Source: Bremerella sp. P1
GTDB taxonomy: Bacteria > Planctomycetota > Planctomycetia > Pirellulales > Pirellulaceae
Reading direction: 5' to 3'
Length of the DNA stretch: 64,000 bases
Assembly (NCBI RefSeq): GCF_028748185.1
Contig: NZ_CP118164.1
Span: 248,001-312,000 of the forward strand
A model generated the notes under the pieces. That model did no database searches and was not told where the DNA came from. It saw only the letters and a list, made by a program, of their open reading frames with translations. How positions within the stretch are numbered: the stretch's first letter is position 1; every line of letters begins with the position of its first letter. Positions 1 through 64,000 of the stretch are shown here, in pieces. A program made the position numbers and the translations under genes.

Positions 1-1069
1 AACTATCGCCTGACTCGCCTGGGCGAACTCGCAGGGCGACGTTGCGTTCCAGTTCCTTCTCCAAGCGATCGCGCAGGTTACGCGAGGTGACGTACTTGCC
101 ATCCTTGCCCAACAGGGGCGAGGTATTGATGGTGAACATCATCTCCAGCGTTGGTGCGTCGACGGCCACACGCGGAAGTGGCGTCGGGTTTTCGACAGCA
201 CAAATCGTGTCGCCGATGTCGATGTCTTCCAGACCAGTCACGGCAATGATATCACCGGCACCTGCTTCTTCGACTTCGACGCGGCCCAGGTTCTGAAACT
301 CGTGCAAGGCGACGATTCTTCCGCGCTGGAATTTGTCGTCGGGCTTCGAGATCATCACCGACTGGCCCTTCTTGATCTTGCCGGACTTGATACGACCGAT
401 CGCAATTCGACCAGTGTACTCCGACCAGTCAAGCGTCGTGACACGCATCTGCAGCGGATCGTCAGGATTCACGTCGGGACCGGGAATGTGTTTCAGCACG
501 AGGTCCAACAGCGGACGCATGTCCCCTTCACGAACGTCCGGGTCAGGCGAAGCGAAACCGGCTTTCGCACTGGCGAACAGATAGGGGAACTCGGCGATCT
601 CGTCGTCGGCCCCGAGAGAAAGGAACAAGTCCAGCACTTCATCGACCACTTCATGCGGCCGGGCATCTGGCTTATCGATCTTGTTGATCAGCACGATCGG
701 CTTCAGACCGACTTCCAGAGCCTTGGAAAGCACGAACCGAGTTTGCGGCATCGGGCCTTCGGCCGCATCGACCAGCACGACAGCGCCGTCGGCCATGCTC
801 AACACGCGTTCGACTTCGCCACCGAAGTCCGCGTGCCCAGGCGTATCAACGATATTGATCTTCACCCCTTCGTAGGGCAGGGCGATATTCTTCGCCAAGA
901 TCGTGATACCGCGTTCTTTTTCCAAGTCGTTCGAGTCGAGAATTCGCTCGCTCGAAAGCTGGCTCGCCCGAAACTGGCCGCTCTGGTGCAGCAGGCAGTC
1001 CACCAAGGTCGTTTTACCGTGGTCAACGTGGGCAATAATGACAATGTTTCGTAGGTCGTCGCGTCGCAT
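1..1069 (-). CDS. typA: Translational GTPase TypA/BipA (5' part, C-terminus beyond the window)
   Basis: Ribosome-associated translational GTPase of the EF-G-like family, cytoplasmic, known to act in stress adaptation and 50S assembly. The reverse strand stays open from an ATG at 1069 to the window edge (about 356 codons). It reads [20 protein letters not shown] at the start (G1 loop), then an ERGITI switch [15 protein letters not shown] (G3) and NKID (G4), followed by a beta-barrel domain 2 with [12 protein letters not shown]. These are the usual TypA signatures and the spacing fits. The usual length is about 600 residues, so roughly 40 percent is missing off the left edge. No clear Shine-Dalgarno sequence precedes the ATG. 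The confidence is high because the G motifs and the TypA-specific N-terminus are both present. Confidence 0.95.
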
Positions 1070-1380
1070 ACTGATTCGTACTTATAAGGCAGGCCTAATC
1101 TTCCCGTCCAAGAACCGGAAATCCTATCAGATTCACCTGATTTTGGGGTAGGGGACCCGCCCTTACATTCACAAATCCGCAGGAAAGGGGCAGGGAATTC
1201 TCAAATCGATAATCCCCTGAACCCCGCATTTCGCCAGGAGGGACCCCATCCGGGGAGGTCCGCACGATCCATGGCAGGGCAGAAATAGCATGCCCCGGCC
1301 GAATATCGGCCCGGCAATTGCACTATGATCGGTTCAACTTTCCGACCATTTACCCATATCAACACTCAGGCCATCCTCCA
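1070..1380. other. Intergenic region between divergent typA and metallopeptidase genes
   Basis: About 310 bases that should hold the two divergent promoters. I see GC-rich runs but no convincing hairpin, RNA gene or repeat. A TTG-initiated extension of the downstream gene begins at 1318, but it adds 21 residues of low plausibility before the Cys-rich domain and has no ribosome-binding site. Confidence 0.5.
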
Positions 1381-2415
1381 ATGCAAACCTTTCGCTGCCA
1401 ATGCGGACATAAGTTGTTCTTTGGAAGCTCTTTCTGTGTTTCTTGTCACGAGACCGTCGGCATGTGCCCCACTTGCCGCCAGGTGACCGCGTTAAAGTCG
1501 CTGGGTGATGACACCTGGCAGTGCACCAACCAGACGTGCGGACAGCAGGTGAAACTCTGCCGAAATCGCGTCGACCACAAGGCCTGCAACTGTACCGTCG
1601 CCATCGAAGAGAATGACCAGGTGCTCTGCACCTATTGTCGCTTGAACCAGGTCATCCCCGATCTGTCGATCGACGGCAACCTGGTGAAGTGGCGTCGCCT
1701 GGAAGCCGCCAAACGACGTGCACTGTATGGCGTCGAATCGAATGGCTTACCGATCGGCGATCCGAGCCGCAATGACTTCTTGCCCCTCAAGTTTGAGTTC
1801 AAAGAAGATGACCCGCATCCCGTTTCGACTGGGCACGCGTCTGGCCTGATCACGATCAATCTGAAAGAAGCCGATAGCGTCAAGCGAGAACAAACGCGAG
1901 TCGAGTTCGGCGAACCCCAACGTACGCTCGTCGGCCATTTCCGGCACGAACTGGGGCACTACTACTGGGACATGCTGGTCGAGCCTGCCAAGTTGGAGGC
2001 GTTTCGCCAACTATTTGGTAATGAACAAGACCCAACCTATGCCGACGCACAGACCGCATACTATGCAAACGGCCCCAAGCCCAATTGGCAATCGCAGTAC
2101 ATTTCGGCGTACGCCAGTATGCATCCATGGGAGGACTTCGCCGAGAGCTTTGCGTCGTACCTGGACATGACCTCGATTGTCAGCACGGCCCAGTCGTTTC
2201 CGCGGATCAACGCCAATGTTCCGCCGGATGATTTCGACGCTTGGCTGAAAGTCTATCGCGAGATCGGTGTGATGGCCAATGAGTTCAACCGCGACATCGG
2301 CCTGTTAGATCTTGTGCCGGAAGTCTTCAATAAGCCGGTGATCGAGAAGCTACGATTCATGCACGACTTGAAGGATATCCGCGTTCAGTCGCCGGAAGGG
2401 TCTTCGTCGGCTTGA
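1381..2415 (+). CDS. Zinc-ribbon putative metallopeptidase (HELGH)
   Basis: A 344-residue soluble protein resembling the bacterial family annotated as zinc-ribbon domain-containing putative zinc-binding peptidase. The N-terminal 90 residues carry repeated Cys pairs (CQC, CVSC, CPTC, CTNQTC, CTYC) that would form zinc ribbons. The rest carries HELGH at residues 189-193, a zincin-type metal and catalytic motif, with a downstream WEDFAESFASYLD segment that can provide the third ligand. ATG 1381 is chosen because it directly precedes the Cys-rich domain; a TTG at 1318 would add 21 residues. The 3' end overlaps the convergent gene that ends at 2385 by 31 bases. The substrate is unknown; the protease activity is family inference. 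Confidence 0.85.
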   Translation: MQTFRCQCGHKLFFGSSFCVSCHETVGMCPTCRQVTALKSLGDDTWQCTNQTCGQQVKLCRNRVDHKACNCTVAIEENDQVLCTYCRLNQVIPDLSIDGNLVKWRRLEAAKRRALYGVESNGLPIGDPSRNDFLPLKFEFKEDDPHPVSTGHASGLITINLKEADSVKREQTRVEFGEPQRTLVGHFRHELGHYYWDMLVEPAKLEAFRQLFGNEQDPTYADAQTAYYANGPKPNWQSQYISAYASMHPWEDFAESFASYLDMTSIVSTAQSFPRINANVPPDDFDAWLKVYREIGVMANEFNRDIGLLDLVPEVFNKPVIEKLRFMHDLKDIRVQSPEGSSSA

Positions 2416-3380
2416 TCCTCTGCGGATGGATCTTCTTCGGCTCGACCGGAAGTCTGCACAATCTTCGGCACGTCATGATCGTCCATCGGAACGAAACGAA
2501 GCGTTTCGCGCGGGGGATCGCAGATGCCGTTCTCGAATTGGATGGCCGCCCAGCGGAGATCGCCTGGGCCATCCATCGTTTCGCCATCGTTGATGATCGC
2601 CCCACTTTGGATGAGGTAATTCGAGGCGTTCCGCAGGAAGTTGGCGACCTCGTTCACCTCGTAGTCATCCACAACGAAGCAGGCTTCGATATCGGGAATC
2701 TCCAACTGCCAGTTGCCCACTGTATCCATCAACGCCCAGGTCTCGTCAATGTTGAACAGGCGAACATTGGACCAGACATCCAGCGGCAACAGTTCATTGG
2801 CCCAGCCATAGTTCAAGCTGGAACGGAAGCCGTCTTCGTCCAACAAGACCTCGCCGTTGGGATTGAAGTAGCATAGCGCCCCATCCAGGCTGAGCAGAGC
2901 CTGGACGATCTTCATACTGAATTGCAGTTCAGCGATCGGGTCGTATTCTTCCGGCATGCACTTGGCATCTTCCCCTTTGCCAATGACGTAGCTGGTGCGT
3001 AGCCGCAGAAATGCTTTATGGCGGTCGATCACCTCGGGGCCTTCCTTCCAGGCCCAACACTGCTGCGCCGCACGCTCGAGTCCACCAGGATACGCAAAGG
3101 GGCCGAAGTGCCCCATCGACCATGCTCCGAAGACCATGAACTCTTTCTGGGGGTCTCCCATATCATCGGGCCACTCATGATCAACCGTATCGACGGTGAC
3201 CGTTCCGCCCGTTTCTTCGTCGAACATGACCAAGGCACTAGGGCCTCCCATGGCCCACTCTTCGCTTTCTTCACGAGTCCCCAGCACCTCGAAGTCGCTC
3301 AAAGCCAACGTGACCTCTTCAATCGAGATCGGTCGTTCGAGCAGCACGCAAACCCCTTGCGTGAAGATTCCCTTGGCCAT
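2385..3380 (-). CDS. DUF4261-like protein
   Basis: About 331 residues, cytoplasmic by lack of signal or membrane segments. After MAKGIFTQGVCVLLERP comes an alpha/beta domain with a W/H-rich middle (AWKEGPEVIDRHKAFLRL), an aliphatic helix and the ALCYFNPNGEVLLDEDG segment, a layout I associate with DUF4261. The C-terminal 30 residues are acidic and repetitive (DPSAEDQADEDPSGD). The start at 3380 is chosen because MAKGIFTQ opens the conserved fold; the frame is open upstream to 3557. The stop lies inside the convergent metallopeptidase gene. The family match is from memory of the pattern and is moderate; the function is not known. Confidence 0.65.
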   Translation of the reverse strand: MAKGIFTQGVCVLLERPISIEEVTLALSDFEVLGTREESEEWAMGGPSALVMFDEETGGTVTVDTVDHEWPDDMGDPQKEFMVFGAWSMGHFGPFAYPGGLERAAQQCWAWKEGPEVIDRHKAFLRLRTSYVIGKGEDAKCMPEEYDPIAELQFSMKIVQALLSLDGALCYFNPNGEVLLDEDGFRSSLNYGWANELLPLDVWSNVRLFNIDETWALMDTVGNWQLEIPDIEACFVVDDYEVNEVANFLRNASNYLIQSGAIINDGETMDGPGDLRWAAIQFENGICDPPRETLRFVPMDDHDVPKIVQTSGRAEEDPSAEDQADEDPSGD

Positions 3381-3575
3381 GGCAGGTGCCTCAGTGGTGC
3401 TTAAATCGCGAAAATGCGCTGCGACGCCAAGCATACGCCTATAGCGCAAGATCGTCAAACCGTAGCGAGTGTCGCCCAATGTCAAGAAGCCAGAGAAACA
3501 AGCTTCCCACGGATTTAGGCATGTGGGATAACAAGCCTGGCACACCCATTCACTCACAGAACGACGAGAGCCCCC

Positions 3576-4301
3576 ATGGTCAACATCACCGAAATCGCCC
3601 CAGACCTGTTTCGACTATCGGTGTTCGTTCCCGAGTTGAACATGCAGTTCAACCACTTTCTTGTGCGAGACGACCAGCCCTTGCTGTTTCACACTGGGTT
3701 GAAGGGCATGTTTCCGGCACTTCACGAGGCCGTTTCAAAGATCATCGACCCGAAGTCGCTGCGTTACATCGCCTGGAGCCATTTCGAGTCGGACGAGTGC
3801 GGGGCGCTCAACGAGTGGCTGAAGGTCGCCCCCCACGCCGAGCCTGTCTGCACGTTGGTTGGCAAACTCGTGAGCGTCGACGACTTTTCCGATCGTCCGG
3901 CCAAGGGAATGACACCGGACGATGTACTGACAACGGGCAAGTATCATTACCGGTTCTATCCATCGCCCCACATCCCGCATGGATGGGACGCCGGCGTGCT
4001 GTTTGAAGAGACGACCAAGACGCTCTTCTGCTCCGATCTGTTTCACCACTTTGGTGATACTCAGCCGCTGACCACCGACTCCCTGATCGAGCCAACGCAG
4101 CAAGGAATGCAATTGCTTCAGCAAGGCCCACTGGCCGGGTACATGCCGTACACTTCGCAGACCGAGGGTGTCCTGCGGAAACTGGCCGACCTAAAGCCTG
4201 AAACCTTAGCCGTGATGCACGGTTCTTCGTATCAAGGAGCAGGGGACCAGTTGCTGCATGACTTGGCCGGTGTCATCAAGGCGACCTTCGACCAACCTTG
4301 A
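3576..4301 (+). CDS. Metallo-beta-lactamase-fold, flavodiiron-like (ODP) protein
   Basis: A 241-residue single-domain MBL-fold protein like the oxygen-binding diiron domain of flavodiiron proteins, without the flavodoxin domain. Visible ligand candidates are H69, E71 and D73 in HFESDECG, H132 and/or H135 in PHIPHGWD, D154 in CSDLF and H215 in AVMHGSS. In classical flavodiiron proteins the first motif reads HxExDH; here the second His position is E74 followed by C75, so the metal set is altered. It may reduce O2 or NO, or may be a hydrolase that kept the fold. The ATG at 3576 follows the divergent DUF4261-like gene by 195 bases. Confidence 0.8.
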   Translation: MVNITEIAPDLFRLSVFVPELNMQFNHFLVRDDQPLLFHTGLKGMFPALHEAVSKIIDPKSLRYIAWSHFESDECGALNEWLKVAPHAEPVCTLVGKLVSVDDFSDRPAKGMTPDDVLTTGKYHYRFYPSPHIPHGWDAGVLFEETTKTLFCSDLFHHFGDTQPLTTDSLIEPTQQGMQLLQQGPLAGYMPYTSQTEGVLRKLADLKPETLAVMHGSSYQGAGDQLLHDLAGVIKATFDQP

Positions 4302-4336
4302 GCCGCGTTCATTTCCCGTTGGCTGGCCACGAACGA

Positions 4337-5125
4337 CTAGTTCGTGCGCGGCATACGGTAGGCTACGACGGAACTGGGATTGATGCGTTGGTACGAAACG
4401 CAGTCGGGTCCCTTGCCGTGCTCCGGCTTTTGATTGCCGCCCAACATCTTGAATTGACCGTCTACCTCGTCGACAAATGCAACGTGGTTCCAACTGCTCG
4501 TCTTCAAGACGATGATTGCGCCGTAGCAGGGGCCATCGACCGGGACGCCCCAGTTCTTCCAGCTCATCGCCAGAGCGTTCTGCGTTCCCTGAATCCCAAC
4601 CTGGGCCATGCACCAATTAACGAAGGCCGAGCACCATTTGAAGCCTTCGTCACCGTTGCTTTCCATGTACTTCGTTTTATTCGCAGTACTGTAAAGATGC
4701 GGGCACGTAAGGGAGTACGTCATGATCTTGCGTGTCGCGCCCTTGCCAGGCGTTTCGGCAATGCCAAGGCGAAGTTCCTGGCGAGCAACTTCCATCCACG
4801 GAGCTTCCGCCGTTTGCGAAAAGGACCGGGCAAAGTCCGCGTACATCGCAGCCCCGGCACTCACGGCTTTACCAACGCGTGAAGCCGCTTGAGCAACAAC
4901 ATGCGGCGACTTCGCTCGTGGGTTGGCTCGCTCCTTCATCACCTCGTCGCGGATCTCCAGCCAACGCCAGCACAACACCTGGTCGCGTCGGGGATCTAGT
5001 TTGCGTCGCACGTTCGTTTCATTGAAGAAGCGTTGGTTGGCTTCCTGATTGATCGAGTCTTTGGTCGACTTCGGAAGTCTGCGGAATTGCTTGGCGTAAA
5101 TGGTGGGCACGTAGCGCTTGGTCAT
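4337..5125 (-). CDS. TIGR02594-like NlpC/P60-CHAP-type amidase domain protein
   Basis: A 262-residue protein. The N-terminal half is basic and helical. The C-terminal half is a papain-like amidase fold with Cys165 in KWCSAFVNW, the AMSWKNWG segment, His214 in SWNHVAFV and a final GGNQ, the arrangement seen in TIGR02594/CHAP proteins that cut peptidoglycan peptides. ATG 5125 is chosen because GGAGAG lies about seven bases upstream; the frame is open 23 codons further up. No signal peptide is visible, so it may be cytoplasmic, or delivered by phage-like or other means. Planctomycetes have little peptidoglycan, so another amide substrate is possible. Confidence 0.8.
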   Translation of the reverse strand: MTKRYVPTIYAKQFRRLPKSTKDSINQEANQRFFNETNVRRKLDPRRDQVLCWRWLEIRDEVMKERANPRAKSPHVVAQAASRVGKAVSAGAAMYADFARSFSQTAEAPWMEVARQELRLGIAETPGKGATRKIMTYSLTCPHLYSTANKTKYMESNGDEGFKWCSAFVNWCMAQVGIQGTQNALAMSWKNWGVPVDGPCYGAIIVLKTSSWNHVAFVDEVDGQFKMLGGNQKPEHGKGPDCVSYQRINPSSVVAYRMPRTN

Positions 5126-5376
5126 GGATCTCTCCGGTTCGTTTATGGGGGGGGCGCTACGAACGGACAATTGGGCAGCCTGATCTCGCAGCATGTTTCA
5201 GTGAGGGTGCCAGATACGTGCCCGTTATCCCGGAATCACCCGAACCGTTGCCCACAAAAATCAAATCAGACGAAGAAATCCGATTTCATGCAGATCGCTG
5301 TCCAAAACATGGTCAAGCTGGGCCATTTTGCGACCACAAGAAATTCGAATGAGCAGACCTGGAAAGATAGGCAAGG

Positions 5377-5937
5377 CTACTTCTTGCACGCCCCAGCGAT
5401 TGCGCAGCTCGTGCAAGAGTCGCCGCAGCCGCCTGCTTTTTCCTCGGTACCGCAGCCAGGGCCGCAGCCGGTCTCGAGCAGATCGGAGAACTGGCTGATC
5501 CCAGCGGCCGCATTGTAGGTCTCGGCCAGGCGATGGGTCAGCTCGGCGACTTCCTCCGGGACATCGCCCAGAAAGTAGAAATAGAGCGAGCCCCCGTCGA
5601 AAAGCTGTTCGACCTCAAGCAGGGGAATATGGATGCCGCGCTCGGTCAGTTCTTTCTCGCAGGCCGCGAAAGCTTCCTGACGATTGCGTTCCAAGCGAGC
5701 GAGGATCAGGTCGTCTTCCACGGTCACACCGCGGACGATGGAGCCGTCCGAGTCGTTTTCCTCCGACTCGCCGGCCGGACCGAGGATTTCTCCCACTTCC
5801 AGCCCGCGTGAGGTGCGACAAATGACGCGCATACCGCGACCATAGGCGATCGCATCGACCGATGTGAACCTTCCGACATGCCCCAGCACGCTGACGCGAA
5901 CGAAATGATGACGCCCAATGGCGGTTTCTTGTACCAA
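5377..5937 (-). CDS. PSP1 C-terminal domain protein with Cys-rich tail
   Basis: A 186-residue protein. The core, from VRVSVLGHVGRF through MRVICRTSRGLEVGEI to LYFYFLGDVPEEVAELTHRLA, matches the PSP1-like domain also found in the bacterial YaaT/RicT proteins, which act in RNA processing and phosphorelay complexes. The last 35 residues contain eight Cys (TGCGPGCGTEEKAGGCGDSC and onward), which suggests a metal or Fe-S site, as Cys residues do in RicT complexes. It lacks signal and membrane segments. It is divergent from bioB by 160 bases. The exact role in this organism is not known. Confidence 0.8.
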   Translation of the reverse strand: MVQETAIGRHHFVRVSVLGHVGRFTSVDAIAYGRGMRVICRTSRGLEVGEILGPAGESEENDSDGSIVRGVTVEDDLILARLERNRQEAFAACEKELTERGIHIPLLEVEQLFDGGSLYFYFLGDVPEEVAELTHRLAETYNAAAGISQFSDLLETGCGPGCGTEEKAGGCGDSCTSCAIAGACKK

Positions 5938-6097
5938 AATGGTCTCCTTACCCCCATTTTCACCGATCGCCGCACAGTTGCCAAGTGTCGACAGCCACTG
6001 ACCTTACAATTGACCGCCAACCGATTTAGAATGGGCAGCTGGCCTAAACGGCCCAATCAGCTTTCCCACTCGACCGTTAAAGAAGAGAATGCCGCCG

Positions 6098-7114
6098 ATG
6101 TCAATGTCGACGCTATCGTGGTCCGCCTTGGCCGAAGAAGTCTTGCGTGGTCATCAATTGACCGTGGAAGAAGGTCTTTCGATCCTCCATTCGTCCGACG
6201 ACGAGCTGCTGGACGTGATGTCCGCCGCGTTCAAGATACGCCGCCAACACTTCGGCAAAACGGTCCAGCTGTACCAGCTGATGAACGCCAAGAGCGGTCT
6301 TTGCCCGGAAGATTGCGGCTACTGTTCCCAGTCGAAAGTCTCCGACGCGGAAATCCCCAAGTACAACTTCCTCAGCCGCGACAAGCTGATGGAAGGGGCC
6401 AAGGTCGCTGCCGAGCGCGACGTGAAGACCTACTGTATCGTGATTTCTGCTCGCGGTCCTAACGAACGCGAGATGAAGGCCGTCGAGACGATCGTGCCCG
6501 AGATCAAGGAAAAGTACGACCTGAAGATCTGCGCTTGCCTGGGCCTGTTGAGCCCTGAACAGGCCGATCGTCTGAAGGCCTGCGGTGTTGATCGCGTGAA
6601 TCACAACGTGAACACCAGTGCCGAGTATTACCAGAAGATTTGCTCGACGCACACCTACGAAGACCGCATCGATACGCTCAACGCGGTGAAGAACGCTGGT
6701 CTGGAAATGTGCAGCGGCGGTATCGTCGGCATGGGCGAGTCGGACGAAGACGTTGTGAAGATGGCCCTCGAGCTACGTGACCTGGGTGTCCACTCGATCC
6801 CGGTCAACTTCCTGAACCCAATCGACGGCACACCGCTGCAGGGCCTGGGCAAAGACCTGAGCCCACGTCAGTGTCTGCGAATTCTGGCCGTCTATCGTTT
6901 CGCCAACCCAAGTGCCGAACTACGCATCGCTGGCGGACGCGAGATTCACCTGCGGAGCCTACAACCGCTGGGGCTATACGCGGCGAACTCGCTCTTCCTG
7001 GGCGACTACCTCACCACGCCAGGGCAGACCGCCGAAGACGACTACAAGATGCTCGAAGACCTCGGCTTCACGGTCACCAAGACCGAAGAAGTCTCGGTGG
7101 GCTCGGCCAAATAG
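6098..7114 (+). CDS. bioB: Biotin synthase
   Basis: Radical-SAM enzyme that inserts sulfur into dethiobiotin in the last step of biotin synthesis. The [4Fe-4S] motif is CPEDCGYC (C72, C76 and C79 counted from the upstream ATG at 6089), followed by the BioB pattern YNFLSRDKLMEGA, GLLSPEQADRLK, VNHNVNTS, CSGGIVGMGES and NFLNPIDGTPL, which carry the second cluster and substrate contacts. Its length of about 338 residues is usual. Three ATGs cluster at 6089, 6098 and 6104; GAAGAG at 6082-6087 has acceptable spacing only for 6098, so I chose that. No other bio genes lie next to it. A nested inverted repeat follows the stop. Confidence 0.96.
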   Translation: MSMSTLSWSALAEEVLRGHQLTVEEGLSILHSSDDELLDVMSAAFKIRRQHFGKTVQLYQLMNAKSGLCPEDCGYCSQSKVSDAEIPKYNFLSRDKLMEGAKVAAERDVKTYCIVISARGPNEREMKAVETIVPEIKEKYDLKICACLGLLSPEQADRLKACGVDRVNHNVNTSAEYYQKICSTHTYEDRIDTLNAVKNAGLEMCSGGIVGMGESDEDVVKMALELRDLGVHSIPVNFLNPIDGTPLQGLGKDLSPRQCLRILAVYRFANPSAELRIAGGREIHLRSLQPLGLYAANSLFLGDYLTTPGQTAEDDYKMLEDLGFTVTKTEEVSVGSAK

Positions 7115-7147
7115 ATTGCGGCTCGAAAGCGTCGCCCGACCTCTTAC

Positions 7148-7338
7148 GCCCTGAAAGGGCAGCCGAATGTAGCCAGGGGCGTCAGCCCCTGGTAGGCGGT
7201 TCCTAAAACCGAAAGCCCTGGAAGGGCGACCGAAATTGACTTGGTAAGTTTCGGTCGCCCTTCCGGGGCTTTGTTATTTCTACGCGAACGTTTCCAGGGG
7301 CTGACGCCCCTGGCTACATTCGATCGCCCCTCCGGGGC
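7148..7338. repeat. Nested inverted repeats downstream of bioB
   Basis: A symmetric element between convergent bioB and the propeller gene. The outer pair is GCCCtgaaaGGGC (7148-7160) and GCCCCtccGGGGC (7326-7338). The middle pair is a perfect 28-base inverted repeat at 7165-7192 and 7294-7321; each arm is itself a palindrome (CCAGGGGCgtcaGCCCCTGG). The inner pair at 7212-7235 and 7249-7272 is nearly perfect. It can fold as a cruciform or one long hairpin and could end transcription from both sides. It looks like a REP-type repetitive sequence. Confidence 0.85.
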
Positions 7339-7343
7339 TTTGA

Positions 7344-8363
7344 TTACAACCCTTCGCCGATCTTCAGCAGCTTGCCAGTCGCTGGCGTCTTGCTTTCGTC
7401 TTTGCCATCGCCGTTACCAAAAACAGTGATGAACAGTTCGCCGTCATCGTTGAAGGCCAACGCGGTCGGCTGGTCGAGTTCGATCAGCTTCGTTGCTTTC
7501 ACGACCTGCTTGCCATCGCGGCGAACGGCGTCCAGGCGATAGAGACCGCCTTGCTTCGGATCGGCCCAGCTGTAATCGACCCCGTACAGTCGTCCCGTCT
7601 TGGGGCTGTAAGCCAGGCCCACCAGGTCGAACATCTCAGCCGGCAAGCTCAGCAGCAGGCTCTTTGACTTCTGATCGTAGAAGGTCAACAGGCTGTCTTT
7701 CTGATCGTTGATTTCCCCCATCTGACCTACCACAACCTCTCGTCGCGGGCTGATGGTAATCGCGGCCGGGGCATCGACATCAACACTCTCTTTAGTGGCA
7801 ATAAAACGCTCGAGCTTACCAAGCTCGTCTTTCTCCAGGGTCACGCGAGCAACCCAGCCCTTCTTATCGTCGCCGTTGGCCGTGGTGTAGATATCGCTGG
7901 CATCGACGGCCACGGCGTAGAAGTTTCCTTCGCCAGGCACATCCCCTTCAGCGGCAAGTGGATTGGTCTTCTTACCGGCATCGGCCGAAAGAGCGTCCTT
8001 TCCGGTCTCGGGCACATCATAGACGCGAACGACTTCTTCGCCATCTTTCAGACTACCATCGCCAACGACCAAGCGACTCTTGTCGAGAAACGCGAGCCCT
8101 AGCGGACCAATCTGATAGACAGGTCCTTTGCCGTATTCATCCGCCGGAAAATCTTTCACGACGACTTCTGCTTTGCCATCGACGACACGAATGATCTGCG
8201 AAGCGGCAGTTTCGGCAATGAAGACCGTACCCGTTTCTGGCTGGATGGCGACACCACTGGGACATTTCAGCCCATCGAGAATCACCTCAGGCTTGATCTG
8301 TGCTTGCGCGGAAGCAACCAGGAAAAGAACCAAAGCACACGGCAGGGCAACTCGGTGAAGCAT
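7344..8363 (-). CDS. Secreted propeller-like (NHL/SMP-30-type) protein
   Basis: A 339-residue exported protein. Residues 1-22 form a classical signal peptide (basic start, ALVLFLVASAQA, cleavage before QIKPE). The remainder shows repeated blade-like units such as LKCPSGVAIQPETGTVFIAE, GPLGLAFLDKSRLVVGDG, YAVAVDASDIYTTANG, DLVGLAYSPKTGRLYGVDY and PTALAFNDDGELFITVFG, typical of beta-propellers of the NHL/SMP-30 type. GAGG about seven bases before ATG 8363 supports the start. I cannot name a substrate; it could bind a ligand or act as a lactonase-like enzyme in the periplasm. Confidence 0.75.
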   Translation of the reverse strand: MLHRVALPCALVLFLVASAQAQIKPEVILDGLKCPSGVAIQPETGTVFIAETAASQIIRVVDGKAEVVVKDFPADEYGKGPVYQIGPLGLAFLDKSRLVVGDGSLKDGEEVVRVYDVPETGKDALSADAGKKTNPLAAEGDVPGEGNFYAVAVDASDIYTTANGDDKKGWVARVTLEKDELGKLERFIATKESVDVDAPAAITISPRREVVVGQMGEINDQKDSLLTFYDQKSKSLLLSLPAEMFDLVGLAYSPKTGRLYGVDYSWADPKQGGLYRLDAVRRDGKQVVKATKLIELDQPTALAFNDDGELFITVFGNGDGKDESKTPATGKLLKIGEGL

Positions 8364-8450
8364 GACAGTCCTCGATCTCGTGTTCAGGAAGCGACTTAGC
8401 CGTATAGTTTGGCTGACTAACCGTCTATTTCCAACCGGTGGCGCATAAAA

Positions 8451-8472
8451 AAGGCGAACCGTAGTTCGCCTT
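8451..8472 (-). terminator. Rho-independent terminator of leuC-leuD
   Basis: A perfect 9-base stem AAGGCGAAC/GTTCGCCTT with the loop CGTA. Read on the minus strand it is followed by a T run. It lies about 20 bases after the leuD stop. Confidence 0.85.
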
Positions 8473-8490
8473 CAGAATGCTATCGGTCAC

Positions 8491-9087
8491 TTACGCACCA
8501 ATACCATTGGCTTGCTCGTAAGCCGCGATCTTGTCTTCCAGCTCCAGCGTGCTGGCGATGTCGTCCAGGCCTTTGAGCAGCTTGTGACGGCGATGCTCGT
8601 CGACATCGAACGAAACCTCAAGCCCGTGGGCATCGGAGATCGTCTTTGCTTCCAGGTCGACGGTCAGCTTGTAACCGGGGTGCTTAGCAAATCGCTGGAA
8701 GAACTCTTCGACTTGTTCTTCGCTCAGAGCGATCGGCAGCACGCCGTTCTTGAAGCAGTTGTTGTAGAAGATGTCGGCGAAGCTTGGTGCGATCACCGCG
8801 CGAATGCCGTAGTCGTCGATCGCCCAGACGGCGTGTTCGCGGCTGGAACCGCTACCGAAGTTACGGCGCGTGACGAGAATTGAAGCCCCGGCAACGCTGG
8901 GGTGATTCAACTCGAACTCCGGATGGAGTTGGCCATCGTCCATGAAACGCCAATCGAAGAACAGAAACTGACCGAAGCCGGTTCGCTCGATACGCTTCAA
9001 GAACTGCTTGGGAATGATCTGATCGGTATCCACGTTGGCCCGATCCATGACGGCAACAACGCCGGTCTCTTTAACGAATGGTTGCAT
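8491..9087 (-). CDS. leuD: 3-isopropylmalate dehydratase small subunit
   Basis: A 198-residue small subunit of isopropylmalate isomerase in leucine synthesis; it supplies the swivelling domain that closes the active site of LeuC. Diagnostic segments are ANVDTDQIIPKQFLKRIER, GFGQFLFFDWR, NFGSGSSREHAVWAI and IAPSFADIFYNNCFKNGVLPI. ATG 9087 gives the usual LeuD N-terminus (MQPFVKETGVVAVMDRANVD). The frame is open up to 9183 but that would overlap leuC. It lies 49 bases after leuC and ends at a strong terminator, so the two form an operon. Confidence 0.96.
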   Translation of the reverse strand: MQPFVKETGVVAVMDRANVDTDQIIPKQFLKRIERTGFGQFLFFDWRFMDDGQLHPEFELNHPSVAGASILVTRRNFGSGSSREHAVWAIDDYGIRAVIAPSFADIFYNNCFKNGVLPIALSEEQVEEFFQRFAKHPGYKLTVDLEAKTISDAHGLEVSFDVDEHRRHKLLKGLDDIASTLELEDKIAAYEQANGIGA

Positions 9088-9136
9088 GGTCTTGTATTCA
9101 AAAAGAGGGTTGATCGTTAGCTGAAGGATCGAGGGC

Positions 9137-10552
9137 TTACTTGAAGTCCCACGTACGAACGTCGACGAAATGCCCGGCGACACCGGCCGCGGCAGCCATT
9201 TCGGGGCTCACCAGGTGGGTGCGGCCACCACGTCCCTGACGTCCTTCAAAGTTGCGGTTACTGGTCGAAGCACAACGCTCGCCTGGTTCCAGCTTGTCGG
9301 GGTTCATCGCCAGGCACATGCTGCAACCAGCTTCCCGCCATTCAAATCCAGCTTCGATAAAGATCTTGTCGAGACCTTCTTCCTGGGCCTGCAGGCGAAC
9401 CTGACCACTACCCGGCACCACCATCGCGTGCACGTGATCGGCCTTCTTATGTCCCTTGACGACACTCGCAGCGGCACGCAGGTCTTCGATACGGCCGTTG
9501 GTGCACGAACCGATGAAGACGCGATTGATGTCGACTTCCGACATGGGCTGGCCTGCTTTGAGGTCCATGTATTCCAAAGCCAACTCGGTCGAGCGGCGTT
9601 CGGTTGCGTCGGCGAAATCACCGGGGGCCGGAATCGGCTTGTCGACGGCACAAACCTGACCTGGGTTGGTTCCCCATGTCACTTGCGGAGCGATATCCTT
9701 GGCGGCGAATTCAAGTACCTTGTCGTACTTCGCACCAGGGTCCGAAGGAAGATTCTTCCAACGCTCGATCGCTGCTTCGATATCCTTGGGGGCGAACTCG
9801 CGGCCGCGGATGTACTCGAAGGTCGTTTCGTCAGGAGCGATCATACCGGCACGGGCACCAGCTTCGATCGACATGTTACAGACGGTCATCCGCTGTTCCA
9901 TGGTCAGGTTGCGAACGGCTTCGCCTGTGTATTCCAGGACGTAACCGGTACCGCCGGCGGTGGTCAGATGACCGATCAAATACAGCACCAGGTCCTTCGC
10001 CGTCACACCGCGGGCCAACGTGCCGTTGACGCGGAGCTCCATCGTCTTGGGCGCGGTTTGCAGCAGCGTCTGCGTAGCGAGAACGTGCTCGACTTCGCTC
10101 GTCCCGATACCAAAAGCGAGGGCACCAAACGCACCATGCGTGGCGGTGTGGCTGTCGCCGCAGACGATCGTCATGCCGGGCTGCGTCAGCCCCAGTTCCG
10201 GGCCGATAACGTGAACAACCCCTTGCTTGACGTCATGCAGGTCGAACAGCTGAACACCGAAGTCCTGGCAGTTCTGACGCAGGGTGTCGATCTGCTGCTT
10301 CGAGATCTCGTCGACGATCGGCAGCGAACGGTCGGTGGTGGGGACGTTATGGTCAGGCGTGGCCTTGGTTAGTTCGGGGCGACGAACCTTGCGACCGGCC
10401 AGACGCAGGCCTTCAAATGCTTGAGGGCTGGTCACTTCGTGAACCAGGTGCAGGTCGATATAAAGCAGGGCCTGCTTATGAGGTTCGGCGTCGACTACGT
10501 GGTTGTCCCAGATTTTCTGGAACATAGTACGGGGGGCGTTTTCCGCGATCAT
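9137..10552 (-). CDS. leuC: 3-isopropylmalate dehydratase large subunit
   Basis: A 471-residue aconitase-family enzyme that interconverts 2- and 3-isopropylmalate in leucine synthesis. The [4Fe-4S] ligands are C350 in FIGSCTNGR and C410/C413 in [10 protein letters not shown]. Other family signatures are [36 protein letters not shown] and [19 protein letters not shown]. The ATG at 10552 is chosen because AGGGGAA lies about eight bases upstream; the alternative ATG at 10525 has no ribosome-binding site. Its partner leuD follows. Confidence 0.97.
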
Positions 10553-10756
10553 TCGTCTTTCCCCTAACGGCTTTGGCTAGGTCCACTGAGAGATTCACAA
10601 GCGGGATCAGGCCCGCTCGATTTGCCGCAGCCCCCTACGGACTATATGGGGGGCAAGGCATAAGGATAGTCCAGCATTATATCTGGAAATTGTGAAAACG
10701 GGAGGGGCAGGGAACCAAGTCCCCAAGAGGGGGTCTTGGTCTGGGAGATCGACGCG

Positions 10757-12460
10757 TTACCCGGTGATCTTTGCGATCCGGGTTTCGTCGGTCGGCTGAG
10801 CCTCTTCCCCCGGCTGTGGGCACTCGGCGATCGTTTCGTTCTCGGTCCACCACTGCAGCGCATCAGCCTGCTGCCAGGTACCGGCAGACTCGCACTTGTC
10901 GAGAGCGTCGGCCATATCCAGGATCGACTGATACCGATCGTCTGGATCTTTCGCCAAACATCGCATGACGATCGCCTCCAGGTCGTGCGGGATCGATGGG
11001 ACATGCTCAGACGGCGGCACGACGGCTTCGTGGGCGTGCGCGATGATCACTTTGATCGGCCGATCGTACTCGAACGGAGCATGGCCAGTCAGCATGAAGT
11101 AGGCCAAGATCCCAACCGAATAAATATCGCTACGGGCATCTGGCTCTCCTTCGCCAGCGGCTTGCTCAGGCGACATGAACAGCGGCGAACCGGTGATCAT
11201 TCCTTCCTGCGTCAAATTGGAATCTTCGGTCGAGGCGATCGGCTTGGCCAAACCAAAGTCCAACAGTTTCGCCACGTCATAGAATCCGCCACGTTTGGCC
11301 GCGAACACGTTGGCCGGCTTGATGTCGCGGTGGATCATCCCCTGCGAGTGGGCTTCGTTGAGCGCGTCACACACTTGACGTAATAAATGAATCACGCGTC
11401 CTGGCGGCAAATGACCAAATCGATTGACCAGATCCGAAACATTCAAGCCGGGCAGGTATTCCATCACGTAATAGAACGTGCCGTCTTCGGTTCGACCATA
11501 GTCGTAAATGTCGATATTGTTCCAGTGCGAGAGCTTCGACGAAGCGTGCACCTCACGCTCGAAGCGAGCCAGCACGTTCGAGTCACCGGCCTTCTCGGGA
11601 CGAATGATCTTGATCGCACAGGGGCGTTTCATCAGGTAGTGATGAGCCAAGTAGACCTCGCCCATGCCGCCAGCACCCAGACTACGGCTCAGACGGTACT
11701 GGCCCAACTGCTGCGCTTGAAACGCTTCGGTTCGCAGCACATTGATCGTGTACACGCCGAACACGGCAACGGCCCCGCAGATGATCATCTTCAGGCCGAT
11801 TTCCGCGAGCATTTCCGGATTGCTGTAGATGATGTCGTAGCACATCTGGTCGGTTGCGTATTCGTACCCCATCAGCGCGAGTGGCGCGACCATCAACATT
11901 GAGATGACCACGGCCGCCCTTTGCCAGGTGTTGGGAATGAACAGGGCATAAATGAAGATCAACAGCAGCCACCCTGGTGCAGGATTCTGAAACATCCCGT
12001 ACTCACGGGCACAGAGCTGCATCGAGTGATGTTGGGTCATCAGCAAAAACAGCGCCGGCATCCCGAAGGTGACGATCTCCTGCGAGCGGAGCAGGCCCTT
12101 CCGGACGTCACAGCTAGGGCACAGCAAATAGCCGGTTGTGCCCAGCAGGAAGAGAAGCCCGGCGTGAACGCTCAGCAAAATAGGGCTCTTCTCGGCGACA
12201 TTGGTGCCCCAGAAAAACTCGTAGGCATGCCATACGAAATAGACGGCAAAAATGCCGAACATGACAAATGTGGCAACCCTCAAACGCAGCCGAAGCAGCG
12301 ACTGGGTGACACGCGAGAAGTGGGGACTGGACGATCCTTCGACCAACGCAATGTGCGGCGAGGAGGAAGAAGTCGTCTTCTCTACGCCAGAATCGCTGGG
12401 CGCAACGACGGTCTCCTCAAAATGCCGATCCATCGAGTTTGGGGGAGTCGAGTTAGTCAT
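10757..12460 (-). CDS. Membrane-anchored Ser/Thr protein kinase (N-terminal multi-TM, C-terminal kinase)
   Basis: A 567-residue protein. Residues 1-55 are a Ser/Thr-rich cytoplasmic tail. About residues 60-245 hold around six hydrophobic segments (for example [15 protein letters not shown] and [18 protein letters not shown]). The kinase domain is at 255-535: glycine loop [11 protein letters not shown]284 in [14 protein letters not shown] with D379, DFG with D401 and SPEQA as the activation-loop end. All catalytic residues are present, so it should be active. Most bacterial Hanks kinases put the kinase first and the membrane part after, so this order is reversed, although such layouts occur in planctomycetes. 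It probably senses a membrane signal; the targets are unknown. Confidence 0.92.
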
Positions 12461-12735
12461 ACACTAATTTAGAAAGCCTCTCGCAATTCTAGCGGAGCAT
12501 CCGTCCGTCGATTTATATTAACGTGTTCGATATCAATAGGCGAATCTTAATCTAACTCGCGATCTCGGTTTTCTGATTGCCGCAACCGACAATGGAACAT
12601 CAACCTGCGGAAATCACAAAACACAACCCTTGACCCAATGCTAACGGAACCGAATCCTCCATCGAAGAGCAACGGCTACCCAGTTGGTTCCTGATCCTAT
12701 TCCTTTTAGTAACGCTTACTCGAAAAGACACGCCG

Positions 12736-14073
12736 ATGGCTGAAAATGTTCTGGATTCGTACAAATCTCTCCGCCAGAAGCTCTCCGATCAGTCTGCCGT
12801 GGTGGGTGTCATCGGAATGGGGTATGTCGGCCTACCGCTGGTAAAAACGTTTGCCGACTGTGGTTTCCGTTGCCTTGGCTTCGATACTGATCCTAGCAAA
12901 GTCGAAAAACTTCACCGTGGTGAAAGCTACATAAAGCACATTGCCAGCGAGTGGATTGCCTCAAATGTTAAAATGGGGCGTTTCTCTGCGACGTGCGATA
13001 CCGATCGCATGGCCGAGGCCGACGTCCTGCTGATTTGCGTGCCGACCCCGCTGGACGGCTCGCGCGACCCCGATCTGAAGTATGTCGAGCTAACCGCAAA
13101 GGCCATCAGTAAGTCACTACGCAAGGGACAGCTCGTGGTTCTCGAAAGCACGACTTACCCTGGTACGACGCGGGAAGTGGTGGTTCCGATTCTGCAAAAG
13201 AGCGGCCTGCAAGCCGGCATCGACTTCTTCGTCGCCTACAGCCCCGAGCGTGAAGACCCAGGCAACCCTCAGTTTTCCGCGGCCAACATCCCCAAGGTGG
13301 TTGGAGGGCTCGAATACCACAGCCGCATGCTGGCCTGCGAGTTGTACGAAAAGGCGATCGTCGAGATCATCCCGGTCAGTAGCCTGGAAGTGGCCGAGGC
13401 CTGTAAGATCCTGGAGAACACCTACCGAGCGGTGAACATCGCCCTGGTGAACGAACTGAAGGTGCTGTTCGATCGCATGGATATCGACCTGTGGGAAGTG
13501 ATCGAAGCGGCGAAGACCAAGCCATTCGGCTTTCAGGCCTTTTACCCGGGCCCAGGCCTGGGCGGGCACTGCATCCCGATTGATCCGTTCTACCTGAGCT
13601 GGCTGGCCCGCAAGTGGGGCATGCCGACACGTTTCATCGAACTGGCCGGCGAAATCAATACCAGCATGCCGGAGTACGTCGTCCAGAAGTTGATGCTGGC
13701 CCTGAACGACCACCAGAAGCCGATCAACGGAAGCAAGATCTTGATGCTGGGCGTCGCCTACAAGCCCAACGTCGACGACCCACGCGAAAGTCCGGCGTTT
13801 GCCATCATGGAACTTTTGGAACCGCTAGGGGCCGAGATCCAATACAACGACCCGTACATTCCCCAGCTCCCGTCGATGCGAAACTATGAGGTCTTCAAAA
13901 AGGAAAGCATCGCACTGACCGCCGAAGCATTGGCCGAAGCAGACGCCGTACTGATTGTGACCAACCACAAGGATTACGACTGGGAGTTCATCGCCAAGCA
14001 CGCCAAGCTGGTGATTGATACCCGCAACGCGATGAGTGGCGTGGCCAAGCGGGATAATATTCGCAAGGCGTGA
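12736..14073 (+). CDS. UDP-N-acetyl-D-glucosamine 6-dehydrogenase-like nucleotide-sugar dehydrogenase
   Basis: A 445-residue NAD-dependent enzyme that oxidises a UDP-sugar C6 alcohol to the carboxylate for polysaccharide or glycan synthesis. The Rossmann motif GMGYVGLPL is near residue 26, then CVPTPL, ESTTYPGTT and SPEREDPG, the catalytic C279 in GGHCIPIDP, and the C-terminal domain with GVAYKPNVDDPRESPA. The YSPEREDPGN and GGHCIPIDPFYLSW forms resemble WbpA/WecC-type enzymes more than UDP-glucose dehydrogenase, so UDP-GlcNAc or a relative is the likely substrate. No other sugar gene is adjacent. Confidence 0.92.
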   Translation: MAENVLDSYKSLRQKLSDQSAVVGVIGMGYVGLPLVKTFADCGFRCLGFDTDPSKVEKLHRGESYIKHIASEWIASNVKMGRFSATCDTDRMAEADVLLICVPTPLDGSRDPDLKYVELTAKAISKSLRKGQLVVLESTTYPGTTREVVVPILQKSGLQAGIDFFVAYSPEREDPGNPQFSAANIPKVVGGLEYHSRMLACELYEKAIVEIIPVSSLEVAEACKILENTYRAVNIALVNELKVLFDRMDIDLWEVIEAAKTKPFGFQAFYPGPGLGGHCIPIDPFYLSWLARKWGMPTRFIELAGEINTSMPEYVVQKLMLALNDHQKPINGSKILMLGVAYKPNVDDPRESPAFAIMELLEPLGAEIQYNDPYIPQLPSMRNYEVFKKESIALTAEALAEADAVLIVTNHKDYDWEFIAKHAKLVIDTRNAMSGVAKRDNIRKA

Positions 14074-14088
14074 TCGAAAAAGCACTCT

Positions 14089-14613
14089 ATGGAAGATTCA
14101 TCACAGAACCCGTTTACTTCGCCAATAACCCCACAGGCGAAAAAGCCGCAGATAGATCGCTATCGCGAGCTCATTCCTTTATGGATTTGGCTGGGCATCA
14201 CGGTTGTTGGATCCATTGCAATTACGCCATCCGATCCGATCTCGATGCTCTTGGTACTTCTACCCAGCGTGGCTTCCTTGTGGGTTGGTTTGGGGCTCGT
14301 GACTACCAACAGCCGAGTAGTCCAAGCTGTCCTCATATTTTTAATCATCATCCCTATTGCTTGGCTCGCGATGCACATCGCTATATTTTATCCCTGGGGC
14401 GGTCCTCTATATGTGGGCGTCAACTTTTCTTTGGGAACCTTCGCCGCATGGCGTCTCGGTAATCGACGGCTGAAAGTGATTTCCTATTTCACTGTCGGCT
14501 TCGTCATTGGCTCGCCCATGATGTGTTTTGGAACGATGGCTGGAGCAATAGTCGCAACGTTGCTGGCAGTTCGCACGAGCGAACCGCCAGCAGAAGTGGC
14601 CGACAATATCTAA
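14089..14613 (+). CDS. Small integral membrane protein of unknown function
   Basis: 174 residues with a hydrophilic Pro/Ser-rich N-terminus (NPFTSP, common in planctomycete membrane proteins), then about five hydrophobic segments (for example IWLGITVVGSIAI, SMLLVLLPSVASLWVGLGL and VVQAVLIFLIIIPIAWLAM). The ATG lies 15 bases after the dehydrogenase stop, so they may be co-transcribed. I recognise no family. Confidence 0.65.
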   Translation: MEDSSQNPFTSPITPQAKKPQIDRYRELIPLWIWLGITVVGSIAITPSDPISMLLVLLPSVASLWVGLGLVTTNSRVVQAVLIFLIIIPIAWLAMHIAIFYPWGGPLYVGVNFSLGTFAAWRLGNRRLKVISYFTVGFVIGSPMMCFGTMAGAIVATLLAVRTSEPPAEVADNI

Positions 14614-14796
14614 GCGTAGACGCTTGGTGGATCGTTCTCGTAACGTTCGGACAGCCGTGTATACTAGGCGTTAGATCTCAAATGCCTTGGTCATATCCCC
14701 CGGACTTATCTATGGCTGCTTACCTTAAGCATCGTTCGCTTATTACCGCACTGCTATGCCGAAACGCACTCGGCGGTGACCTCCCGGAATGAATCC

Positions 14797-15339
14797 ATGA
14801 GCATCGACTACCTGGTTGCCAATGCGACCAAGCGACAATACTTCGATTCTGGTGTCGTCGGAGGAAGCGAAGGCACCACGTGGCGTTCGATTTTACGGGG
14901 CGACAGCGGCCATGCGTTGGCCTATCTTTTGTCGCTCGATCACGAACTGGGCTATCACCTCAGCCATTGGGTCGGCGACTGCTTCTTTCTGATCGGAGAC
15001 AACGACGGTAGCAATGCGCCCCAGACGCTACGAGATGTGCGCCGATCGGATGACCTGTCTCCTTACTGGACTGTGAAGAACACCTTCGCGAATATTTCGT
15101 TGAACCTAATCGCCCAGGAATGCAGCCAAGCGTTCATGCTCGAGTATTACCTGGAGCGGGCTTCGAGTCATGATGACATGTTCGTCCACTTGGCCCACCT
15201 AGTTCTTTACTTGGATGCTAAACCAATCGAAGGGGCTTTCGTGCAACAATTCGGCACCGATTGGCGAAAACGCTACAACGAGATTATGAAAGACCGGCCA
15301 TGGTATGCCGTCATGCCAATGCGACCCGATATGGCTTGA
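14797..15339 (+). CDS. Hypothetical protein
   Basis: A soluble protein of about 180 residues, rich in His/Asp/Tyr, with a segment DHELGYHLSHWVGDCFFLIGDN and later NLIAQECSQAFMLEYYLERAS. I recognise no family and see no signal peptide. ATG 14797 (MSIDYLVANATK) is preferred over a GTG at 14776, which would add seven residues without a ribosome-binding site. Confidence 0.6.
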   Translation: MSIDYLVANATKRQYFDSGVVGGSEGTTWRSILRGDSGHALAYLLSLDHELGYHLSHWVGDCFFLIGDNDGSNAPQTLRDVRRSDDLSPYWTVKNTFANISLNLIAQECSQAFMLEYYLERASSHDDMFVHLAHLVLYLDAKPIEGAFVQQFGTDWRKRYNEIMKDRPWYAVMPMRPDMA

Positions 15340-15410
15340 GCTTTACCTGCCCAATTGGTTTATACTGGCAACTACTCCCCTGCCGTCGAAAATAGAAACG
15401 GACTGTTCCT

Positions 15411-16475
15411 ATGTCAAACAATCGTTGCCAGATTTTGCCTGTTTTCGGCCTGGTGCTTCTCGCGCTGATCTGTAGTCCGGTCGTCGCTCAGACCACCACC
15501 TACAACCAAAGCCAGAACACCTACACCTTCAAAAGCAAGCACGGCTATTTTCAGATCATGGGCAAGGCGATCAAGCGGGAAGGGGAGTACGTTTCGTTTC
15601 GGACCACCGATCGAAAAGAGATCTGGCTGCCGATGAAATACTTGAGCAGTGAGAGCCTCGCCTATCTGAAGTATCTCAGTGGAGAAGGCCCCGAGCCGTC
15701 GAGTATCGCTGCGTCGCCGATGGGGACTTCGCCCGGCGGCACGATGACCAATACCCCCAGCAACGGTTCGTCCGGCACCTCCACCGACGATGGCAGCTCG
15801 ACGCCAATGGATACCAAGCCGGCCGACCCAGGCATGGGCGATCCTGAAAAGATTTACTCGCCTGGTACCGCGATCGACGTATTGGTCGATGGCACATGGT
15901 TTCCTGGCAAGGTCTTTGCCCGGCGTCCTTCCGACAATGCCTACTTCGTTTCCTACAGCATGAATGGCCGGCCGAAGTCAGCTTGGATTCCGGCAGTCGA
16001 GATTCGCCCGCAAGGGGAAGAACAGCCGATGACAGCCGATCCGACGGATGACTCCTCGGACGATACAACCTCAAGCAACCAGGGCTCGTTCGACTACAAG
16101 AACGTGAAGATCACCGCGAAGAAACCAATCGGCTACGAAGTTGGCCCAATGGACAAAGGGGACATCCTTCGCCTGCGCTACGTTTCCGGCAAATGGAAGA
16201 CCTGGGGCGGCCTGGCCACGGCATCGCCGGATGACGTAATCCCGCCTGGGGGCGACAAGTGCCGCATGGGCATCTGCTCGGTCGAGTCCAACGGCGACCT
16301 GCAAAAGCTGACGCTTGTGCCTGGCGAGACCGTCAACAACCCCTTCAGTTGGACGGCTGATCGTTCCTACGAGAAGATCATTCTGCAGGTCAACGACGAC
16401 GACGGCGACTTCGCCTCGAACCCCGAACGCGACGTCACCTACGCCATCTCGATGGAGCGAGCTGCTTCGCAGTAG
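15411..16475 (+). CDS. Secreted SHD1-like and Tudor/agenet-like domain protein
   Basis: 354 residues. Residues 1-26 form a signal peptide ending VVAQ. Residues 35-90 resemble the SHD1 domain often found in planctomycete secreted proteins (FKSKHGYFQIMGKAIKREGE, then YVSFRTTDRKEIWLPMKYLS). A low-complexity Ser/Thr/Pro/Asp linker follows. Residues about 145-205 form a small barrel-like unit (GTAIDVLVDGTWFPGKVFAR, then YFVSYSMNGRPKSAWIPAVEI) like Tudor/agenet folds. The C-terminal 120 residues look like a lectin- or PA14-like sandwich with DDDGDF. It is probably a cell-surface protein; the domain names are pattern-based. Confidence 0.7.
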   Translation: MSNNRCQILPVFGLVLLALICSPVVAQTTTYNQSQNTYTFKSKHGYFQIMGKAIKREGEYVSFRTTDRKEIWLPMKYLSSESLAYLKYLSGEGPEPSSIAASPMGTSPGGTMTNTPSNGSSGTSTDDGSSTPMDTKPADPGMGDPEKIYSPGTAIDVLVDGTWFPGKVFARRPSDNAYFVSYSMNGRPKSAWIPAVEIRPQGEEQPMTADPTDDSSDDTTSSNQGSFDYKNVKITAKKPIGYEVGPMDKGDILRLRYVSGKWKTWGGLATASPDDVIPPGGDKCRMGICSVESNGDLQKLTLVPGETVNNPFSWTADRSYEKIILQVNDDDGDFASNPERDVTYAISMERAASQ

Positions 16476-16483
16476 CGGTAAGC

Positions 16484-17032
16484 TTAAGCCGCGCGACGTA
16501 CCGGGCTGACGGTCATCGCTTCGATCTGGCTCATGCTGTACCGAGCGAAGCTCAGCTCACCCTTGTCGTCTTTCACTTCCCACAGAACGAGACTCTTCTC
16601 GTTGAGCATCCGAGGGATCCACGAGATCGACTGACGGATGCTTTCGACATCCTGGTCGGCCGAGATGATCAGCAGCTGAACATTGCGAAACGCATTCGCC
16701 ACGCGGGGCAGGGCACTAGCGGCGTCGCCGGGAACGAGTTGAACTTTCGCTCCCAGGCTGTTGAGCTTCTTATGGGCGGTCTTCAGCGGCATGCCATCGC
16801 CACCAGGGCGACCTTCGAACATGTCGATGCCGAGAAACTGAATCGGGTGATCGTCGGCGTAAAGCTGGGCGAACTCAATCAACTCTTGAGCACGCTCAAT
16901 CTTCCCCAAGCCAACCTCCGCGATCTTGACGACCGGAGCTTGCTGACGGATCCAAGAGTAGATTTCGCGCTGATGAACCGGCTTGGACAACCACGACTTC
17001 AGCAAATAACGAATAACACGCCCGGCAGCCAA
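16484..17032 (-). CDS. Class I SAM-methyltransferase-like protein
   Basis: 182 residues with a Rossmann-like arrangement: KIAEVGLGKIERAQELIEFA (motif I-like), IQFLGIDMFEG (motif II-like acidic end of beta 2), AKVQLVPGDAASALP and VQLLIISADQD. The first motif lacks the full GxGxG of typical methyltransferases, so it may bind another ligand. The start is a TTG at 17032, supported by AGGGA about eight bases upstream; there is no ATG in frame near it. It converges with the SHD1-like gene, nine bases away. The substrate is unknown. Confidence 0.65.
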   Translation of the reverse strand: MAAGRVIRYLLKSWLSKPVHQREIYSWIRQQAPVVKIAEVGLGKIERAQELIEFAQLYADDHPIQFLGIDMFEGRPGGDGMPLKTAHKKLNSLGAKVQLVPGDAASALPRVANAFRNVQLLIISADQDVESIRQSISWIPRMLNEKSLVLWEVKDDKGELSFARYSMSQIEAMTVSPVRRAA

Positions 17033-17397
17033 TTTTGATTCCCTTCAAAACGACGCCCATACTTTTAGTGGAAAGACACGAACGTTTTTTCGGCAGAACA
17101 CACGCCCTAACCGCAGTTTTTCCGTGGCTACCTGGAAAGGGCTATTCAGCTCCCCCTAAAGCTTTAACAGATTACCTAAACCCACCTCCTCCGGTCTCCG
17201 TAAGCCAGCAAGAGCAAGTCGAATTGAGACCTTGCTACAAACCGTCCAAAGTAGGTAATTCTTCCGCCTGGGTATCGCACGTTTCCCGGAATTGATAAGC
17301 TTCGATGATCCATCGGGTGCGCTTCGGCGCTCCAGGAAGGCCGCTCTGACTGGAAGCAGCTTGTCGGCCGACTCCAGCTGTCAATTTGAAGTGAAGA
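17033..17397. other. Intergenic region between divergent methyltransferase-like and FabH-like genes
   Basis: 365 bases that should hold two promoters. It is relatively A/T-rich next to 17033. I saw no hairpin of note, repeat or RNA gene. A minus-strand frame across it runs into the FabH-like gene and shows no family signature, so I treat it as chance. Confidence 0.5.
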
Positions 17398-18417
17398 GTG
17401 TCGTTTGTGAAATACGCATCCATAGGTCCCATCTCTACCTACCTTCCCCAAAAGATTGAGACCAACCAGCAACTCCAGGACGAATTTCCCAGCTGGGATA
17501 TGGATCTCATCTATACGAAGACCGGGATTGCATCGCGTCATATCGCCGAGCCCGGCGAAACCGCTGCCGATTTGGGCGTGAAAGCGGCTGAGAAGCTATT
17601 TGAAGAGTATCAGATCGATCCGCAATCGATCGATTTCCTGCTCTTCTGTACGCAAACGCCCGACTATCCGCTGCCTACGTCGGCCTGCTTGATGCAGCAG
17701 CGGCTGGGCCTGCGAATCTCGTGCGGAGCGTTGGATTTCAACCTGGGCTGTTCCGGGTTCATTTACGGCCTGTCACTGGCCGAGGGGCTCATCCGTGCTG
17801 GCATTGCTCGCCGAGTCCTGTTTATCACGGCCGAGACGTACTCGAAATACATTGATCACGACGACCGCAGTCTGCGGACGATTTTCGGCGACGCGGCCGC
17901 TGCCACGCTGCTGGAAGCCAGCGATGAGCCAACGCTCGATGGCTTTCATTTCGGCACCGACGGAAGCGGAGCCGATACGCTGATGGTCACCGACGGGGGA
18001 GCCCGTCTGCCCGAAGACGCCCACAAGCCACGCCACCGGAAGCGCTGGAACAGCCGCTTGTACATGGATGGTCCGGCCTTGATCAACTTCACCGTGGGGG
18101 CCATTCCTCAGCTGGTGCAGAACATCTTCTCCGCCGCCGGGATTCCGAAATCGGACGTGGAACTCTATCTATTTCATCAGGCGACCCGTAAAATGCTGGA
18201 GCAGTTGCAGGAAGCCCTGGAGATCGAACGCGATCGCATGCCGATCGCATTAGAGACCGTTGGCAACACGGTCTCGGCGACGATTCCCCTTTTGATTCAC
18301 GACTTGCGACAGCAGAATCGACTGACCAAAGGAGCCAAGCACCTTCTGGTAGGCTTTGGGGTCGGTTGGTCCTGGGGCGGATGCATCTGGCATGATCAAT
18401 ACGGCAACGGCGATTGA
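17398..18417 (+). CDS. 3-oxoacyl-ACP synthase III (FabH-like)
   Basis: 339-residue thiolase-fold condensing enzyme. The catalytic triad is C118 in NLGCSGFIYGL, H260 in LFHQATRKM and N290 in TVGNTVSATIPL, all intact. It could start fatty acid synthesis by condensing acyl-CoA with malonyl-ACP. It also resembles KAS III homologues from specialised lipid or polyketide pathways, since the tunnel and loop regions (for example HKPRHRKRWNSR) are longer than in E. coli FabH. GTG 17398 has GAAG six bases upstream and GTG 17407 has AAGAG eight bases upstream; either is possible. No other fab gene is adjacent. Confidence 0.88.
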   Translation: MSFVKYASIGPISTYLPQKIETNQQLQDEFPSWDMDLIYTKTGIASRHIAEPGETAADLGVKAAEKLFEEYQIDPQSIDFLLFCTQTPDYPLPTSACLMQQRLGLRISCGALDFNLGCSGFIYGLSLAEGLIRAGIARRVLFITAETYSKYIDHDDRSLRTIFGDAAAATLLEASDEPTLDGFHFGTDGSGADTLMVTDGGARLPEDAHKPRHRKRWNSRLYMDGPALINFTVGAIPQLVQNIFSAAGIPKSDVELYLFHQATRKMLEQLQEALEIERDRMPIALETVGNTVSATIPLLIHDLRQQNRLTKGAKHLLVGFGVGWSWGGCIWHDQYGNGD

Positions 18418-18452
18418 CCCGTTTGTACTGACCTCGAGGAGCTACGCCAGCG

Positions 18453-19007
18453 ATGCAATCTTTGGCCGGACAATTCCTGATTGCGTCTCCTTACCTGCCC
18501 GATCCCAATTTTCTGCGGACCGTCGTGCTGATGGTCCAGCATGACGACGAAGGGGCCCTGGGCCTGGTTCTTACCCGCCCGATCAATCTCACCGTCCAGG
18601 AAGTCTGGAAGAACGTCTCTGGCGAGAACATCGACGCCCCGGAAAGCGTGCTGCAAGGAGGCCCCGTCGAAGGTCCCTTGATGGCGATCCATCAGGAAGA
18701 GAATCTCGCCGAGCTGGAAGTCATTCCTGGCGTCTACTTCTCGAGCCAGCGCGAAAACATCGAGCCGCTGATTCGCGAAAGCCGCAACGACTTCCGCTTG
18801 TTCCTTGGCTACTCAGGCTGGGGAGCCCAGCAACTGGAAGCGGAGATGGAAGTCGGCGGTTGGCTCACCCTGCCGGCCAAGAAAGAACAGGTCTTCGAGA
18901 CCGACAACGACATCCTCTGGAAAAGCGTCTCCGGCGAGGTCGGCTCGAATATCATGCGCGATTCCTTGAATCTGAAGCGCATGCCGCAAGACCCGAACAT
19001 GAACTAA
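18453..19007 (+). CDS. YqgE/AlgH family protein
   Basis: 184-residue cytoplasmic protein of the DUF179/YqgE/AlgH family, whose biochemical role is not settled. Diagnostic parts are LAGQFLIASPYLPDPNFLRT, VVLMVQHDDEGALGLVLTRP, VLQGGPVEG, FRLFLGYSGWGAQQLEAEM and GGWLTLPA. GAGGAG lies about 11 bases before ATG 18453. It starts 35 bases after the FabH-like gene in the same direction, so co-transcription is likely. Confidence 0.92.
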   Translation: MQSLAGQFLIASPYLPDPNFLRTVVLMVQHDDEGALGLVLTRPINLTVQEVWKNVSGENIDAPESVLQGGPVEGPLMAIHQEENLAELEVIPGVYFSSQRENIEPLIRESRNDFRLFLGYSGWGAQQLEAEMEVGGWLTLPAKKEQVFETDNDILWKSVSGEVGSNIMRDSLNLKRMPQDPNMN

Positions 19008-19050
19008 CACGCGGGCAAGCAGATCTCCGAAAGGCAACCGCGCAGCCAAC

Positions 19051-19087
19051 TCCGGTCCCCTCGCCCCTATGGGGAGAGGGGACCGGA
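19051..19087. repeat. REP-like hairpin, copy 1
   Basis: A 17-base stem with a single mismatch and the loop TAT. The core is CCCTCGCCCC opposite GGGGAGAGGG. It lies just after the YqgE gene and before the convergent hypothetical gene. A related stem is at 20232-20255 in the opposite orientation. Confidence 0.75.
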
Positions 19088-19108
19088 TTCTTGTGGCCGA
19101 CGGCATTG

Positions 19109-19786
19109 TTATGGCGGTCCGCGTTCGTGTGCACAATCGCTTCCGGGTGCCACGCCCAAGTCTGCTTGGGCGTTTCTTTGAAGCGTTTGGCGAACGCGAG
19201 CTCGTCGCGCCGGCGTGATCAACTTCTTGGGCTCGCCATAAAGACGAACCTTCACCTGCTTCGTGCGTTGTGGACGTTCTTCGCGCGAAGACGTTTCCTT
19301 CAGGCCATGCAGTTCACGTTCTAAACGATCGATTACTTCCTGCTTCTCGCAAATCTCTCGATGCAGTTGCCGGTCGAGGGCCTGCAATCGATAGAACGTG
19401 TACGAGAACAGTCGGGCCGCTTCATAAGTGAGCGGTTCTCGCAGGGGCCGCTTGAGCCGATAGAGCTCGCGTTCACGAGCCCGCGTGGCTTCGTCGCGCT
19501 CGCGCGGCTCTCGCTGATCGAGGGAAGCAAGCCGAAGCCTGGTTGTTCGCCGGGTAGGAATCGGCGGAGGCGGATCTGCAGGGAACTCGTGCGCGGCAAT
19601 CTCGGGATCGATGGAAACAGCCTGGCGGTCAGCTCCGTAGCAAGACGGCTTCTCCGGCAGGACCAGCAACACTTCCCCGCAGCAGGGGCATAGCAACCGG
19701 TTCCCATCGCGCACGGCAACCTGCGGAGCGTGGCCAGAATGGCCAGCTCCGTGTGTTTCCGGTTGTGGTGCGTGGTGATGGGACAT
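19109..19786 (-). CDS. Hypothetical protein with CxxC and coiled coil
   Basis: A protein of about 225 residues. The N-terminus is His-rich (MSHHHAPQPETHGAGHSGHA), then comes one CPCC motif (LLCPCCGEVLLVLP), then a long Arg/Glu-rich helix with heptad-like spacing (about residues 105-170) and a basic tail. The start at 19786 is the first ATG after an upstream open stretch to 19975. The last 20 or so residues (ending SDCAHERGPP) are encoded inside a palindromic repeat (19137-19172), so the natural C-terminus may have been replaced when the repeat arrived. I recognise no family; the CPCC motif may bind zinc. Confidence 0.5.
   Translation of the reverse strand: MSHHHAPQPETHGAGHSGHAPQVAVRDGNRLLCPCCGEVLLVLPEKPSCYGADRQAVSIDPEIAAHEFPADPPPPIPTRRTTRLRLASLDQREPRERDEATRARERELYRLKRPLREPLTYEAARLFSYTFYRLQALDRQLHREICEKQEVIDRLERELHGLKETSSREERPQRTKQVKVRLYGEPKKLITPARRARVRQTLQRNAQADLGVAPGSDCAHERGPP
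19153..19172. repeat. Palindrome CGCCCAAG-tctg-CTTGGGCG, left copy
   Basis: Perfect 8-base stem. Together with its flank (19137-19162) it is a 26-base inverted match, one mismatch, to 19979-20004, so two copies of the same element bracket the hypothetical gene in opposite orientation. Confidence 0.8.
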
Positions 19787-19968
19787 GATGTTCGCTTGTG
19801 TGGTGAAGTTGTGTTGATAAATCGTGTGCCACTGCCGCCCTCGGCAGTGTGACGTGTGAAAGGTTTGCCCATCCCAATTGGCTGCAAGAGCACTGGCCAG
19901 TGGCACACCGAGGTTGGGATTGGCACGTGTGAAGGAGGTTGCCCGTTTAGGATGGCTACCTCTTAGCA

Positions 19969-19988
19969 CGCCCAAGAAGACTTGGGCG
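19969..19988. repeat. Palindrome CGCCCAAG-aaga-CTTGGGCG, right copy
   Basis: Perfect 8-base stem, the inverted partner of 19153-19172. The shared flank reads on into GTGGCACC and GGAAGCGA. Confidence 0.8.
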
Positions 19989-20076
19989 TGGCACCGGGAA
20001 GCGAGAGTGCTTCGATGGATGTACGTGTAGTTTACAGGCAGAGCGCTGCACTGAGATAGTGCGCCTGGATGTTTTT

Positions 20077-20144
20077 GTAGGGCCCGCGTGTTGCGGGTCG
20101 CGAAGCGGGTACCAGGGAGCCGACCCGCGACACGCGGGCCCTAC
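20077..20144. repeat. 24-base inverted repeat
   Basis: Arms 20077-20100 and 20121-20144 (start GTAGGGCCCGCGTG, end CACGCGGGCCCTAC) match with one mismatch across a 20-base spacer. It resembles another REP-type family. Confidence 0.8.
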
Positions 20145-20231
20145 TTCTTATCCGCGATTATCTGCGTGATCCGCGGTGGTTCTTCTCTTTGAGAATTCGA
20201 GAGCGAGTACCAGCTTCGCCCCTCACCCTAA

Positions 20232-20255
20232 CCCTCTCCCCGAAGGGGCGAGGGG
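20232..20255. repeat. REP-like hairpin, copy 2
   Basis: CCCTCTCCCC-gaa-GGGGCGAGGG, one mismatch, at the same stem position as in the copy at 19051-19087 but on the other strand. It lies just after the M24 peptidase gene. Confidence 0.7.
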
Positions 20256-20272
20256 ACAGGAGGTTGGCGTTT

Positions 20273-21376
20273 CTAGGCCAGTTCCATTTTGAACGGCGAG
20301 AGGTTCTCGATGCCGTTCTCGGTAACCAGGTAGTCGTTTTCCAGACGCATGCCGAACTTCAGTCGAGCATCGTACAGGCCGGGCTCGCAGGTAAAGACGT
20401 CACCCACGGCGAACGTATCGTCCCAGCTGGAATTCAGGTGCGGGGCTTCGTGAGGGTAGAGCCCGATTCCGTGTCCCAGGTGATGGGGGAACTCGCCGAT
20501 CGGGGCTTCCTTCAGGATGTCCTGAACTTCCAGGAACAGCTCCTTGCAGCTCTTACCGGGCTTCACAACCGATTCCAGATGGGCGAAGACCTTCATGATG
20601 TAGGTCCAGGCTTCCTGCTGCTCGTCGGTTGGCTTGCCATTCACGGCGATCGCACGGCTGTTGTCGGCGAAATAACCCCGGAAGGCTGGCCCCAGGTCGA
20701 GAATGTACAGCTCGCCATCTTCTACCTGGCGATCGCGAGCAGGGCCTCCCATCTCGCCGCTGGCATAGTCGTTGCCGGTACCAGTCAACGCTTCGCCGAA
20801 CTGCATGACTGCCGCGGCCTGTAGTTGGTTGAAGACTTCCAGTTCGTTAATACCAGGGCAGATGATCTCGCGAGCCTTCTCGTACATCTTCTCGGTGCCG
20901 CTGATGGCCATGCGGATCTTGGCCAACTCGTCGGCGTCCTTCTTGCGGCGCTGACGATAGATCTCCGGCTCGACATCGACCAGCTCGGCACTGAACTGGC
21001 TCGCCACGTGAACGGGGTAGCTGGAGTACTCAACGCCGAGACGCTTGATCGAGCCTGCCTCTTTGAGGATGTCGAGGACTTTCTCGCTCGAGGCGGCTCG
21101 TTGATCGTTTCGCAGCGTGCATAGCCACTGGGCTTCGTAGGTGCGAATGTCATCCGCGGCGACCGATTCGGGGGCTTCGTTCGGGGCCACCATCGCCAGG
21201 CGGCCATCGGCAAACAGTACAGCCGCCGGGGAGAACTTAAAATCGTAGCGAGGGCCTGCCAGCCATTGGACGTGCTCGTTCTGCGTGACGACGATGGCGT
21301 CCAGCGATTGGCTTTCCAATGCGTTTAACAAGCGTTTCTGGCGACTACGGCAAGCGTCGATGTCGATTCCAAGCAT
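20273..21376 (-). CDS. M24 family metallopeptidase (Xaa-Pro aminopeptidase-like)
   Basis: 367-residue cytoplasmic pita-bread peptidase. The N-terminal creatinase-like domain (about 1-145) is followed by the catalytic domain. The five dimetal ligands are D227 in LDLGP, D238 in FADNSR, H302 in LGHGIGL, E331 in CEPGLY and E346 in RLENDYL, all intact. The H/G context (HHLGHGIGLYPHEAPH) fits proline-specific peptidases (PepQ/PepP-like) better than methionine aminopeptidase. ATG 21376 gives MLGIDIDACRSRQKRLL, which starts the N-terminal domain directly. Confidence 0.9.
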   Translation of the reverse strand: MLGIDIDACRSRQKRLLNALESQSLDAIVVTQNEHVQWLAGPRYDFKFSPAAVLFADGRLAMVAPNEAPESVAADDIRTYEAQWLCTLRNDQRAASSEKVLDILKEAGSIKRLGVEYSSYPVHVASQFSAELVDVEPEIYRQRRKKDADELAKIRMAISGTEKMYEKAREIICPGINELEVFNQLQAAAVMQFGEALTGTGNDYASGEMGGPARDRQVEDGELYILDLGPAFRGYFADNSRAIAVNGKPTDEQQEAWTYIMKVFAHLESVVKPGKSCKELFLEVQDILKEAPIGEFPHHLGHGIGLYPHEAPHLNSSWDDTFAVGDVFTCEPGLYDARLKFGMRLENDYLVTENGIENLSPFKMELA

Positions 21377-21513
21377 GATTGTGCTCCGCTACGATGATAT
21401 CAGTGAGGTGGGATGGATGCGGAGGACAACCTAACAGCCAGGCGCCAAGCTGAAAAGTATGGAGAGGCTTTGATTTTCCCCATCTCTAAGTTCAGAAAAG
21501 GTTTGCAGCGCGC

Positions 21514-21549
21514 AAAACAAGAGCCGCCCCCGGGAAGGCGCGGCCCTTG
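21514..21549 (-). terminator. Terminator of the giant cadherin-repeat gene
   Basis: CAAGaGCCGC opposite GCGGCcCTTG forms a stem about 40 bases after the stop at 21587. On the minus strand it is followed by a short T run (GTTTTG). Confidence 0.6.
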
Positions 21550-21586
21550 CTTGCGATCTTGATGGCTATTCGCTTCCGTCGAGCGA

Positions 21587-24500
21587 TTAACCTTCCAGAT
21601 CCGAGTTGAAATCCCAGTCGGCGAACAGATCGTCGACGTTGGTCGAGTCATCTTCGGTGGCGAAGTATTCACCGTCTTCGACCGAGTCCGCCAGCAGCAG
21701 CGACGAGTCGTCGACCACCAGGGTGGCAACGGCCGAGTCGACTTCTTCGATTTGCTGTTGAACTTCGGAGGAGGACGAGGTCGTCACACGCACACCGTTG
21801 CGAATCAGTTCGTTGTAGACGGTCGGAGCGATCGCCGCTTCGTAGCCGGTACGGCCACTGACGCTTTCGACATCCACCACGTTATCGAACACGAACGATA
21901 CCGGGCTTTGGGTCTCGACCGGAACGATCGTTTCTTCAACGAACGACTCGGTGGTCACTTCAGCGTGCAGAGCAGCCGATCCGCCGGACACGGTCTGGCC
22001 CGCGGTGGCCGAAGCGTAGGCCGTTTCGAGGATCTGGACATCCAGAGCCGAAATCAGCTTACGTTGACCTGGGTCGAGCGTGGCGTTCATCACATCGCCC
22101 ATGTGCTCGGTCGAGTCGAGGTGATGGGCGTAGTCATCCAGAACCGCGACAAAGTCAGCACCGATGAAGAGGCGGTTGCCTTCATGGTCGATGACGACGT
22201 TGTCATCGAATCCGGCGTAGTTCGACATGAAGCCGTACAAGTGACCCAGTTCGTGCAGGATCACGGTGTACAAGTCGTACTGGCCTTCGGCAGGGCCACC
22301 TTCCAAGTCGGAACTCCAACCCAGACCGGCACCGTCGTCATCCAGCGTCAAGATACCGAACTGTGGCAGTCCGTTTTCGTCGAGCCCCAAAAGTTCGGCT
22401 TCACCCAGTTGGGCATCGCCAAAGTCTTGGACAACCAGCTTGACGTCGATTGGTTCTTCCCAACCCAGAGCTTCTTGCCAGTCGGCAACGGCTTTGTCAA
22501 AGACGACCTGCAGGCTGTCAGGACCGCTGAGCTCAACCCCCTTACCAACCCACATCTGAGTGAAGGTTTCTGGGTACACAATGCTGCCGGCATTCTGCTT
22601 CGACTTGCCATAGTTGGCGATGAACGCCGAGAAGTCGGATAGGCCAACCTGACCGTTGTTATCGAAGTCCAACGCAGCCTTCATGGCACTGTCGGCCGTC
22701 AGCGTCGACTTGCCATAAGCACTGATGAACGCGTTGAAGTCCGCGATGCCAATCTTACCGTCGTCGTTGGCGTCGTAAGCGACTGCCCAAACGTCGACGT
22801 CAGCCGTATCAATCAAGTCTGGGGACACCATGCCGATGCTGGTGAGCATCACCTTGGTGTTGGAGGCCACCAGGCCGAGCGATTCAGCGTCCAGGTCACC
22901 GCCAACCGAGACATCGATCCCATCATTCGGCAGCGATTCGAGCTTGACGCGACCGAGCAAGACAAACGAGCCATTACCCAGGTCACCCATCTCGGTTTGG
23001 CTTCCCAAACCGGTGATCGTGCCGGCGGAATCATCGATGATTCCGGTGCGGTTCACGTTCATCGACGAAGCGTATTCAATTTCGGTCGCCGTGAACAAGT
23101 CAGTGTTGTAAGCCAGGTCGAGCGAGCCACCGTAGACGCCGGCAGCGTCGGCCGTGTTACCCCAGACTTCAACCCACACCGAGTCCCATTCCGAAACCCA
23201 GTCGGCATTGTCTGGCAGTTCGGCAACCTGACCATTGGCATCGGTCGACGTGCGGTCCTTGTTGACCGTCACGAAGACGCCTGAGCCATCTTCCAGCGGC
23301 TGACCGTCCTTGGCGAAGATCGTACCTTGCAGCGGTACACCGCCGCCTGCTTCCAACACGATGGTCGAATCATACAGGATGCTGGCGTTGATGGCCGTTC
23401 CGTCGACGGTGAATACGCCATCGATCAGTCGGCTGATATCGAAGGTCAGCGTGTAGGCCGTACCGGCAACATTGGATACCAGTGTCGAAGTCTCGGCACC
23501 GGTGGACTGAAGATCGCTGCCGGCCAGATCGTTACGTTCGGATGTCAGAGAGAGGGGCGACGCGATCACCGAGGAAATATCGGCAAAGCCTTCCATGATC
23601 TCGAAGCCGGTAAGGCTGGAGTCAAACGACGCGCCTCCTGAGGATGCGTTACCGGTCAGACTGATCGAGGGCGAGCCACCGATTCGGATCACCGTATCGC
23701 GAACCGCGACGTTGACGTTTGAAGTCGCTCCGCCGCCGACAGGAACGTCAGCGACCAAACCGAAGTTGGCTGGATCACTTCCACCAATGATCGGGTCGCC
23801 GGTCGGAGTCGGCGGGATACCCGGTGTGAAGTTCTGCCCGGAAATATCCGACAGGATGAATTCACTACCGATGATATCCATCGAGGTCGGGGCGTTGGCT
23901 GGACCATTGAATACCACGTAGACCGAACCGGTAAGGCTCGTGATATTGCCTATCCCGGCACCACCTTGTCCGTTCACTTCGGCACCACCAATGGTGCTGC
24001 CGGTTGGACCAATCAGAATCGTCGCATTGCTGTCGTTCGTGGAAACGGTAAACGTGACGGCATCCACCACCTCGATGCTTGGATAGGCGATCACCGTCTG
24101 GGCAATGGCGACATCTTCCTGAATCGCTTCGGTTTGCGGAATGAAGTCCGCATCGGTGTTGGCGTCGGCACCTGGATCCAAGTCTTCGTCGTCGGCACCA
24201 TTGAGCTGAATCACCGTGCCGACATCGTTCAGGTCGATGGTCAACAGATCGTCCACCGACATCCCCGAGGTATCGACACCTTCATTGACGGTGAAGTTGA
24301 TATAGCCCAAGCGGACGTATTCGCCGTCGTAGCCTTCGGAGTCAACTCCCAGTGGAAGTTGATCGAAGCCGAAGAAGGCGTTGAATTCTTCGATGGTTCC
24401 CGCACCATTGTCAACGACGCTCGAACCAGCGACACGAATCGGAGTGACCACATCGCCGTTGGTCGTCGACAGCAGCGTGTTATCGAAATTCATGTTGAAG

Positions 24501-27500
24501 GTGACGTTACGGAAACCTTCGATCCAGGCATTGCCCGGGGTCACGTCATCCTCGCCGACGAGCGTGGTACCCCAGATTTCAATGGTGAAGGTCTGGCCGT
24601 CCGCCACGCGGGTGAGTCCGGTTGGCAGTTGCCCTTCCGACAGACCAACAAACGCATTGGCCGGATCCGAAGGCATGCTGACCGGGATCAGTTTGAAATC
24701 AACAGCACTCTGGTTCGTGACTTCCACACCAACATTCAGCGGAGTCGCTGCGGCCAGCATATCGCCGGCGGCCTCAGCGGCGTTGAACTGCACTTCAAAC
24801 GGCGTGCGATCCTGGGCAACCCCGTAGTGAAGGAAGGTAATCGTCAAACCGCCCGTGGTCGGATCGCTGTCGTAGCTGATCGACTGCACATAGTCCAAAG
24901 CCTCGATGGCGGCCTGGTTGGCAATCGTCAGTTCAAGTGCATCCCCTTCCGGATCGGTATACTGGCTGAGGAAACCAAAGGCCTTGTTGGAGAAAAACTT
25001 CGTATAGAAGGCATCTCCAATGGTGCCGATTTCGGTGCTTGTGAGAACACTTTCATCGACGATCGGCAGGTCGAAGTCTGCACCGGTGAATACCGGAGCT
25101 TCGTTGACGTCACCCACGTCTACGGTGAACTTCTGCGAATCGGACATCAGGTTCGAGCCTGGCGTTGGGCCACCGTTGTCGGTCACCTTGATTTCGAGCG
25201 TGTACGACGGGGTGCTCTCGAAGTCGATCGTGGAGTTATCCGCGATCGTGATATTGCCACTGCTATCGATGGCAAACACACCGTCCGGATCGCCACTGAC
25301 GATTTCAAAGGTGAATGTATCGACGATCGTCGTGTCGAGATCGCTGAATGCCACCGTCCCCACAGCCGTGCCATTAATGTCGTCCTCGACGATACTGAAT
25401 GGACCAGGGTTGTTGGTGATCGTCACCGCTTCGTTAACGTTGTTGATCGTCGCCGTGATCGACTCGGGCGTCATGTTATTCACGGCGTCGATCGCGAAGA
25501 CCGTGAAGGTGATCTCGGTATTGGCCTCGTAGTTCAAGTCCGTGTTGTCGATGATCGAGATCTGGCCGGTGATCGGATCGATGTCGAACGTTCCGGTTGG
25601 ATCGTCGATGGAGTAGGTAACCGTTTCCCCTTCAGGGTCGGTTGCCGAAACGGCCGGCAAGCCCGTACTGCCGGTACCGGTGTTTTCGTTGACCGAGAAG
25701 TCGTAGGTACCTGGATTGTCGAAGGTCGCAGGAGGGTTCTGGAAGACGCGAATCGTCAGCTCGATTGGATCGAGCCCAAGATCGCCATCCGAACTCAGGC
25801 TGGCACCATTGTCGTCGCTGTAGTTAAACGTCAGCGTGAAGAAACGTTCCTGATTCACGAACATTTCGTCCGGGACATTCTTGATCAGCGAGATCGTTCC
25901 GTCGGTGCCGAGCGAGAAGTACTCGAAGCCAGTACCGGTCATCGCGACCTGGGCGAATTCAATATTGTCGCCTTCAGGATCGGTCGCGGTCAGAATGCTG
26001 GAGATGTTCCCCAGACTAACCGGCGTGGCAATGAACTCGTCATCGACATCGACAAACGGGACCTCAAACGCGCTGGTTGGCGACGTGTAGATCGGGAGCT
26101 CATTGCGTGGATTGATGGCGATGGTGATATCGCCGGTCACCGTGCTGTTGGCTTCGCCTTGGTTGTCGTCAGCGGTGATCGTCAACGTAATGCTTGCAGG
26201 AGTCAGCCCCTCGAAGTCGAGCAGTTCGGCCATGTCGACCTGAATTTCGCCGCCGACAATTTTAAATGCACCGGAGACATCGGTCGAAGTTCCAGTGATC
26301 ACAGCAGCATCGATGTTGTAGCTGAGGCTCGCAGCAGCGTCGATATCGGCGAAGGCACCGCTCAACGTGTAGACGACATCGTCTTGTTCGGCACCCAGCG
26401 AACCGGTCTTCGTTTCGACGAATTCATCGACGTTCAGTCCAGCCGGGGCCATGAAGGTTGGGCGGTCGTTCTTGTCGTTGACCTGGATGGTGATCGTCTT
26501 AGTGCTCGATCGGCCCACGGCATCGGTCACGACCAGGTCGATATCAAACTCACCGCCAATCCCACCCAGCGAGTTGACGTTGTCAAACGTCAGGCCGGCG
26601 GCATTGGCAACAACCAGTTCGTATGTGTCATCGTTCGGGTCACCGTTGCCCATGTCGTCCAACAGGACCAACTCGAACAGGCCAACCAAGCCAGTATTGG
26701 GGAACGAAGCGTTGGCTTCCAAGGTGAACGTAAACAGGTCGTTTTCGGTATCGGTTGCCGAAAGAACGAGCGAAGGAGTCAGGCTCGATCCATTCGGGAC
26801 CGAAATAAGGCCATCGACGTTCTCATCGATCTGGAAGGTGTCTCCTATCGGCGTGGTAAAGACCGGGGCATCGTTATCCGTGACAGTTATTTCAATGTCA
26901 AACGGCCCCATATTGATGCCGGGGGTATCTGTGAGCAGCGTGTTGTCGTCGTCAAACGTGAACTCGATGGTGAACGTTTCCTCACCATCCATCCCGAGAT
27001 CACCCTGCGTCAATGCCTTAAGCAGCGAGATCGTCCCATCGGAGTTCAGTTGGAAGAAACCATCTTTATCCTTGGCAATGGAGTAAGTGAGGGTGTCACC
27101 TTCTGGATCCATCAAGCCAAGATCGAGACTAAACGACGAAACATCCCCCGCGTCGTCCACATCGAGCAGAGAAATATTCGGGAATTCGATCTTGTCGTTA
27201 GGAATGATCGGCAGTTCGTTCAGGTTGATGACATTGATATCAATATCTTGCAGAGCCCCCAGCATCACGGCGCCGTCATCGAGAGCAAGGATGGTCAGCG
27301 TGTAGCCATCCAGCCCAGGCGTTTCGAAGTCGAGCTTCGACGAATCGGCTACGATGATATTGTCACCGCTGATAGCAAAAGCACCATTGTTTCCACCGAT
27401 GATCGAGAAGGTGAGCGTGTCCAACGCGTCTTCATCGGTGAAGTAGTCCTGCAGATTGGCGACGACCATGCCGTCGACCGTCACTTCAGTGCTTGCTGCT

Positions 27501-30262
27501 GCATTTTCATTGATCTGCAGCGGTCCGCCCGGAGCGACAGCAACCGGGGCGTCGTTGACGTCGGTCACGTTGATGGTCAGCGTGAACTCATCGTCGAGCA
27601 CCATTCCGACTTCACCCAGGTTTAGGCCGTTGAGGTTGTCGGAAACTTTGATGTACAGCTCGAAGGACGTGGTGCCACCTTCGAAGTCGAGCGAACTCTT
27701 GTCGATAACGGTGATTATGCCGGTCGCGCTATCGATATCAAAGATGCCTTGACCGCTTCCGCCGGTGATTTCAAACAGGAAGGGAGGGTCGTCGGCGTCA
27801 ACGTCGGTGGCGAAGATCGTGGTGACGACCTTACCGTTCGCACTATTTTCTTCGACATCCACTGAAGCTCCACTGGTAATCACAGGAGCTTCGTTAACAT
27901 CGATCACGTCCACGGTGACCGTCTGAGTCACCTTATTCACCGAGCCGACTTCGCCGGTCAGGTTGTCTTCTACCTGGATTTCCAACGTGTACGAGTTGGT
28001 CGTTTCGAAGTCAAAACTAGCGCCCGTCTTCACGGTGACATCGCCAGAACTGCCGTCGATTTCAAACAACGACTGACCCGTTCCACCCACGATGGTGTAA
28101 GTCAGGTCGCCAGGGGCATCGTCGTCGGCATCCTCGTCCGTGGCAGAAATTGGACCGCCATCCACCGTCGTTCCGACGGTGGCGTCTTCTCGAACGCTCA
28201 GCATGAACGGAGTTTGATCGAAGACGGGAGCTTCGTTGACGTCGTTCACCTCAATCGTGATGTTCTGCTTGGTCGTCAAGCCCGCGCCACCCAAACCATC
28301 GCCGCTGCTGTCGGTGACCTGAATCTCGACCGTGAAGGTACTCTTGTCCTCGAAATCTAAATTGGCTGTCTTGCTTACCTGGATTTCGCCGGTGCTCGGG
28401 TCGATGTTGAAGTAGCCTTCGTAGCCTGCATCGATACCGGTGATGGCATAGGTCAATACATCGCCCGATCCGTCTTCAGAATCCGCCGTTACTGAGCCAA
28501 CGGACGTCCCCAAAACCGAGTTTTCGTCGACAAAGAGCGTGCTGGCGTCGATCGTCGGTGAATTATTGCTGAAAACGGTGAATGGCGTTGCGCCCGAACT
28601 GTTACCAGCCGCATCCGTAGCCACGAAGGTGAAGTTGTTTTCTCCCAGTGCCAACGTGATACCGTCGCCCATCACGAAGCTGAAGTCACCCGAGCCGTTG
28701 GCCGTGGTCGTGGCGACGACCGCCGATTTGCTGTCGAGGATTTCAACCTTCGCATTCGGTTCGGTCGTTCCGCTGAACTCAGCGTAGTCGTCTCCGGTGA
28801 GGTTGGGGTTGAGGCTCTTGTTATCCAACACAATTCCGGCGACGTCAGCCGGCGCGAGCGTATCGATCTCGATCGTCAGAATGGATGATGAGGGACCTTC
28901 GTTGCCAGCGGTGTCGGTCGCAGTGGCTGTGATTTGATGTGTACCTTCGGCCAATCCATCATTCACCGTCGGAGTGAACGTCGCCAGACCGCTACCATCA
29001 GCAATGACCGTACTTCCATCAGTGAAGGTCTGGATATTGGAAGAGAAGGTGACGCTAGAACCAGGCTCCGCGATCACCGTAAACGTTGGCGTGGTATCGT
29101 TGGTCAGATCGTCCGAGTCACTGTCGCCCGTGTCGCTACCGGCGACTAGATCGGGTGTGGCTGGGGCAAGAGGAGCGATCGTGTCAAACTCGAATGCCAA
29201 CTGGAATGGCGTAATGCTGGTGTTACCCAGTTCGTCTTCTGTCGTGACTTCCAGCGTGAAGGGACCGTTGTTAAGGACCGTGCCAGAAGCGAGCAGGGAA
29301 TCCAGGTCGACAATGCTTAGCGTGAACGTGATTTCATTGTCGGTTTGGTTCAGGTCCTCAATGGTCCCAACCGTCGCCGGATTGGCCAGGTCGATGCTGC
29401 CGCTGCCACCTACGATGGAAACTTGTGCCGAGACAATCTTGCTGAAGTCGGTGATCGTGCCGCTGATACCAGTCGTGTCGTTGGTGATGTTGTCGGTCGG
29501 CGACAAGCCGGTATCGTCGACGACGGCAGCTTCAACCGCCGGTGCTTCGTTGTCACCGATCAGATCGAGAATGACCGGCGCGCCCCCCATGTTCGATTCA
29601 ACGTAGCCAACTTCGAAGCCATCGATCTGGCCATTCAGGTTGGCGTCGAAGGCAGCGTTGTACTGCGACGTGTTGAAGTCGATACCGTAAACCGATTGGA
29701 AGTAGGCAGCCGTGTTGTGATTGCCAGCACCGCGTGCTTGCAGTTCGGCGGCGACCGCTTGCATGTACTCCGTTTCCGAAACGGAGCCGTCCGCGTCGGT
29801 CGAACCGAATAGCATGACCTCTGCCAGGAACCCACCCGATCCCGAAGTTCCCCCAACTTCGATCGTGAAATTTGATCCTGCCGAAACCTCAAAAAGCACC
29901 ACGCTATCAGTGGTGCCATTGGAGTCGGCCATGGACTGCATCAGTGGTACGTGATTGGCCGGATTATTGCGGTCCGTATCCTGAATGAATACGAGCGGTA
30001 CCGCGGGATCCAGGTCACCGCTGGTGCCCTGAATGCGAAGGGCGACGATGGCCGTGCCGGACGAAGCGTCAACTTCCAGTTGAAGGTCCCGCGTGTCGCC
30101 GGGCGATGCGATTTCGAGATTGTCGACGAAGTCGAGCGTATTCGCGGCGAGCAGATCGCGAATCTCGAGGCTTTCCAATCGCATGCTGCGATTACCGCGA
30201 ATAGCTTTGCGCGGCTTATTGGAAGCGAGAGAGTGTTTACGAACGAGAGTAGTGTTTTTCAT
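21587..30262 (-). CDS. Giant secreted cadherin-repeat protein with cohesin-like/dockerin module and HELGH domain
   Basis: About 2,891 residues. It starts MKNTTLVRKHS, a basic leader with no long hydrophobic core, ending in LESLEIRDLLAAN (LEPR-XLL-like). An EF-hand-like unit at about 210-230 (FDANLNGQIDGFEVG) and two Big-type Ig-like domains follow. Then come roughly ten cadherin-like repeats, each ending in DVNEAPVF or a variant. Toward the C-terminus are two cohesin-like sandwiches; the second (WDSVWVEVWG) leads into paired dockerin-like EF-hands (YDANDDGKIGIADF, FDNNGQVGLSDF). A zincin-like segment HELGHLYGFMS lacks the third His of the usual HExxHxxGxxH. The tail is acidic (DLFADWDFNSDLEG). 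ATG 30262 is preferred to a TTG at 30274. It is probably a calcium-binding surface adhesin or matrix protein. Confidence 0.9.
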   Translation of the reverse strand: MKNTTLVRKHSLASNKPRKAIRGNRSMRLESLEIRDLLAANTLDFVDNLEIASPGDTRDLQLEVDASSGTAIVALRIQGTSGDLDPAVPLVFIQDTDRNNPANHVPLMQSMADSNGTTDSVVLFEVSAGSNFTIEVGGTSGSGGFLAEVMLFGSTDADGSVSETEYMQAVAAELQARGAGNHNTAAYFQSVYGIDFNTSQYNAAFDANLNGQIDGFEVGYVESNMGGAPVILDLIGDNEAPAVEAAVVDDTGLSPTDNITNDTTGISGTITDFSKIVSAQVSIVGGSGSIDLANPATVGTIEDLNQTDNEITFTLSIVDLDSLLASGTVLNNGPFTLEVTTEDELGNTSITPFQLAFEFDTIAPLAPATPDLVAGSDTGDSDSDDLTNDTTPTFTVIAEPGSSVTFSSNIQTFTDGSTVIADGSGLATFTPTVNDGLAEGTHQITATATDTAGNEGPSSSILTIEIDTLAPADVAGIVLDNKSLNPNLTGDDYAEFSGTTEPNAKVEILDSKSAVVATTTANGSGDFSFVMGDGITLALGENNFTFVATDAAGNSSGATPFTVFSNNSPTIDASTLFVDENSVLGTSVGSVTADSEDGSGDVLTYAITGIDAGYEGYFNIDPSTGEIQVSKTANLDFEDKSTFTVEIQVTDSSGDGLGGAGLTTKQNITIEVNDVNEAPVFDQTPFMLSVREDATVGTTVDGGPISATDEDADDDAPGDLTYTIVGGTGQSLFEIDGSSGDVTVKTGASFDFETTNSYTLEIQVEDNLTGEVGSVNKVTQTVTVDVIDVNEAPVITSGASVDVEENSANGKVVTTIFATDVDADDPPFLFEITGGSGQGIFDIDSATGIITVIDKSSLDFEGGTTSFELYIKVSDNLNGLNLGEVGMVLDDEFTLTINVTDVNDAPVAVAPGGPLQINENAAASTEVTVDGMVVANLQDYFTDEDALDTLTFSIIGGNNGAFAISGDNIIVADSSKLDFETPGLDGYTLTILALDDGAVMLGALQDIDINVINLNELPIIPNDKIEFPNISLLDVDDAGDVSSFSLDLGLMDPEGDTLTYSIAKDKDGFFQLNSDGTISLLKALTQGDLGMDGEETFTIEFTFDDDNTLLTDTPGINMGPFDIEITVTDNDAPVFTTPIGDTFQIDENVDGLISVPNGSSLTPSLVLSATDTENDLFTFTLEANASFPNTGLVGLFELVLLDDMGNGDPNDDTYELVVANAAGLTFDNVNSLGGIGGEFDIDLVVTDAVGRSSTKTITIQVNDKNDRPTFMAPAGLNVDEFVETKTGSLGAEQDDVVYTLSGAFADIDAAASLSYNIDAAVITGTSTDVSGAFKIVGGEIQVDMAELLDFEGLTPASITLTITADDNQGEANSTVTGDITIAINPRNELPIYTSPTSAFEVPFVDVDDEFIATPVSLGNISSILTATDPEGDNIEFAQVAMTGTGFEYFSLGTDGTISLIKNVPDEMFVNQERFFTLTFNYSDDNGASLSSDGDLGLDPIELTIRVFQNPPATFDNPGTYDFSVNENTGTGSTGLPAVSATDPEGETVTYSIDDPTGTFDIDPITGQISIIDNTDLNYEANTEITFTVFAIDAVNNMTPESITATINNVNEAVTITNNPGPFSIVEDDINGTAVGTVAFSDLDTTIVDTFTFEIVSGDPDGVFAIDSSGNITIADNSTIDFESTPSYTLEIKVTDNGGPTPGSNLMSDSQKFTVDVGDVNEAPVFTGADFDLPIVDESVLTSTEIGTIGDAFYTKFFSNKAFGFLSQYTDPEGDALELTIANQAAIEALDYVQSISYDSDPTTGGLTITFLHYGVAQDRTPFEVQFNAAEAAGDMLAAATPLNVGVEVTNQSAVDFKLIPVSMPSDPANAFVGLSEGQLPTGLTRVADGQTFTIEIWGTTLVGEDDVTPGNAWIEGFRNVTFNMNFDNTLLSTTNGDVVTPIRVAGSSVVDNGAGTIEEFNAFFGFDQLPLGVDSEGYDGEYVRLGYINFTVNEGVDTSGMSVDDLLTIDLNDVGTVIQLNGADDEDLDPGADANTDADFIPQTEAIQEDVAIAQTVIAYPSIEVVDAVTFTVSTNDSNATILIGPTGSTIGGAEVNGQGGAGIGNITSLTGSVYVVFNGPANAPTSMDIIGSEFILSDISGQNFTPGIPPTPTGDPIIGGSDPANFGLVADVPVGGGATSNVNVAVRDTVIRIGGSPSISLTGNASSGGASFDSSLTGFEIMEGFADISSVIASPLSLTSERNDLAGSDLQSTGAETSTLVSNVAGTAYTLTFDISRLIDGVFTVDGTAINASILYDSTIVLEAGGGVPLQGTIFAKDGQPLEDGSGVFVTVNKDRTSTDANGQVAELPDNADWVSEWDSVWVEVWGNTADAAGVYGGSLDLAYNTDLFTATEIEYASSMNVNRTGIIDDSAGTITGLGSQTEMGDLGNGSFVLLGRVKLESLPNDGIDVSVGGDLDAESLGLVASNTKVMLTSIGMVSPDLIDTADVDVWAVAYDANDDGKIGIADFNAFISAYGKSTLTADSAMKAALDFDNNGQVGLSDFSAFIANYGKSKQNAGSIVYPETFTQMWVGKGVELSGPDSLQVVFDKAVADWQEALGWEEPIDVKLVVQDFGDAQLGEAELLGLDENGLPQFGILTLDDDGAGLGWSSDLEGGPAEGQYDLYTVILHELGHLYGFMSNYAGFDDNVVIDHEGNRLFIGADFVAVLDDYAHHLDSTEHMGDVMNATLDPGQRKLISALDVQILETAYASATAGQTVSGGSAALHAEVTTESFVEETIVPVETQSPVSFVFDNVVDVESVSGRTGYEAAIAPTVYNELIRNGVRVTTSSSSEVQQQIEEVDSAVATLVVDDSSLLLADSVEDGEYFATEDDSTNVDDLFADWDFNSDLEG

Positions 30263-31088
30263 ACTTTGCACCAACGGCCAATCAAAGTTCCCGGGGAATG
30301 GTCGGTTTGCAGTCTTAAGTGGAGAGTGGGGTTTACGAAGACTAGGGAGAAGGGGGTGAGCCTAGCCTTGAGACTCCGTGTTCTGAACAGACAGTCCACC
30401 TGGATTAGAGAGGAATGCTCGGATCAGGTAGTTCCATTAAAATCAGGGGTTGTATCAAATTCAATGAATTACCAGCATTCTAATTGCCCATTCTCGCCAT
30501 TTTGCCCATGCAACGCGTCAATTCCGAGCTAAGCGTTACGCTCTGTGGCTAAAAGAGGGCCTCCAGATCCACCCAATACTCTCTGCAACGACTTATTATT
30601 TCTGGGTTTACATCGCATTGCCGGCTCTCTCAGCCAGCCGTGACGGCAAAATAGGATACACAGGACAGATAGAGCCTTTGTCAGTTATAGCGACTTTACT
30701 GCCAAGTTGTTGCGCTTATGCCGTTGGACGGGGATACCCACACTCGCCAAGCCACACGATCAGCAAGGTTGTGCAGGTCATCAGCAATACCGCGAGTTGC
30801 CTAACCAGCCGCAACGGCGTCCTGGCTTCCCCAAAGAGGCGACTTCAAGATGGGCAGTCTGCGTCAACTTTTCCAGCCAATAAGAAGTAAACCTAGTGAT
30901 ATCCGGTACTTCCGTCAAACTTTTGATGGCCAGGAAACCGAATCCAATACGGACAACGCATCCGTTCAATTTCACACGGATATTGCCAACATCGCGAAAG
31001 ATCGTTGCCAACGGAATTCACGACACGTTGTACTTCACCCGCTTCCCAAACGCTTTGCGTCGGGAATTGAGTACAAGGAATGGGAAAC
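30263..31088. other. Long intergenic region upstream of divergent giant protein and porin genes
   Basis: 826 bases without a convincing gene. Short open frames are present, but none has a family signature or codon bias like its neighbours. It should hold the promoters of the cadherin gene (minus) and the porin (plus). An A/T-rich stretch near 30,420-30,480 is the best place for a promoter of the giant gene. I found no strong hairpin or repeat. Confidence 0.5.
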
Positions 31089-32450
31089 ATGCTCCGTCGC
31101 CTGACGACTGCCACCCTGGCAATCGGCGGCCTGATCGTAGGCCTCAACACAACTCAGCTCCCTGCTCAGGACTTCTTCCAATCCGAGGTCCAGAACACTG
31201 AGCTAGAAGTTGTTCCCGTTCTGTATGCGGAGTCGACCGCGAATGAAGCGGCTGCTACCCAAGCGATCGAAATGCAACTAACCAACTGCGATAGCTGCGA
31301 GAAGGGCTTTTGCGGAACATGCTGGGACCAATGCTGCTCGGGAGACTGGTTCGTTGATGGCTGGCTCGAGCAGGGATACACCGCAAACACCGACCATCCT
31401 GGCAGTAACTTCAATGGCCCTTTGGGCTTCAACGATCGTGCTGACGACTATCAACTCAACCAGATCTACCTAACCTTCGGAAAGAACGTCAACGAGGATT
31501 GCTGCAGCTGGGACTTCGGCGGCCGAGTCGACGTGCTTTACGGAACGGACTACTTCTGGGTGGAATCGAACGGCCTGGAACGAGAGCGTGATGGCTCCCG
31601 CAAATGGAACGGCCAAGGGCCGCGAGATGGCGATACGCGAGCCCTCAACGGCTTGGCACTTCCCCAGTTCTACGCCGAGACCTTCATCCCGGTTGGTTCC
31701 GGCTTGAAGGCCAAGTTCGGGCACTTTTACTCGCTGCTGGGCTACGAAACGGTGCCTGCTCCTGAGAACTTCTTCTACTCGCACAGCTATAGCTACGTTT
31801 ACGGTAACCCCAAGACTCACACGGGCTTTGTAACTTCGTATAGCCCGACCGACCGCCTTTCCATCCAAGCGGGTATAACCAACGGTTGGGACAACTTTGA
31901 GAATATCAACGGGGCTTATGGTTTTCTGCTGGGTACGAGCTGGTCCAATGGCGTTTCCGGAATATCGTACGCCATGCATACCGGCAGCGAAGATCCAACC
32001 GGCAACCAGAACCGTTACACGCACACGATTGCTTACACTCGTAAGCTCGGCTGCAATTGGGATTACGCCTTGGTACACGACTATGGCGTTCAGAACGATG
32101 CGTTCCTGAACAGTTCGTTTGCCGCAGAGGAAGCCCAGTTCTACAGCTTTACAAACTACCTCTACTATCGCTGGAGCGATCAGCTCTCGTTTGGTGGTCG
32201 TTTCGAATGGTTTTGTGACGAAGACAACTGGCGTATTCAACAGGTTCCTGTCGAAGTGTTGTTTTCTGGCCGCAACTACTATGACATCACCTTGGGAGCC
32301 AACTGGAAGCCTTGCGACCACGTCCTCATTCGTCCGGAAGCACGGTACGACTGGTCTGATCTCAACCCGCTTGGCACGGACGGTGTCTTCAACGACTTCA
32401 TGAAAGACGACATGTACACCTTCTCAGTGGATGTCATCTTGTTCTTCTAA
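31089..32450 (+). CDS. Outer-membrane beta-barrel porin with Cys-rich N-terminus (copy 1)
   Basis: About 453 residues. The signal peptide is MLRRLTTATLAIGGLIVGLN and onward to LPAQ. A Cys-rich patch follows (NCDSCEKGFCGTCWDQCC, eight Cys). The rest is alternating beta-strand sequence ending DVILFF, with the aromatic end typical of barrel proteins. It looks like the BBP2/OmpL-type barrel family of planctomycetes. ATG 31089 is chosen because AAGGA lies nine bases upstream; the ATG at 31080 would overlap it. It is paralogous to the next gene, sharing WFVDGWLEQGYT, GGRVDVLYGTDYFW, PENFFYSHSY and AMHTGSEDPTG. Probable role: uptake of small solutes through the outer membrane. Confidence 0.85.
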   Translation: MLRRLTTATLAIGGLIVGLNTTQLPAQDFFQSEVQNTELEVVPVLYAESTANEAAATQAIEMQLTNCDSCEKGFCGTCWDQCCSGDWFVDGWLEQGYTANTDHPGSNFNGPLGFNDRADDYQLNQIYLTFGKNVNEDCCSWDFGGRVDVLYGTDYFWVESNGLERERDGSRKWNGQGPRDGDTRALNGLALPQFYAETFIPVGSGLKAKFGHFYSLLGYETVPAPENFFYSHSYSYVYGNPKTHTGFVTSYSPTDRLSIQAGITNGWDNFENINGAYGFLLGTSWSNGVSGISYAMHTGSEDPTGNQNRYTHTIAYTRKLGCNWDYALVHDYGVQNDAFLNSSFAAEEAQFYSFTNYLYYRWSDQLSFGGRFEWFCDEDNWRIQQVPVEVLFSGRNYYDITLGANWKPCDHVLIRPEARYDWSDLNPLGTDGVFNDFMKDDMYTFSVDVILFF

Positions 32451-32451
32451 A

Positions 32452-32470
32452 CCTGAGGCCAAGCCTCAGG
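32452..32470 (+). terminator. Hairpin after porin 1
   Basis: CCTGAGGC-caa-GCCTCAGG, perfect 8-base stem directly after the stop. No T run follows, so it may slow or process the transcript between the two porins instead of ending it. Confidence 0.5.
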
Positions 32471-32546
32471 CAAACAGGGCATTCGCCATGGATGCCAGCA
32501 GCGACGCTGCTACTGCTGGCACAATAATCGCGCAAATCGATTCAAT

Positions 32547-32591
32547 TCGTATCAACTGGGCGGGTCGGGAATTCCGATACGACTGATACGA
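32547..32591. promoter_or_regulatory. Possible operator upstream of porin 2
   Basis: TCGTATCA (32547-32554) is the exact inverse of TGATACGA (32584-32591), and GATACGA also occurs at 32576-32582, giving two direct copies and one inverted copy within 45 bases, about 55 bases before the porin ATG. This spacing fits a regulator-binding site. No protein is known to me that binds it. Confidence 0.35.
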
Positions 32592-32646
32592 TTTGTAGAA
32601 TCGCCCCTGAAAGGTTTGCGCGGCCCCCTGGCCGGCATTAGCAGCC

Positions 32647-34047
32647 ATGAAAAGCACTTATATTAACAAGATCGTCGCCTGCACTTGCCTGATCGGAGCT
32701 GTCCTGGCTTCCCCCGTGTTTGCCCAAACAAGCACTACGGAACCAGTTCTGCGCGCCGGCAGCCAAGTCGAGCAAGCGTCGGCTCTCATGCCAGCATCCC
32801 TGGTCTCGTTAGAAGCGGGCGAGATGATGGTAGAGCCTTCTAGTTCTTGCTGCGGGGGCTCCGGCTGTGTTGAATGTGCTGGCGTCTGCGCGGCGCCATG
32901 CTGGAACCTGTGCGATCAGTGGTTCTTCAATGGCTGGTTAGAACAAGGCTTCACAGGTAATCCCAATGCTGATGGCGGCCTTATTGGCCCCGCCGGTACC
33001 AACGGCCCCCTGATTTTCAATGATCAGGCCAACGAGTACATGATGAATCAGCTTTACCTGTCGTTCGGACGAGAAGTTCGTCAGGATGCCTGTTCATGGG
33101 ACCTCGGCGGCCGCGTCGATGTGCTCTATGGAACCGACTACTACTTCATTCAGGCAACCGGCCTGGAAACGTACGACGACAACTCTCAAAAGTGGAATAG
33201 TAGCACCGGTCCACGTAACGCTGGCAACGCCGGCTTGTACGGTATCGCTCTGCCACAGTTCTACCTGGAAGCCAACGTGCCGTGGGGAAATGGCCTGAAT
33301 CTGAAAGCAGGTCACTTCTATACCATCATGGGTTACGAGTCGGTGATGGCTCCTGAGAACTTCTTCTACACGCATTCTTACATGATGCAGTACGGAGAAC
33401 CATTCACGCACACCGGTATCCTGGCGAGCTACCCAACCTCTTCCTGCATGACCTGGTACGGTGGTATTACCCGTGGCTGGAACACATTCGAGCAACCCAA
33501 CGGCCAAGTCGGCTTCCTGGGTGGTTTCCGCTGGGTGAGCCCCCACGAGGCGACCAAGTTGAGCTTCACGCTGCATACCGGAAGTGAAGACCCAACCGGC
33601 CAGAACAATCGCACCACCTACAGCCTGGTCTTCCAGCAACGGATCAACGATTGCTGGACCTATGTGCTGGAGCACAACTTGGGCGTCGAAGAAAACGCTC
33701 GCCTGAACACCTCGAACGATCTAGCCCAGGCAACCTGGTTTGGCATCTCGAACTACTTGTACTACACCGTCGATCCATGCCTGGACTTGGGCATTCGCTT
33801 CGAGTGGTTCGACGATCGCGACAACGCCCGAGTCTTCGGTCTGCCGAATGACAACATCACCAGCGGCGGCGATTACTACGAGGTCACGCTGGGTGCCAAC
33901 TATCATCCGAACTCCTGGTTCATCCTGCGACCGGAAGCCCGTTGGGACTATAGCGACTTGTCCGCTCCAGGCATCAACGGTGCTTATGACAACGGCACGT
34001 CCAAGAACCAGTTCACGATCGGCTTCGACGTGATCACGATCTTCTAA
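32647..34047 (+). CDS. Outer-membrane beta-barrel porin with Cys-rich N-terminus (copy 2)
   Basis: 466 residues. The signal peptide is MKSTYINKIVACTCLIGAVL to VFAQ. A Cys-rich patch follows (SSCCGGSGCVECAGVCAAPC, then WNLC), then a barrel with WFFNGWLEQGFT, GGRVDVLYGTDYYF, PENFFYTHSYMMQYG, TLHTGSEDPTGQNN and terminal DVITIF. The shared blocks with the preceding gene show a tandem duplication. The 196-base gap holds a hairpin and a possible operator, so the two copies may be separately controlled. The Cys patch could form disulfides with the planctomycete cell wall. Confidence 0.87.
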   Translation: MKSTYINKIVACTCLIGAVLASPVFAQTSTTEPVLRAGSQVEQASALMPASLVSLEAGEMMVEPSSSCCGGSGCVECAGVCAAPCWNLCDQWFFNGWLEQGFTGNPNADGGLIGPAGTNGPLIFNDQANEYMMNQLYLSFGREVRQDACSWDLGGRVDVLYGTDYYFIQATGLETYDDNSQKWNSSTGPRNAGNAGLYGIALPQFYLEANVPWGNGLNLKAGHFYTIMGYESVMAPENFFYTHSYMMQYGEPFTHTGILASYPTSSCMTWYGGITRGWNTFEQPNGQVGFLGGFRWVSPHEATKLSFTLHTGSEDPTGQNNRTTYSLVFQQRINDCWTYVLEHNLGVEENARLNTSNDLAQATWFGISNYLYYTVDPCLDLGIRFEWFDDRDNARVFGLPNDNITSGGDYYEVTLGANYHPNSWFILRPEARWDYSDLSAPGINGAYDNGTSKNQFTIGFDVITIF

Positions 34048-34112
34048 TCAAGCTCACCACGAGTGACGGTGCCGCCGAGGTAAGAGCCTGGCGGCGTCAT
34101 GCTTGAACTGGC

Positions 34113-37100
34113 TTAGTCTTCTTCGCTGCCGAAAAATTGATCGACAGCCGAAACGTAGAAGCTCTCTTCAAACGTGTCCTGATCCCAATCGATCAGTCGC
34201 TCGCCTGGCAGGATGGTCGCGCTCATCAGGCCCTCGGCCGAATGCTCTAGACCAGCAACGTGTCCCAACTCGTGCAAGAGGACCGACAGAAGGTCGACCT
34301 TGCCGGAAGCCGCGGAAGTGCTCGATGCGAGCAAACGGCCGCTCTGGCTATCCAAGCTGAATTCAGACGAATCAAGCGGAGTCGAATCGACGAACCAGCC
34401 CCAACCGGCTGCGTCATGATCGAGATAGATCGTGTTTCCGATCGTCGACGCTAACTGACTACCTGGCAAGTCGACGATTTGAATGGTCACGGCGTTCGTG
34501 TCGCTGGTGATACTGGAGTTAATCACCACAGGCGGCAGGGCAGTGGTGATTACGTCAACGTCTTCGGCCAAGAGAGAATCTGCACCGCCAGCAGCGTTGA
34601 CATTCGATACGAGAATCGAGTTGCTCATCGCCGCCTGGAGCAATGCCGGAGACCAAACGAACCCGTTACTCACGCCGTCATAGGTATCACCAAAGGCCGT
34701 CTGGAAAAACGAGAACCCGCTCCCCAAAACATCGCCTGTCAAATCGAAGTCAATGAACGAATTGGAATTGCTATTTCCGACGGTGCTGATAAATACGCTG
34801 AAATCGGCGATGCCAACACGGCCATCGTCATTCAAGTCGTAAACCATCGGCAGCAAATGCACCGGAAGGTCCACGTCTGTTGTGGGGCTACCAATCACAC
34901 CAACGCCATCGACGGTCAACGACGCGCCTGTCATCGACGTGAGGAAGCTACTGAAATCGATCCCCAGTGTTCCACCAACCACAGGAGCATCCAGTCCATT
35001 GGCAACCGGCGTGAACAGAATCCTTCCCAGGCGGATACGCTCCCCTGAGTTCAAACTTACGCCTGTGGATGATACGCTGATCGTCGCAGTACCCGAACCA
35101 TTGTTTACGCCGGAACCCGACTCGGATGTGAAACCAGTATCAAAAACAATCGAGCTTGCTTGATACATGGATGGATCAAAGTTCAAAGTCGTCGAAGCGG
35201 CCGTGATGGTATCGCCGCCGGTACCATCAGGCGTGACCCAGACTTCCACCCAGAACGAATCCCATTCGCCAATTACTTCATCACTTTGCGGTCGGCTATC
35301 GACGATACTGTCGCCGCCGGTATCCGTCGCATCCTGCACCGCCGAGATCGTGAAGTTGGAAACATCACGCACGTCGACCGTGACCGTGGCAGTCGACTCC
35401 ATGCCATCGTCATCGATCGTGTAAGTAAACGTATCGGTACCAGTAAAGTTCGCCGCCGGCGTATACTGCACGTTGTCACCAGCCACCACAACCGTTCCGC
35501 CGGCTGCCGTGGCGTTGGATGCCAGGGTAATCAATACCGAAGAGTTCTCTTCGCCAGGGGCTCCCTTATCATCGTTCTTAAGAACCGGCAGGAGCGTGGC
35601 CGTATCTCGATCGGCCAGGAATACATCGTCGAATGCTTCGGGTTCGTCATTGACCGGAGCCACGGTCAGGACCACCGTGGCAGGCGTACCGAAGAGCCCG
35701 AAATTGTTCGCCACGTTGTACTGAAACGAAACGGTCCCGTTGAAATCTGCAGGGGGCGTAAACGTGACGTCGCCTGTCGCATGATCGACGGTCAGTTCAC
35801 CCACCGCTGGCTGAGACAAGAAGTTCAGCGTTCCGGGATCGAGCGAAGTTCCGGAATCGGTATCATTTGCCAACGGATTGAAGGTCACCGATTCGTCTTC
35901 ATTCAAGCCGACAGAATCCTGGTTCAATACCGGACGATTTGCCACGGTGACTTGAATCACCTGGTAGTCAAGCGAGCCTGTGATGATTTCGCCACCCAGG
36001 TCATTCGATACAGCCACGACAATGTTGTAGACGCCCGGCGTCAGTCCAGCACTCGCGTTGATTTGAAGCAAACCCGTGGAGCTATCGACCGAATAAACGA
36101 GCCCGTTAGGAGCGGTGGCAGGGATGTAGTGCTGTTGCGGATCGAAGTCGGACTCGTCGTAGAAAATCAGATCATCCCCATCCAGATTGGTAGCATTCAT
36201 CTGAAACGAATAGCTACCACCGGGAGTCATGGTGACATCAGGAATGAACGACAGAAAAGGATTCGAGCTGTAGTTGGCGTTGGGTGCGTACGTAACGTCA
36301 AACGACCGACTTAGTGTGTTGCCTTGCCCATCGGATACCGTAACGGTAATGGACTCCGTCCCCGATGCCCCATCAGGAATCTTCAATCGCAGGACACCAT
36401 TCTCCATGTCGATAAAGGTTGTCACCTCGTCCATGACGACATTCCACTGAGGCGTCGTGCCCGAACCGGTGTAGGTACCGCTGATCGATTCGCGGACGAC
36501 TTCCCCTTCGGTCAGAAATCCAAAGACGCTGTGCTGGAAATCTAAGTGCGGGGCAATCCCTTCCATGATGAAGAACTGCGAGTTGTTGCTATCGTCCACC
36601 GACTTGGCATACGACAAGATGCCGGTGCCGTTATGCCGCAGGTTGGGATTGTATTGATCGTCGAAGTTCGGGAGAGACGATCCGCCCGTTCCGTTTCCAT
36701 TCGGATCACCACCTTGTATCACAAAGCTTTCGTAAACTCGGTGAAACGTGATACCATCGTAGAAGCCACTTTCGGCCAGTTCGATGATTCGTGAAGTTGC
36801 CCGTCCGGCTTCCTTCTCGAACAGGTAAAACTCCATCGTCCCGTATCGGCTCGTGTAGATCCGCAGGCTTTTGTTGCCCTGCATCACCGTAGCGATAACG
36901 TCTCCTGACGAAGACGTCACGGTGTACGTCAACGGCTCGCCGGACGGAGAGTAGCCATCCAAGGCGATATGATACGACTGCCCCGAGATCAGCCCGGTTT
37001 GATCAGGGATCTCTTCAAAGTACAAGGGCTCGCCCTGGGGGATGGTGACGCCGGTGTAATCGAGAAGCTCTTCGATTTCGAGCACACCAACAACTCGCGT

Positions 37101-37580
37101 ACCGTCCGCGAATACCCAGGTGGGTAATTGGGTGATATTGTTATCGATCCCGATTTGATTCAGCGTGTGATTCGGATTGGTCACCTCGACGAACGGTAGA
37201 TCGTTGTACCCTTCGCCAAAGAGGCCTTTCTGACGGGTACAGTGCGGACACCAATCCGCTCCGAAAAAGATCGCTCCACTATCCGCAATCGCTTTGGCCA
37301 GGGCCTTCATGTCGACGTTGTCATAGGTGACACCGTCAACCGTTACGGACTCGCCCTCGAGTGCCAATGCCTCGCTGCCCATGGCCGCGTCGAGAAGCTG
37401 TCGCGATTCCAGCTGTTGGCCTTGAACCTTCCACTGGCTTCGACGTCGCTTGCCGGCTGAGCAGGGCGCAGGGCGGAGCCGATTCGCCCGCAACAGGATG
37501 GCAGCTAGAACCGAAACGGCCAGCAACAATCCGATCACAACGAAGGTGGCAATGAAGATAGTAGGATCAGCGACGGACAT
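34113..37580 (-). CDS. Thioredoxin-cyclophilin-Ig-dockerin-matrixin chimera, secreted
   Basis: 1,155 residues from ATG 37580. A hydrophobic helix is at 8-31 and LESRQLLDA at 57-65. A thioredoxin-like fold with ADWCPHC (CPHC at 111-114) and cis-Pro153 in QLPTW follows. A cyclophilin-type peptidyl-prolyl isomerase lies at about 246-390 (GFYDGITFHRVYESFVIQGG, NNSQFFIME, HSVFGFL). Ig/cadherin-like repeats follow (VNRPVLNQDSV-type, APVNDEPEAFDD). A cohesin-like block (EWDSFWVEVW) and dockerin EF-hands are at about 911-963. A matrixin-like zincin HELGHVAGLEH (1103-1113) with Met-turn M1119 comes last. The tail is DQDTFEESFYVSAVDQFFG. The frame stays open upstream to a TTG at 37667, but ATG 37580 starts directly before the helix. 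It may help fold or mature surface proteins. Confidence 0.88.
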   Translation of the reverse strand: MSVADPTIFIATFVVIGLLLAVSVLAAILLRANRLRPAPCSAGKRRRSQWKVQGQQLESRQLLDAAMGSEALALEGESVTVDGVTYDNVDMKALAKAIADSGAIFFGADWCPHCTRQKGLFGEGYNDLPFVEVTNPNHTLNQIGIDNNITQLPTWVFADGTRVVGVLEIEELLDYTGVTIPQGEPLYFEEIPDQTGLISGQSYHIALDGYSPSGEPLTYTVTSSSGDVIATVMQGNKSLRIYTSRYGTMEFYLFEKEAGRATSRIIELAESGFYDGITFHRVYESFVIQGGDPNGNGTGGSSLPNFDDQYNPNLRHNGTGILSYAKSVDDSNNSQFFIMEGIAPHLDFQHSVFGFLTEGEVVRESISGTYTGSGTTPQWNVVMDEVTTFIDMENGVLRLKIPDGASGTESITVTVSDGQGNTLSRSFDVTYAPNANYSSNPFLSFIPDVTMTPGGSYSFQMNATNLDGDDLIFYDESDFDPQQHYIPATAPNGLVYSVDSSTGLLQINASAGLTPGVYNIVVAVSNDLGGEIITGSLDYQVIQVTVANRPVLNQDSVGLNEDESVTFNPLANDTDSGTSLDPGTLNFLSQPAVGELTVDHATGDVTFTPPADFNGTVSFQYNVANNFGLFGTPATVVLTVAPVNDEPEAFDDVFLADRDTATLLPVLKNDDKGAPGEENSSVLITLASNATAAGGTVVVAGDNVQYTPAANFTGTDTFTYTIDDDGMESTATVTVDVRDVSNFTISAVQDATDTGGDSIVDSRPQSDEVIGEWDSFWVEVWVTPDGTGGDTITAASTTLNFDPSMYQASSIVFDTGFTSESGSGVNNGSGTATISVSSTGVSLNSGERIRLGRILFTPVANGLDAPVVGGTLGIDFSSFLTSMTGASLTVDGVGVIGSPTTDVDLPVHLLPMVYDLNDDGRVGIADFSVFISTVGNSNSNSFIDFDLTGDVLGSGFSFFQTAFGDTYDGVSNGFVWSPALLQAAMSNSILVSNVNAAGGADSLLAEDVDVITTALPPVVINSSITSDTNAVTIQIVDLPGSQLASTIGNTIYLDHDAAGWGWFVDSTPLDSSEFSLDSQSGRLLASSTSAASGKVDLLSVLLHELGHVAGLEHSAEGLMSATILPGERLIDWDQDTFEESFYVSAVDQFFGSEED

Positions 37581-37805
37581 AGATGACGGGTCACCAGTGG
37601 GATTTTGAGCAGGGGAAGCACTTAGTCCGACAGGCGCCAAGACAGTTAATCTAGTCAATTTACGCAAGCGCGGAGTCGAACTTCTATGGTAGTTGGGGCA
37701 GGGATACTTTCCAGTGAAGTTCCGCTTATAAACCCTCTAAGTAGACATTCCCTTAGTGCCTTGGACGCTCGACCGCCCGCTTGCGTTCCCGTTTTGCGCA
37801 TAAAA

Positions 37806-37837
37806 AAACGCGGAACCGCCAAGGCCGTTCCGCGTTT
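37806..37837 (-). terminator. Terminator of the DUF3467 gene
   Basis: AAACGCGGAAC opposite GTTCCGCGTTT, perfect 11-base stem, followed on the minus strand by a T run. It lies about 25 bases after the stop. Confidence 0.9.
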
Positions 37838-37859
37838 AGGTTTACGTACTTAATCGAGA

Positions 37860-38195
37860 CTATTCGGCCGGACGTTGGGCGGATGGAATCACTCGCTTCT
37901 GGATGTCCGTTTCGAGCGTACCGAAGGCAGCTTCATGACGCTGGACGGCCATGTGCAGAGCACCCAACATCCGCTTAGCGGTGTAATAGTTGAGGATGAT
38001 TCGCTGCTGGACCTTGATCTTTTCCTGCGACTGAACCATCGGTTGAGTATTCAAACCGAAGTCAATGATCAGCTCTTCTGGCGTGCCGGTCACGCGGCAG
38101 AAGTTAGCGTAACAAGCGATCGCGCCGGTTTCGTCCAATTCGACTTGCTTAGGTGCTGGGGCAGCTTGACCTGGGTTTTCAGGGGCGTCCGACAT
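37860..38195 (-). CDS. DUF3467 domain protein
   Basis: A 111-residue small soluble protein matching the DUF3467 pattern: YANFCRVTGTPEELIIDFGL, VQQRIILNYYTAKRMLGALH. The N-terminus is Pro/Ala-rich. Its function is not known. It lies 182 bases after the M50-HlyD gene and closes the five-gene minus-strand cluster, ending at a strong terminator. Confidence 0.85.
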   Translation of the reverse strand: MSDAPENPGQAAPAPKQVELDETGAIACYANFCRVTGTPEELIIDFGLNTQPMVQSQEKIKVQQRIILNYYTAKRMLGALHMAVQRHEAAFGTLETDIQKRVIPSAQRPAE

Positions 38196-38377
38196 GTAGA
38201 TTATCTCCTTAGGATTTAATGTTTACCGTGAAGGTATTGGGCTAGTTTAGTCAGGGCCATCGACTGTTCGAGATGGCCAATGCTTAGTTTGTCACATGAA
38301 TAAGTGGCGACAACCGGACCTAACCATCAAAACCGAAACAACTGGAAGAAAGATCGAGGCTTTGCGCAAGTTGGCGA

Positions 38378-40624
38378 CTACAGGTAGAAATGGAACGTTC
38401 GGGAAATGTATCGCCACAAGCGACTTCCCATCGGTTCCCACTGAACCCAGACTTTCGCCCGGCCTCGCATCCCCAGCTTCAATTCTTCCTCGACACCGTC
38501 CAAAGGAACTTGAGCCGGGAAGGTGGCACTCTGGGGACGAAGCCGTCCTGACTCCTGATCGGTAATGGCCGGCAGTTCGCCGCCTTGCTGGGTGCTGAGA
38601 GCCGGCGGAATGAACTCGACCTCTTTGCTACCCATCACAGCGATGCGTCCCTTGAACGTTCGCCCGGGAAACGCATCGAGCTTGATGGCGACTTCCTGAT
38701 CAGGATTCACCAATTCAATCTGATCCTGGTCGATGTAGAGCACGGCTTCCATGTCATCGGCGTTTCCAATTTGGCAAACGACGTCGCTCGTGGACAGGTT
38801 GGCTCCTTGGTTCTTCTCATCAAAGATCGAACCAGACCATTCCGGTAGCATGCCGTTATCAGCACTACGCTCTTTCTTATCGGGAACCGGGAACACGGTC
38901 CCATCAATCGGAGCAGGCACGTCGATCAATGCAACCTGCTGACGCTTCTTTTCGAGCTGTTGCTGAACCGACTTGAGCTGCTGAATGACTTCCAGATAAG
39001 TCTGTTCGACTTCACCACCTTCTTCGGCGCGAAGTCGTTGATTGTTGAGGGCATCGGAAAGCAGCTGCAGACGCTCTTCTTCGTTTTCCAGTTCGGAAAG
39101 CTCCAGAAGCAAGTCGAGGTTCGTGACTCGAGCCAGCTTGGTACCGCGAGTGACCTGCTGACCAGGCGTCACCAACATGCTTTCCAATTGACCTGGCACG
39201 ACCACGAAGACGCTTTCGGCGTTTCTCGGTTGCACTTCTACCGGGCACTTTACCCATTGGGGGACGGGAATGTACACGATTCCCGCGATCACCGCTGCCA
39301 CGACCGAGGCGGTGATCAAAACATTCTTCCGCTTCACCTGTGACATTCTCCCAGGGACATACAGGAACTTGCACAATTGAAAAATAGGCATGACCACCAA
39401 ACCGTAGATACCAGCAAGCGCGATCATCTGCCCAATGACCTGCAAGCCGTACGGCTTAAAGACCTGGTTCAAAAAGAGCATGATCGAGGCGGTCACGAAG
39501 AGCCGATAAACGTTCGACGCGACGGTGTAGAGGCCAAAAAAGAACTGGTTACGTTCTGGCAGAAATGGGTCGTCAGGAAGCTCCATCCCCAGACAATACT
39601 TCGACATGTAGCGATGCAGAACGCTGCTCGCTTTTTGACGCATGTTCGGAACTTCCATGATGTCCGACAGGATGTAGTAACCGTCGTAACGGAGCAGGGG
39701 GTTACCATTGAAGATCACCGTACTCACCGAACTGACGAACATCACCTGTAGCGCCAAGTGATTCAGCAAACCCGGTTCGCTAAACCACCAGATAAACGTC
39801 GCAATGCAGGCCAGGAAGACTTCAACGTACATCCCCGCCGCACCGATCGCCGCGCGATGCCACTTGTTAGGCAGCATCCACGAGTCGGAGACATTACAGT
39901 ACAGACACGGTGTCATCACCAGGAACATGACACCCATTTCATGGCATTCGCCGCCATACCGTTTACAAGCAAGTCCGTGGCCAAATTCGTGCAGCACCTT
40001 GGTTACGGCCAACACCGCACCCAACAGCAACCAGTTCGAGGGACCAAAGAACTCTTGAAACGACGGCAAACGACTGCGGAACACATCGTTCTGCACGGTC
40101 ACCAGTGTGACGGCCGCCGCACAAAACAGCAGCACCATGATCATCGCCGGAAACGTAAAGAACCAGCGTGTATACGGATTAAGCGCCGTTAGAAGACGAT
40201 CGGGATCAAACCCTTTGAAGCGGACGGCCAGGATGTTGGACATCAACTGGACAGTCTCTTTCCACTTCCGCTCGTCACGTCGGACTTTCAGCTGCCGACC
40301 TTGATCCATCGCCGTGGTGATCACAAGCCCGCTGCGATGCAAGGTTCCGATGAACTGCTGCAGGTCGGTGAAGCTGATCTTCTGTGGGGCGAACTCTTTC
40401 TCGAACTTCTCTTTGATCTCCTGTAGAGAAGTCTTGCCATCCAACATGTTCAGGATGGCGTATTCCTCTTCCTGGAAGCGGAAGTAGTTCAGCCCAATTG
40501 GTTCCTTCACAACCCAGTAACCACGGCCCTGGTAGGTATGCTGCCGGGCGGTGAGGTCTGGACGTGCACGCAGTGGCAGTGGACGACTGCTACTGGCAAC
40601 CAAACTGTCTTGAAGACTGACCAA
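38378..40624 (-). CDS. PqqD-like / M50 site-2-type protease / HlyD fusion membrane protein
   Basis: 748 residues. Residues 36-102 fold like PqqD, a winged-helix leader-peptide binder (YFRFQEEEYAILNMLDGK, IGTLHRSGLV). About residues 150-430 form a polytopic M50 protease: zinc site HEFGH at 212-216 and second site NGNPLLRYDGYY with D314, both intact. The C-terminal part, from about 440, has a TM helix, a biotinyl-lipoyl/coiled-coil section (YLEVIQQLKSVQQQLEKKRQ) and a barrel as in HlyD adaptors. YydH-like proteins in Firmicutes are the nearest named relatives I know. It sits 52 bases after the HlyD gene, so they are co-transcribed. It may clip leader peptides while docking to an envelope channel. 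Confidence 0.85.
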   Translation of the reverse strand: MVSLQDSLVASSSRPLPLRARPDLTARQHTYQGRGYWVVKEPIGLNYFRFQEEEYAILNMLDGKTSLQEIKEKFEKEFAPQKISFTDLQQFIGTLHRSGLVITTAMDQGRQLKVRRDERKWKETVQLMSNILAVRFKGFDPDRLLTALNPYTRWFFTFPAMIMVLLFCAAAVTLVTVQNDVFRSRLPSFQEFFGPSNWLLLGAVLAVTKVLHEFGHGLACKRYGGECHEMGVMFLVMTPCLYCNVSDSWMLPNKWHRAAIGAAGMYVEVFLACIATFIWWFSEPGLLNHLALQVMFVSSVSTVIFNGNPLLRYDGYYILSDIMEVPNMRQKASSVLHRYMSKYCLGMELPDDPFLPERNQFFFGLYTVASNVYRLFVTASIMLFLNQVFKPYGLQVIGQMIALAGIYGLVVMPIFQLCKFLYVPGRMSQVKRKNVLITASVVAAVIAGIVYIPVPQWVKCPVEVQPRNAESVFVVVPGQLESMLVTPGQQVTRGTKLARVTNLDLLLELSELENEEERLQLLSDALNNQRLRAEEGGEVEQTYLEVIQQLKSVQQQLEKKRQQVALIDVPAPIDGTVFPVPDKKERSADNGMLPEWSGSIFDEKNQGANLSTSDVVCQIGNADDMEAVLYIDQDQIELVNPDQEVAIKLDAFPGRTFKGRIAVMGSKEVEFIPPALSTQQGGELPAITDQESGRLRPQSATFPAQVPLDGVEEELKLGMRGRAKVWVQWEPMGSRLWRYISRTFHFYL

Positions 40625-40675
40625 TGCGAAATCTCGGGGCGGGGAAGGGGGTTCGTAAGCTTATCGTGGCAACGC

Positions 40676-41611
40676 TTATTTGCGATTGCCCTCAACGTTA
40701 GCGCTGAGTGTCGATGGACGATCCAGGTGAAGGGTCACATCGGCCACATCCCCAGGGAAGAGCATCTTCGAATTGGCCGCTGGTTCGTTCTTCACTTCGG
40801 CGGTGAAATCGAAATTCCCGGTAGCATCGATTTCAGGGCTGGCGAAAACGATCGTCCCTTGAAGTTCGGTCGGTCCGCCAGGCGTTTCAGCCGTGACAGT
40901 GACCGGCTTGCCAATCACCATACTTGGCGTGTACTGGTCCGCGTTTAGCGAACCATCGACCTTCAGGCGTTTCAGGCCAATCACACGCATCAAAGGATCA
41001 CCTGGACGGACCCATTCACCTTCGTGACGGTACTTCTGAACCACAATCCCTTCGATCGGGGACGTAATCTTGCACTTGTCGATGATCATTTCGGCCGCTT
41101 CCATTTCGGCTCGTGCTTCTCCGGCAGTCATACCGGCGACCTTGAAGTTCATGTCAGCCTGTTCGGCTTGCAGCAAGGCTTTTTCCCATTGCAGCTGGGC
41201 TTTGCGAATGGTGATCTCGGCGATCGCACCTTTGACGCCTTTGTTGGCGGCTTCCAGTTGGTCGAACTCGGCCTTGGAGACTTCGGCTGCCTTGGCGGCG
41301 TATTTGATGTCGACCTTATTGGTGGCTTGCTCGGTGGCCTTGTCCCATTTCAGCTTGGCGATCTCGCGTTGTTTGATCGGCAGGGAATCATCGATTTGAG
41401 CGATCTGAGTTCCGACCGTCACGTAGTCGCCTCGCTCGACGGGAATCTTCATCAGCACGCCGGTTTCCTGAGCGGGAACATTGACTTCGTCGATCAACGA
41501 CACCAGGCAGCGTTCGACGACAACCTGGCCAGGCGTCGCGGACGTTTGAGCGGAAACGTGTCCGGCAATCAGTAGCAAAGTGGCAACCGATAGAATCACA
41601 GACTTGGACAT
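40676..41611 (-). CDS. HlyD-type periplasmic adaptor
   Basis: 311 residues from ATG 41611, with a signal peptide MSKSVILSVATLLLIAGHVS and an AQ cleavage site. The lipoyl half-motifs (VPAQETGVLMKIPVERGDYV; SPIEGIVVQKYRHEGEWV) flank a long helical hairpin (about 75-175). A beta-barrel and membrane-proximal domain follow, the layout of RND/ABC efflux adaptor subunits. GAGG about nine bases upstream of 41611 supports the start. No inner-membrane transporter or TolC-like gene is adjacent; the M50-HlyD protein follows immediately. Confidence 0.87.
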   Translation of the reverse strand: MSKSVILSVATLLLIAGHVSAQTSATPGQVVVERCLVSLIDEVNVPAQETGVLMKIPVERGDYVTVGTQIAQIDDSLPIKQREIAKLKWDKATEQATNKVDIKYAAKAAEVSKAEFDQLEAANKGVKGAIAEITIRKAQLQWEKALLQAEQADMNFKVAGMTAGEARAEMEAAEMIIDKCKITSPIEGIVVQKYRHEGEWVRPGDPLMRVIGLKRLKVDGSLNADQYTPSMVIGKPVTVTAETPGGPTELQGTIVFASPEIDATGNFDFTAEVKNEPAANSKMLFPGDVADVTLHLDRPSTLSANVEGNRK

Positions 41612-41698
41612 GGGTTTCTTACCTCGTGCGATGATGGATCCTGCACTCTCATTGCAGGCCGATAAAGCATGGAATGAACGCATCGAATCGATGCCGTG

Positions 41699-43762
41699 TT
41701 AAAACAAAACTCGCGATTCGACGAATTCAAACAGCTCGTGGAACCAGGTGTAGCCCAGCGGAGCCGTTCCGCAGTGGACCTTAGCGGTTGCCGTGGCACC
41801 CGCTCGTAGATGCTGAATATCTTGCTTGTCGATCGCCACTTTCAGTTTGACGATCTGACCTTCTTCCTCGTCCGGTTGAGCGAGGCGTTGAATCTCGGTG
41901 ACGGTGCCGGTGAGCTGCCGACCAGGGTCACTGGCCATGATATAGGTCACCTCCAGGGCTTCTGAGTCTTGCTGGTGCTCCAAAGCGTACTGGATGTGCT
42001 GAATGCGTTTTTCCGGCATGCGGATTTCCAGGATCCAGTCCTGCGTCGGATCGATGATAGTCATCAGCACCTGGCCCGGCTGAACGGGACGCTGCATCAG
42101 ATTGTCCCGCACGTCCCAAGTCACAATCTCGCCATTAATCGGGCTGGTGACATCGAGGCGAGCCATCTTCTCTTCAATGAGTGCGACCTGTTCGTCCAGG
42201 TGTTCGTACTTCTGACGAGCCTGGCCGAGGTCGATGGTCAACTGCGTTGCTTCCGCCGCATTTCGCATCACTTCCGGACGACGCTTACGGAACTCGAGTG
42301 CCTGAATGGTCGACAAGATCTTTTCACGATCGCCGGTGTACTGCTTGTACTGCCGCTCGAGCTCGGTGTTTCGCAGACGGGCAACCATCTGGCCTTGCTG
42401 GACCGGATCGCCATGGTCGACAGGGACTTCAATTACTTCGCCTTCGACACTGACAAACACTTCGCGCTGGACAACCGGCGCGAGCGTTGCGGCACCGGCG
42501 ACTTTGAATGGAGCCGGAATCAAAAACAGAGCGGCAATAATCGCCGCAGCCGCGGCAACCGCTAAAACGGTTTTGGGCAAATTACGAGCGGTGACCAAGA
42601 CCTTCGACTTACCCAGCAAGCGCCAAACTGGCGTCAGCGGAATCGAGTTGTAGTCGATCGCATTGGCCAACGCACGGCTGCTGTGCTCGGAGATCAGTTC
42701 GACCCCTTTAGAGAACTCCTCCTGCTGCGAGCTGTCTTCAATCTGCTCGACAACCAGGGCACCGAGGATCTCGCCTTGGTATTGGCGTTCTTCTTCACCC
42801 TCTTCCCGCTTCATGTTGTCGGTCGCATGTTCCGGACGACGCAGCGGAATGACGGCAATAGTCTTGGTGTGCGATTCATCGACATAGTCGTGGACCGCCG
42901 CTTCGAGTTGTGGGGACAGGTCTTCGGTCTGTCCGCTGAACCAGAATGGTTCGCCTGTTTCAATGACGCGCGAGGCCAGCTTGCCCAGCAGTTGCACCTG
43001 GGTCGACCGCGAGTCGAACACATCTTGTCCGCTGACGGCTTCGACCTTCCAGCGGCCGCGACGCAAGACAACCGAAACGCGGTCGCAGCCGATCAAACGC
43101 CGACCTTCGTTGGCGATCGTATAGGCCGTTTGACGCAGGTCCAGGTTTTCGTGAACCGCGCGGCTGAACTGTTCGATCTTCGACCAAAGCGACTGGCGAT
43201 CGGAGAAGTCGCGTAGTTTTCGTGTCTTAAACCAGTCGGTTGCCAGCCCGCACATCTGCTCCAGAAATCGGAGATAGCCGCGTTGGCTATTGGGGGCCGA
43301 GTTCGGTCGCTGGAAGATCTCGATGACCCCTTCGACCTTGTCTTCAACCTGAATGGGGGCGACGACCAACAATTGGTTGGTCGGGTTACCAGCCGAGTTC
43401 TCTTCGGCGCCGCCCGACTGCGGTGCCAGTAACTGGGCTTCGGAACCCTTGAACATCGATTCGATCAAACGCAGGTGTCGAATACCTTCGTCGCTCTTGG
43501 GATCGACCAGGCCGCGGGCAAGATTGATTTGGTAAATGAGCTGTGGCCGGCGTTGCTCGTCGTAGATCCAGGCAGCACCACCAACGGCAGCCAAAGCGGA
43601 AACCACTTTGGGCAAGACTTCCTTGAAATAATCCTCTGGAGGGACATCCCGTTTGGAAAGCTGGGCAATCTCCTGAATCAGACCTCGAATCTGCTTTTTA
43701 GTGCTTTCGAGGGTCTCGGGATTCACGGACGAGGGCTCTGTGGACATGCCGGGACTATTCAT
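41699..43762 (-). CDS. GAF-GAF-TM-HlyD fusion protein
   Basis: 687 residues. Two GAF-like domains occupy about 40-180 and 205-370 (for example VVSALAAVGGAAWIYDEQ; RRLIGCDRVSVVLRRG). A single hydrophobic helix lies at 398-416 (VLAVAAAAAIIAALFLI). The C-terminus is a HlyD/lipoyl adaptor (VEGEVIEVPVDHGDPVQQGQ; DVTSPINGEIVTWD) with a coiled-coil hairpin and barrel. The cytoplasmic GAF part could sense a ligand and set the state of the adaptor across the membrane. It has no enzyme domain. It is 87 bases upstream of the HlyD gene. Two Met codons close together (1 and 6) are both possible starts. Confidence 0.85.
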   Translation of the reverse strand: MNSPGMSTEPSSVNPETLESTKKQIRGLIQEIAQLSKRDVPPEDYFKEVLPKVVSALAAVGGAAWIYDEQRRPQLIYQINLARGLVDPKSDEGIRHLRLIESMFKGSEAQLLAPQSGGAEENSAGNPTNQLLVVAPIQVEDKVEGVIEIFQRPNSAPNSQRGYLRFLEQMCGLATDWFKTRKLRDFSDRQSLWSKIEQFSRAVHENLDLRQTAYTIANEGRRLIGCDRVSVVLRRGRWKVEAVSGQDVFDSRSTQVQLLGKLASRVIETGEPFWFSGQTEDLSPQLEAAVHDYVDESHTKTIAVIPLRRPEHATDNMKREEGEEERQYQGEILGALVVEQIEDSSQQEEFSKGVELISEHSSRALANAIDYNSIPLTPVWRLLGKSKVLVTARNLPKTVLAVAAAAAIIAALFLIPAPFKVAGAATLAPVVQREVFVSVEGEVIEVPVDHGDPVQQGQMVARLRNTELERQYKQYTGDREKILSTIQALEFRKRRPEVMRNAAEATQLTIDLGQARQKYEHLDEQVALIEEKMARLDVTSPINGEIVTWDVRDNLMQRPVQPGQVLMTIIDPTQDWILEIRMPEKRIQHIQYALEHQQDSEALEVTYIMASDPGRQLTGTVTEIQRLAQPDEEEGQIVKLKVAIDKQDIQHLRAGATATAKVHCGTAPLGYTWFHELFEFVESRVLF

Positions 43763-44080
43763 AATGGGAATTTAAGGTTAGAGGCCGATCGATTCGCGAT
43801 CGCAAAATCCTACGTCTCACCATAACAAGGGAGGTGAAAATCGAAAATCTTGAAAGCTGAAAAGGTGTCAACGAGGGAAGCCTGGTGGCGGGATGTAAGG
43901 GTTGCACGGGTCGTATCGTCGAAGAACTCTACACGACCCGCCGGTCGTTTGTTCACTATCTGACAAGAAGTTACGGTAAGAAACCTTACAAGCAGTGCTG
44001 CCATTTAGATAATAAAACGCAACGTTCGACGGACCAGTGGGTGACTTCGTTCCATCTGTCTCGAAACTGCATCATTCTGG
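43763..44080. other. Intergenic region between SecA-like and GAF-HlyD genes
   Basis: 318 bases. It contains an 8-base inverted repeat CGGGTCGT/ACGACCCG (43906-43939) but no T run, so termination of the SecA-like gene is uncertain. It could also carry a promoter for the downstream cluster. Confidence 0.5.
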
Positions 44081-46102
44081 TTAATCTGGCGAATCCAGAT
44101 AAGGGTCCTGGCCCATTTCGCGATGCATCTTCTTGCGCTGTTTCTCGTGATAGAGCAGAACCTTGCGGTCGCTGAAGTGCTTCTTCTCGATCTTGCGCTG
44201 GGCTCGACGGAAGAGCTTCGAATAGCCTGGCAACTCGCCCAGCCGCTCTTCTCCATAGGCGACCAGCTTCTTGTAGCGTGACGGCCCCAGGCCAACCAGC
44301 AAACAATCGTCATCCAAGGCCATGAACTGCCGCGTACTGCCGGGGTCTCCCTGACGACCACAACGCCCAACCAACTGGCGGTCGATTCGAGCCGAGTCGT
44401 GCAGCTCCGTACAAATGACGTGAAGCCCACCTAATTCGTGGACACCATCTCCCAACTTGATGTCGGTACCGCGACCGGCCATGTTCGTCGCGACGGTTAC
44501 TTTTCCTGGCTGCCCGGCACGAGAAACGATGTCGGCTTCGACGGCAACCTGGTGAGCATTGAGGACTTCGTGTTCGATGCCTTGCTCTTCTAACAGCTTA
44601 GAAAGATGCTCACTCTTTTCGATCGTACGCGTACCAACCAGCACAGGTCGTCCTTGCGAATGGATCTCGCGAATCTCATCCACAATCGCTGCCCACTTCG
44701 CATCGCCATTTCCGAACACACGATCGGGCCAAAGTTTTCGCTGCGGGATGCGGTTGGTCGGACACTTAATCACATTTAGCTTATAAATCTTCTTGAATTC
44801 CCCTTTGGAACTCGAGGCCGTACCGGTCATTCCGCCCAGGTGCCGGTAGCGTAAGAAGAGGTCCTGAACCGTGATTCGGGCGGCTTGCCCCGTGGCGACC
44901 GTCACCTCAACACCTTCTTTGGCTTCAATCGCCTGATGGATGCCGTAGCTCCACTTGCGGCCTTCCGCGATACGGCCTGTCGACTCGTCGACGATCACGA
45001 CTTCCCCATCTCGGATGACATAGTGCTGTCCGCTGTGGAAGTCGCGTTTCACCTTGATGGCGCGTTCGACATAGTCGTACAGATCAACCAGTCCGACCGT
45101 ATCCAACAGCTTTGGCTTGGGGATCTGCCGGACCAGCAATCGCCCCGTAACGGTCAGCTCGACCGACTTCTTGTCATGGTCGTATTCGTAATGGTGATCT
45201 TCCTCGAATTCCGCTTCGCTCTTGGCTGCCCATTGATGGCAAGCCACCGCGACTTTTTCCGCCTCGCCAGGGATTGCGCTGATCACCAACGGCGTTCGGG
45301 CGTCGTCGATCAAAACACTGTCCGCTTCGTCCACGAGAGCAAAGAAGTGCTCTCGTTGAACAGGCTCTTCACTTTTCTCGGATTTGCCCGCTAGCAGCGG
45401 CCCCAGCACGCCAAGGCCTTGTTCCCGTGTTTGACGGATCAGCAGCCGATCTCGCAGGAAGTCGAACCCAAATTCCTTGGAAGTCCCATAAGTAATGTCA
45501 CACGCATAAGCTTTTCGCCGGTCTGGCGAGGACATCTGGGATTCGATCACGCCGACACTCATCCCCAACATCTTATAGATGGGCATCATCAGCTCGGCAT
45601 CACGAGCGGCCAGGTAGTCGTTCACCGTGGCCACATGCACTCCCTTGCCAGGAAGCGCGTAAAGATAGGTTGGCAGGGTCGCGGTAAGCGTTTTCCCTTC
45701 ACCGGTCTCCATCTCGGCGATGGAACCATTGAACATGATCATCCCGCCGATCAGCTGCACCTCGTAATGGCGCATATTCAAAGTGCGAGCGCCAGCGATG
45801 CGGACCAACGCAAATGCCTCAGGCAGCAGCTTGTGCAGCGTTTCGCCACTCTTGGCCCGGTGTCGCAGGCCCAGACTGTATTTACGCAGGTCGCGATCCG
45901 AGAGGTCTTTCAGTTGTTCTTCGAAGCGATCGATCAACGGCAACTTCGCCACAAAGCGTGCGAGGCCCGAGCGTGTTACCTGCGAATAGGCCGAGCCCAA
46001 TGGATTCACACGAAACTTGCGAGGAGCGCCCCGTTTCGGAGCTTCCGGCTTGTTCGTCTCTTCCGCCTGGGGTGCTTCCAAGGTCTGTTGATTCGTATCC
46101 AA
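44081..46102 (-). CDS. Short SecA-like translocase ATPase
   Basis: 673 residues against about 850-1,200 for housekeeping SecA. The helicase core is complete: Walker A METGEGKT (131-138), VDEAD (257-261) with IDDARTPLVIS, TRTIEKSE and the motif VI variant QLVGRCGRQGD (normally QLRGRSGRQGD). It has the preprotein-crosslinking insert and a short helical end (KIEKKHFSDRKVLLYHEKQR). It lacks most of the C-terminal scaffold and wing domains and the zinc tail. It is thus an accessory, SecA2-like enzyme. It heads the minus-strand cluster of HlyD and M50 proteins, which suggests a dedicated export role. The upstream ATG is at 46102. Confidence 0.88.
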   Translation of the reverse strand: MDTNQQTLEAPQAEETNKPEAPKRGAPRKFRVNPLGSAYSQVTRSGLARFVAKLPLIDRFEEQLKDLSDRDLRKYSLGLRHRAKSGETLHKLLPEAFALVRIAGARTLNMRHYEVQLIGGMIMFNGSIAEMETGEGKTLTATLPTYLYALPGKGVHVATVNDYLAARDAELMMPIYKMLGMSVGVIESQMSSPDRRKAYACDITYGTSKEFGFDFLRDRLLIRQTREQGLGVLGPLLAGKSEKSEEPVQREHFFALVDEADSVLIDDARTPLVISAIPGEAEKVAVACHQWAAKSEAEFEEDHHYEYDHDKKSVELTVTGRLLVRQIPKPKLLDTVGLVDLYDYVERAIKVKRDFHSGQHYVIRDGEVVIVDESTGRIAEGRKWSYGIHQAIEAKEGVEVTVATGQAARITVQDLFLRYRHLGGMTGTASSSKGEFKKIYKLNVIKCPTNRIPQRKLWPDRVFGNGDAKWAAIVDEIREIHSQGRPVLVGTRTIEKSEHLSKLLEEQGIEHEVLNAHQVAVEADIVSRAGQPGKVTVATNMAGRGTDIKLGDGVHELGGLHVICTELHDSARIDRQLVGRCGRQGDPGSTRQFMALDDDCLLVGLGPSRYKKLVAYGEERLGELPGYSKLFRRAQRKIEKKHFSDRKVLLYHEKQRKKMHREMGQDPYLDSPD

Positions 46103-46642
46103 ACTAATATGATTCCCGGAGGTGTGCTGCCACTACGGTCGATGGGGGCGACATTCTAATCGTTGCCCTCGTTAGATTTTAGTATGAAAGACAAGGCTTT
46201 CCGTTCCCAATATTAGGTAAGGTGATTCCTAAGATTTGCAGAGCTTGATCAGTTCGACTTCCATTACAACCCGTTTCACCGGCCTCATCCGTTAAACTCT
46301 CCGCAGACCACCCATCTTCTCAATCTGACTCGTTTCTAGTTAGAGAATTCCGTTTATACGGGTTGCACGTTGCTTTTTGCTTAACCGGCACACGCCTGAC
46401 GGCCGACATTCCTAATACGTCCGGAATAATCGTACGCGGACCGTTCGAGCGCAGGACACTAAGGTCCTGACAACAGAAACCATTCCGCCCGATCAACTTG
46501 GCCCCTTAAGTATCCAAGTTTGTCGTTGGCTATTCGATTTTGGATGTCCATCAGACGCAAGCGGTAGCTCTTGTAACTCCTTCCGTTATTCGGAACGAGG
46601 CAGGGCCTTGGGAGCGACAGCATTAGTTTGCGAGCACACAAC
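46103..46642. other. Divergent promoter region of SecA-like and BBP7 genes
   Basis: 540 bases without a gene. I see an imperfect dyad ATTCC-taatacgtcc-GGAAT near 46410 and A/T-rich stretches that may hold the -10 elements. No RNA gene or repeat is apparent. Confidence 0.5.
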
Positions 46643-48094
46643 ATGAAGCTTAACTACTCCACCCTAGCTTTCTCGATCGCGGCCGTATTACTCGGCGGCG
46701 GTCGATCCTTTGCCCAAGAGGGTTACGCTCCGATGGGATCCCCATATCCTGCCGGTGCTCCTGCTCCCTATGATCCTACCGGAATGCCACCAGCCGGGAT
46801 GCCACCAGGGTACGCACCACAAGCGATGATGGGTGCTCCAGGTCCCATGGGACCAATGGCTGCCCCAGGCCCAATGATGGGTGGCCCAGCTCCTTACGCT
46901 TATATGGCTGCGGCAAATGCCAACGGTCAACCGGCGCCCGGCATGGAGTATGGCGGACCGATTGATGGTTCGATGTACGAACCAGCTGGCAATTACGTTC
47001 AATACGAAAACGTTGCCGGCGGTGCCTGCAACGATTGCGGCGACGGCTGTGCTCTTCCGCCTCGTGCTTACGGAAGCTTCGACAGTTTGCTCGTTTGGCG
47101 TCACGGCGGTAACTACCCTGCTATCCTGACTACCAGCGATCCGGCTGACGAAGGCGTTCTCGGTGCTCCTACCACGAGTGTCCTGTTCGGCGATGGCTAC
47201 GAATCAGGCGACGCCGGCATCGGCGGCCGTATCACCATCGGCCTGTGGCTGGACGACTATCAAAACTGGAGTGCTGGCGGTCGCATCCTGGCACTGGAAG
47301 AAGAAGGGGCTACCTACAGCACGACTTCCGATGCGTTCTCAACGCTGGCCTTCCCGTTCTATAACACGAACACCGGTATGCAGGACTCGGTTGTTGTGGC
47401 CTTGCCTGGTTCCGGTACGAATGCTGCCGACAACACGACCGTCAATCTGAACAACGAAAACTCGCTGTACATGGGCGACATCTTCGTTACCAAGCACATT
47501 CATACCAATCACGGTAATCGCTGGGACTTCGTTACCGGTTACAGCTACGCTAAGCTCGAAGACAGTTTCTCGATCAGTGCTCAGTACACCAACCAAGATA
47601 CGGGTGGTTCGGTAGCCGTCGGCGACGTGGTTGCCTACACCGACAGCTTCGCGGCTATCAACGAATTCCACGGCGGCCAGCTCGGTCTGATTGCAGAATT
47701 CCAAGACGGCCCATTCAGCTGGCGTGCGATGGGTAAGATCAGCCTCGGTGGTATGAAGCAAGAGGCAACGATCTCTGGCTTGACGACCGTCAACGGTGCC
47801 TTCTCCAGCAACAACGGTATCTACGCTCGCAGCACGAACTCAGGTAGTTACAGCCGCGATCAATTCGCTTACATCCCTGAAGCGAACGTCGACATGATCT
47901 ACGCTTACAACTGCAACCTCGACTTCAAGCTGGGTGCCACCTTCGTTTACTTCAGCGACGTGGCAACCGGAGCGACCTTGATCAATCCGAACATCGACCC
48001 AAGTGTGCTCAACCCAACCGATCCTCAGTTCAACTTCATTGAACAGGACTTCTGGGTTTTGGGCATGACCTTCGGTATGGAATACCACTACTAA
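46643..48094 (+). CDS. BBP7-type outer-membrane barrel protein
   Basis: About 483 residues. The signal peptide MKLNYSTLAFSIAAVLLGGG to SFAQ is followed by a Pro/Met/Gly-rich low-complexity stretch with repeats of GMPPG/APGPM and a Cys triplet (GGACNDCGDGCALPP). The barrel resembles BBP7 (planctomycete DUF1551): FDSLLVWRHGG, GGRITIGLWLDDYQN, WDFVTGYSYAKLEDSF, and terminal FGMEYHY. ATG 46643 is chosen over a TTG at 46628. It sits alone, convergent with the dockerin gene across a shared terminator. Likely a surface-exposed structural barrel. Confidence 0.85.
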   Translation: MKLNYSTLAFSIAAVLLGGGRSFAQEGYAPMGSPYPAGAPAPYDPTGMPPAGMPPGYAPQAMMGAPGPMGPMAAPGPMMGGPAPYAYMAAANANGQPAPGMEYGGPIDGSMYEPAGNYVQYENVAGGACNDCGDGCALPPRAYGSFDSLLVWRHGGNYPAILTTSDPADEGVLGAPTTSVLFGDGYESGDAGIGGRITIGLWLDDYQNWSAGGRILALEEEGATYSTTSDAFSTLAFPFYNTNTGMQDSVVVALPGSGTNAADNTTVNLNNENSLYMGDIFVTKHIHTNHGNRWDFVTGYSYAKLEDSFSISAQYTNQDTGGSVAVGDVVAYTDSFAAINEFHGGQLGLIAEFQDGPFSWRAMGKISLGGMKQEATISGLTTVNGAFSSNNGIYARSTNSGSYSRDQFAYIPEANVDMIYAYNCNLDFKLGATFVYFSDVATGATLINPNIDPSVLNPTDPQFNFIEQDFWVLGMTFGMEYHY

Positions 48095-48121
48095 ACCGAA
48101 GCCAAGTCGTCCAAGAAACAA

Positions 48122-48152
48122 AAAGAGCCGGTCCATCAGGATCGGCTCTTTT
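48122..48152. terminator. Bidirectional terminator
   Basis: AAAGAGCCG opposite CGGCTCTTT, with T runs on one side and A runs on the other, between the convergent BBP7 and dockerin-protein genes. Confidence 0.88.
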
Positions 48153-48175
48153 ATTGTTTCTTGCCTGGCAGAAGA

Positions 48176-50635
48176 TTACAAGGCGGCGAACGCAGCGTCG
48201 ATTGCGGCAGTCATGTTCGTCATGATCTCCTCACCGGCCCCGTTAATACGAACGATCATGCCGTCAGGTCCATTGGCAACGACCATGTAGCCAGGCGTCG
48301 AGGTCGAAAAAGCCTGAACAACAAGGACGGGGTCGTCGAGTCCGTCGACGCTTATCTCAAAGGCAATCTGACTTGCCCCCGTTTCAGCGTCGAAGTACGA
48401 AAGATCGGACCGAACTTGAACCAGGTTTTCCCAACCCATGTCGACGGCATACCATTCCAGCGAATCCAAACCGCCCGTATTTGAGAAGGCCAGCGTGATG
48501 CTGTCTTCGGTATTCGAGGCGATGGCATCACCCAAACCGATGTACTGGTAATCGCGACCGATGTAACCGAAGTTCAATCCGGTATACGTTCCTGGTTCGC
48601 CACCGCCAACCTGGATATCTTCGATCGTGCTACCCGACAGAGTGAATCCACCGGTCGTGGTCAATCCCTTGCGGGTAAAGGCCGGATCAGTGATGCGGAC
48701 CGAATAAGTTCCTTCGTCGAAACCGGCAAAGCTATAAAAACCGGATGCATCAGTAACCGAGGTTGCGACAACCGATCCGCCATCATCCAGCAGTTCGATC
48801 GTCACGCCGCCAATTCGCTTCTCTGGGCTGGCGTTGGTATCGGCATTTTCGTCAACGACACCGTCGTTGTCGACATCGAAGTAGACGACACCGGTAAGCA
48901 GGCTGTCAAACAGCGTCTTGAAGACAATCGTGCCGGTAGTGATCTGATCTCCGCCGTCACTGACCTTATACGTAATCGTTTCCACCAGGCCCGGAATATC
49001 CGATTCGTAGGTGAACTCACCGGTTGGATTGTCGTTCTCGTCCAGGAAAGCCGTGAAGGTACCCTGTAGGTCCGACGGGGTCAGTTCGTCACCATTTTCA
49101 TCGCAAAAAGTGATGAAGGTTGGAACGTCAGAAGGCTCACCCGGTGTAACATTATCCATCACATTAATCGGGTCCGTAGGAACGCCTGCTTCCACGTCAA
49201 CTTCAAGTGGATCCGGATCAATAACGACTTCCTGGTCGACTTCCGTGATTGAGATAAAGACGGTAGCTTCGGTTTCACCGGTTGGATTATTCACCAAATC
49301 GGTGTCGTTAACCGTGTAAGTAAAGATATCGGAAATGCCACCAACGCCGGTAGGCACCTGGTAAAGCAGGACCTGGTGCGACATGATTCCTTCATCAGTG
49401 ATTGCCTGCACGCTTTGGGCATTATCTAGAACCATTACGGTGCCTTCGGCCGGCGTGGAGACATCGATGATCTCGAAGCGAGAACGCGGCGCTGCGACTG
49501 GATCGAGATTACCATCCAAGTCATTTACGAGGACATCCAGAGCATAATACTGAATACCACCGATAGTCACGACTGGAGGATCATTATCCCCACCAGCTTC
49601 GGTCTCGAGGTAGTCTTCCACGACTTCGTAGGAGTCGAAGTTCGCCCCAGCAACTGGGTCAGCCATGATATCGAGCGAGACGGTACCGCCAGTCCAACGC
49701 GAGATTTCAGCTGTTGACGAACCTTCGAAGAAGGTGGCGTTCACGTTTGCATCGTTGAAGACTTCACCGTTTCGAGCCGTATTATTGAACGAGCTCACCA
49801 GGTCGTCTGGATCGGCACTTTGCGGATTGTCGGCGACCACGACGCTGAAATCGACAGTCCCTTCGGCAACGGTCGTAAATGTAAGCGTCGCAACCAATCG
49901 ACCTAGTGCTACATCAGTCACCCCACTGGCTTGTGATTGACCGCCGATGAACCGCAGTGTGTTCGGCTCGGCATAGTCGATGAAGTCCTGTGCACCGTTT
50001 AACGCACCATAGGGCGTAACATTATTGGGGGTGTCGCCCGTATTTTCGGTAAACCCTGTCCCCAAAACGATGCCTGTAGCCGGGTCTAGCGTCAGGAGCG
50101 ATGCATCGAAACTGATGTCGACATAGACCGCGTCGATGCCGGATGGGGTGGTGGAGGTATCTTTAACCCACACCTGGAGCTCGAAGCTCTCATTCAAATC
50201 CGCTTGGCCGGTCTGCGTTTCATCGACATTGCCACCGGTGGTGATCAGGCGGAGATTCACGTCGGCACTGAACGTGTCATCGGCAAGTTCCCCTTCCAGC
50301 GACAAAGCGTCCATCGCGGAAAGCAGGTCGCGGTTGGTCAAGCGACCGTCATTGTCGACGTCGAGATAAAGGGTTTGTTCCCCTTCCAGCAGGCTGCGGG
50401 CAACCGTCTGTTTCGTCTGCAAATTCGAGAGCAGCGTATCGACGTCCATTTGGTCGAACACGCCGTCGGCGTTGACATCGTGCGGCATGTAGTCGTTATG
50501 GACGGCGGAAAGCACATCCCCCGCCAGCATAGATCGAGACTCCAACGGTTCCATGCGGCGAATCGCTCGCTGACGTTTGGCTCGCTTGTTTACTTTGGAG
50601 GGAACGCGGTGCTGGCGGCTCTTGTTCTTTTTCAT
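48176..50635 (-). CDS. Secreted LEPR-XLL, dockerin, cohesin-like and SdrD-B protein
   Basis: 819 residues. The basic leader (MKKNKSRQHRVPSKVNKRAK) ends in RRMEPLESRSMLAGD, a near-canonical LEPR-XLL sequence. EF-hands of the dockerin type are near the N-terminus (HDVNADGVFDQMDVD, LDVDNDGRLTNRDLL). A cohesin-like sandwich follows (VYVDISFDASLLTLDP, RLVATLTFTTVAEG). Then come cadherin-like VFISITEVDQEV-type parts and a C-terminal SdrD-B-like domain (GVVYFDVDNDGVVDENADT, YSFAGFDEGTYSVRI). ATG 50635 has no strong ribosome-binding site. Unlike its neighbours it has no protease segment. It is probably a surface scaffold. Confidence 0.85.
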   Translation of the reverse strand: MKKNKSRQHRVPSKVNKRAKRQRAIRRMEPLESRSMLAGDVLSAVHNDYMPHDVNADGVFDQMDVDTLLSNLQTKQTVARSLLEGEQTLYLDVDNDGRLTNRDLLSAMDALSLEGELADDTFSADVNLRLITTGGNVDETQTGQADLNESFELQVWVKDTSTTPSGIDAVYVDISFDASLLTLDPATGIVLGTGFTENTGDTPNNVTPYGALNGAQDFIDYAEPNTLRFIGGQSQASGVTDVALGRLVATLTFTTVAEGTVDFSVVVADNPQSADPDDLVSSFNNTARNGEVFNDANVNATFFEGSSTAEISRWTGGTVSLDIMADPVAGANFDSYEVVEDYLETEAGGDNDPPVVTIGGIQYYALDVLVNDLDGNLDPVAAPRSRFEIIDVSTPAEGTVMVLDNAQSVQAITDEGIMSHQVLLYQVPTGVGGISDIFTYTVNDTDLVNNPTGETEATVFISITEVDQEVVIDPDPLEVDVEAGVPTDPINVMDNVTPGEPSDVPTFITFCDENGDELTPSDLQGTFTAFLDENDNPTGEFTYESDIPGLVETITYKVSDGGDQITTGTIVFKTLFDSLLTGVVYFDVDNDGVVDENADTNASPEKRIGGVTIELLDDGGSVVATSVTDASGFYSFAGFDEGTYSVRITDPAFTRKGLTTTGGFTLSGSTIEDIQVGGGEPGTYTGLNFGYIGRDYQYIGLGDAIASNTEDSITLAFSNTGGLDSLEWYAVDMGWENLVQVRSDLSYFDAETGASQIAFEISVDGLDDPVLVVQAFSTSTPGYMVVANGPDGMIVRINGAGEEIMTNMTAAIDAAFAAL

Positions 50636-51148
50636 GGCAACCTACGGCAACCTATATTTTCGATTAGGCAAGTAGCAAAATAAGCAACTTAGGAAATTCA
50701 GGCTATTTAATCGGCGTCATCCAGACTAATTGGGTAAATTTGCCTTTGCAAACTTTTTCTTACCCTCGTCAGATCCCTAAATGGGGGCAAATCCCCCACG
50801 ATCCGCAAAATTTTCCAGTTACCTAGCCACTTGGTCGCAGCTTGCCGGGCAGAAGTTCCTCGCGACTTGAAGAAAAGATTCCAAATTTCCCGGATTTGCG
50901 TTCTCTGCCGGAACTAATGGGGCCTGAAATCGTCCAAAGCAATGGCTTGTCGTGAGATCTCTGGGGTTACAACCGGTATAACCCCTAAAGTCAGAACTAC
51001 CAGGAGTTTACGCGATTGCGTTGGCCAGACTCGCAATTACGCTGATACCTAGGCATTCCTGCTCGCGGCAAGCCCTTCGTCGCAAGTCACCCTATTTACC
51101 CTACATGTCTTGGAATTCTCTGGGACATGAAGTTAACGCGCAATCGCC
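50636..51148. other. Intergenic region upstream of divergent dockerin-protein genes
   Basis: 513 bases. It contains GGGGG-caaat-CCCCC (50783-50797) and a better dyad GGGGTTA/TAACCCC (50962-50984, centre ACCGGT). No gene is apparent. Confidence 0.5.
50962..50984. promoter_or_regulatory. Dyad GGGGTTA-n9-TAACCCC
   Basis: Perfect 7-base inverted repeat with a central ACCGGT palindrome, 165 bases before the ATG at 51149 and within the divergent promoter region. The shape fits a dimeric regulator site; no known binder. Confidence 0.3.
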
Positions 51149-53092
51149 ATGAAAAAAGCACGTTCCCGCTCGGCATCTAAGAATTCGATTCGTCGCCACT
51201 GGAATCATGTTTCGCGCCTCGAACAGCTCGAAGGACGCGAAATGCTCAATGCGACGACGGAGCTCGTTTCGCTGCGTCTGGCCGCCACGGACCTGCATGG
51301 AAATCCGATCACGCAGATCGAACAAGGTGAAAAGTTCCTAATCAAGGCCTACATTGATGACCGCCGCGACGAACCCGAGGTGGATGTTACTCCTGTACCA
51401 GGCAGTATTTCCTCAGACGCGGTCGGATTCTTCAGCGCCTATTTCAACGTCACCTTCGATTCCGCTGGCTTTGACTTCGATCCAACCTATGGTCAGGGCG
51501 GTGTTATGTACGGGCCGTCAATTAACCCCGTCTACTTAACTCCCCCTACGCCAAACGTCGAATTCGATGGCTACATCGAACGACTAGGCGTGGAAAACCT
51601 GAATATCGGTGTCCCCGGCGAAATTGAAATCCTCTCTTTTAGGATGATCGCCCAGACGCCCAACGTTTACGACATGGCGGAAGCGTTCATCCCGCACTTC
51701 CATTTTGACGTTGCGGATATCTTCGAAGACCCAAATGAGCTCGAAGAGGATTGGGAACCCATTTACGTCGATGGTGTTCCTCAACTGGAACGCCTGACGG
51801 GTTCAGAATTTACCGCGGCGACGGAAGATGACCATTTCGCTCTGTATCAATATGCAACGAAACCTCTTACCGACGACAGCGAGGTCTACTTCGAGGGAAT
51901 CGATCTGGAAGTAATCTCGTCCACCGATGCCGACTACGAGTTGCGTTTTGTCACTACCCAAACGACAACCATTGGCGGCGAGGTGAATAGCCTGCCAAGC
52001 AGTGTGGTGACCATTGACGAGTGGAATCACTTCTACGTCGAGATCTATGCTCAGGCCCCTGCAGGCAACGCCATTCAGGCTGGCTTCGTGGAATTGAACT
52101 ACAATCCGGACGACTTCAAATTCATCCGTGCCATTGGCCGTAGCCAAGATCCAACCAGCCTGAGGTACTCGATTACCTCGACGGATGTCGACGAACAGAA
52201 CGGCACCATCCGCGTCGGTTTCAGCACGCTTTCGACCAACCTTGGCGACGATCGCTACGCACTGATCGGCCGCATTCAGATGCGATCGGACATGGAACTT
52301 CCGGTGGACTACACCAGTGGAGAACTGACCTTCACGCCGTCGTCGCAGATCACTCTGACCGATACCAATGCCACGATTATCAATACGACCACCAGCGTAT
52401 CGGCAATCATCGACGGGTCCGCGACGGCCAGCCACAGCTTTGAAGTGTGGCCGGTAATTTACGATGTCGGAGCCAACGGGGAGGATCGCAAAGTTGGTAT
52501 TCCTGACTTCTCAGGTTTCATCGGCCAATTCGGCAAGTTCGTCAACAACGATCCGCTGATCCGCAAATTCGACTTCAATAACAGCGGTCGCGTGGACCTG
52601 GACGACTTCAGCTTGTTCATCCAAAACTTTGGCGAGTCGGACGCATCTCCAACCACCCGAACCTATTTGCCTGGTTACCCAGGCGACCTGGGTGGTGCTC
52701 CACTCATGGCGAGCCGCTTTGTGCTGGAAGGGGAAGCGGTCGATGTCCGCACAGTGCCGCAAACGACAACGTCGACCACGACGCCAACAACCGATATTCC
52801 AGAAGACGATACGGCGAGCATCTCAAGCCAGTCCATTGGCACCACACTGCCGTTGACCCAGACTTTGCCGACCGACAACTCATCCGATGATGAGTCCCAG
52901 GACAATGCGATCGCTTCACCAGTGGCGGAAAATACGGACGTCGTGATTTCGACGCTTGATGATCAAACCGATTTGATCGTCATGTCGAGCGAAGAATCGG
53001 AGTCGCCACTCACATCGGACGAGGATGATCCTGAATTTGCCGAACATGCCGACGAAGTGCTGGCGATCTGGGAGGACGAGAACGCCTTGTAG
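51149..53092 (+). CDS. Secreted LEPR-XLL, cohesin-like/dockerin protein
   Basis: 647 residues. The leader MKKARSRSASKNSIRRHWNH ends in LEQLEGREMLNATTE. Two beta-sandwich domains follow, the second cohesin-like and opening with DEWNHFYVEIYAQ. Paired EF-hands (VGIPDFSGFIGQFGKF; FDFNNSGRVDLDDF) lie at about 445-490. A Thr/Ser/Asp-rich linker and an acidic tail (ADEVLAIWEDENAL) end the protein. No Shine-Dalgarno sequence precedes the ATG. It lies 88 bases before the next gene in the same direction, so co-transcription is likely. It is probably a component of the same surface assembly as its neighbours. Confidence 0.85.
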   Translation: MKKARSRSASKNSIRRHWNHVSRLEQLEGREMLNATTELVSLRLAATDLHGNPITQIEQGEKFLIKAYIDDRRDEPEVDVTPVPGSISSDAVGFFSAYFNVTFDSAGFDFDPTYGQGGVMYGPSINPVYLTPPTPNVEFDGYIERLGVENLNIGVPGEIEILSFRMIAQTPNVYDMAEAFIPHFHFDVADIFEDPNELEEDWEPIYVDGVPQLERLTGSEFTAATEDDHFALYQYATKPLTDDSEVYFEGIDLEVISSTDADYELRFVTTQTTTIGGEVNSLPSSVVTIDEWNHFYVEIYAQAPAGNAIQAGFVELNYNPDDFKFIRAIGRSQDPTSLRYSITSTDVDEQNGTIRVGFSTLSTNLGDDRYALIGRIQMRSDMELPVDYTSGELTFTPSSQITLTDTNATIINTTTSVSAIIDGSATASHSFEVWPVIYDVGANGEDRKVGIPDFSGFIGQFGKFVNNDPLIRKFDFNNSGRVDLDDFSLFIQNFGESDASPTTRTYLPGYPGDLGGAPLMASRFVLEGEAVDVRTVPQTTTSTTTPTTDIPEDDTASISSQSIGTTLPLTQTLPTDNSSDDESQDNAIASPVAENTDVVISTLDDQTDLIVMSSEESESPLTSDEDDPEFAEHADEVLAIWEDENAL

Positions 53093-53180
53093 TTGGCCTA
53101 AAGGGCAACCAACGAAATCTGTGACTCGGCCGTTTTGGCAACTCCTGTCCTGTTCCTAGCGAAATCCGCTGGATTAATCC

Positions 53181-55883
53181 ATGTTTCGATCCTCCTCTCA
53201 TCGACGCTCCGCTTTTCGCGGAGCGAACAAACGGGCTGGTAGTGCAGCGCGTCGATTGCAGAGGATCGAGCACCTCGAATCACGCTTGGCTCTCTCTGCC
53301 GTTCCCCTGAACGCCCAACCGTTGGATACCGGTGAATTCATGCTGGGGGACGTCTCGGTGACGGTCGTCTTCTTCGAGTCTGACGGCACGATCGATCCCA
53401 GTACCGAAGACTGGGACACGGCGCACACCAATGAAGTTAAGCAGCGCATTGAAGAAGGCCTGCAGTGGTGGGTCGATACGCTCGCACTTCAATCGAGCGT
53501 CCATGAATTGAACTTCGAGATCGACTACACCTACGCCGACAACCCGATTCCCATCGGGATCGAACCAATCACACACGTCGCGACCGACCTCGACATCTGG
53601 GTCGGTGAGTTCCTCGACTACGTTGGTGCTGAACGTACCGAACGCATCGACAACGACGTGCGACTGTTCAACCACAGCCAGCGGGTAGCCAACGACACAA
53701 ACTGGGCGTTCACCATCTTTGTCATCAATGCCAAGCACGATGACGAGGTGGGCGATGGCCTGTTTCCTGCCGGCAGCGTGCAAGGCGGTTTCTCGATCGC
53801 AGGCGGCTCGTTCCTTGCCGTTCCATCCGAACGTCCCGCCAGCACGATCGCCCACGAGGTTTCCCATCAATTCTGGGCGATGGACGAATACGCGGGTTCT
53901 GGGCACTACGATGATACCCGCGGCTATTACAACACACAGAATACGAATGCCTACGACGGCAACCCATCGCAGGGAGACATCGAAACGAGCCTGCTAGGGC
54001 ACTCCACGCCTCTGATGAATGCCTACGATACCCATACCAGCAGCATCGAGTCTTTTGAGACGATCGGCTGGAAGGATTCAGACGGGGACGGGATTTTCGA
54101 TGTCTTTGACGTGCCGATCTCGTTTTCGGCAAGTAGCCAGTTCGATCCCAGCACCAACCAGATGCGGATCAGTGGCGACGCTTCGATCGGGGTGCTTCCC
54201 AATCAGAACTCCTGGGGCCTGCAGAACTCCGTCACCATCAATCGCTTGAGCCATATTGAATTTCGTTTGGATGGCGGCGAGTGGACAAGCGGTCCGGGCA
54301 TTGATGACTACACAAGCGAGTTCGATTTCCTGATTCAACTTCCCGACTCGAACCAACACGATATCGAAGTTCGGATTGTTGATGAGACCGGATTGATTCA
54401 TTCGCAGTCGCTGCTTGCCTCGACAGAACATATCGATTCGACGGCAGTCCATGGCTTCACCGGTTACATCACCCATGACCAGAACGACGACGGCATCTTC
54501 AACGCCGGCGAACAGGGCTTGGCAGGCTGGACCGTTGAAGTCGTTAACTTGGCAGGCAATCCCAAAGTAACCCAGACGATTATCGAGCCCGATGATTTCT
54601 CTCATGGCGAAATCTTTTACGACCCCATCGGGGGAGTGACGTTAACCGCCGAGGGTTCAGAGATTGCCGAGGGCTTCGCTGACGTTTCGGTCCGCAACAG
54701 TTCGCTTTCCAGTACGGGTAGTCGCGGCTTCTACAACTACTCAAGCGGAAGCTGGAGTAATGTCTGGTCGGAGAAGCGCCAGCTAAAGATCACCTTTGAC
54801 TCGCCGGTTAGTCGCGTAGCGATTGATGCCATCGCAGAAGTCGACGGCGACGTGGGAATCCTGGAGCTATACGACGCGCAAGACAACTTACTGGGACGCT
54901 ATACGACCAGTCCGCTGGATGGCGGCACGTCGGAAACCATGGTCGTGGAACTAGACGCGGCCGAAGCGACCTACGCGATTGCCCGCGGGCACCTGACCAA
55001 AACGAAGGACCTGCAGCGAAGTCTACACTATGTCGGCCTCGACAACCTACAAGTTGGGCGACCTCATACGGCAGTGACGAGCCAGCTCGGAGCATTCACG
55101 CTTCCGTTCGATATCGACGGAAACTATCGCCTGAAGGCCACGGCCCCTGACGGCAAAGAAGCATACTTCAGCTCGCTGTCCGAAACCAACGTTTCGTTGA
55201 TGCCTCAGGCCGGCATGAGCCGAATTGCCTGGTCGGTATCGATCGCCGATGACTCGTGGCATAACCCGCTCATTCAAGCCGACGTGAATCACGATGGAGA
55301 GATCAACCAAATCGATTCTGATTTGGTGTTGGGCGAGATAATCAATCCAGAAGTCACTTCCGTTTCATCATCGCAGGGCTACGCGCTCAATACGACGCAT
55401 ACTCCCGGCGATCCTTATTTTGACGTCAATGCAGACGGCCGATTCACCAAGCTTGATCTATTGTCGATACTGGACGCCATCGCATTCCAGGCGGCTTCCC
55501 AGGAGGCGTTCGATCCGGAATCAGTCGAGCCCTTTGTGTATCTCCCGTCAAGCAACGCTTCCAGCGTCAGCAACGAGACCGCAGACAAACCGGCTATGCT
55601 GACGACAAACAGCTCGGCAGCAGTCTCCTTGGAAGGCGAGTCGATCCTCCCGCTGCCAACAACCAGCGAGAACGACAAGACCCCCGAGGCCCGTTCAGAC
55701 GCTACCGGAGAAGCCCCGTTATGGGTTGTCGAGTCCCATGATCTCGTTCTACCATCGCAAGATTCTGCCGTGATTGACTCGATTGAGAACGCGTGCGATC
55801 TCTCAACTTCATTCAAGCTTCTCGACGATGAAGCAGTCGATGCCATCCTCTCGGACTTGGACGACTCTCTCGACTTGCTTTAG
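53181..55883 (+). CDS. Secreted M64-like metallopeptidase with dockerin
   Basis: 900 residues. A basic leader ends in HLESRLALSAVPL (LEPR-XLL-like). An N-terminal zincin has HEVSHQFWAMDEYAG with H225 and H229 as metal ligands; the HExxH plus nearby DEY pattern resembles peptidase family M64. The DDTRGYYNTQNTNAY segment follows. Further on are Ig-like parts, an SdrD-B-type unit (YITHDQNDDGIFNAGEQGLA) and C-terminal dockerin EF-hands (ADVNHDGEINQIDSDL, FDVNADGRFTKLDLLS), then an acidic tail (DEAVDAILSDLDDSLDLL). It may cut surface glycoproteins or process the other secreted proteins. The substrate is unknown. Confidence 0.82.
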   Translation: MFRSSSHRRSAFRGANKRAGSAARRLQRIEHLESRLALSAVPLNAQPLDTGEFMLGDVSVTVVFFESDGTIDPSTEDWDTAHTNEVKQRIEEGLQWWVDTLALQSSVHELNFEIDYTYADNPIPIGIEPITHVATDLDIWVGEFLDYVGAERTERIDNDVRLFNHSQRVANDTNWAFTIFVINAKHDDEVGDGLFPAGSVQGGFSIAGGSFLAVPSERPASTIAHEVSHQFWAMDEYAGSGHYDDTRGYYNTQNTNAYDGNPSQGDIETSLLGHSTPLMNAYDTHTSSIESFETIGWKDSDGDGIFDVFDVPISFSASSQFDPSTNQMRISGDASIGVLPNQNSWGLQNSVTINRLSHIEFRLDGGEWTSGPGIDDYTSEFDFLIQLPDSNQHDIEVRIVDETGLIHSQSLLASTEHIDSTAVHGFTGYITHDQNDDGIFNAGEQGLAGWTVEVVNLAGNPKVTQTIIEPDDFSHGEIFYDPIGGVTLTAEGSEIAEGFADVSVRNSSLSSTGSRGFYNYSSGSWSNVWSEKRQLKITFDSPVSRVAIDAIAEVDGDVGILELYDAQDNLLGRYTTSPLDGGTSETMVVELDAAEATYAIARGHLTKTKDLQRSLHYVGLDNLQVGRPHTAVTSQLGAFTLPFDIDGNYRLKATAPDGKEAYFSSLSETNVSLMPQAGMSRIAWSVSIADDSWHNPLIQADVNHDGEINQIDSDLVLGEIINPEVTSVSSSQGYALNTTHTPGDPYFDVNADGRFTKLDLLSILDAIAFQAASQEAFDPESVEPFVYLPSSNASSVSNETADKPAMLTTNSSAAVSLEGESILPLPTTSENDKTPEARSDATGEAPLWVVESHDLVLPSQDSAVIDSIENACDLSTSFKLLDDEAVDAILSDLDDSLDLL

Positions 55884-56228
55884 TCGCTCAACCAATTTCC
55901 TCGCGGAGCGTACGCGGCCAGCTTCTCCACTGAGATAACGACAGACACGACGCTTGCTTTGGCACTCAGTCAGAAGTAGTGGCACAGCACCGGCGAGGCA
56001 GAATCTGCTGGGAGCGAATGTGCAGCGTTCTTCAGCATTCGTCACCGCAGGCCAATGTGGAGGATCGCCGTCGTAACCCATGGCCGACAAGCCAATCACC
56101 GGAGTCTTGCCAAGATTCGTGATACCCGGTGGCTCGAAGGTAGCAGGGCAGGGCATCGGCGCAAAAAGAATGCCCGCGGGAATCAACCCACGGGCATTCA
56201 TCGTTTAAGTTCTAACGGTTTCAGGCAA
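55884..56228. other. Intergenic region between convergent secreted-protein genes
   Basis: 345 bases with the terminator at 56168-56199. No coding signal or repeat is apparent. I found no clear terminator for the plus-strand gene that ends at 55883. Confidence 0.55.
56168..56199 (-). terminator. Terminator of the right-end giant gene
   Basis: GAATGCCCG opposite CGGGCATTC plus GGG/CCC, one internal mismatch, followed on the minus strand by TTTTTGC. It lies 30 bases after the stop at 56229. Confidence 0.85.
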
Positions 56229-59200
56229 CTAACTGTCGCTACCCGGATCGCTGATCAAGGAGAGCAATTCATCCAGATCGTCCGAGTCGGTATCGTCTTC
56301 CGATTCTTCGCTGAACTGCTTGCCATCCCAGCTCGAACTGAGATCACCAGCCATGTCACCGATCAGCTGATCGAATTGATCGTCGTAGCTGGCCGATTCC
56401 AAGATGATCGCTTCTTCGCTGAACGAAGCATCGATGACGCTCGTTTCGACTTCCTCGGTCTGAGCGTAACCCATCAACTCAAGTGCGGATCGCATCTGGA
56501 GATCTGAGTAGCTCGGGGCGATAGCATCGAAGCTGGTATTCGACACGAGCGATTCGCTTACTACCGGTGCCGTCTTGGCGGCCACGGTCGGAACAGTCGC
56601 TTGGCTGGTTTCGACAAACTCGTACGAGCTTACTTCAACCGGTGCCTCGTTACCCGAAACCGCTTCGCCCGAGATCATCGACTGCGAGATCGGTTCTGGA
56701 TTGCTGGACTGGAAGGCCTGAAGATCCCGGAACAGTAGCAAGTCGGCAGTCGTAATACGGCGATCGTTATTCACGTCCAACTTGGCCGGAACAGTCAGCG
56801 GATCGATGACATCTGGCTCAAAGCCAGGCTTGAAGTCACCTTCCGAGGCGCCCGGCGTCATACCCGCTTCGGTCGCGCTGTAGGTGTAATTGCGGTTACG
56901 CAATTCTTCCAGCAGCAGCACATAGTCCAAGCTGGTGATGCTATTGTCACCAATCGAGATGGCGGCAGGGTTGAGGTTGTTATGCCATGGGTTCACACCT
57001 TCCTCACCAACGGTGATCAAGTAGTCTTCGACTTCCCCATCCTCGGCAAGTCCAGTAGGCGTTAAACCACCGGTACCACTCAAGCGGAAGCGAGCATAGG
57101 TATCACCCAGCAAGGCCGTACTTGGCACGTTGGCCACGGTAATCAACTGGCCAAGCCCACTCGACGACCCAAGTGGATCAACCGCATCCTTACTCAAGGC
57201 CACACTCACGATGATCTGTTCACCAGCGTCTTCAAAGTCGCCGTCTTGGTTGAAGTCGACCCAGGCATCCAGGAAGCCAAACGAGGTAGCTCCGGTAGGT
57301 GCCTTGGAGGTGACGTAGATCTCGTTGTTGATACCACTACGCAACGTGAAGTCGAGGAAGCTGCCCAGGTTGTTCGGATCTTCCGTACGGATGTAAATAC
57401 CATCGTCGGTCGAACCATCACCGTTGGCATCCGCCGAAGGCTGACCTTCGATTTCCGCATCAACGCCTTGGCCCAGGTAGAAGTTCTCGATCAGGTTGTG
57501 ACGAGCACCGTCCGAAGCCAACAGCGTGCCGTAGCTATCGGGGGCGTCACCAAAGTCGACCAGACCGCCAACTTGAATCAGGAAGCGAGTTTCGCCGACA
57601 AGCGTCCCCGTGCCGTCGTCAAACTGGTTGTTGAATTCGATCGGGTTGTCAGCGATGTCGCGGATAACGTATGGCGAGGTTGGATCACTTTCGAGCGTGA
57701 CCTTATACAGTACGCCTTCCTGGAACACACCCGAGATCGGAATGAGTCGGATGATGTTATTGGTGGCGTCGTAGTCGAAGGTGTAATCGACACCCAAGAC
57801 AAGGACACGTGGAGTGTCACCAGCCAGGATCTCGAGGGTCACCGAATCAGCGGTCACGGTCGAGTCGTCGATACCGGTACCTTGGATCTGATCCGAGATT
57901 TCTCCTTGATCCAGCAGTTGGACCGAGATGTTGGTCAGCGGACCGTCAATCCATTGAACCACGTCTGGCGTTTCGTCCAGGTCGCGATCTGCGGCGTCGT
58001 TGTCCTGCGGGTCGATCAGGTAACCGGTCGGACCGGTGAAGTCAGCTCGATCGTAAGCACCGATGTCGCGGAATGGCGTTTCACCAACACCCGGTTCACC
58101 GGAACCGCCGACCACGTTCGGATCATCGACGCGAAGCTGGCCGGTAATATCGCGTTCTGGAGCCAACAGCGGAGTGCTGTCGATTCCAAGCGGGTTAACC
58201 GACGAGCTGATCTCAGATCGTTCCTGGATAGCAGTCACGGCCGAGTCGATCGCTTCGCTACCTGCTTCCAGGTAGAAGTTCTTATTGGCCGCATCGACAA
58301 ACAATGGGTCGCCGGTGTTCAGCGTAATGGCCAGGTTACCGTTGCCACCGAAACCAGTCACGTTCGTTCCGTTGTCTTGATACAACGTTCGAGAAATGAC
58401 CGTGTTGGCGACAGAACTTCCATCCACCGAGATACCGGTCGAGAAGTTCGCGACAATATTATTCAGCAGCGTTGGACCGACCGATTCTTCAATCGTCACG
58501 CCCGTGTCACCGACACCGGTTCCATAAAGCGTGTTGTTGATGATGCGTCCAAACGGAACGGCACCAGCGGGATTGTTGATCGGATCGCCACTGTAAAGGA
58601 TAGCACCCTGAGCACTGTCGTAGATCACATTGTTCACGACAGTCACACCAGTGGCCAAACGCCGCGTGTTCTCAGCACCCGGAATGGTGATCGGAGCACC
58701 CTGATGCGGACGATTATTGCCTGCACCGGCATCGGTAACCGTGGTTCGGCTACCAGCGTCGATCAACACGCCGTAGTTGGCCGAGTTCGAGATCATATTC
58801 GAGTGAATAATGATCTGTCCCTGGTCACGGTGACGATTCGAGTCGCCGACCAATTCGAAGCCTGCCAGTTGGTCATGACGCAGGATGTCTAGGGCAGGCG
58901 TTCGACTAGCCGATTCAGCGTTCGCTCCAGTTGCAACATCCAAGGAGTTTGTGGAGGTAATATTACCCAGGTCGTCACCCAGCGTGATATCCAGGGTATA
59001 ACCACCTTCGTACGTCCTAACCTGGCGACCAGAATCATTCTTCGGCACCTTGGTCAGATCGTATCCGACTGGTGCAGAAGCCTGGTTGCCGTTGGATGGC
59101 AGTGGAAGCGTGTTGCCCGAAACCGCAACGAAGTAGGTACCGGCAGTGGCAGCGGTAAAGCTGTAGGTATCCATGCCGACGTTATTAACAATCGAGGTCA

Positions 59201-62200
59201 CCATCTCGGTGAAGGTTCCGTCGAGGTTATCCAGGAACAACTTCAGAATACCATTCAGACTTACCAGGTCGCCAAAGTCGGTCTGTAAGTCCATTTGCAC
59301 CTCTTGTCCGACTTCCATGGTGAATTGGAAGACATCGATATCGGCGAAGCCATCCATTTTCTCGACAGGATCGTTGTCGCCGATCTCGCCGTCGATGGAA
59401 ACGAAGTGACTTTGGCCTGCGAGGATCTGATCCCCAACCAGTCCGGTATCGAACGCTTCGCGGAAGGAATCATTCGATTGAACGTCGTATTCCAGGCGAA
59501 CCTTGTCGGAAGTGGTCTTCGCGGAAAGGTCGACACGGTTGCTCGTCGTGATGCCACTGCGGGAATTCACTTGAGCGTAGACACCTAAACCACCATTCGT
59601 CGAGCTGATCAACGAGCGGGCGATTTGCCCAGCGTGATCGTTGATCGCATTCATCAACTTGACTGCAATATCTGCCTCGGTGTCCGTGTTGTAGAACCCG
59701 ATACTGTAGATATTGTTGTCGGCGTCGTAGGCGGTTCGCGAATTTGTCCCTGCCGATCCGCGTTCCTGACGTTCCGTAATCGAGGCCAGATCGAAGAACT
59801 CGAACGTGACCCAGTCTGTCCCGTCACCGACCCGGATGCGGTCCGTATTACCAATCACTTCACCGGAAGCCGTCAGCACCGTATAGCTACTGTTCAGACG
59901 GTCATTCGTATCAAAGGTGAAGCCACCCAGCAGCAGCAGATTCCCAGGCGAGAATGGATCTGGAATTCCGTAGTCCGTACCACGGCGAATTTCCAACTGG
60001 TAGTCACCGGTGAGAACTTCAAAGTTACGCAGCTGCTGGTTATGGATGAAGGCGGAGTTGGTCGACGCTGCCGTCACCATTTCACCACGCTCGGCGAAAC
60101 CAATGATAAGGTCGTCGATCAAGGCACCACGATTCTGGTTGTCCTGACCTCGTGCACTGCCCCGAGCGCTGAAGCTGTCACCCATCAGGAAGTCGTCGTA
60201 GCCCAAGCTGCTGTTATTCACATTGAACTCGTAACCGTTACCGAAAATAAACTCTTGGAAACGGTTAAAGACGATATATCCCTGGGCAACCGAATCCGGT
60301 GCCATGGCCAGGTTCATTTCATCCTGTGTCAACGATGCCAACTGGCTGGCACCCGTGGAACTGTTGTAGAAAATTTCAACATTGGTGCCATTGGTAAGGG
60401 CAGAGCTACCAACGACCGTCATACCCCAGGCGGCATTTACCGGACTAAGGTCGTCGATACCTTGAATGTTGAAGGTATCGTCCGACTCGGCAAAGATCTG
60501 GACACCAGGCATGAACTGCCCCAGGATTGCGGCTCGCGTCAATTGGCGAATCTCGCTTGCCGAGTCAGTGCTGGAGAAGACGATCGGAACGTTACCAAGC
60601 GTCACGTCCGCGGCATCGAGAACGTATTCATATGTTACCGCAGCACCACCAGCGGTTGCCTGGAGCGTGAAGGTATTGCTACCGGCAGGTGCCAACGGAT
60701 TGAACGCATCAGCAATTCGAGCACCACTGTCAAACGTGAACGACTGACCCTTGTTGTACTCGAACGTCGTCGTTCCGCCGTTGATCGCGTCGGTAACGGT
60801 AAACGTTTCTCCGTCCGCGATCTGAGAACCTTGCAACACGCGAAGTTCTTCGGTTTGCAGAGTAGTATTTGTTGGCTGGTGGACACCACCTAAGTTGATC
60901 GAGCCACCGGTCGAGTAGTCAAACCGCAATCGCAGGTTGTCTTGTCCAGCAAAGGCAGCCAGGTTGACGCGAGCTTGTCGCCAGCCAGTGTTATCGAACA
61001 GTGGCTGAACGCCTTCGGTTCCCGCAGAGCCATCGGCCCGAGTGCCTTCTGAAACGGAAGCCTGGCCCAACTCGAATTCATCTAGGGCAATGCCACTTCG
61101 GAAGTTGTTGTTGGTTGCCAACAATTGCCAATCCCCTTCGTCACCGGCAATGTAGACACGCAGAGTATCTCGAGCGGCACCGCCTTCGACCCCATCGGTT
61201 TGCAGGTCGTAGTTGAAATACAACGTTGGCAAATCGGCCGCGTTATAGCCATAGAGGCTAAACGAATCCGTAATAACCGTACCGTGGGCATCGCCCGGGA
61301 AGTCGTAGTTAGCAGTGGTCGCGTTCCCGTACTGTGCATTATTCCCGAACACGGCATCCGTGTTACCGAAGTACAGGCTCGACCCACCCGTGGAGAAGTC
61401 GCGCGAGTTGTCGACCGGAACCGTGATTCCGTGTCCTGCTTCGGTGCCACCAATACCATTGATGTTCCAGAGGTTTTCGTTCAGCGTTCCAAAGTCCAAC
61501 CCATTGATACCTGTGATTCCGGTATTAATGCTCGACTGACCACCGTGGAAGACGAACTGCTCATCCGCCGAGTCGCCCGCACCATCTGGTGTGAACGCAA
61601 CGATTTGACCACCGGTGGTGATACCGAATAGGACGTCGCTGAAACCGGTATTACCTCCAGCTCGCGAAGGTCCAACGGCCAGGCCCGAGAAGCTGAGCCC
61701 ATCTTCGCTGATGCCAAAGTTAAGGAAATTGGCGTTGATGTCACCGTTGGCATTGTAGCTGAAACCACCACTGCCGTTGGTCAACTGGAAGACGCCACCG
61801 TTGTTGGTCACGCCGTACAGTTCATTTCCAATCCAACCCAAACCTGTAACCAAACCACCGGTTGCCTGGCCACCGACCGTGAACGGTGGATTGAAGGCTG
61901 CACTGGGGTCGTTGCGAGTAATATTGATCGAAGCATTCGTGTCATTGAATGCAACGACGGCGGTATCCAGACCGTTCACCACGTTCGAGCCGTTCTGAAT
62001 GCCACTGACACTAGCGATCGCGGTCGCTACGTCGATGTCGGAGAAACCGGCTCCAATCGGCACAACGGTTCCGCCCGTTTTATCCGCTCCGGACACTGCG
62101 CTGAAGTTTGCATCCAACAGCGGCGAAATGTCAACGTTCGAGTTGAACGTAACCGGCACACCGGTGTCATCAATGAAGTTAAACCGGGTACTGTTTGCTT

Positions 62201-64000
62201 CACCATTGGCATCCAGGTTGACGCTAACCAGGAGGTTGGTGAAGCCGGCTGTATTTGCCTGATCGACCGCGTCGCGAATCGCTTCGGTGACCTCAAGGTC
62301 GGTAAAGTTTTCTTCAACGTTGACGACAATCTGCGATGCGTTCGAGAAATTGGTGTAGTCGCCGGAGGTCGTGATATTACCAACGCCCACCCCGCCCAGA
62401 CCGCTCACGGCCGAGTCGCCCGTCAAGGTAATCCGATTGGGGATCGTACCGTCGGCAGCCACATTGAAAGCCGCAGTGTTGATAGCACTGACAATCTGGG
62501 CTTGAATGGCCGCGGCATCGTAGCTGGAATTGTACGAAACGCGTACCTGGTTCGTTCCCAGCGGCAGAAGCTCACTCGCATCGCCCGTCGGCACTTCGTC
62601 AAAGATGAACGTTCGGATTTGACCACCCGTGCTGGTGATCTGGAAAGTCTTGCCTTCGGTGATTTGACTCACGTCAAAGCCCGACACGTCAATGACTTTA
62701 CCGGTCTGGAAGACGATATCTTCCGTGTCCGATCCGACCAATTCAAAGCTCAGGCCATCGTAGACAAACTGGCCACCGAGCGGATTGAGGTCAAAGACGA
62801 ACTCGTTCCCGAAATCCAACTCGTACACGACCGTACCGTTGACATCAGTCACGGCAAAGTTCATCCCGTCGGTCAATGTCGCGATCGGAGTCAGCGGAGC
62901 CCCAGTCGTTGCCCCCGCGACTTGAATCGCGTTGCTGGCACCCTGAGCATCGAACGACGTATCAACCCGTCCAGTCGGCGTCGCATTCGACTGACTGGGA
63001 TTGTTCGTAAGAACATTCCCGACATTGAACGCGCCTCCAGTCAACAGGTTCTCCGGCGTACCGAGTTGAATGCCGTCATCGAATTCACTGGCATCCATCT
63101 CGAACAACATATTCGAGGTCGGGGCGGTAGGACTGCTGCTATTGCCACGATTACCGATCGCCCAAAGCTGCAAGTTAGCGGCACTCTGATTCGGTCCCGG
63201 AGGATTTTGGAAGGTCGTGCCCAGGAACTGATACCCAAAACCGACACCACTAGCGACGTTGTTCGGATCGGTCTTCTGATCGAGATACAACTTGCCATCC
63301 GCGGCCTGATAATAGGTCGCCAGACCGTCGTCATATTGATCAACAATCGACGCATCGCCCGTGTCGATGGTCAGGAAGTTACCCGATTCGGCATCGGTAA
63401 TACGGCCAGTCCTGTCGACAGAGTAAGCATGAAGCAAACCGTTGGGCGCCATGATGACGTCGCCAACACCGAAGCCGAACGTACCAATATTGGCCTCTTG
63501 AGCACCGGTAAACGGATCAACCGCGAACAGGCGTGTTGTGGTGTTGTTGACGGCCTGCGTCAGGAACAGCGTAAAGTCGCCCAGGACGTACGGGTTGGCG
63601 TTGGAGTTGTCGACGATGCTCGTCGAATCAGGCGCAGCCGGCGTAGAATAGAAGCCACTGCTGATGTGATCTTCCACGATTCGATGCACCGAGTTGATCG
63701 GTTCCAAACGAACCAGCGTATTGGTCGCGTTCGACTGGAAGAACTGATTCATCTGAATCGAAGTTCGTTCCTGCGAGCTAACGGCGACATAGTAAGTAAT
63801 CGGGTTATCAGGCGTACCCGCTGGCAGCATGATCGTGCCCAGGTACGGGTCACCATTGCTATCGGAACCTCGACTTAGGTCAGCCAGTTCATCGGCATCC
63901 GGGGTCTGTGGGTGAATCAGATCATCGTTCACCGCACCACTGTCGCTGATGAAGATCAACTGACCGGTGGAGCTATAAACCGAAACAATCGTATTCGCGT
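56229..64000 (-). CDS. Giant secreted multi-domain dockerin protein (N-terminus beyond the window)
   Basis: At least 2,590 residues; the frame is open to the right edge, so the leader is not seen. The visible parts include many beta-sandwich repeats, a PPC-like domain (ADIDVFQFTMEVGQEVQMDL), a parallel beta-helix stretch (VTVVNNVIYDSAQGAILYSG; LLNNIVANFSTGISVDGSS), an SwmB/Ig-like domain (LGVDYTFDYDATNNIIRLIP), a GEVED domain (WVDFNQDGDFEDAGEQI, EDGEVEDYLITVG) and terminal dockerin EF-hands (GDNSITSLDYVLLLEEL, LDVNNDRRITTADLL). The tail is acidic (DDLDELLSLISDPG). It is most likely a surface or matrix glycoprotein. Long antisense frames over it are not genes. Confidence 0.85.
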   Translation of the reverse strand, partial: ANTIVSVYSSTGQLIFISDSGAVNDDLIHPQTPDADELADLSRGSDSNGDPYLGTIMLPAGTPDNPITYYVAVSSQERTSIQMNQFFQSNATNTLVRLEPINSVHRIVEDHISSGFYSTPAAPDSTSIVDNSNANPYVLGDFTLFLTQAVNNTTTRLFAVDPFTGAQEANIGTFGFGVGDVIMAPNGLLHAYSVDRTGRITDAESGNFLTIDTGDASIVDQYDDGLATYYQAADGKLYLDQKTDPNNVASGVGFGYQFLGTTFQNPPGPNQSAANLQLWAIGNRGNSSSPTAPTSNMLFEMDASEFDDGIQLGTPENLLTGGAFNVGNVLTNNPSQSNATPTGRVDTSFDAQGASNAIQVAGATTGAPLTPIATLTDGMNFAVTDVNGTVVYELDFGNEFVFDLNPLGGQFVYDGLSFELVGSDTEDIVFQTGKVIDVSGFDVSQITEGKTFQITSTGGQIRTFIFDEVPTGDASELLPLGTNQVRVSYNSSYDAAAIQAQIVSAINTAAFNVAADGTIPNRITLTGDSAVSGLGGVGVGNITTSGDYTNFSNASQIVVNVEENFTDLEVTEAIRDAVDQANTAGFTNLLVSVNLDANGEANSTRFNFIDDTGVPVTFNSNVDISPLLDANFSAVSGADKTGGTVVPIGAGFSDIDVATAIASVSGIQNGSNVVNGLDTAVVAFNDTNASINITRNDPSAAFNPPFTVGGQATGGLVTGLGWIGNELYGVTNNGGVFQLTNGSGGFSYNANGDINANFLNFGISEDGLSFSGLAVGPSRAGGNTGFSDVLFGITTGGQIVAFTPDGAGDSADEQFVFHGGQSSINTGITGINGLDFGTLNENLWNINGIGGTEAGHGITVPVDNSRDFSTGGSSLYFGNTDAVFGNNAQYGNATTANYDFPGDAHGTVITDSFSLYGYNAADLPTLYFNYDLQTDGVEGGAARDTLRVYIAGDEGDWQLLATNNNFRSGIALDEFELGQASVSEGTRADGSAGTEGVQPLFDNTGWRQARVNLAAFAGQDNLRLRFDYSTGGSINLGGVHQPTNTTLQTEELRVLQGSQIADGETFTVTDAINGGTTTFEYNKGQSFTFDSGARIADAFNPLAPAGSNTFTLQATAGGAAVTYEYVLDAADVTLGNVPIVFSSTDSASEIRQLTRAAILGQFMPGVQIFAESDDTFNIQGIDDLSPVNAAWGMTVVGSSALTNGTNVEIFYNSSTGASQLASLTQDEMNLAMAPDSVAQGYIVFNRFQEFIFGNGYEFNVNNSSLGYDDFLMGDSFSARGSARGQDNQNRGALIDDLIIGFAERGEMVTAASTNSAFIHNQQLRNFEVLTGDYQLEIRRGTDYGIPDPFSPGNLLLLGGFTFDTNDRLNSSYTVLTASGEVIGNTDRIRVGDGTDWVTFEFFDLASITERQERGSAGTNSRTAYDADNNIYSIGFYNTDTEADIAVKLMNAINDHAGQIARSLISSTNGGLGVYAQVNSRSGITTSNRVDLSAKTTSDKVRLEYDVQSNDSFREAFDTGLVGDQILAGQSHFVSIDGEIGDNDPVEKMDGFADIDVFQFTMEVGQEVQMDLQTDFGDLVSLNGILKLFLDNLDGTFTEMVTSIVNNVGMDTYSFTAATAGTYFVAVSGNTLPLPSNGNQASAPVGYDLTKVPKNDSGRQVRTYEGGYTLDITLGDDLGNITSTNSLDVATGANAESASRTPALDILRHDQLAGFELVGDSNRHRDQGQIIIHSNMISNSANYGVLIDAGSRTTVTDAGAGNNRPHQGAPITIPGAENTRRLATGVTVVNNVIYDSAQGAILYSGDPINNPAGAVPFGRIINNTLYGTGVGDTGVTIEESVGPTLLNNIVANFSTGISVDGSSVANTVISRTLYQDNGTNVTGFGGNGNLAITLNTGDPLFVDAANKNFYLEAGSEAIDSAVTAIQERSEISSSVNPLGIDSTPLLAPERDITGQLRVDDPNVVGGSGEPGVGETPFRDIGAYDRADFTGPTGYLIDPQDNDAADRDLDETPDVVQWIDGPLTNISVQLLDQGEISDQIQGTGIDDSTVTADSVTLEILAGDTPRVLVLGVDYTFDYDATNNIIRLIPISGVFQEGVLYKVTLESDPTSPYVIRDIADNPIEFNNQFDDGTGTLVGETRFLIQVGGLVDFGDAPDSYGTLLASDGARHNLIENFYLGQGVDAEIEGQPSADANGDGSTDDGIYIRTEDPNNLGSFLDFTLRSGINNEIYVTSKAPTGATSFGFLDAWVDFNQDGDFEDAGEQIIVSVALSKDAVDPLGSSSGLGQLITVANVPSTALLGDTYARFRLSGTGGLTPTGLAEDGEVEDYLITVGEEGVNPWHNNLNPAAISIGDNSITSLDYVLLLEELRNRNYTYSATEAGMTPGASEGDFKPGFEPDVIDPLTVPAKLDVNNDRRITTADLLLFRDLQAFQSSNPEPISQSMISGEAVSGNEAPVEVSSYEFVETSQATVPTVAAKTAPVVSESLVSNTSFDAIAPSYSDLQMRSALELMGYAQTEEVETSVIDASFSEEAIILESASYDDQFDQLIGDMAGDLSSSWDGKQFSEESEDDTDSDDLDELLSLISDPGSDS

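Follow-up and report, generated by a model that had tools for sequence, protein, structure and literature searches.

A SecA-like, M50 and HlyD gene cluster of Bremerella sp. P1 and its probable partnership with LEPR-XLL leader proteins

Background

A secondary locus of SecA_DEAD, HlyD, M50 and GAF proteins was described by Kamneva, Poudel and Ward in 2015 (PMC4452313) in phyla including the Planctomycetes and the Proteobacteria. In the accessible parts of that paper, the SecA protein was proposed to be the ATPase and the M50 protein the membrane part, and the role of the locus was left unknown; in the open-access literature it has remained without an assigned role since then. The same paper records the four-gene operon in Methylobacterium extorquens AM1. 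The LEPR-XLL or Planc_extracel leader (PF07595; NCBIfam NF012209) has the consensus RRLxxExLExRxLLA, for which the available passages of PMC8567305 quote Studholme et al. 2004. According to the same passages, the leader had already been taken for a new kind of export signal and is found in 52 genes of Tuwongella immobilis, including those of 8 of the 10 longest proteins. Such leaders mark many of the largest planctomycete proteins. A third described system is the daptide peptidase MpaP, in which an RRE is fused to a site-2 protease and which is credited with leader removal in the accessible part of PMC10036551.

The present analysis concerns a window of 64,000 nucleotides of Bremerella sp. P1 (NZ_CP118164.1, positions 248,001 to 312,000), the whole stretch of DNA that was analysed and in which the coordinates below are counted. 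A first-pass annotation of the window had proposed that a cluster of five genes exports the large leader-bearing proteins encoded around it.

Methods

The survey covered planctomycete genomes and plasmid records. Since the best 80 loci in a profile search of genome contigs were from planctomycetes or metagenome bins only, with no other named phyla, other phyla were sampled through plasmids, for which 20 loci were inspected of the 80 records with an M50 gene.

PF07595 alone was tried as the leader detector and dropped for low sensitivity and noise. At E 0.02 it matched in 26 of 196 genomes, 12 of them M50-positive and 14 M50-negative; one of the 14 M50-negative matches was a real N-terminal leader (G178), and the remaining 13 were either internal or antisense or lacked a start codon. 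The match of the M50-positive genome G110 was likewise internal and was rejected. PF07595 was therefore replaced by a custom profile of 39 leaders, A3, which at E 0.5 gave some match in 37 of 44 M50-positive and 29 of 44 M50-negative genomes. Inspection of the best A3 match confirmed a genuine leader in 28 of 30 positives, the exceptions being G110 and G179, and in 1 of 14 negatives (G178); the best matches of a further 7 positives (E 0.0995-0.458) and 15 negatives (E 0.097-0.447) were entered uninspected as no leader. Matches of G057, G171 and other M50-negative genomes were rejected as internal or antisense. G175 was counted as genuine, its motif lying 266 residues from the upstream stop with a methionine about 35 residues before the motif. 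As the A3 seeds include leaders of G000, G085, G210 and G227, counts are also given without these genomes.

For the recognition of short SecA proteins, the criterion that a match reaches the model end was dropped, as it misclassified the canonical SecA of G178 and G179, the sole SecA of each, with a zinc tail. SecA frames were read directly at eleven loci of other genomes (nine short, two canonical), and the calls in the remaining genomes were made from match extent and frame length.

Results and discussion

Organisation of the locus

The five minus-strand genes were confirmed as first described. They encode a SecA-like ATPase (44081..46102) with a DEAD motor, a preprotein clamp, a second motor domain and a single long C-terminal helix; a GAF-GAF-HlyD adaptor (41699..43762), with a hydrophobic segment between its parts as read by eye; an HlyD/RND-type periplasmic adaptor (40676..41683) with a hydrophobic, signal-peptide-like N-terminus; a fusion of an RRE (PqqD-like) domain, a site-2 protease and an HlyD part (38378..40624; hereafter the M50 fusion), assigned from domain searches, alignment and a predicted model; and a DUF3467 protein (37860..38195). 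The HlyD membrane-fusion adaptor is indicated by both the domain searches and the predicted model. As in the locus of 2015, a SecA_DEAD protein without the wing-scaffold domain stands beside the M50, HlyD and GAF-HlyD proteins. The locus had also been read as having neither an ABC transporter nor a TolC-like gene. A scan of the eight genes from 34113 to 50635 detected no ABC transporter, but the operons of several proteobacterial relatives include a TolC-type channel; in this genome such a channel is encoded elsewhere. A second M50 copy in the genome adjoins a leader giant.

In its predicted model, the M50 fusion has an RRE fold of the leader-binding kind, a site-2 protease and a MacA-like adaptor; the proposed fusion of a PqqD-like domain to an intact site-2-type protease and an HlyD adaptor was recovered in all its parts. 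The catalytic residues are intact (H212, E213, H216 and D314, numbered by the first sequence of the alignment), and the HExxH and the Asp are invariant in the alignment. Daptide-type leader peptidases have the same arrangement, in which the RRE fold precedes a site-2 protease that carries the HExxH and the Asp. The daptide MpaP model NF041824 aligns to residues 28-413 of the fusion (E 1e-54) with 185.9 bits, which lies below its equivalog cut-off of 300 bits.

The SecA-like protein retains the ATPase motor motifs and the preprotein clamp and shares 45% identity over 597 aligned residues with the clostridial SecA2 structure 6sxh. Its alignment stops at residue 604 of the B. subtilis chain 1m6n (802 residues), and its AGRGTDI motif is followed by 132 residues, where two canonical SecAs have 365 and 440. 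Judged by sequence alignment and tail length, the SecYEG-engaging wing, two-helix finger and C-terminal tail are missing, given where we take the wing and the finger to lie along the SecA chain. A canonical SecA is also encoded in this genome (C1:1244158-1245393).

Candidate substrates and their leaders

The leaders consist of a basic N-terminal stretch followed by the pattern E-x-L-E-x-R-x-L-L-A-x-D. Directly downstream of the cluster, a minus-strand gene (34113..37667) with a leader at about 37380-37451 encodes a candidate substrate or accessory factor with a conserved hydrophobic segment and cyclophilin, cadherin-like and weak thioredoxin- and matrixin-like domains; the gene position and the leader are kept in five relatives. 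The other candidate substrates are encoded at 48176..50635 on the minus strand (LESRSMLAGD, about 50510-50584), at 51149..53092 on the plus strand (LEGREMLNAT, about 51188-51259), at 53181..55883 on the plus strand (LESRLALSAV, recognised by eye only, with no profile match) and at 21587..30274 on the minus strand, a cadherin/Ig giant (LEIRDLLAAN, about 30134-30211). The minus-strand stretch 56229..63998 belongs to a frame of 4726 aa that continues past the window end, where its leader (LEKRELLASD) is encoded about 6 kb further on. A basic N-terminus and an LExRxLL-like motif close to the protein start were thus found, and a hydrophobic core is absent from 4 of the 5 window leaders, in keeping with the earlier description of five large proteins with a basic LEPR-XLL-like leader and little or no classical core. 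The curated PF07595 cut-off (25.5 bits) is reached by none of the window leaders (best 22.0 bits) and by one gene elsewhere in the genome (26.1 with its neighbours), and NF012209 (cut-off 17 bits), run in the window on the leaders of 48176, 51149 and 53181, matched none of the three.

Co-occurrence and operon linkage

The first-pass annotation had suggested that the five genes be checked for co-occurrence with leader proteins in planctomycete genomes, and such co-occurrence was observed for the M50 protein and the short SecA. Genuine N-terminal leaders were present in 28 of 44 M50-positive as against 1 of 44 M50-negative Planctomycetota genomes (p 2e-10, uncorrected for phylogeny), the negative set being non-random in that genomes with PF07595 matches were deliberately included; with the profile-seeding genomes left out, the counts were 24 of 40 and 1 of 44. 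Among the 44 M50-positives, a leader was found in 26 of 28 genomes with a short SecA and in 2 of 16 without (p 1e-7, again uncorrected for phylogeny). The cluster without leader proteins, which had been expected to speak against the proposal, does occur (16 of 44 genomes, within the sensitivity of the profile); the short SecA, too, is absent from 14 of the 16.

A second sample, drawn from one class, gave a leader match at E <=0.01 in 80 of at most 98 short-SecA genomes, a total that counts four uncertain ones (G026, G288, G305 and G312), and in 3 of 10 genomes without a short SecA (p 0.001). The contrast was 77/94 against 3/10 without the four uncertain genomes (p 0.001), and 71/86 against 3/9 after removal of 13 genomes that also belong to the first sample (p 0.003). 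Inside one family, with the group lacking the machine now given first, it was 1/8 against 11/19 at equal thresholds (p 0.04), or 1/8 against 14/19 when three leaders confirmed at a looser threshold are counted (p 0.008). M50, short SecA and leaders are all absent from G311, a single-contig genome. Such parallel absence of cluster and leaders within one family lends weaker support to the same proposal. Most Planctomycetota leader genes sit away from the cluster.

At 16 of the 20 plasmid loci inspected, the large gene next to the cluster could be read from its start, and in 15 of these 16 it carries a leader. Of 992 open frames at these loci, 15 have a tight leader motif within their first 130 aa, all of them candidate substrates, and the motif is absent from the 326,018 later residues; since the pattern was derived from these same leaders, the test shows specificity and not discovery. 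As an independent check, NF012209 passed its cut-off in all 6 proteobacterial type A giants scanned and scored below it (12.4-16.2 bits) in 6 of 7 type B giants, with no match for the E. coli one. The operon linkage is seen across Alpha-, Beta- and Gammaproteobacteria. In one proteobacterial form, leader giants occur with M50, adaptors and TolC but without SecA, and no ATPase of its own is annotated; the constant core is therefore the M50-adaptor set. The consistent joint presence of the cluster and the LEPR-XLL tag suggests that one probably serves the other. The proposal that the leader proteins are clients of the cluster thus gains support from operon adjacency in other bacteria and from genome co-occurrence, and it is very probable that the machine and the leader proteins work together; their export is what we infer.

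Proposed mechanism and alternative explanations

The whole mechanism, a dedicated system that would read, cut and export leader-tagged surface proteins, is given a probability of about one half. It builds on the genes, the intact catalytic residues, the operon linkage and the genome co-occurrence as observed, and on domain folds taken from predicted models. The binding and cutting of the leader, the supply of energy, the route and the export itself are postulated. In the M50 fusion, the RRE (PqqD-like) domain, placed on the cytoplasmic side, would bind the leader, and the SecA-like ATPase, where present, would grip the unfolded chain and feed it. The site-2 protease would cut the leader at the membrane, and the adaptor part of the M50 fusion, with the GAF-HlyD and HlyD proteins, would conduct the chain across the periplasm to a channel in the outer membrane, which may be TolC in many proteobacterial operons and some TolC-family protein or porin here.

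The leader proteins might instead use SecYEG and the canonical SecA, with the M50-HlyD set coming in later to remove the leader and hand the chain on to the outer-membrane channel, and with the SecA-like protein as a helper. The canonical SecA encoded in this genome and the SecA-less proteobacterial form, which has leader giants, M50, adaptors and TolC and no annotated ATPase, would suit such a course, which is nevertheless rather doubtful in view of the coreless majority of window leaders and of the way leaders track the short SecA in Planctomycetota. Site-2 protease substrates usually have a hydrophobic segment, and the adjacent cyclophilin protein has a conserved one ahead of its leader, as might be expected if the leader proteins are processed or released and not exported, the protease cleaving an N-terminus held in the membrane and the adaptors having a sensing or regulatory role. 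The GAF domains also suggest regulation, as they do in the accessible parts of Kamneva et al. (PMC4452313). However, transport is the better fit for an ATPase motor, for the three adaptor domains and for TolC as encoded in several proteobacterial operons, and processing without export appears improbable. An indirect association, in which large complex genomes hold both traits through shared ancestry or transfer with no joint function, could draw on statistics that ignore phylogeny and on leader genes mostly remote from the cluster; the operon linkage across three proteobacterial classes, the within-family contrast (1/8 against 11/19 or 14/19) and the joint absence in G311 make it highly improbable.

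Under the preferred reading of a dedicated export system, it may tentatively be suggested that the route is a hitherto unrecognised one, independent of SecYEG, with a usually coreless leader read by an RRE that forms part of an inner-membrane site-2 protease and adaptor, and with the chain driven by a SecA-like motor without SecY-engaging parts. Such a route would serve many of the largest surface proteins of Planctomycetota and Proteobacteria and have a SecA-less sister form on proteobacterial plasmids. The pairing gives the leader and the locus each a likely partner, and both become genetically testable. If the mechanism is true, RiPP-style leader recognition extends to giant surface proteins, and a use is suggested for a SecA motor without its SecY-engaging parts.

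Comparison with known systems

Most of the locus was published in 2015 and the LEPR-XLL tag is also known; the analysis adds the pairing of the two, for which no published link was found in the open-access literature. The locus shares with that of Kamneva et al. the same genes and the same loss of the SecA wing-scaffold domain. A term search of the accessible text of PMC4452313 gave no mention of LEPR, DUF3467 or leader, and relative to that text the leader link, the RRE fold, DUF3467 and the SecA-less form are new. The candidate substrates carry the same tag as LEPR-XLL / Planc_extracel proteins, for which the available passages of PMC8567305 name no export machine, whereas the cluster is proposed as one here. 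The system of PMC2761928 was considered as related and set aside, being in the accessible part of that source an ordinary ABC-linked bacteriocin system.

Type I secretion and tripartite efflux (MacA, MexA, HlyD) have similar adaptor folds, and several proteobacterial relatives also share TolC with them; unlike type I secretion, the scanned genes include no ABC transporter and the proposed signal is N-terminal. The motor and the clamp are those of an accessory SecA2, but the SecA-like protein lacks the C-terminal part and is co-encoded with M50 and adaptors. No paper on the combination of a site-2 protease with an adaptor was found in the open-access literature. With the daptide MpaP, as described in the accessible part of its source, the M50 fusion shares an RRE followed by a site-2 protease in one chain, and the leader read by MpaP has a conserved LE-containing motif; the substrates of MpaP are short peptides, whereas here an adaptor domain is added and the candidate substrates are large proteins.

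Gene organisation in the window and in near relatives

The genome of Bremerella sp. P1 is a single contig of 6.96 Mb. The five minus-strand genes at 37860..46102, proposed in the first-pass annotation to form an export and processing system, proved to be intact open reading frames with the domains as described, in the transcription order SecA-like, GAF-HlyD, HlyD, PqqD-M50-HlyD and DUF3467. The fourth (38378..40624; hereafter the M50 protein) is a fusion of a PqqD-like RRE domain, a site-2 protease and an HlyD adaptor. A 1184-aa ORF on the minus strand (34113-37667), 192 bases beyond the DUF3467 ORF, encodes cyclophilin, cadherin-like and weak thioredoxin- and matrixin-like domains behind a LEPR-type leader. 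This order, including the leader-bearing protein, is kept in five relatives from two genera (G001, G006, G007; G146, G254); two further leader genes occupy the opposite flank in four of the five and one in G006, where the available stretch ends. Only GAF-HlyD, HlyD and M50 were found within the stretch read in a sixth relative, G184.

A second GAF-HlyD, HlyD and M50 set is present in the Bremerella genome (positions 1612000-1630000), with SecA absent from the stretch read, and adjoins a 3327-aa frame with the leader LEPRVVLAAD. In the single-contig genome of another relative, G014, the M50 fusion has 15 matches, which suggests an expansion of the family.

Leaders of the Bremerella genome

Of the six large proteins around the cluster, five had been credited with a basic leader ending in a LEPR-XLL-like motif and with little or no classical signal core. 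This is confirmed, with one exception as to the core: a basic stretch followed by an LExR-type motif is seen in five window proteins, the LExR-type leader of the sixth falling beyond the window, and four of the five lack a hydrophobic core, in contrast to the neighbouring porins and HlyD proteins. The exception is the cyclophilin protein (34113-37667), in which a strong hydrophobic segment precedes the leader, a feature kept in the five relatives. With its cyclophilin and weak thioredoxin- and protease-like domains, this protein may assist the system in folding or processing and not be a plain substrate. A search of the genome with PF07595 gave 16 matches at E <=10, 14 of them basic-stretch/LExR leaders; with three further leaders (those of the genes at 51149 and 53181 and of the giant protein next to the second M50 copy), the genome therefore encodes at least 17.

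Co-occurrence of the leader, the M50 protein and the short SecA

The M50 protein was identified in 46 of 196 Planctomycetota genomes. A custom leader profile (built from 39 leaders) was searched against 44 of these, leaving aside G001 and G146 of the window's own family, and against 44 of the 150 M50-negative genomes, a non-random set deliberately including genomes with PF07595 hits; the stronger matches were inspected. The co-occurrence expected from the first-pass annotation was borne out, genuine N-terminal leaders being present in 28/44 M50-positive versus 1/44 M50-negative genomes (p 2e-10, kinship ignored). The 16 M50-positive genomes without a leader are G061, G044, G060, G063, G068, G088, G110, G118, G120, G124, G150, G168, G179, G183, G187 and G198. 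With the leader calls fixed before the SecA search, SecA of the cluster's type (short SecA) was detected in 28 of the 44 M50-positive genomes, and leaders in 26/28 with it versus 2/16 without it (p 1e-7, kinship ignored).

In a second sample, the window's class, short SecA is absent from 10 of 108 genomes; leader matches at E <=0.01, counted by threshold and not individually inspected, occur in 80 of the other 98 genomes versus 3 of these 10 (p 0.001, kinship ignored), and in 71/86 versus 3/9 after removal of the 13 genomes shared with the 44 (p 0.003, kinship ignored). Within a single family, f18, the values are 11/19 with short SecA versus 1/8 without it at E <=0.01 (p 0.04, kinship ignored), and 14/19 versus 1/8 when three leaders confirmed at a looser threshold are added (p 0.008, kinship ignored). 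Among these eight f18 genomes, G268 and G311 have no M50 protein at all, and in G276, G294, G297 and G304 every remaining copy scores lower (373 to 500 bits at best, compared with 598 bits in G061 and 738 bits in G279). G061, a single contig, has one M50 copy and lacks the short SecA and leaders, both of which are present in G160 and G206 of the same genus. In G317, where no short SecA was detected, the DUF3467, GAF-HlyD, HlyD and M50 set has a long SecA frame of canonical type on its upstream side.

Near the 80 best-matching planctomycete M50 loci, many of them on short contigs, GAF-HlyD was found at 54, HlyD at 53, DUF3467 at 17 and SecA at nine; the genes of the cluster therefore need not be clustered.

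Operons on proteobacterial plasmids

The M50 protein was found by tblastn in 80 plasmid records, and two operon layouts were recognised among the 20 read. Type A consists of a leader giant, DUF3467, HlyD/GAF-HlyD, M50 and SecA, sometimes with an additional HlyD and TolC (Pseudosulfitobacter, Methylosinus, Mesorhizobium, Pontibrevibacter; Alisedimentitalea, DUF3467 not annotated; Thalassospira, SecA not annotated). Type B consists of a leader giant, TolC, an adaptor, HlyD and M50, without SecA (for example Azospirillum, Niveispirillum, Variovorax, Burkholderia anthina, Cupriavidus, Kosakonia and an E. coli plasmid). The start of the large gene was read at the loci other than those of Pseudohalocynthiibacter, Ensifer, Indioceanicola and Rhizobium. 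The leaders of type A are FEPRVLLSAD, LEPRVLLNAD, LEPRLLLAAD, IEPRILLSAD, LEPRLLLSAD and MEPRVLLSAD; those of type B are LESRQLFDGA, LEPRFMFDAA (twice), LEPRMMFDAA, LEARYMFDAA, LEPRVVYDAS, LEPRLLYDAA and LEPRMLFDGA. The Tistrella leader (LEPRMMFDAA) belongs to a gene ~4 kb downstream, and no leader was found at the large-gene start read in Phyllobacterium. At two loci (L063 and L056) the annotated start lies downstream of the leader; both belong to one open frame, which has candidate start codons still further upstream.

As an independent check, the NCBI LEPR-XLL model NF012209 was scanned against the giants other than those of Variovorax and Tistrella. All six type A giants pass its cut-off of 17 bits, six type B giants fall below it (12.4 to 16.2 bits), and there was no match to the E. 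coli giant or to three window leaders. LEPR-XLL already stands in the record annotation of two type A giants.

On the E. coli plasmid (NZ_CP081687.1), the SecA-less form lies beside a giant Ig-like protein with the leader LESRQLFDGA; the M50 query at E <=1e-5 matched 18 Escherichia and eight Citrobacter plasmid records. Tail fiber protein annotations occur near several SecA-less operons (L147, L155, L157, L160).

The SecA-like protein

The SecA-like protein retains the ATPase motifs (TGEGKT, DEAD/DEVD, AGRGTDI, GRxxRQG) and the preprotein clamp, and its predicted model (pLDDT 78.3) matches SecA structurally over residues 41-673. In the B. subtilis SecA chain (802 residues) the sequence alignment reaches no further than residue 604, and the SecA-like protein has 132 residues after AGRGTDI, where two canonical SecAs with a terminal zinc tail have 365 and 440. 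The C-terminal parts with which SecA engages SecYEG are therefore judged from sequence to be missing.

Proposed working and comparison with known systems

The leader has one constant partner, the RRE-protease-adaptor protein with its further adaptors; the SecA-like motor joins this partner in many Planctomycetota and in the type A operons. In the simplest reading, the machine probably recognises the leader; the leader protein would be fed into it, the leader cleaved and the protein passed on to an outer-membrane channel.

The SecA-HlyD-M50-GAF module is described by Kamneva et al. 2015 (PMC4452313) as of unknown role and with a SecA lacking the wing-scaffold, and the leader, as quoted in PMC8567305, has been a proposed export signal since 2004. 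No paper joining the two was found in the open-access literature; the module and the leader were each already known, and what appears to be new here is their pairing. A precedent for an RRE-site-2 protease acting on a leader is the daptide enzyme MpaP, which is credited with leader removal (PMC10036551).
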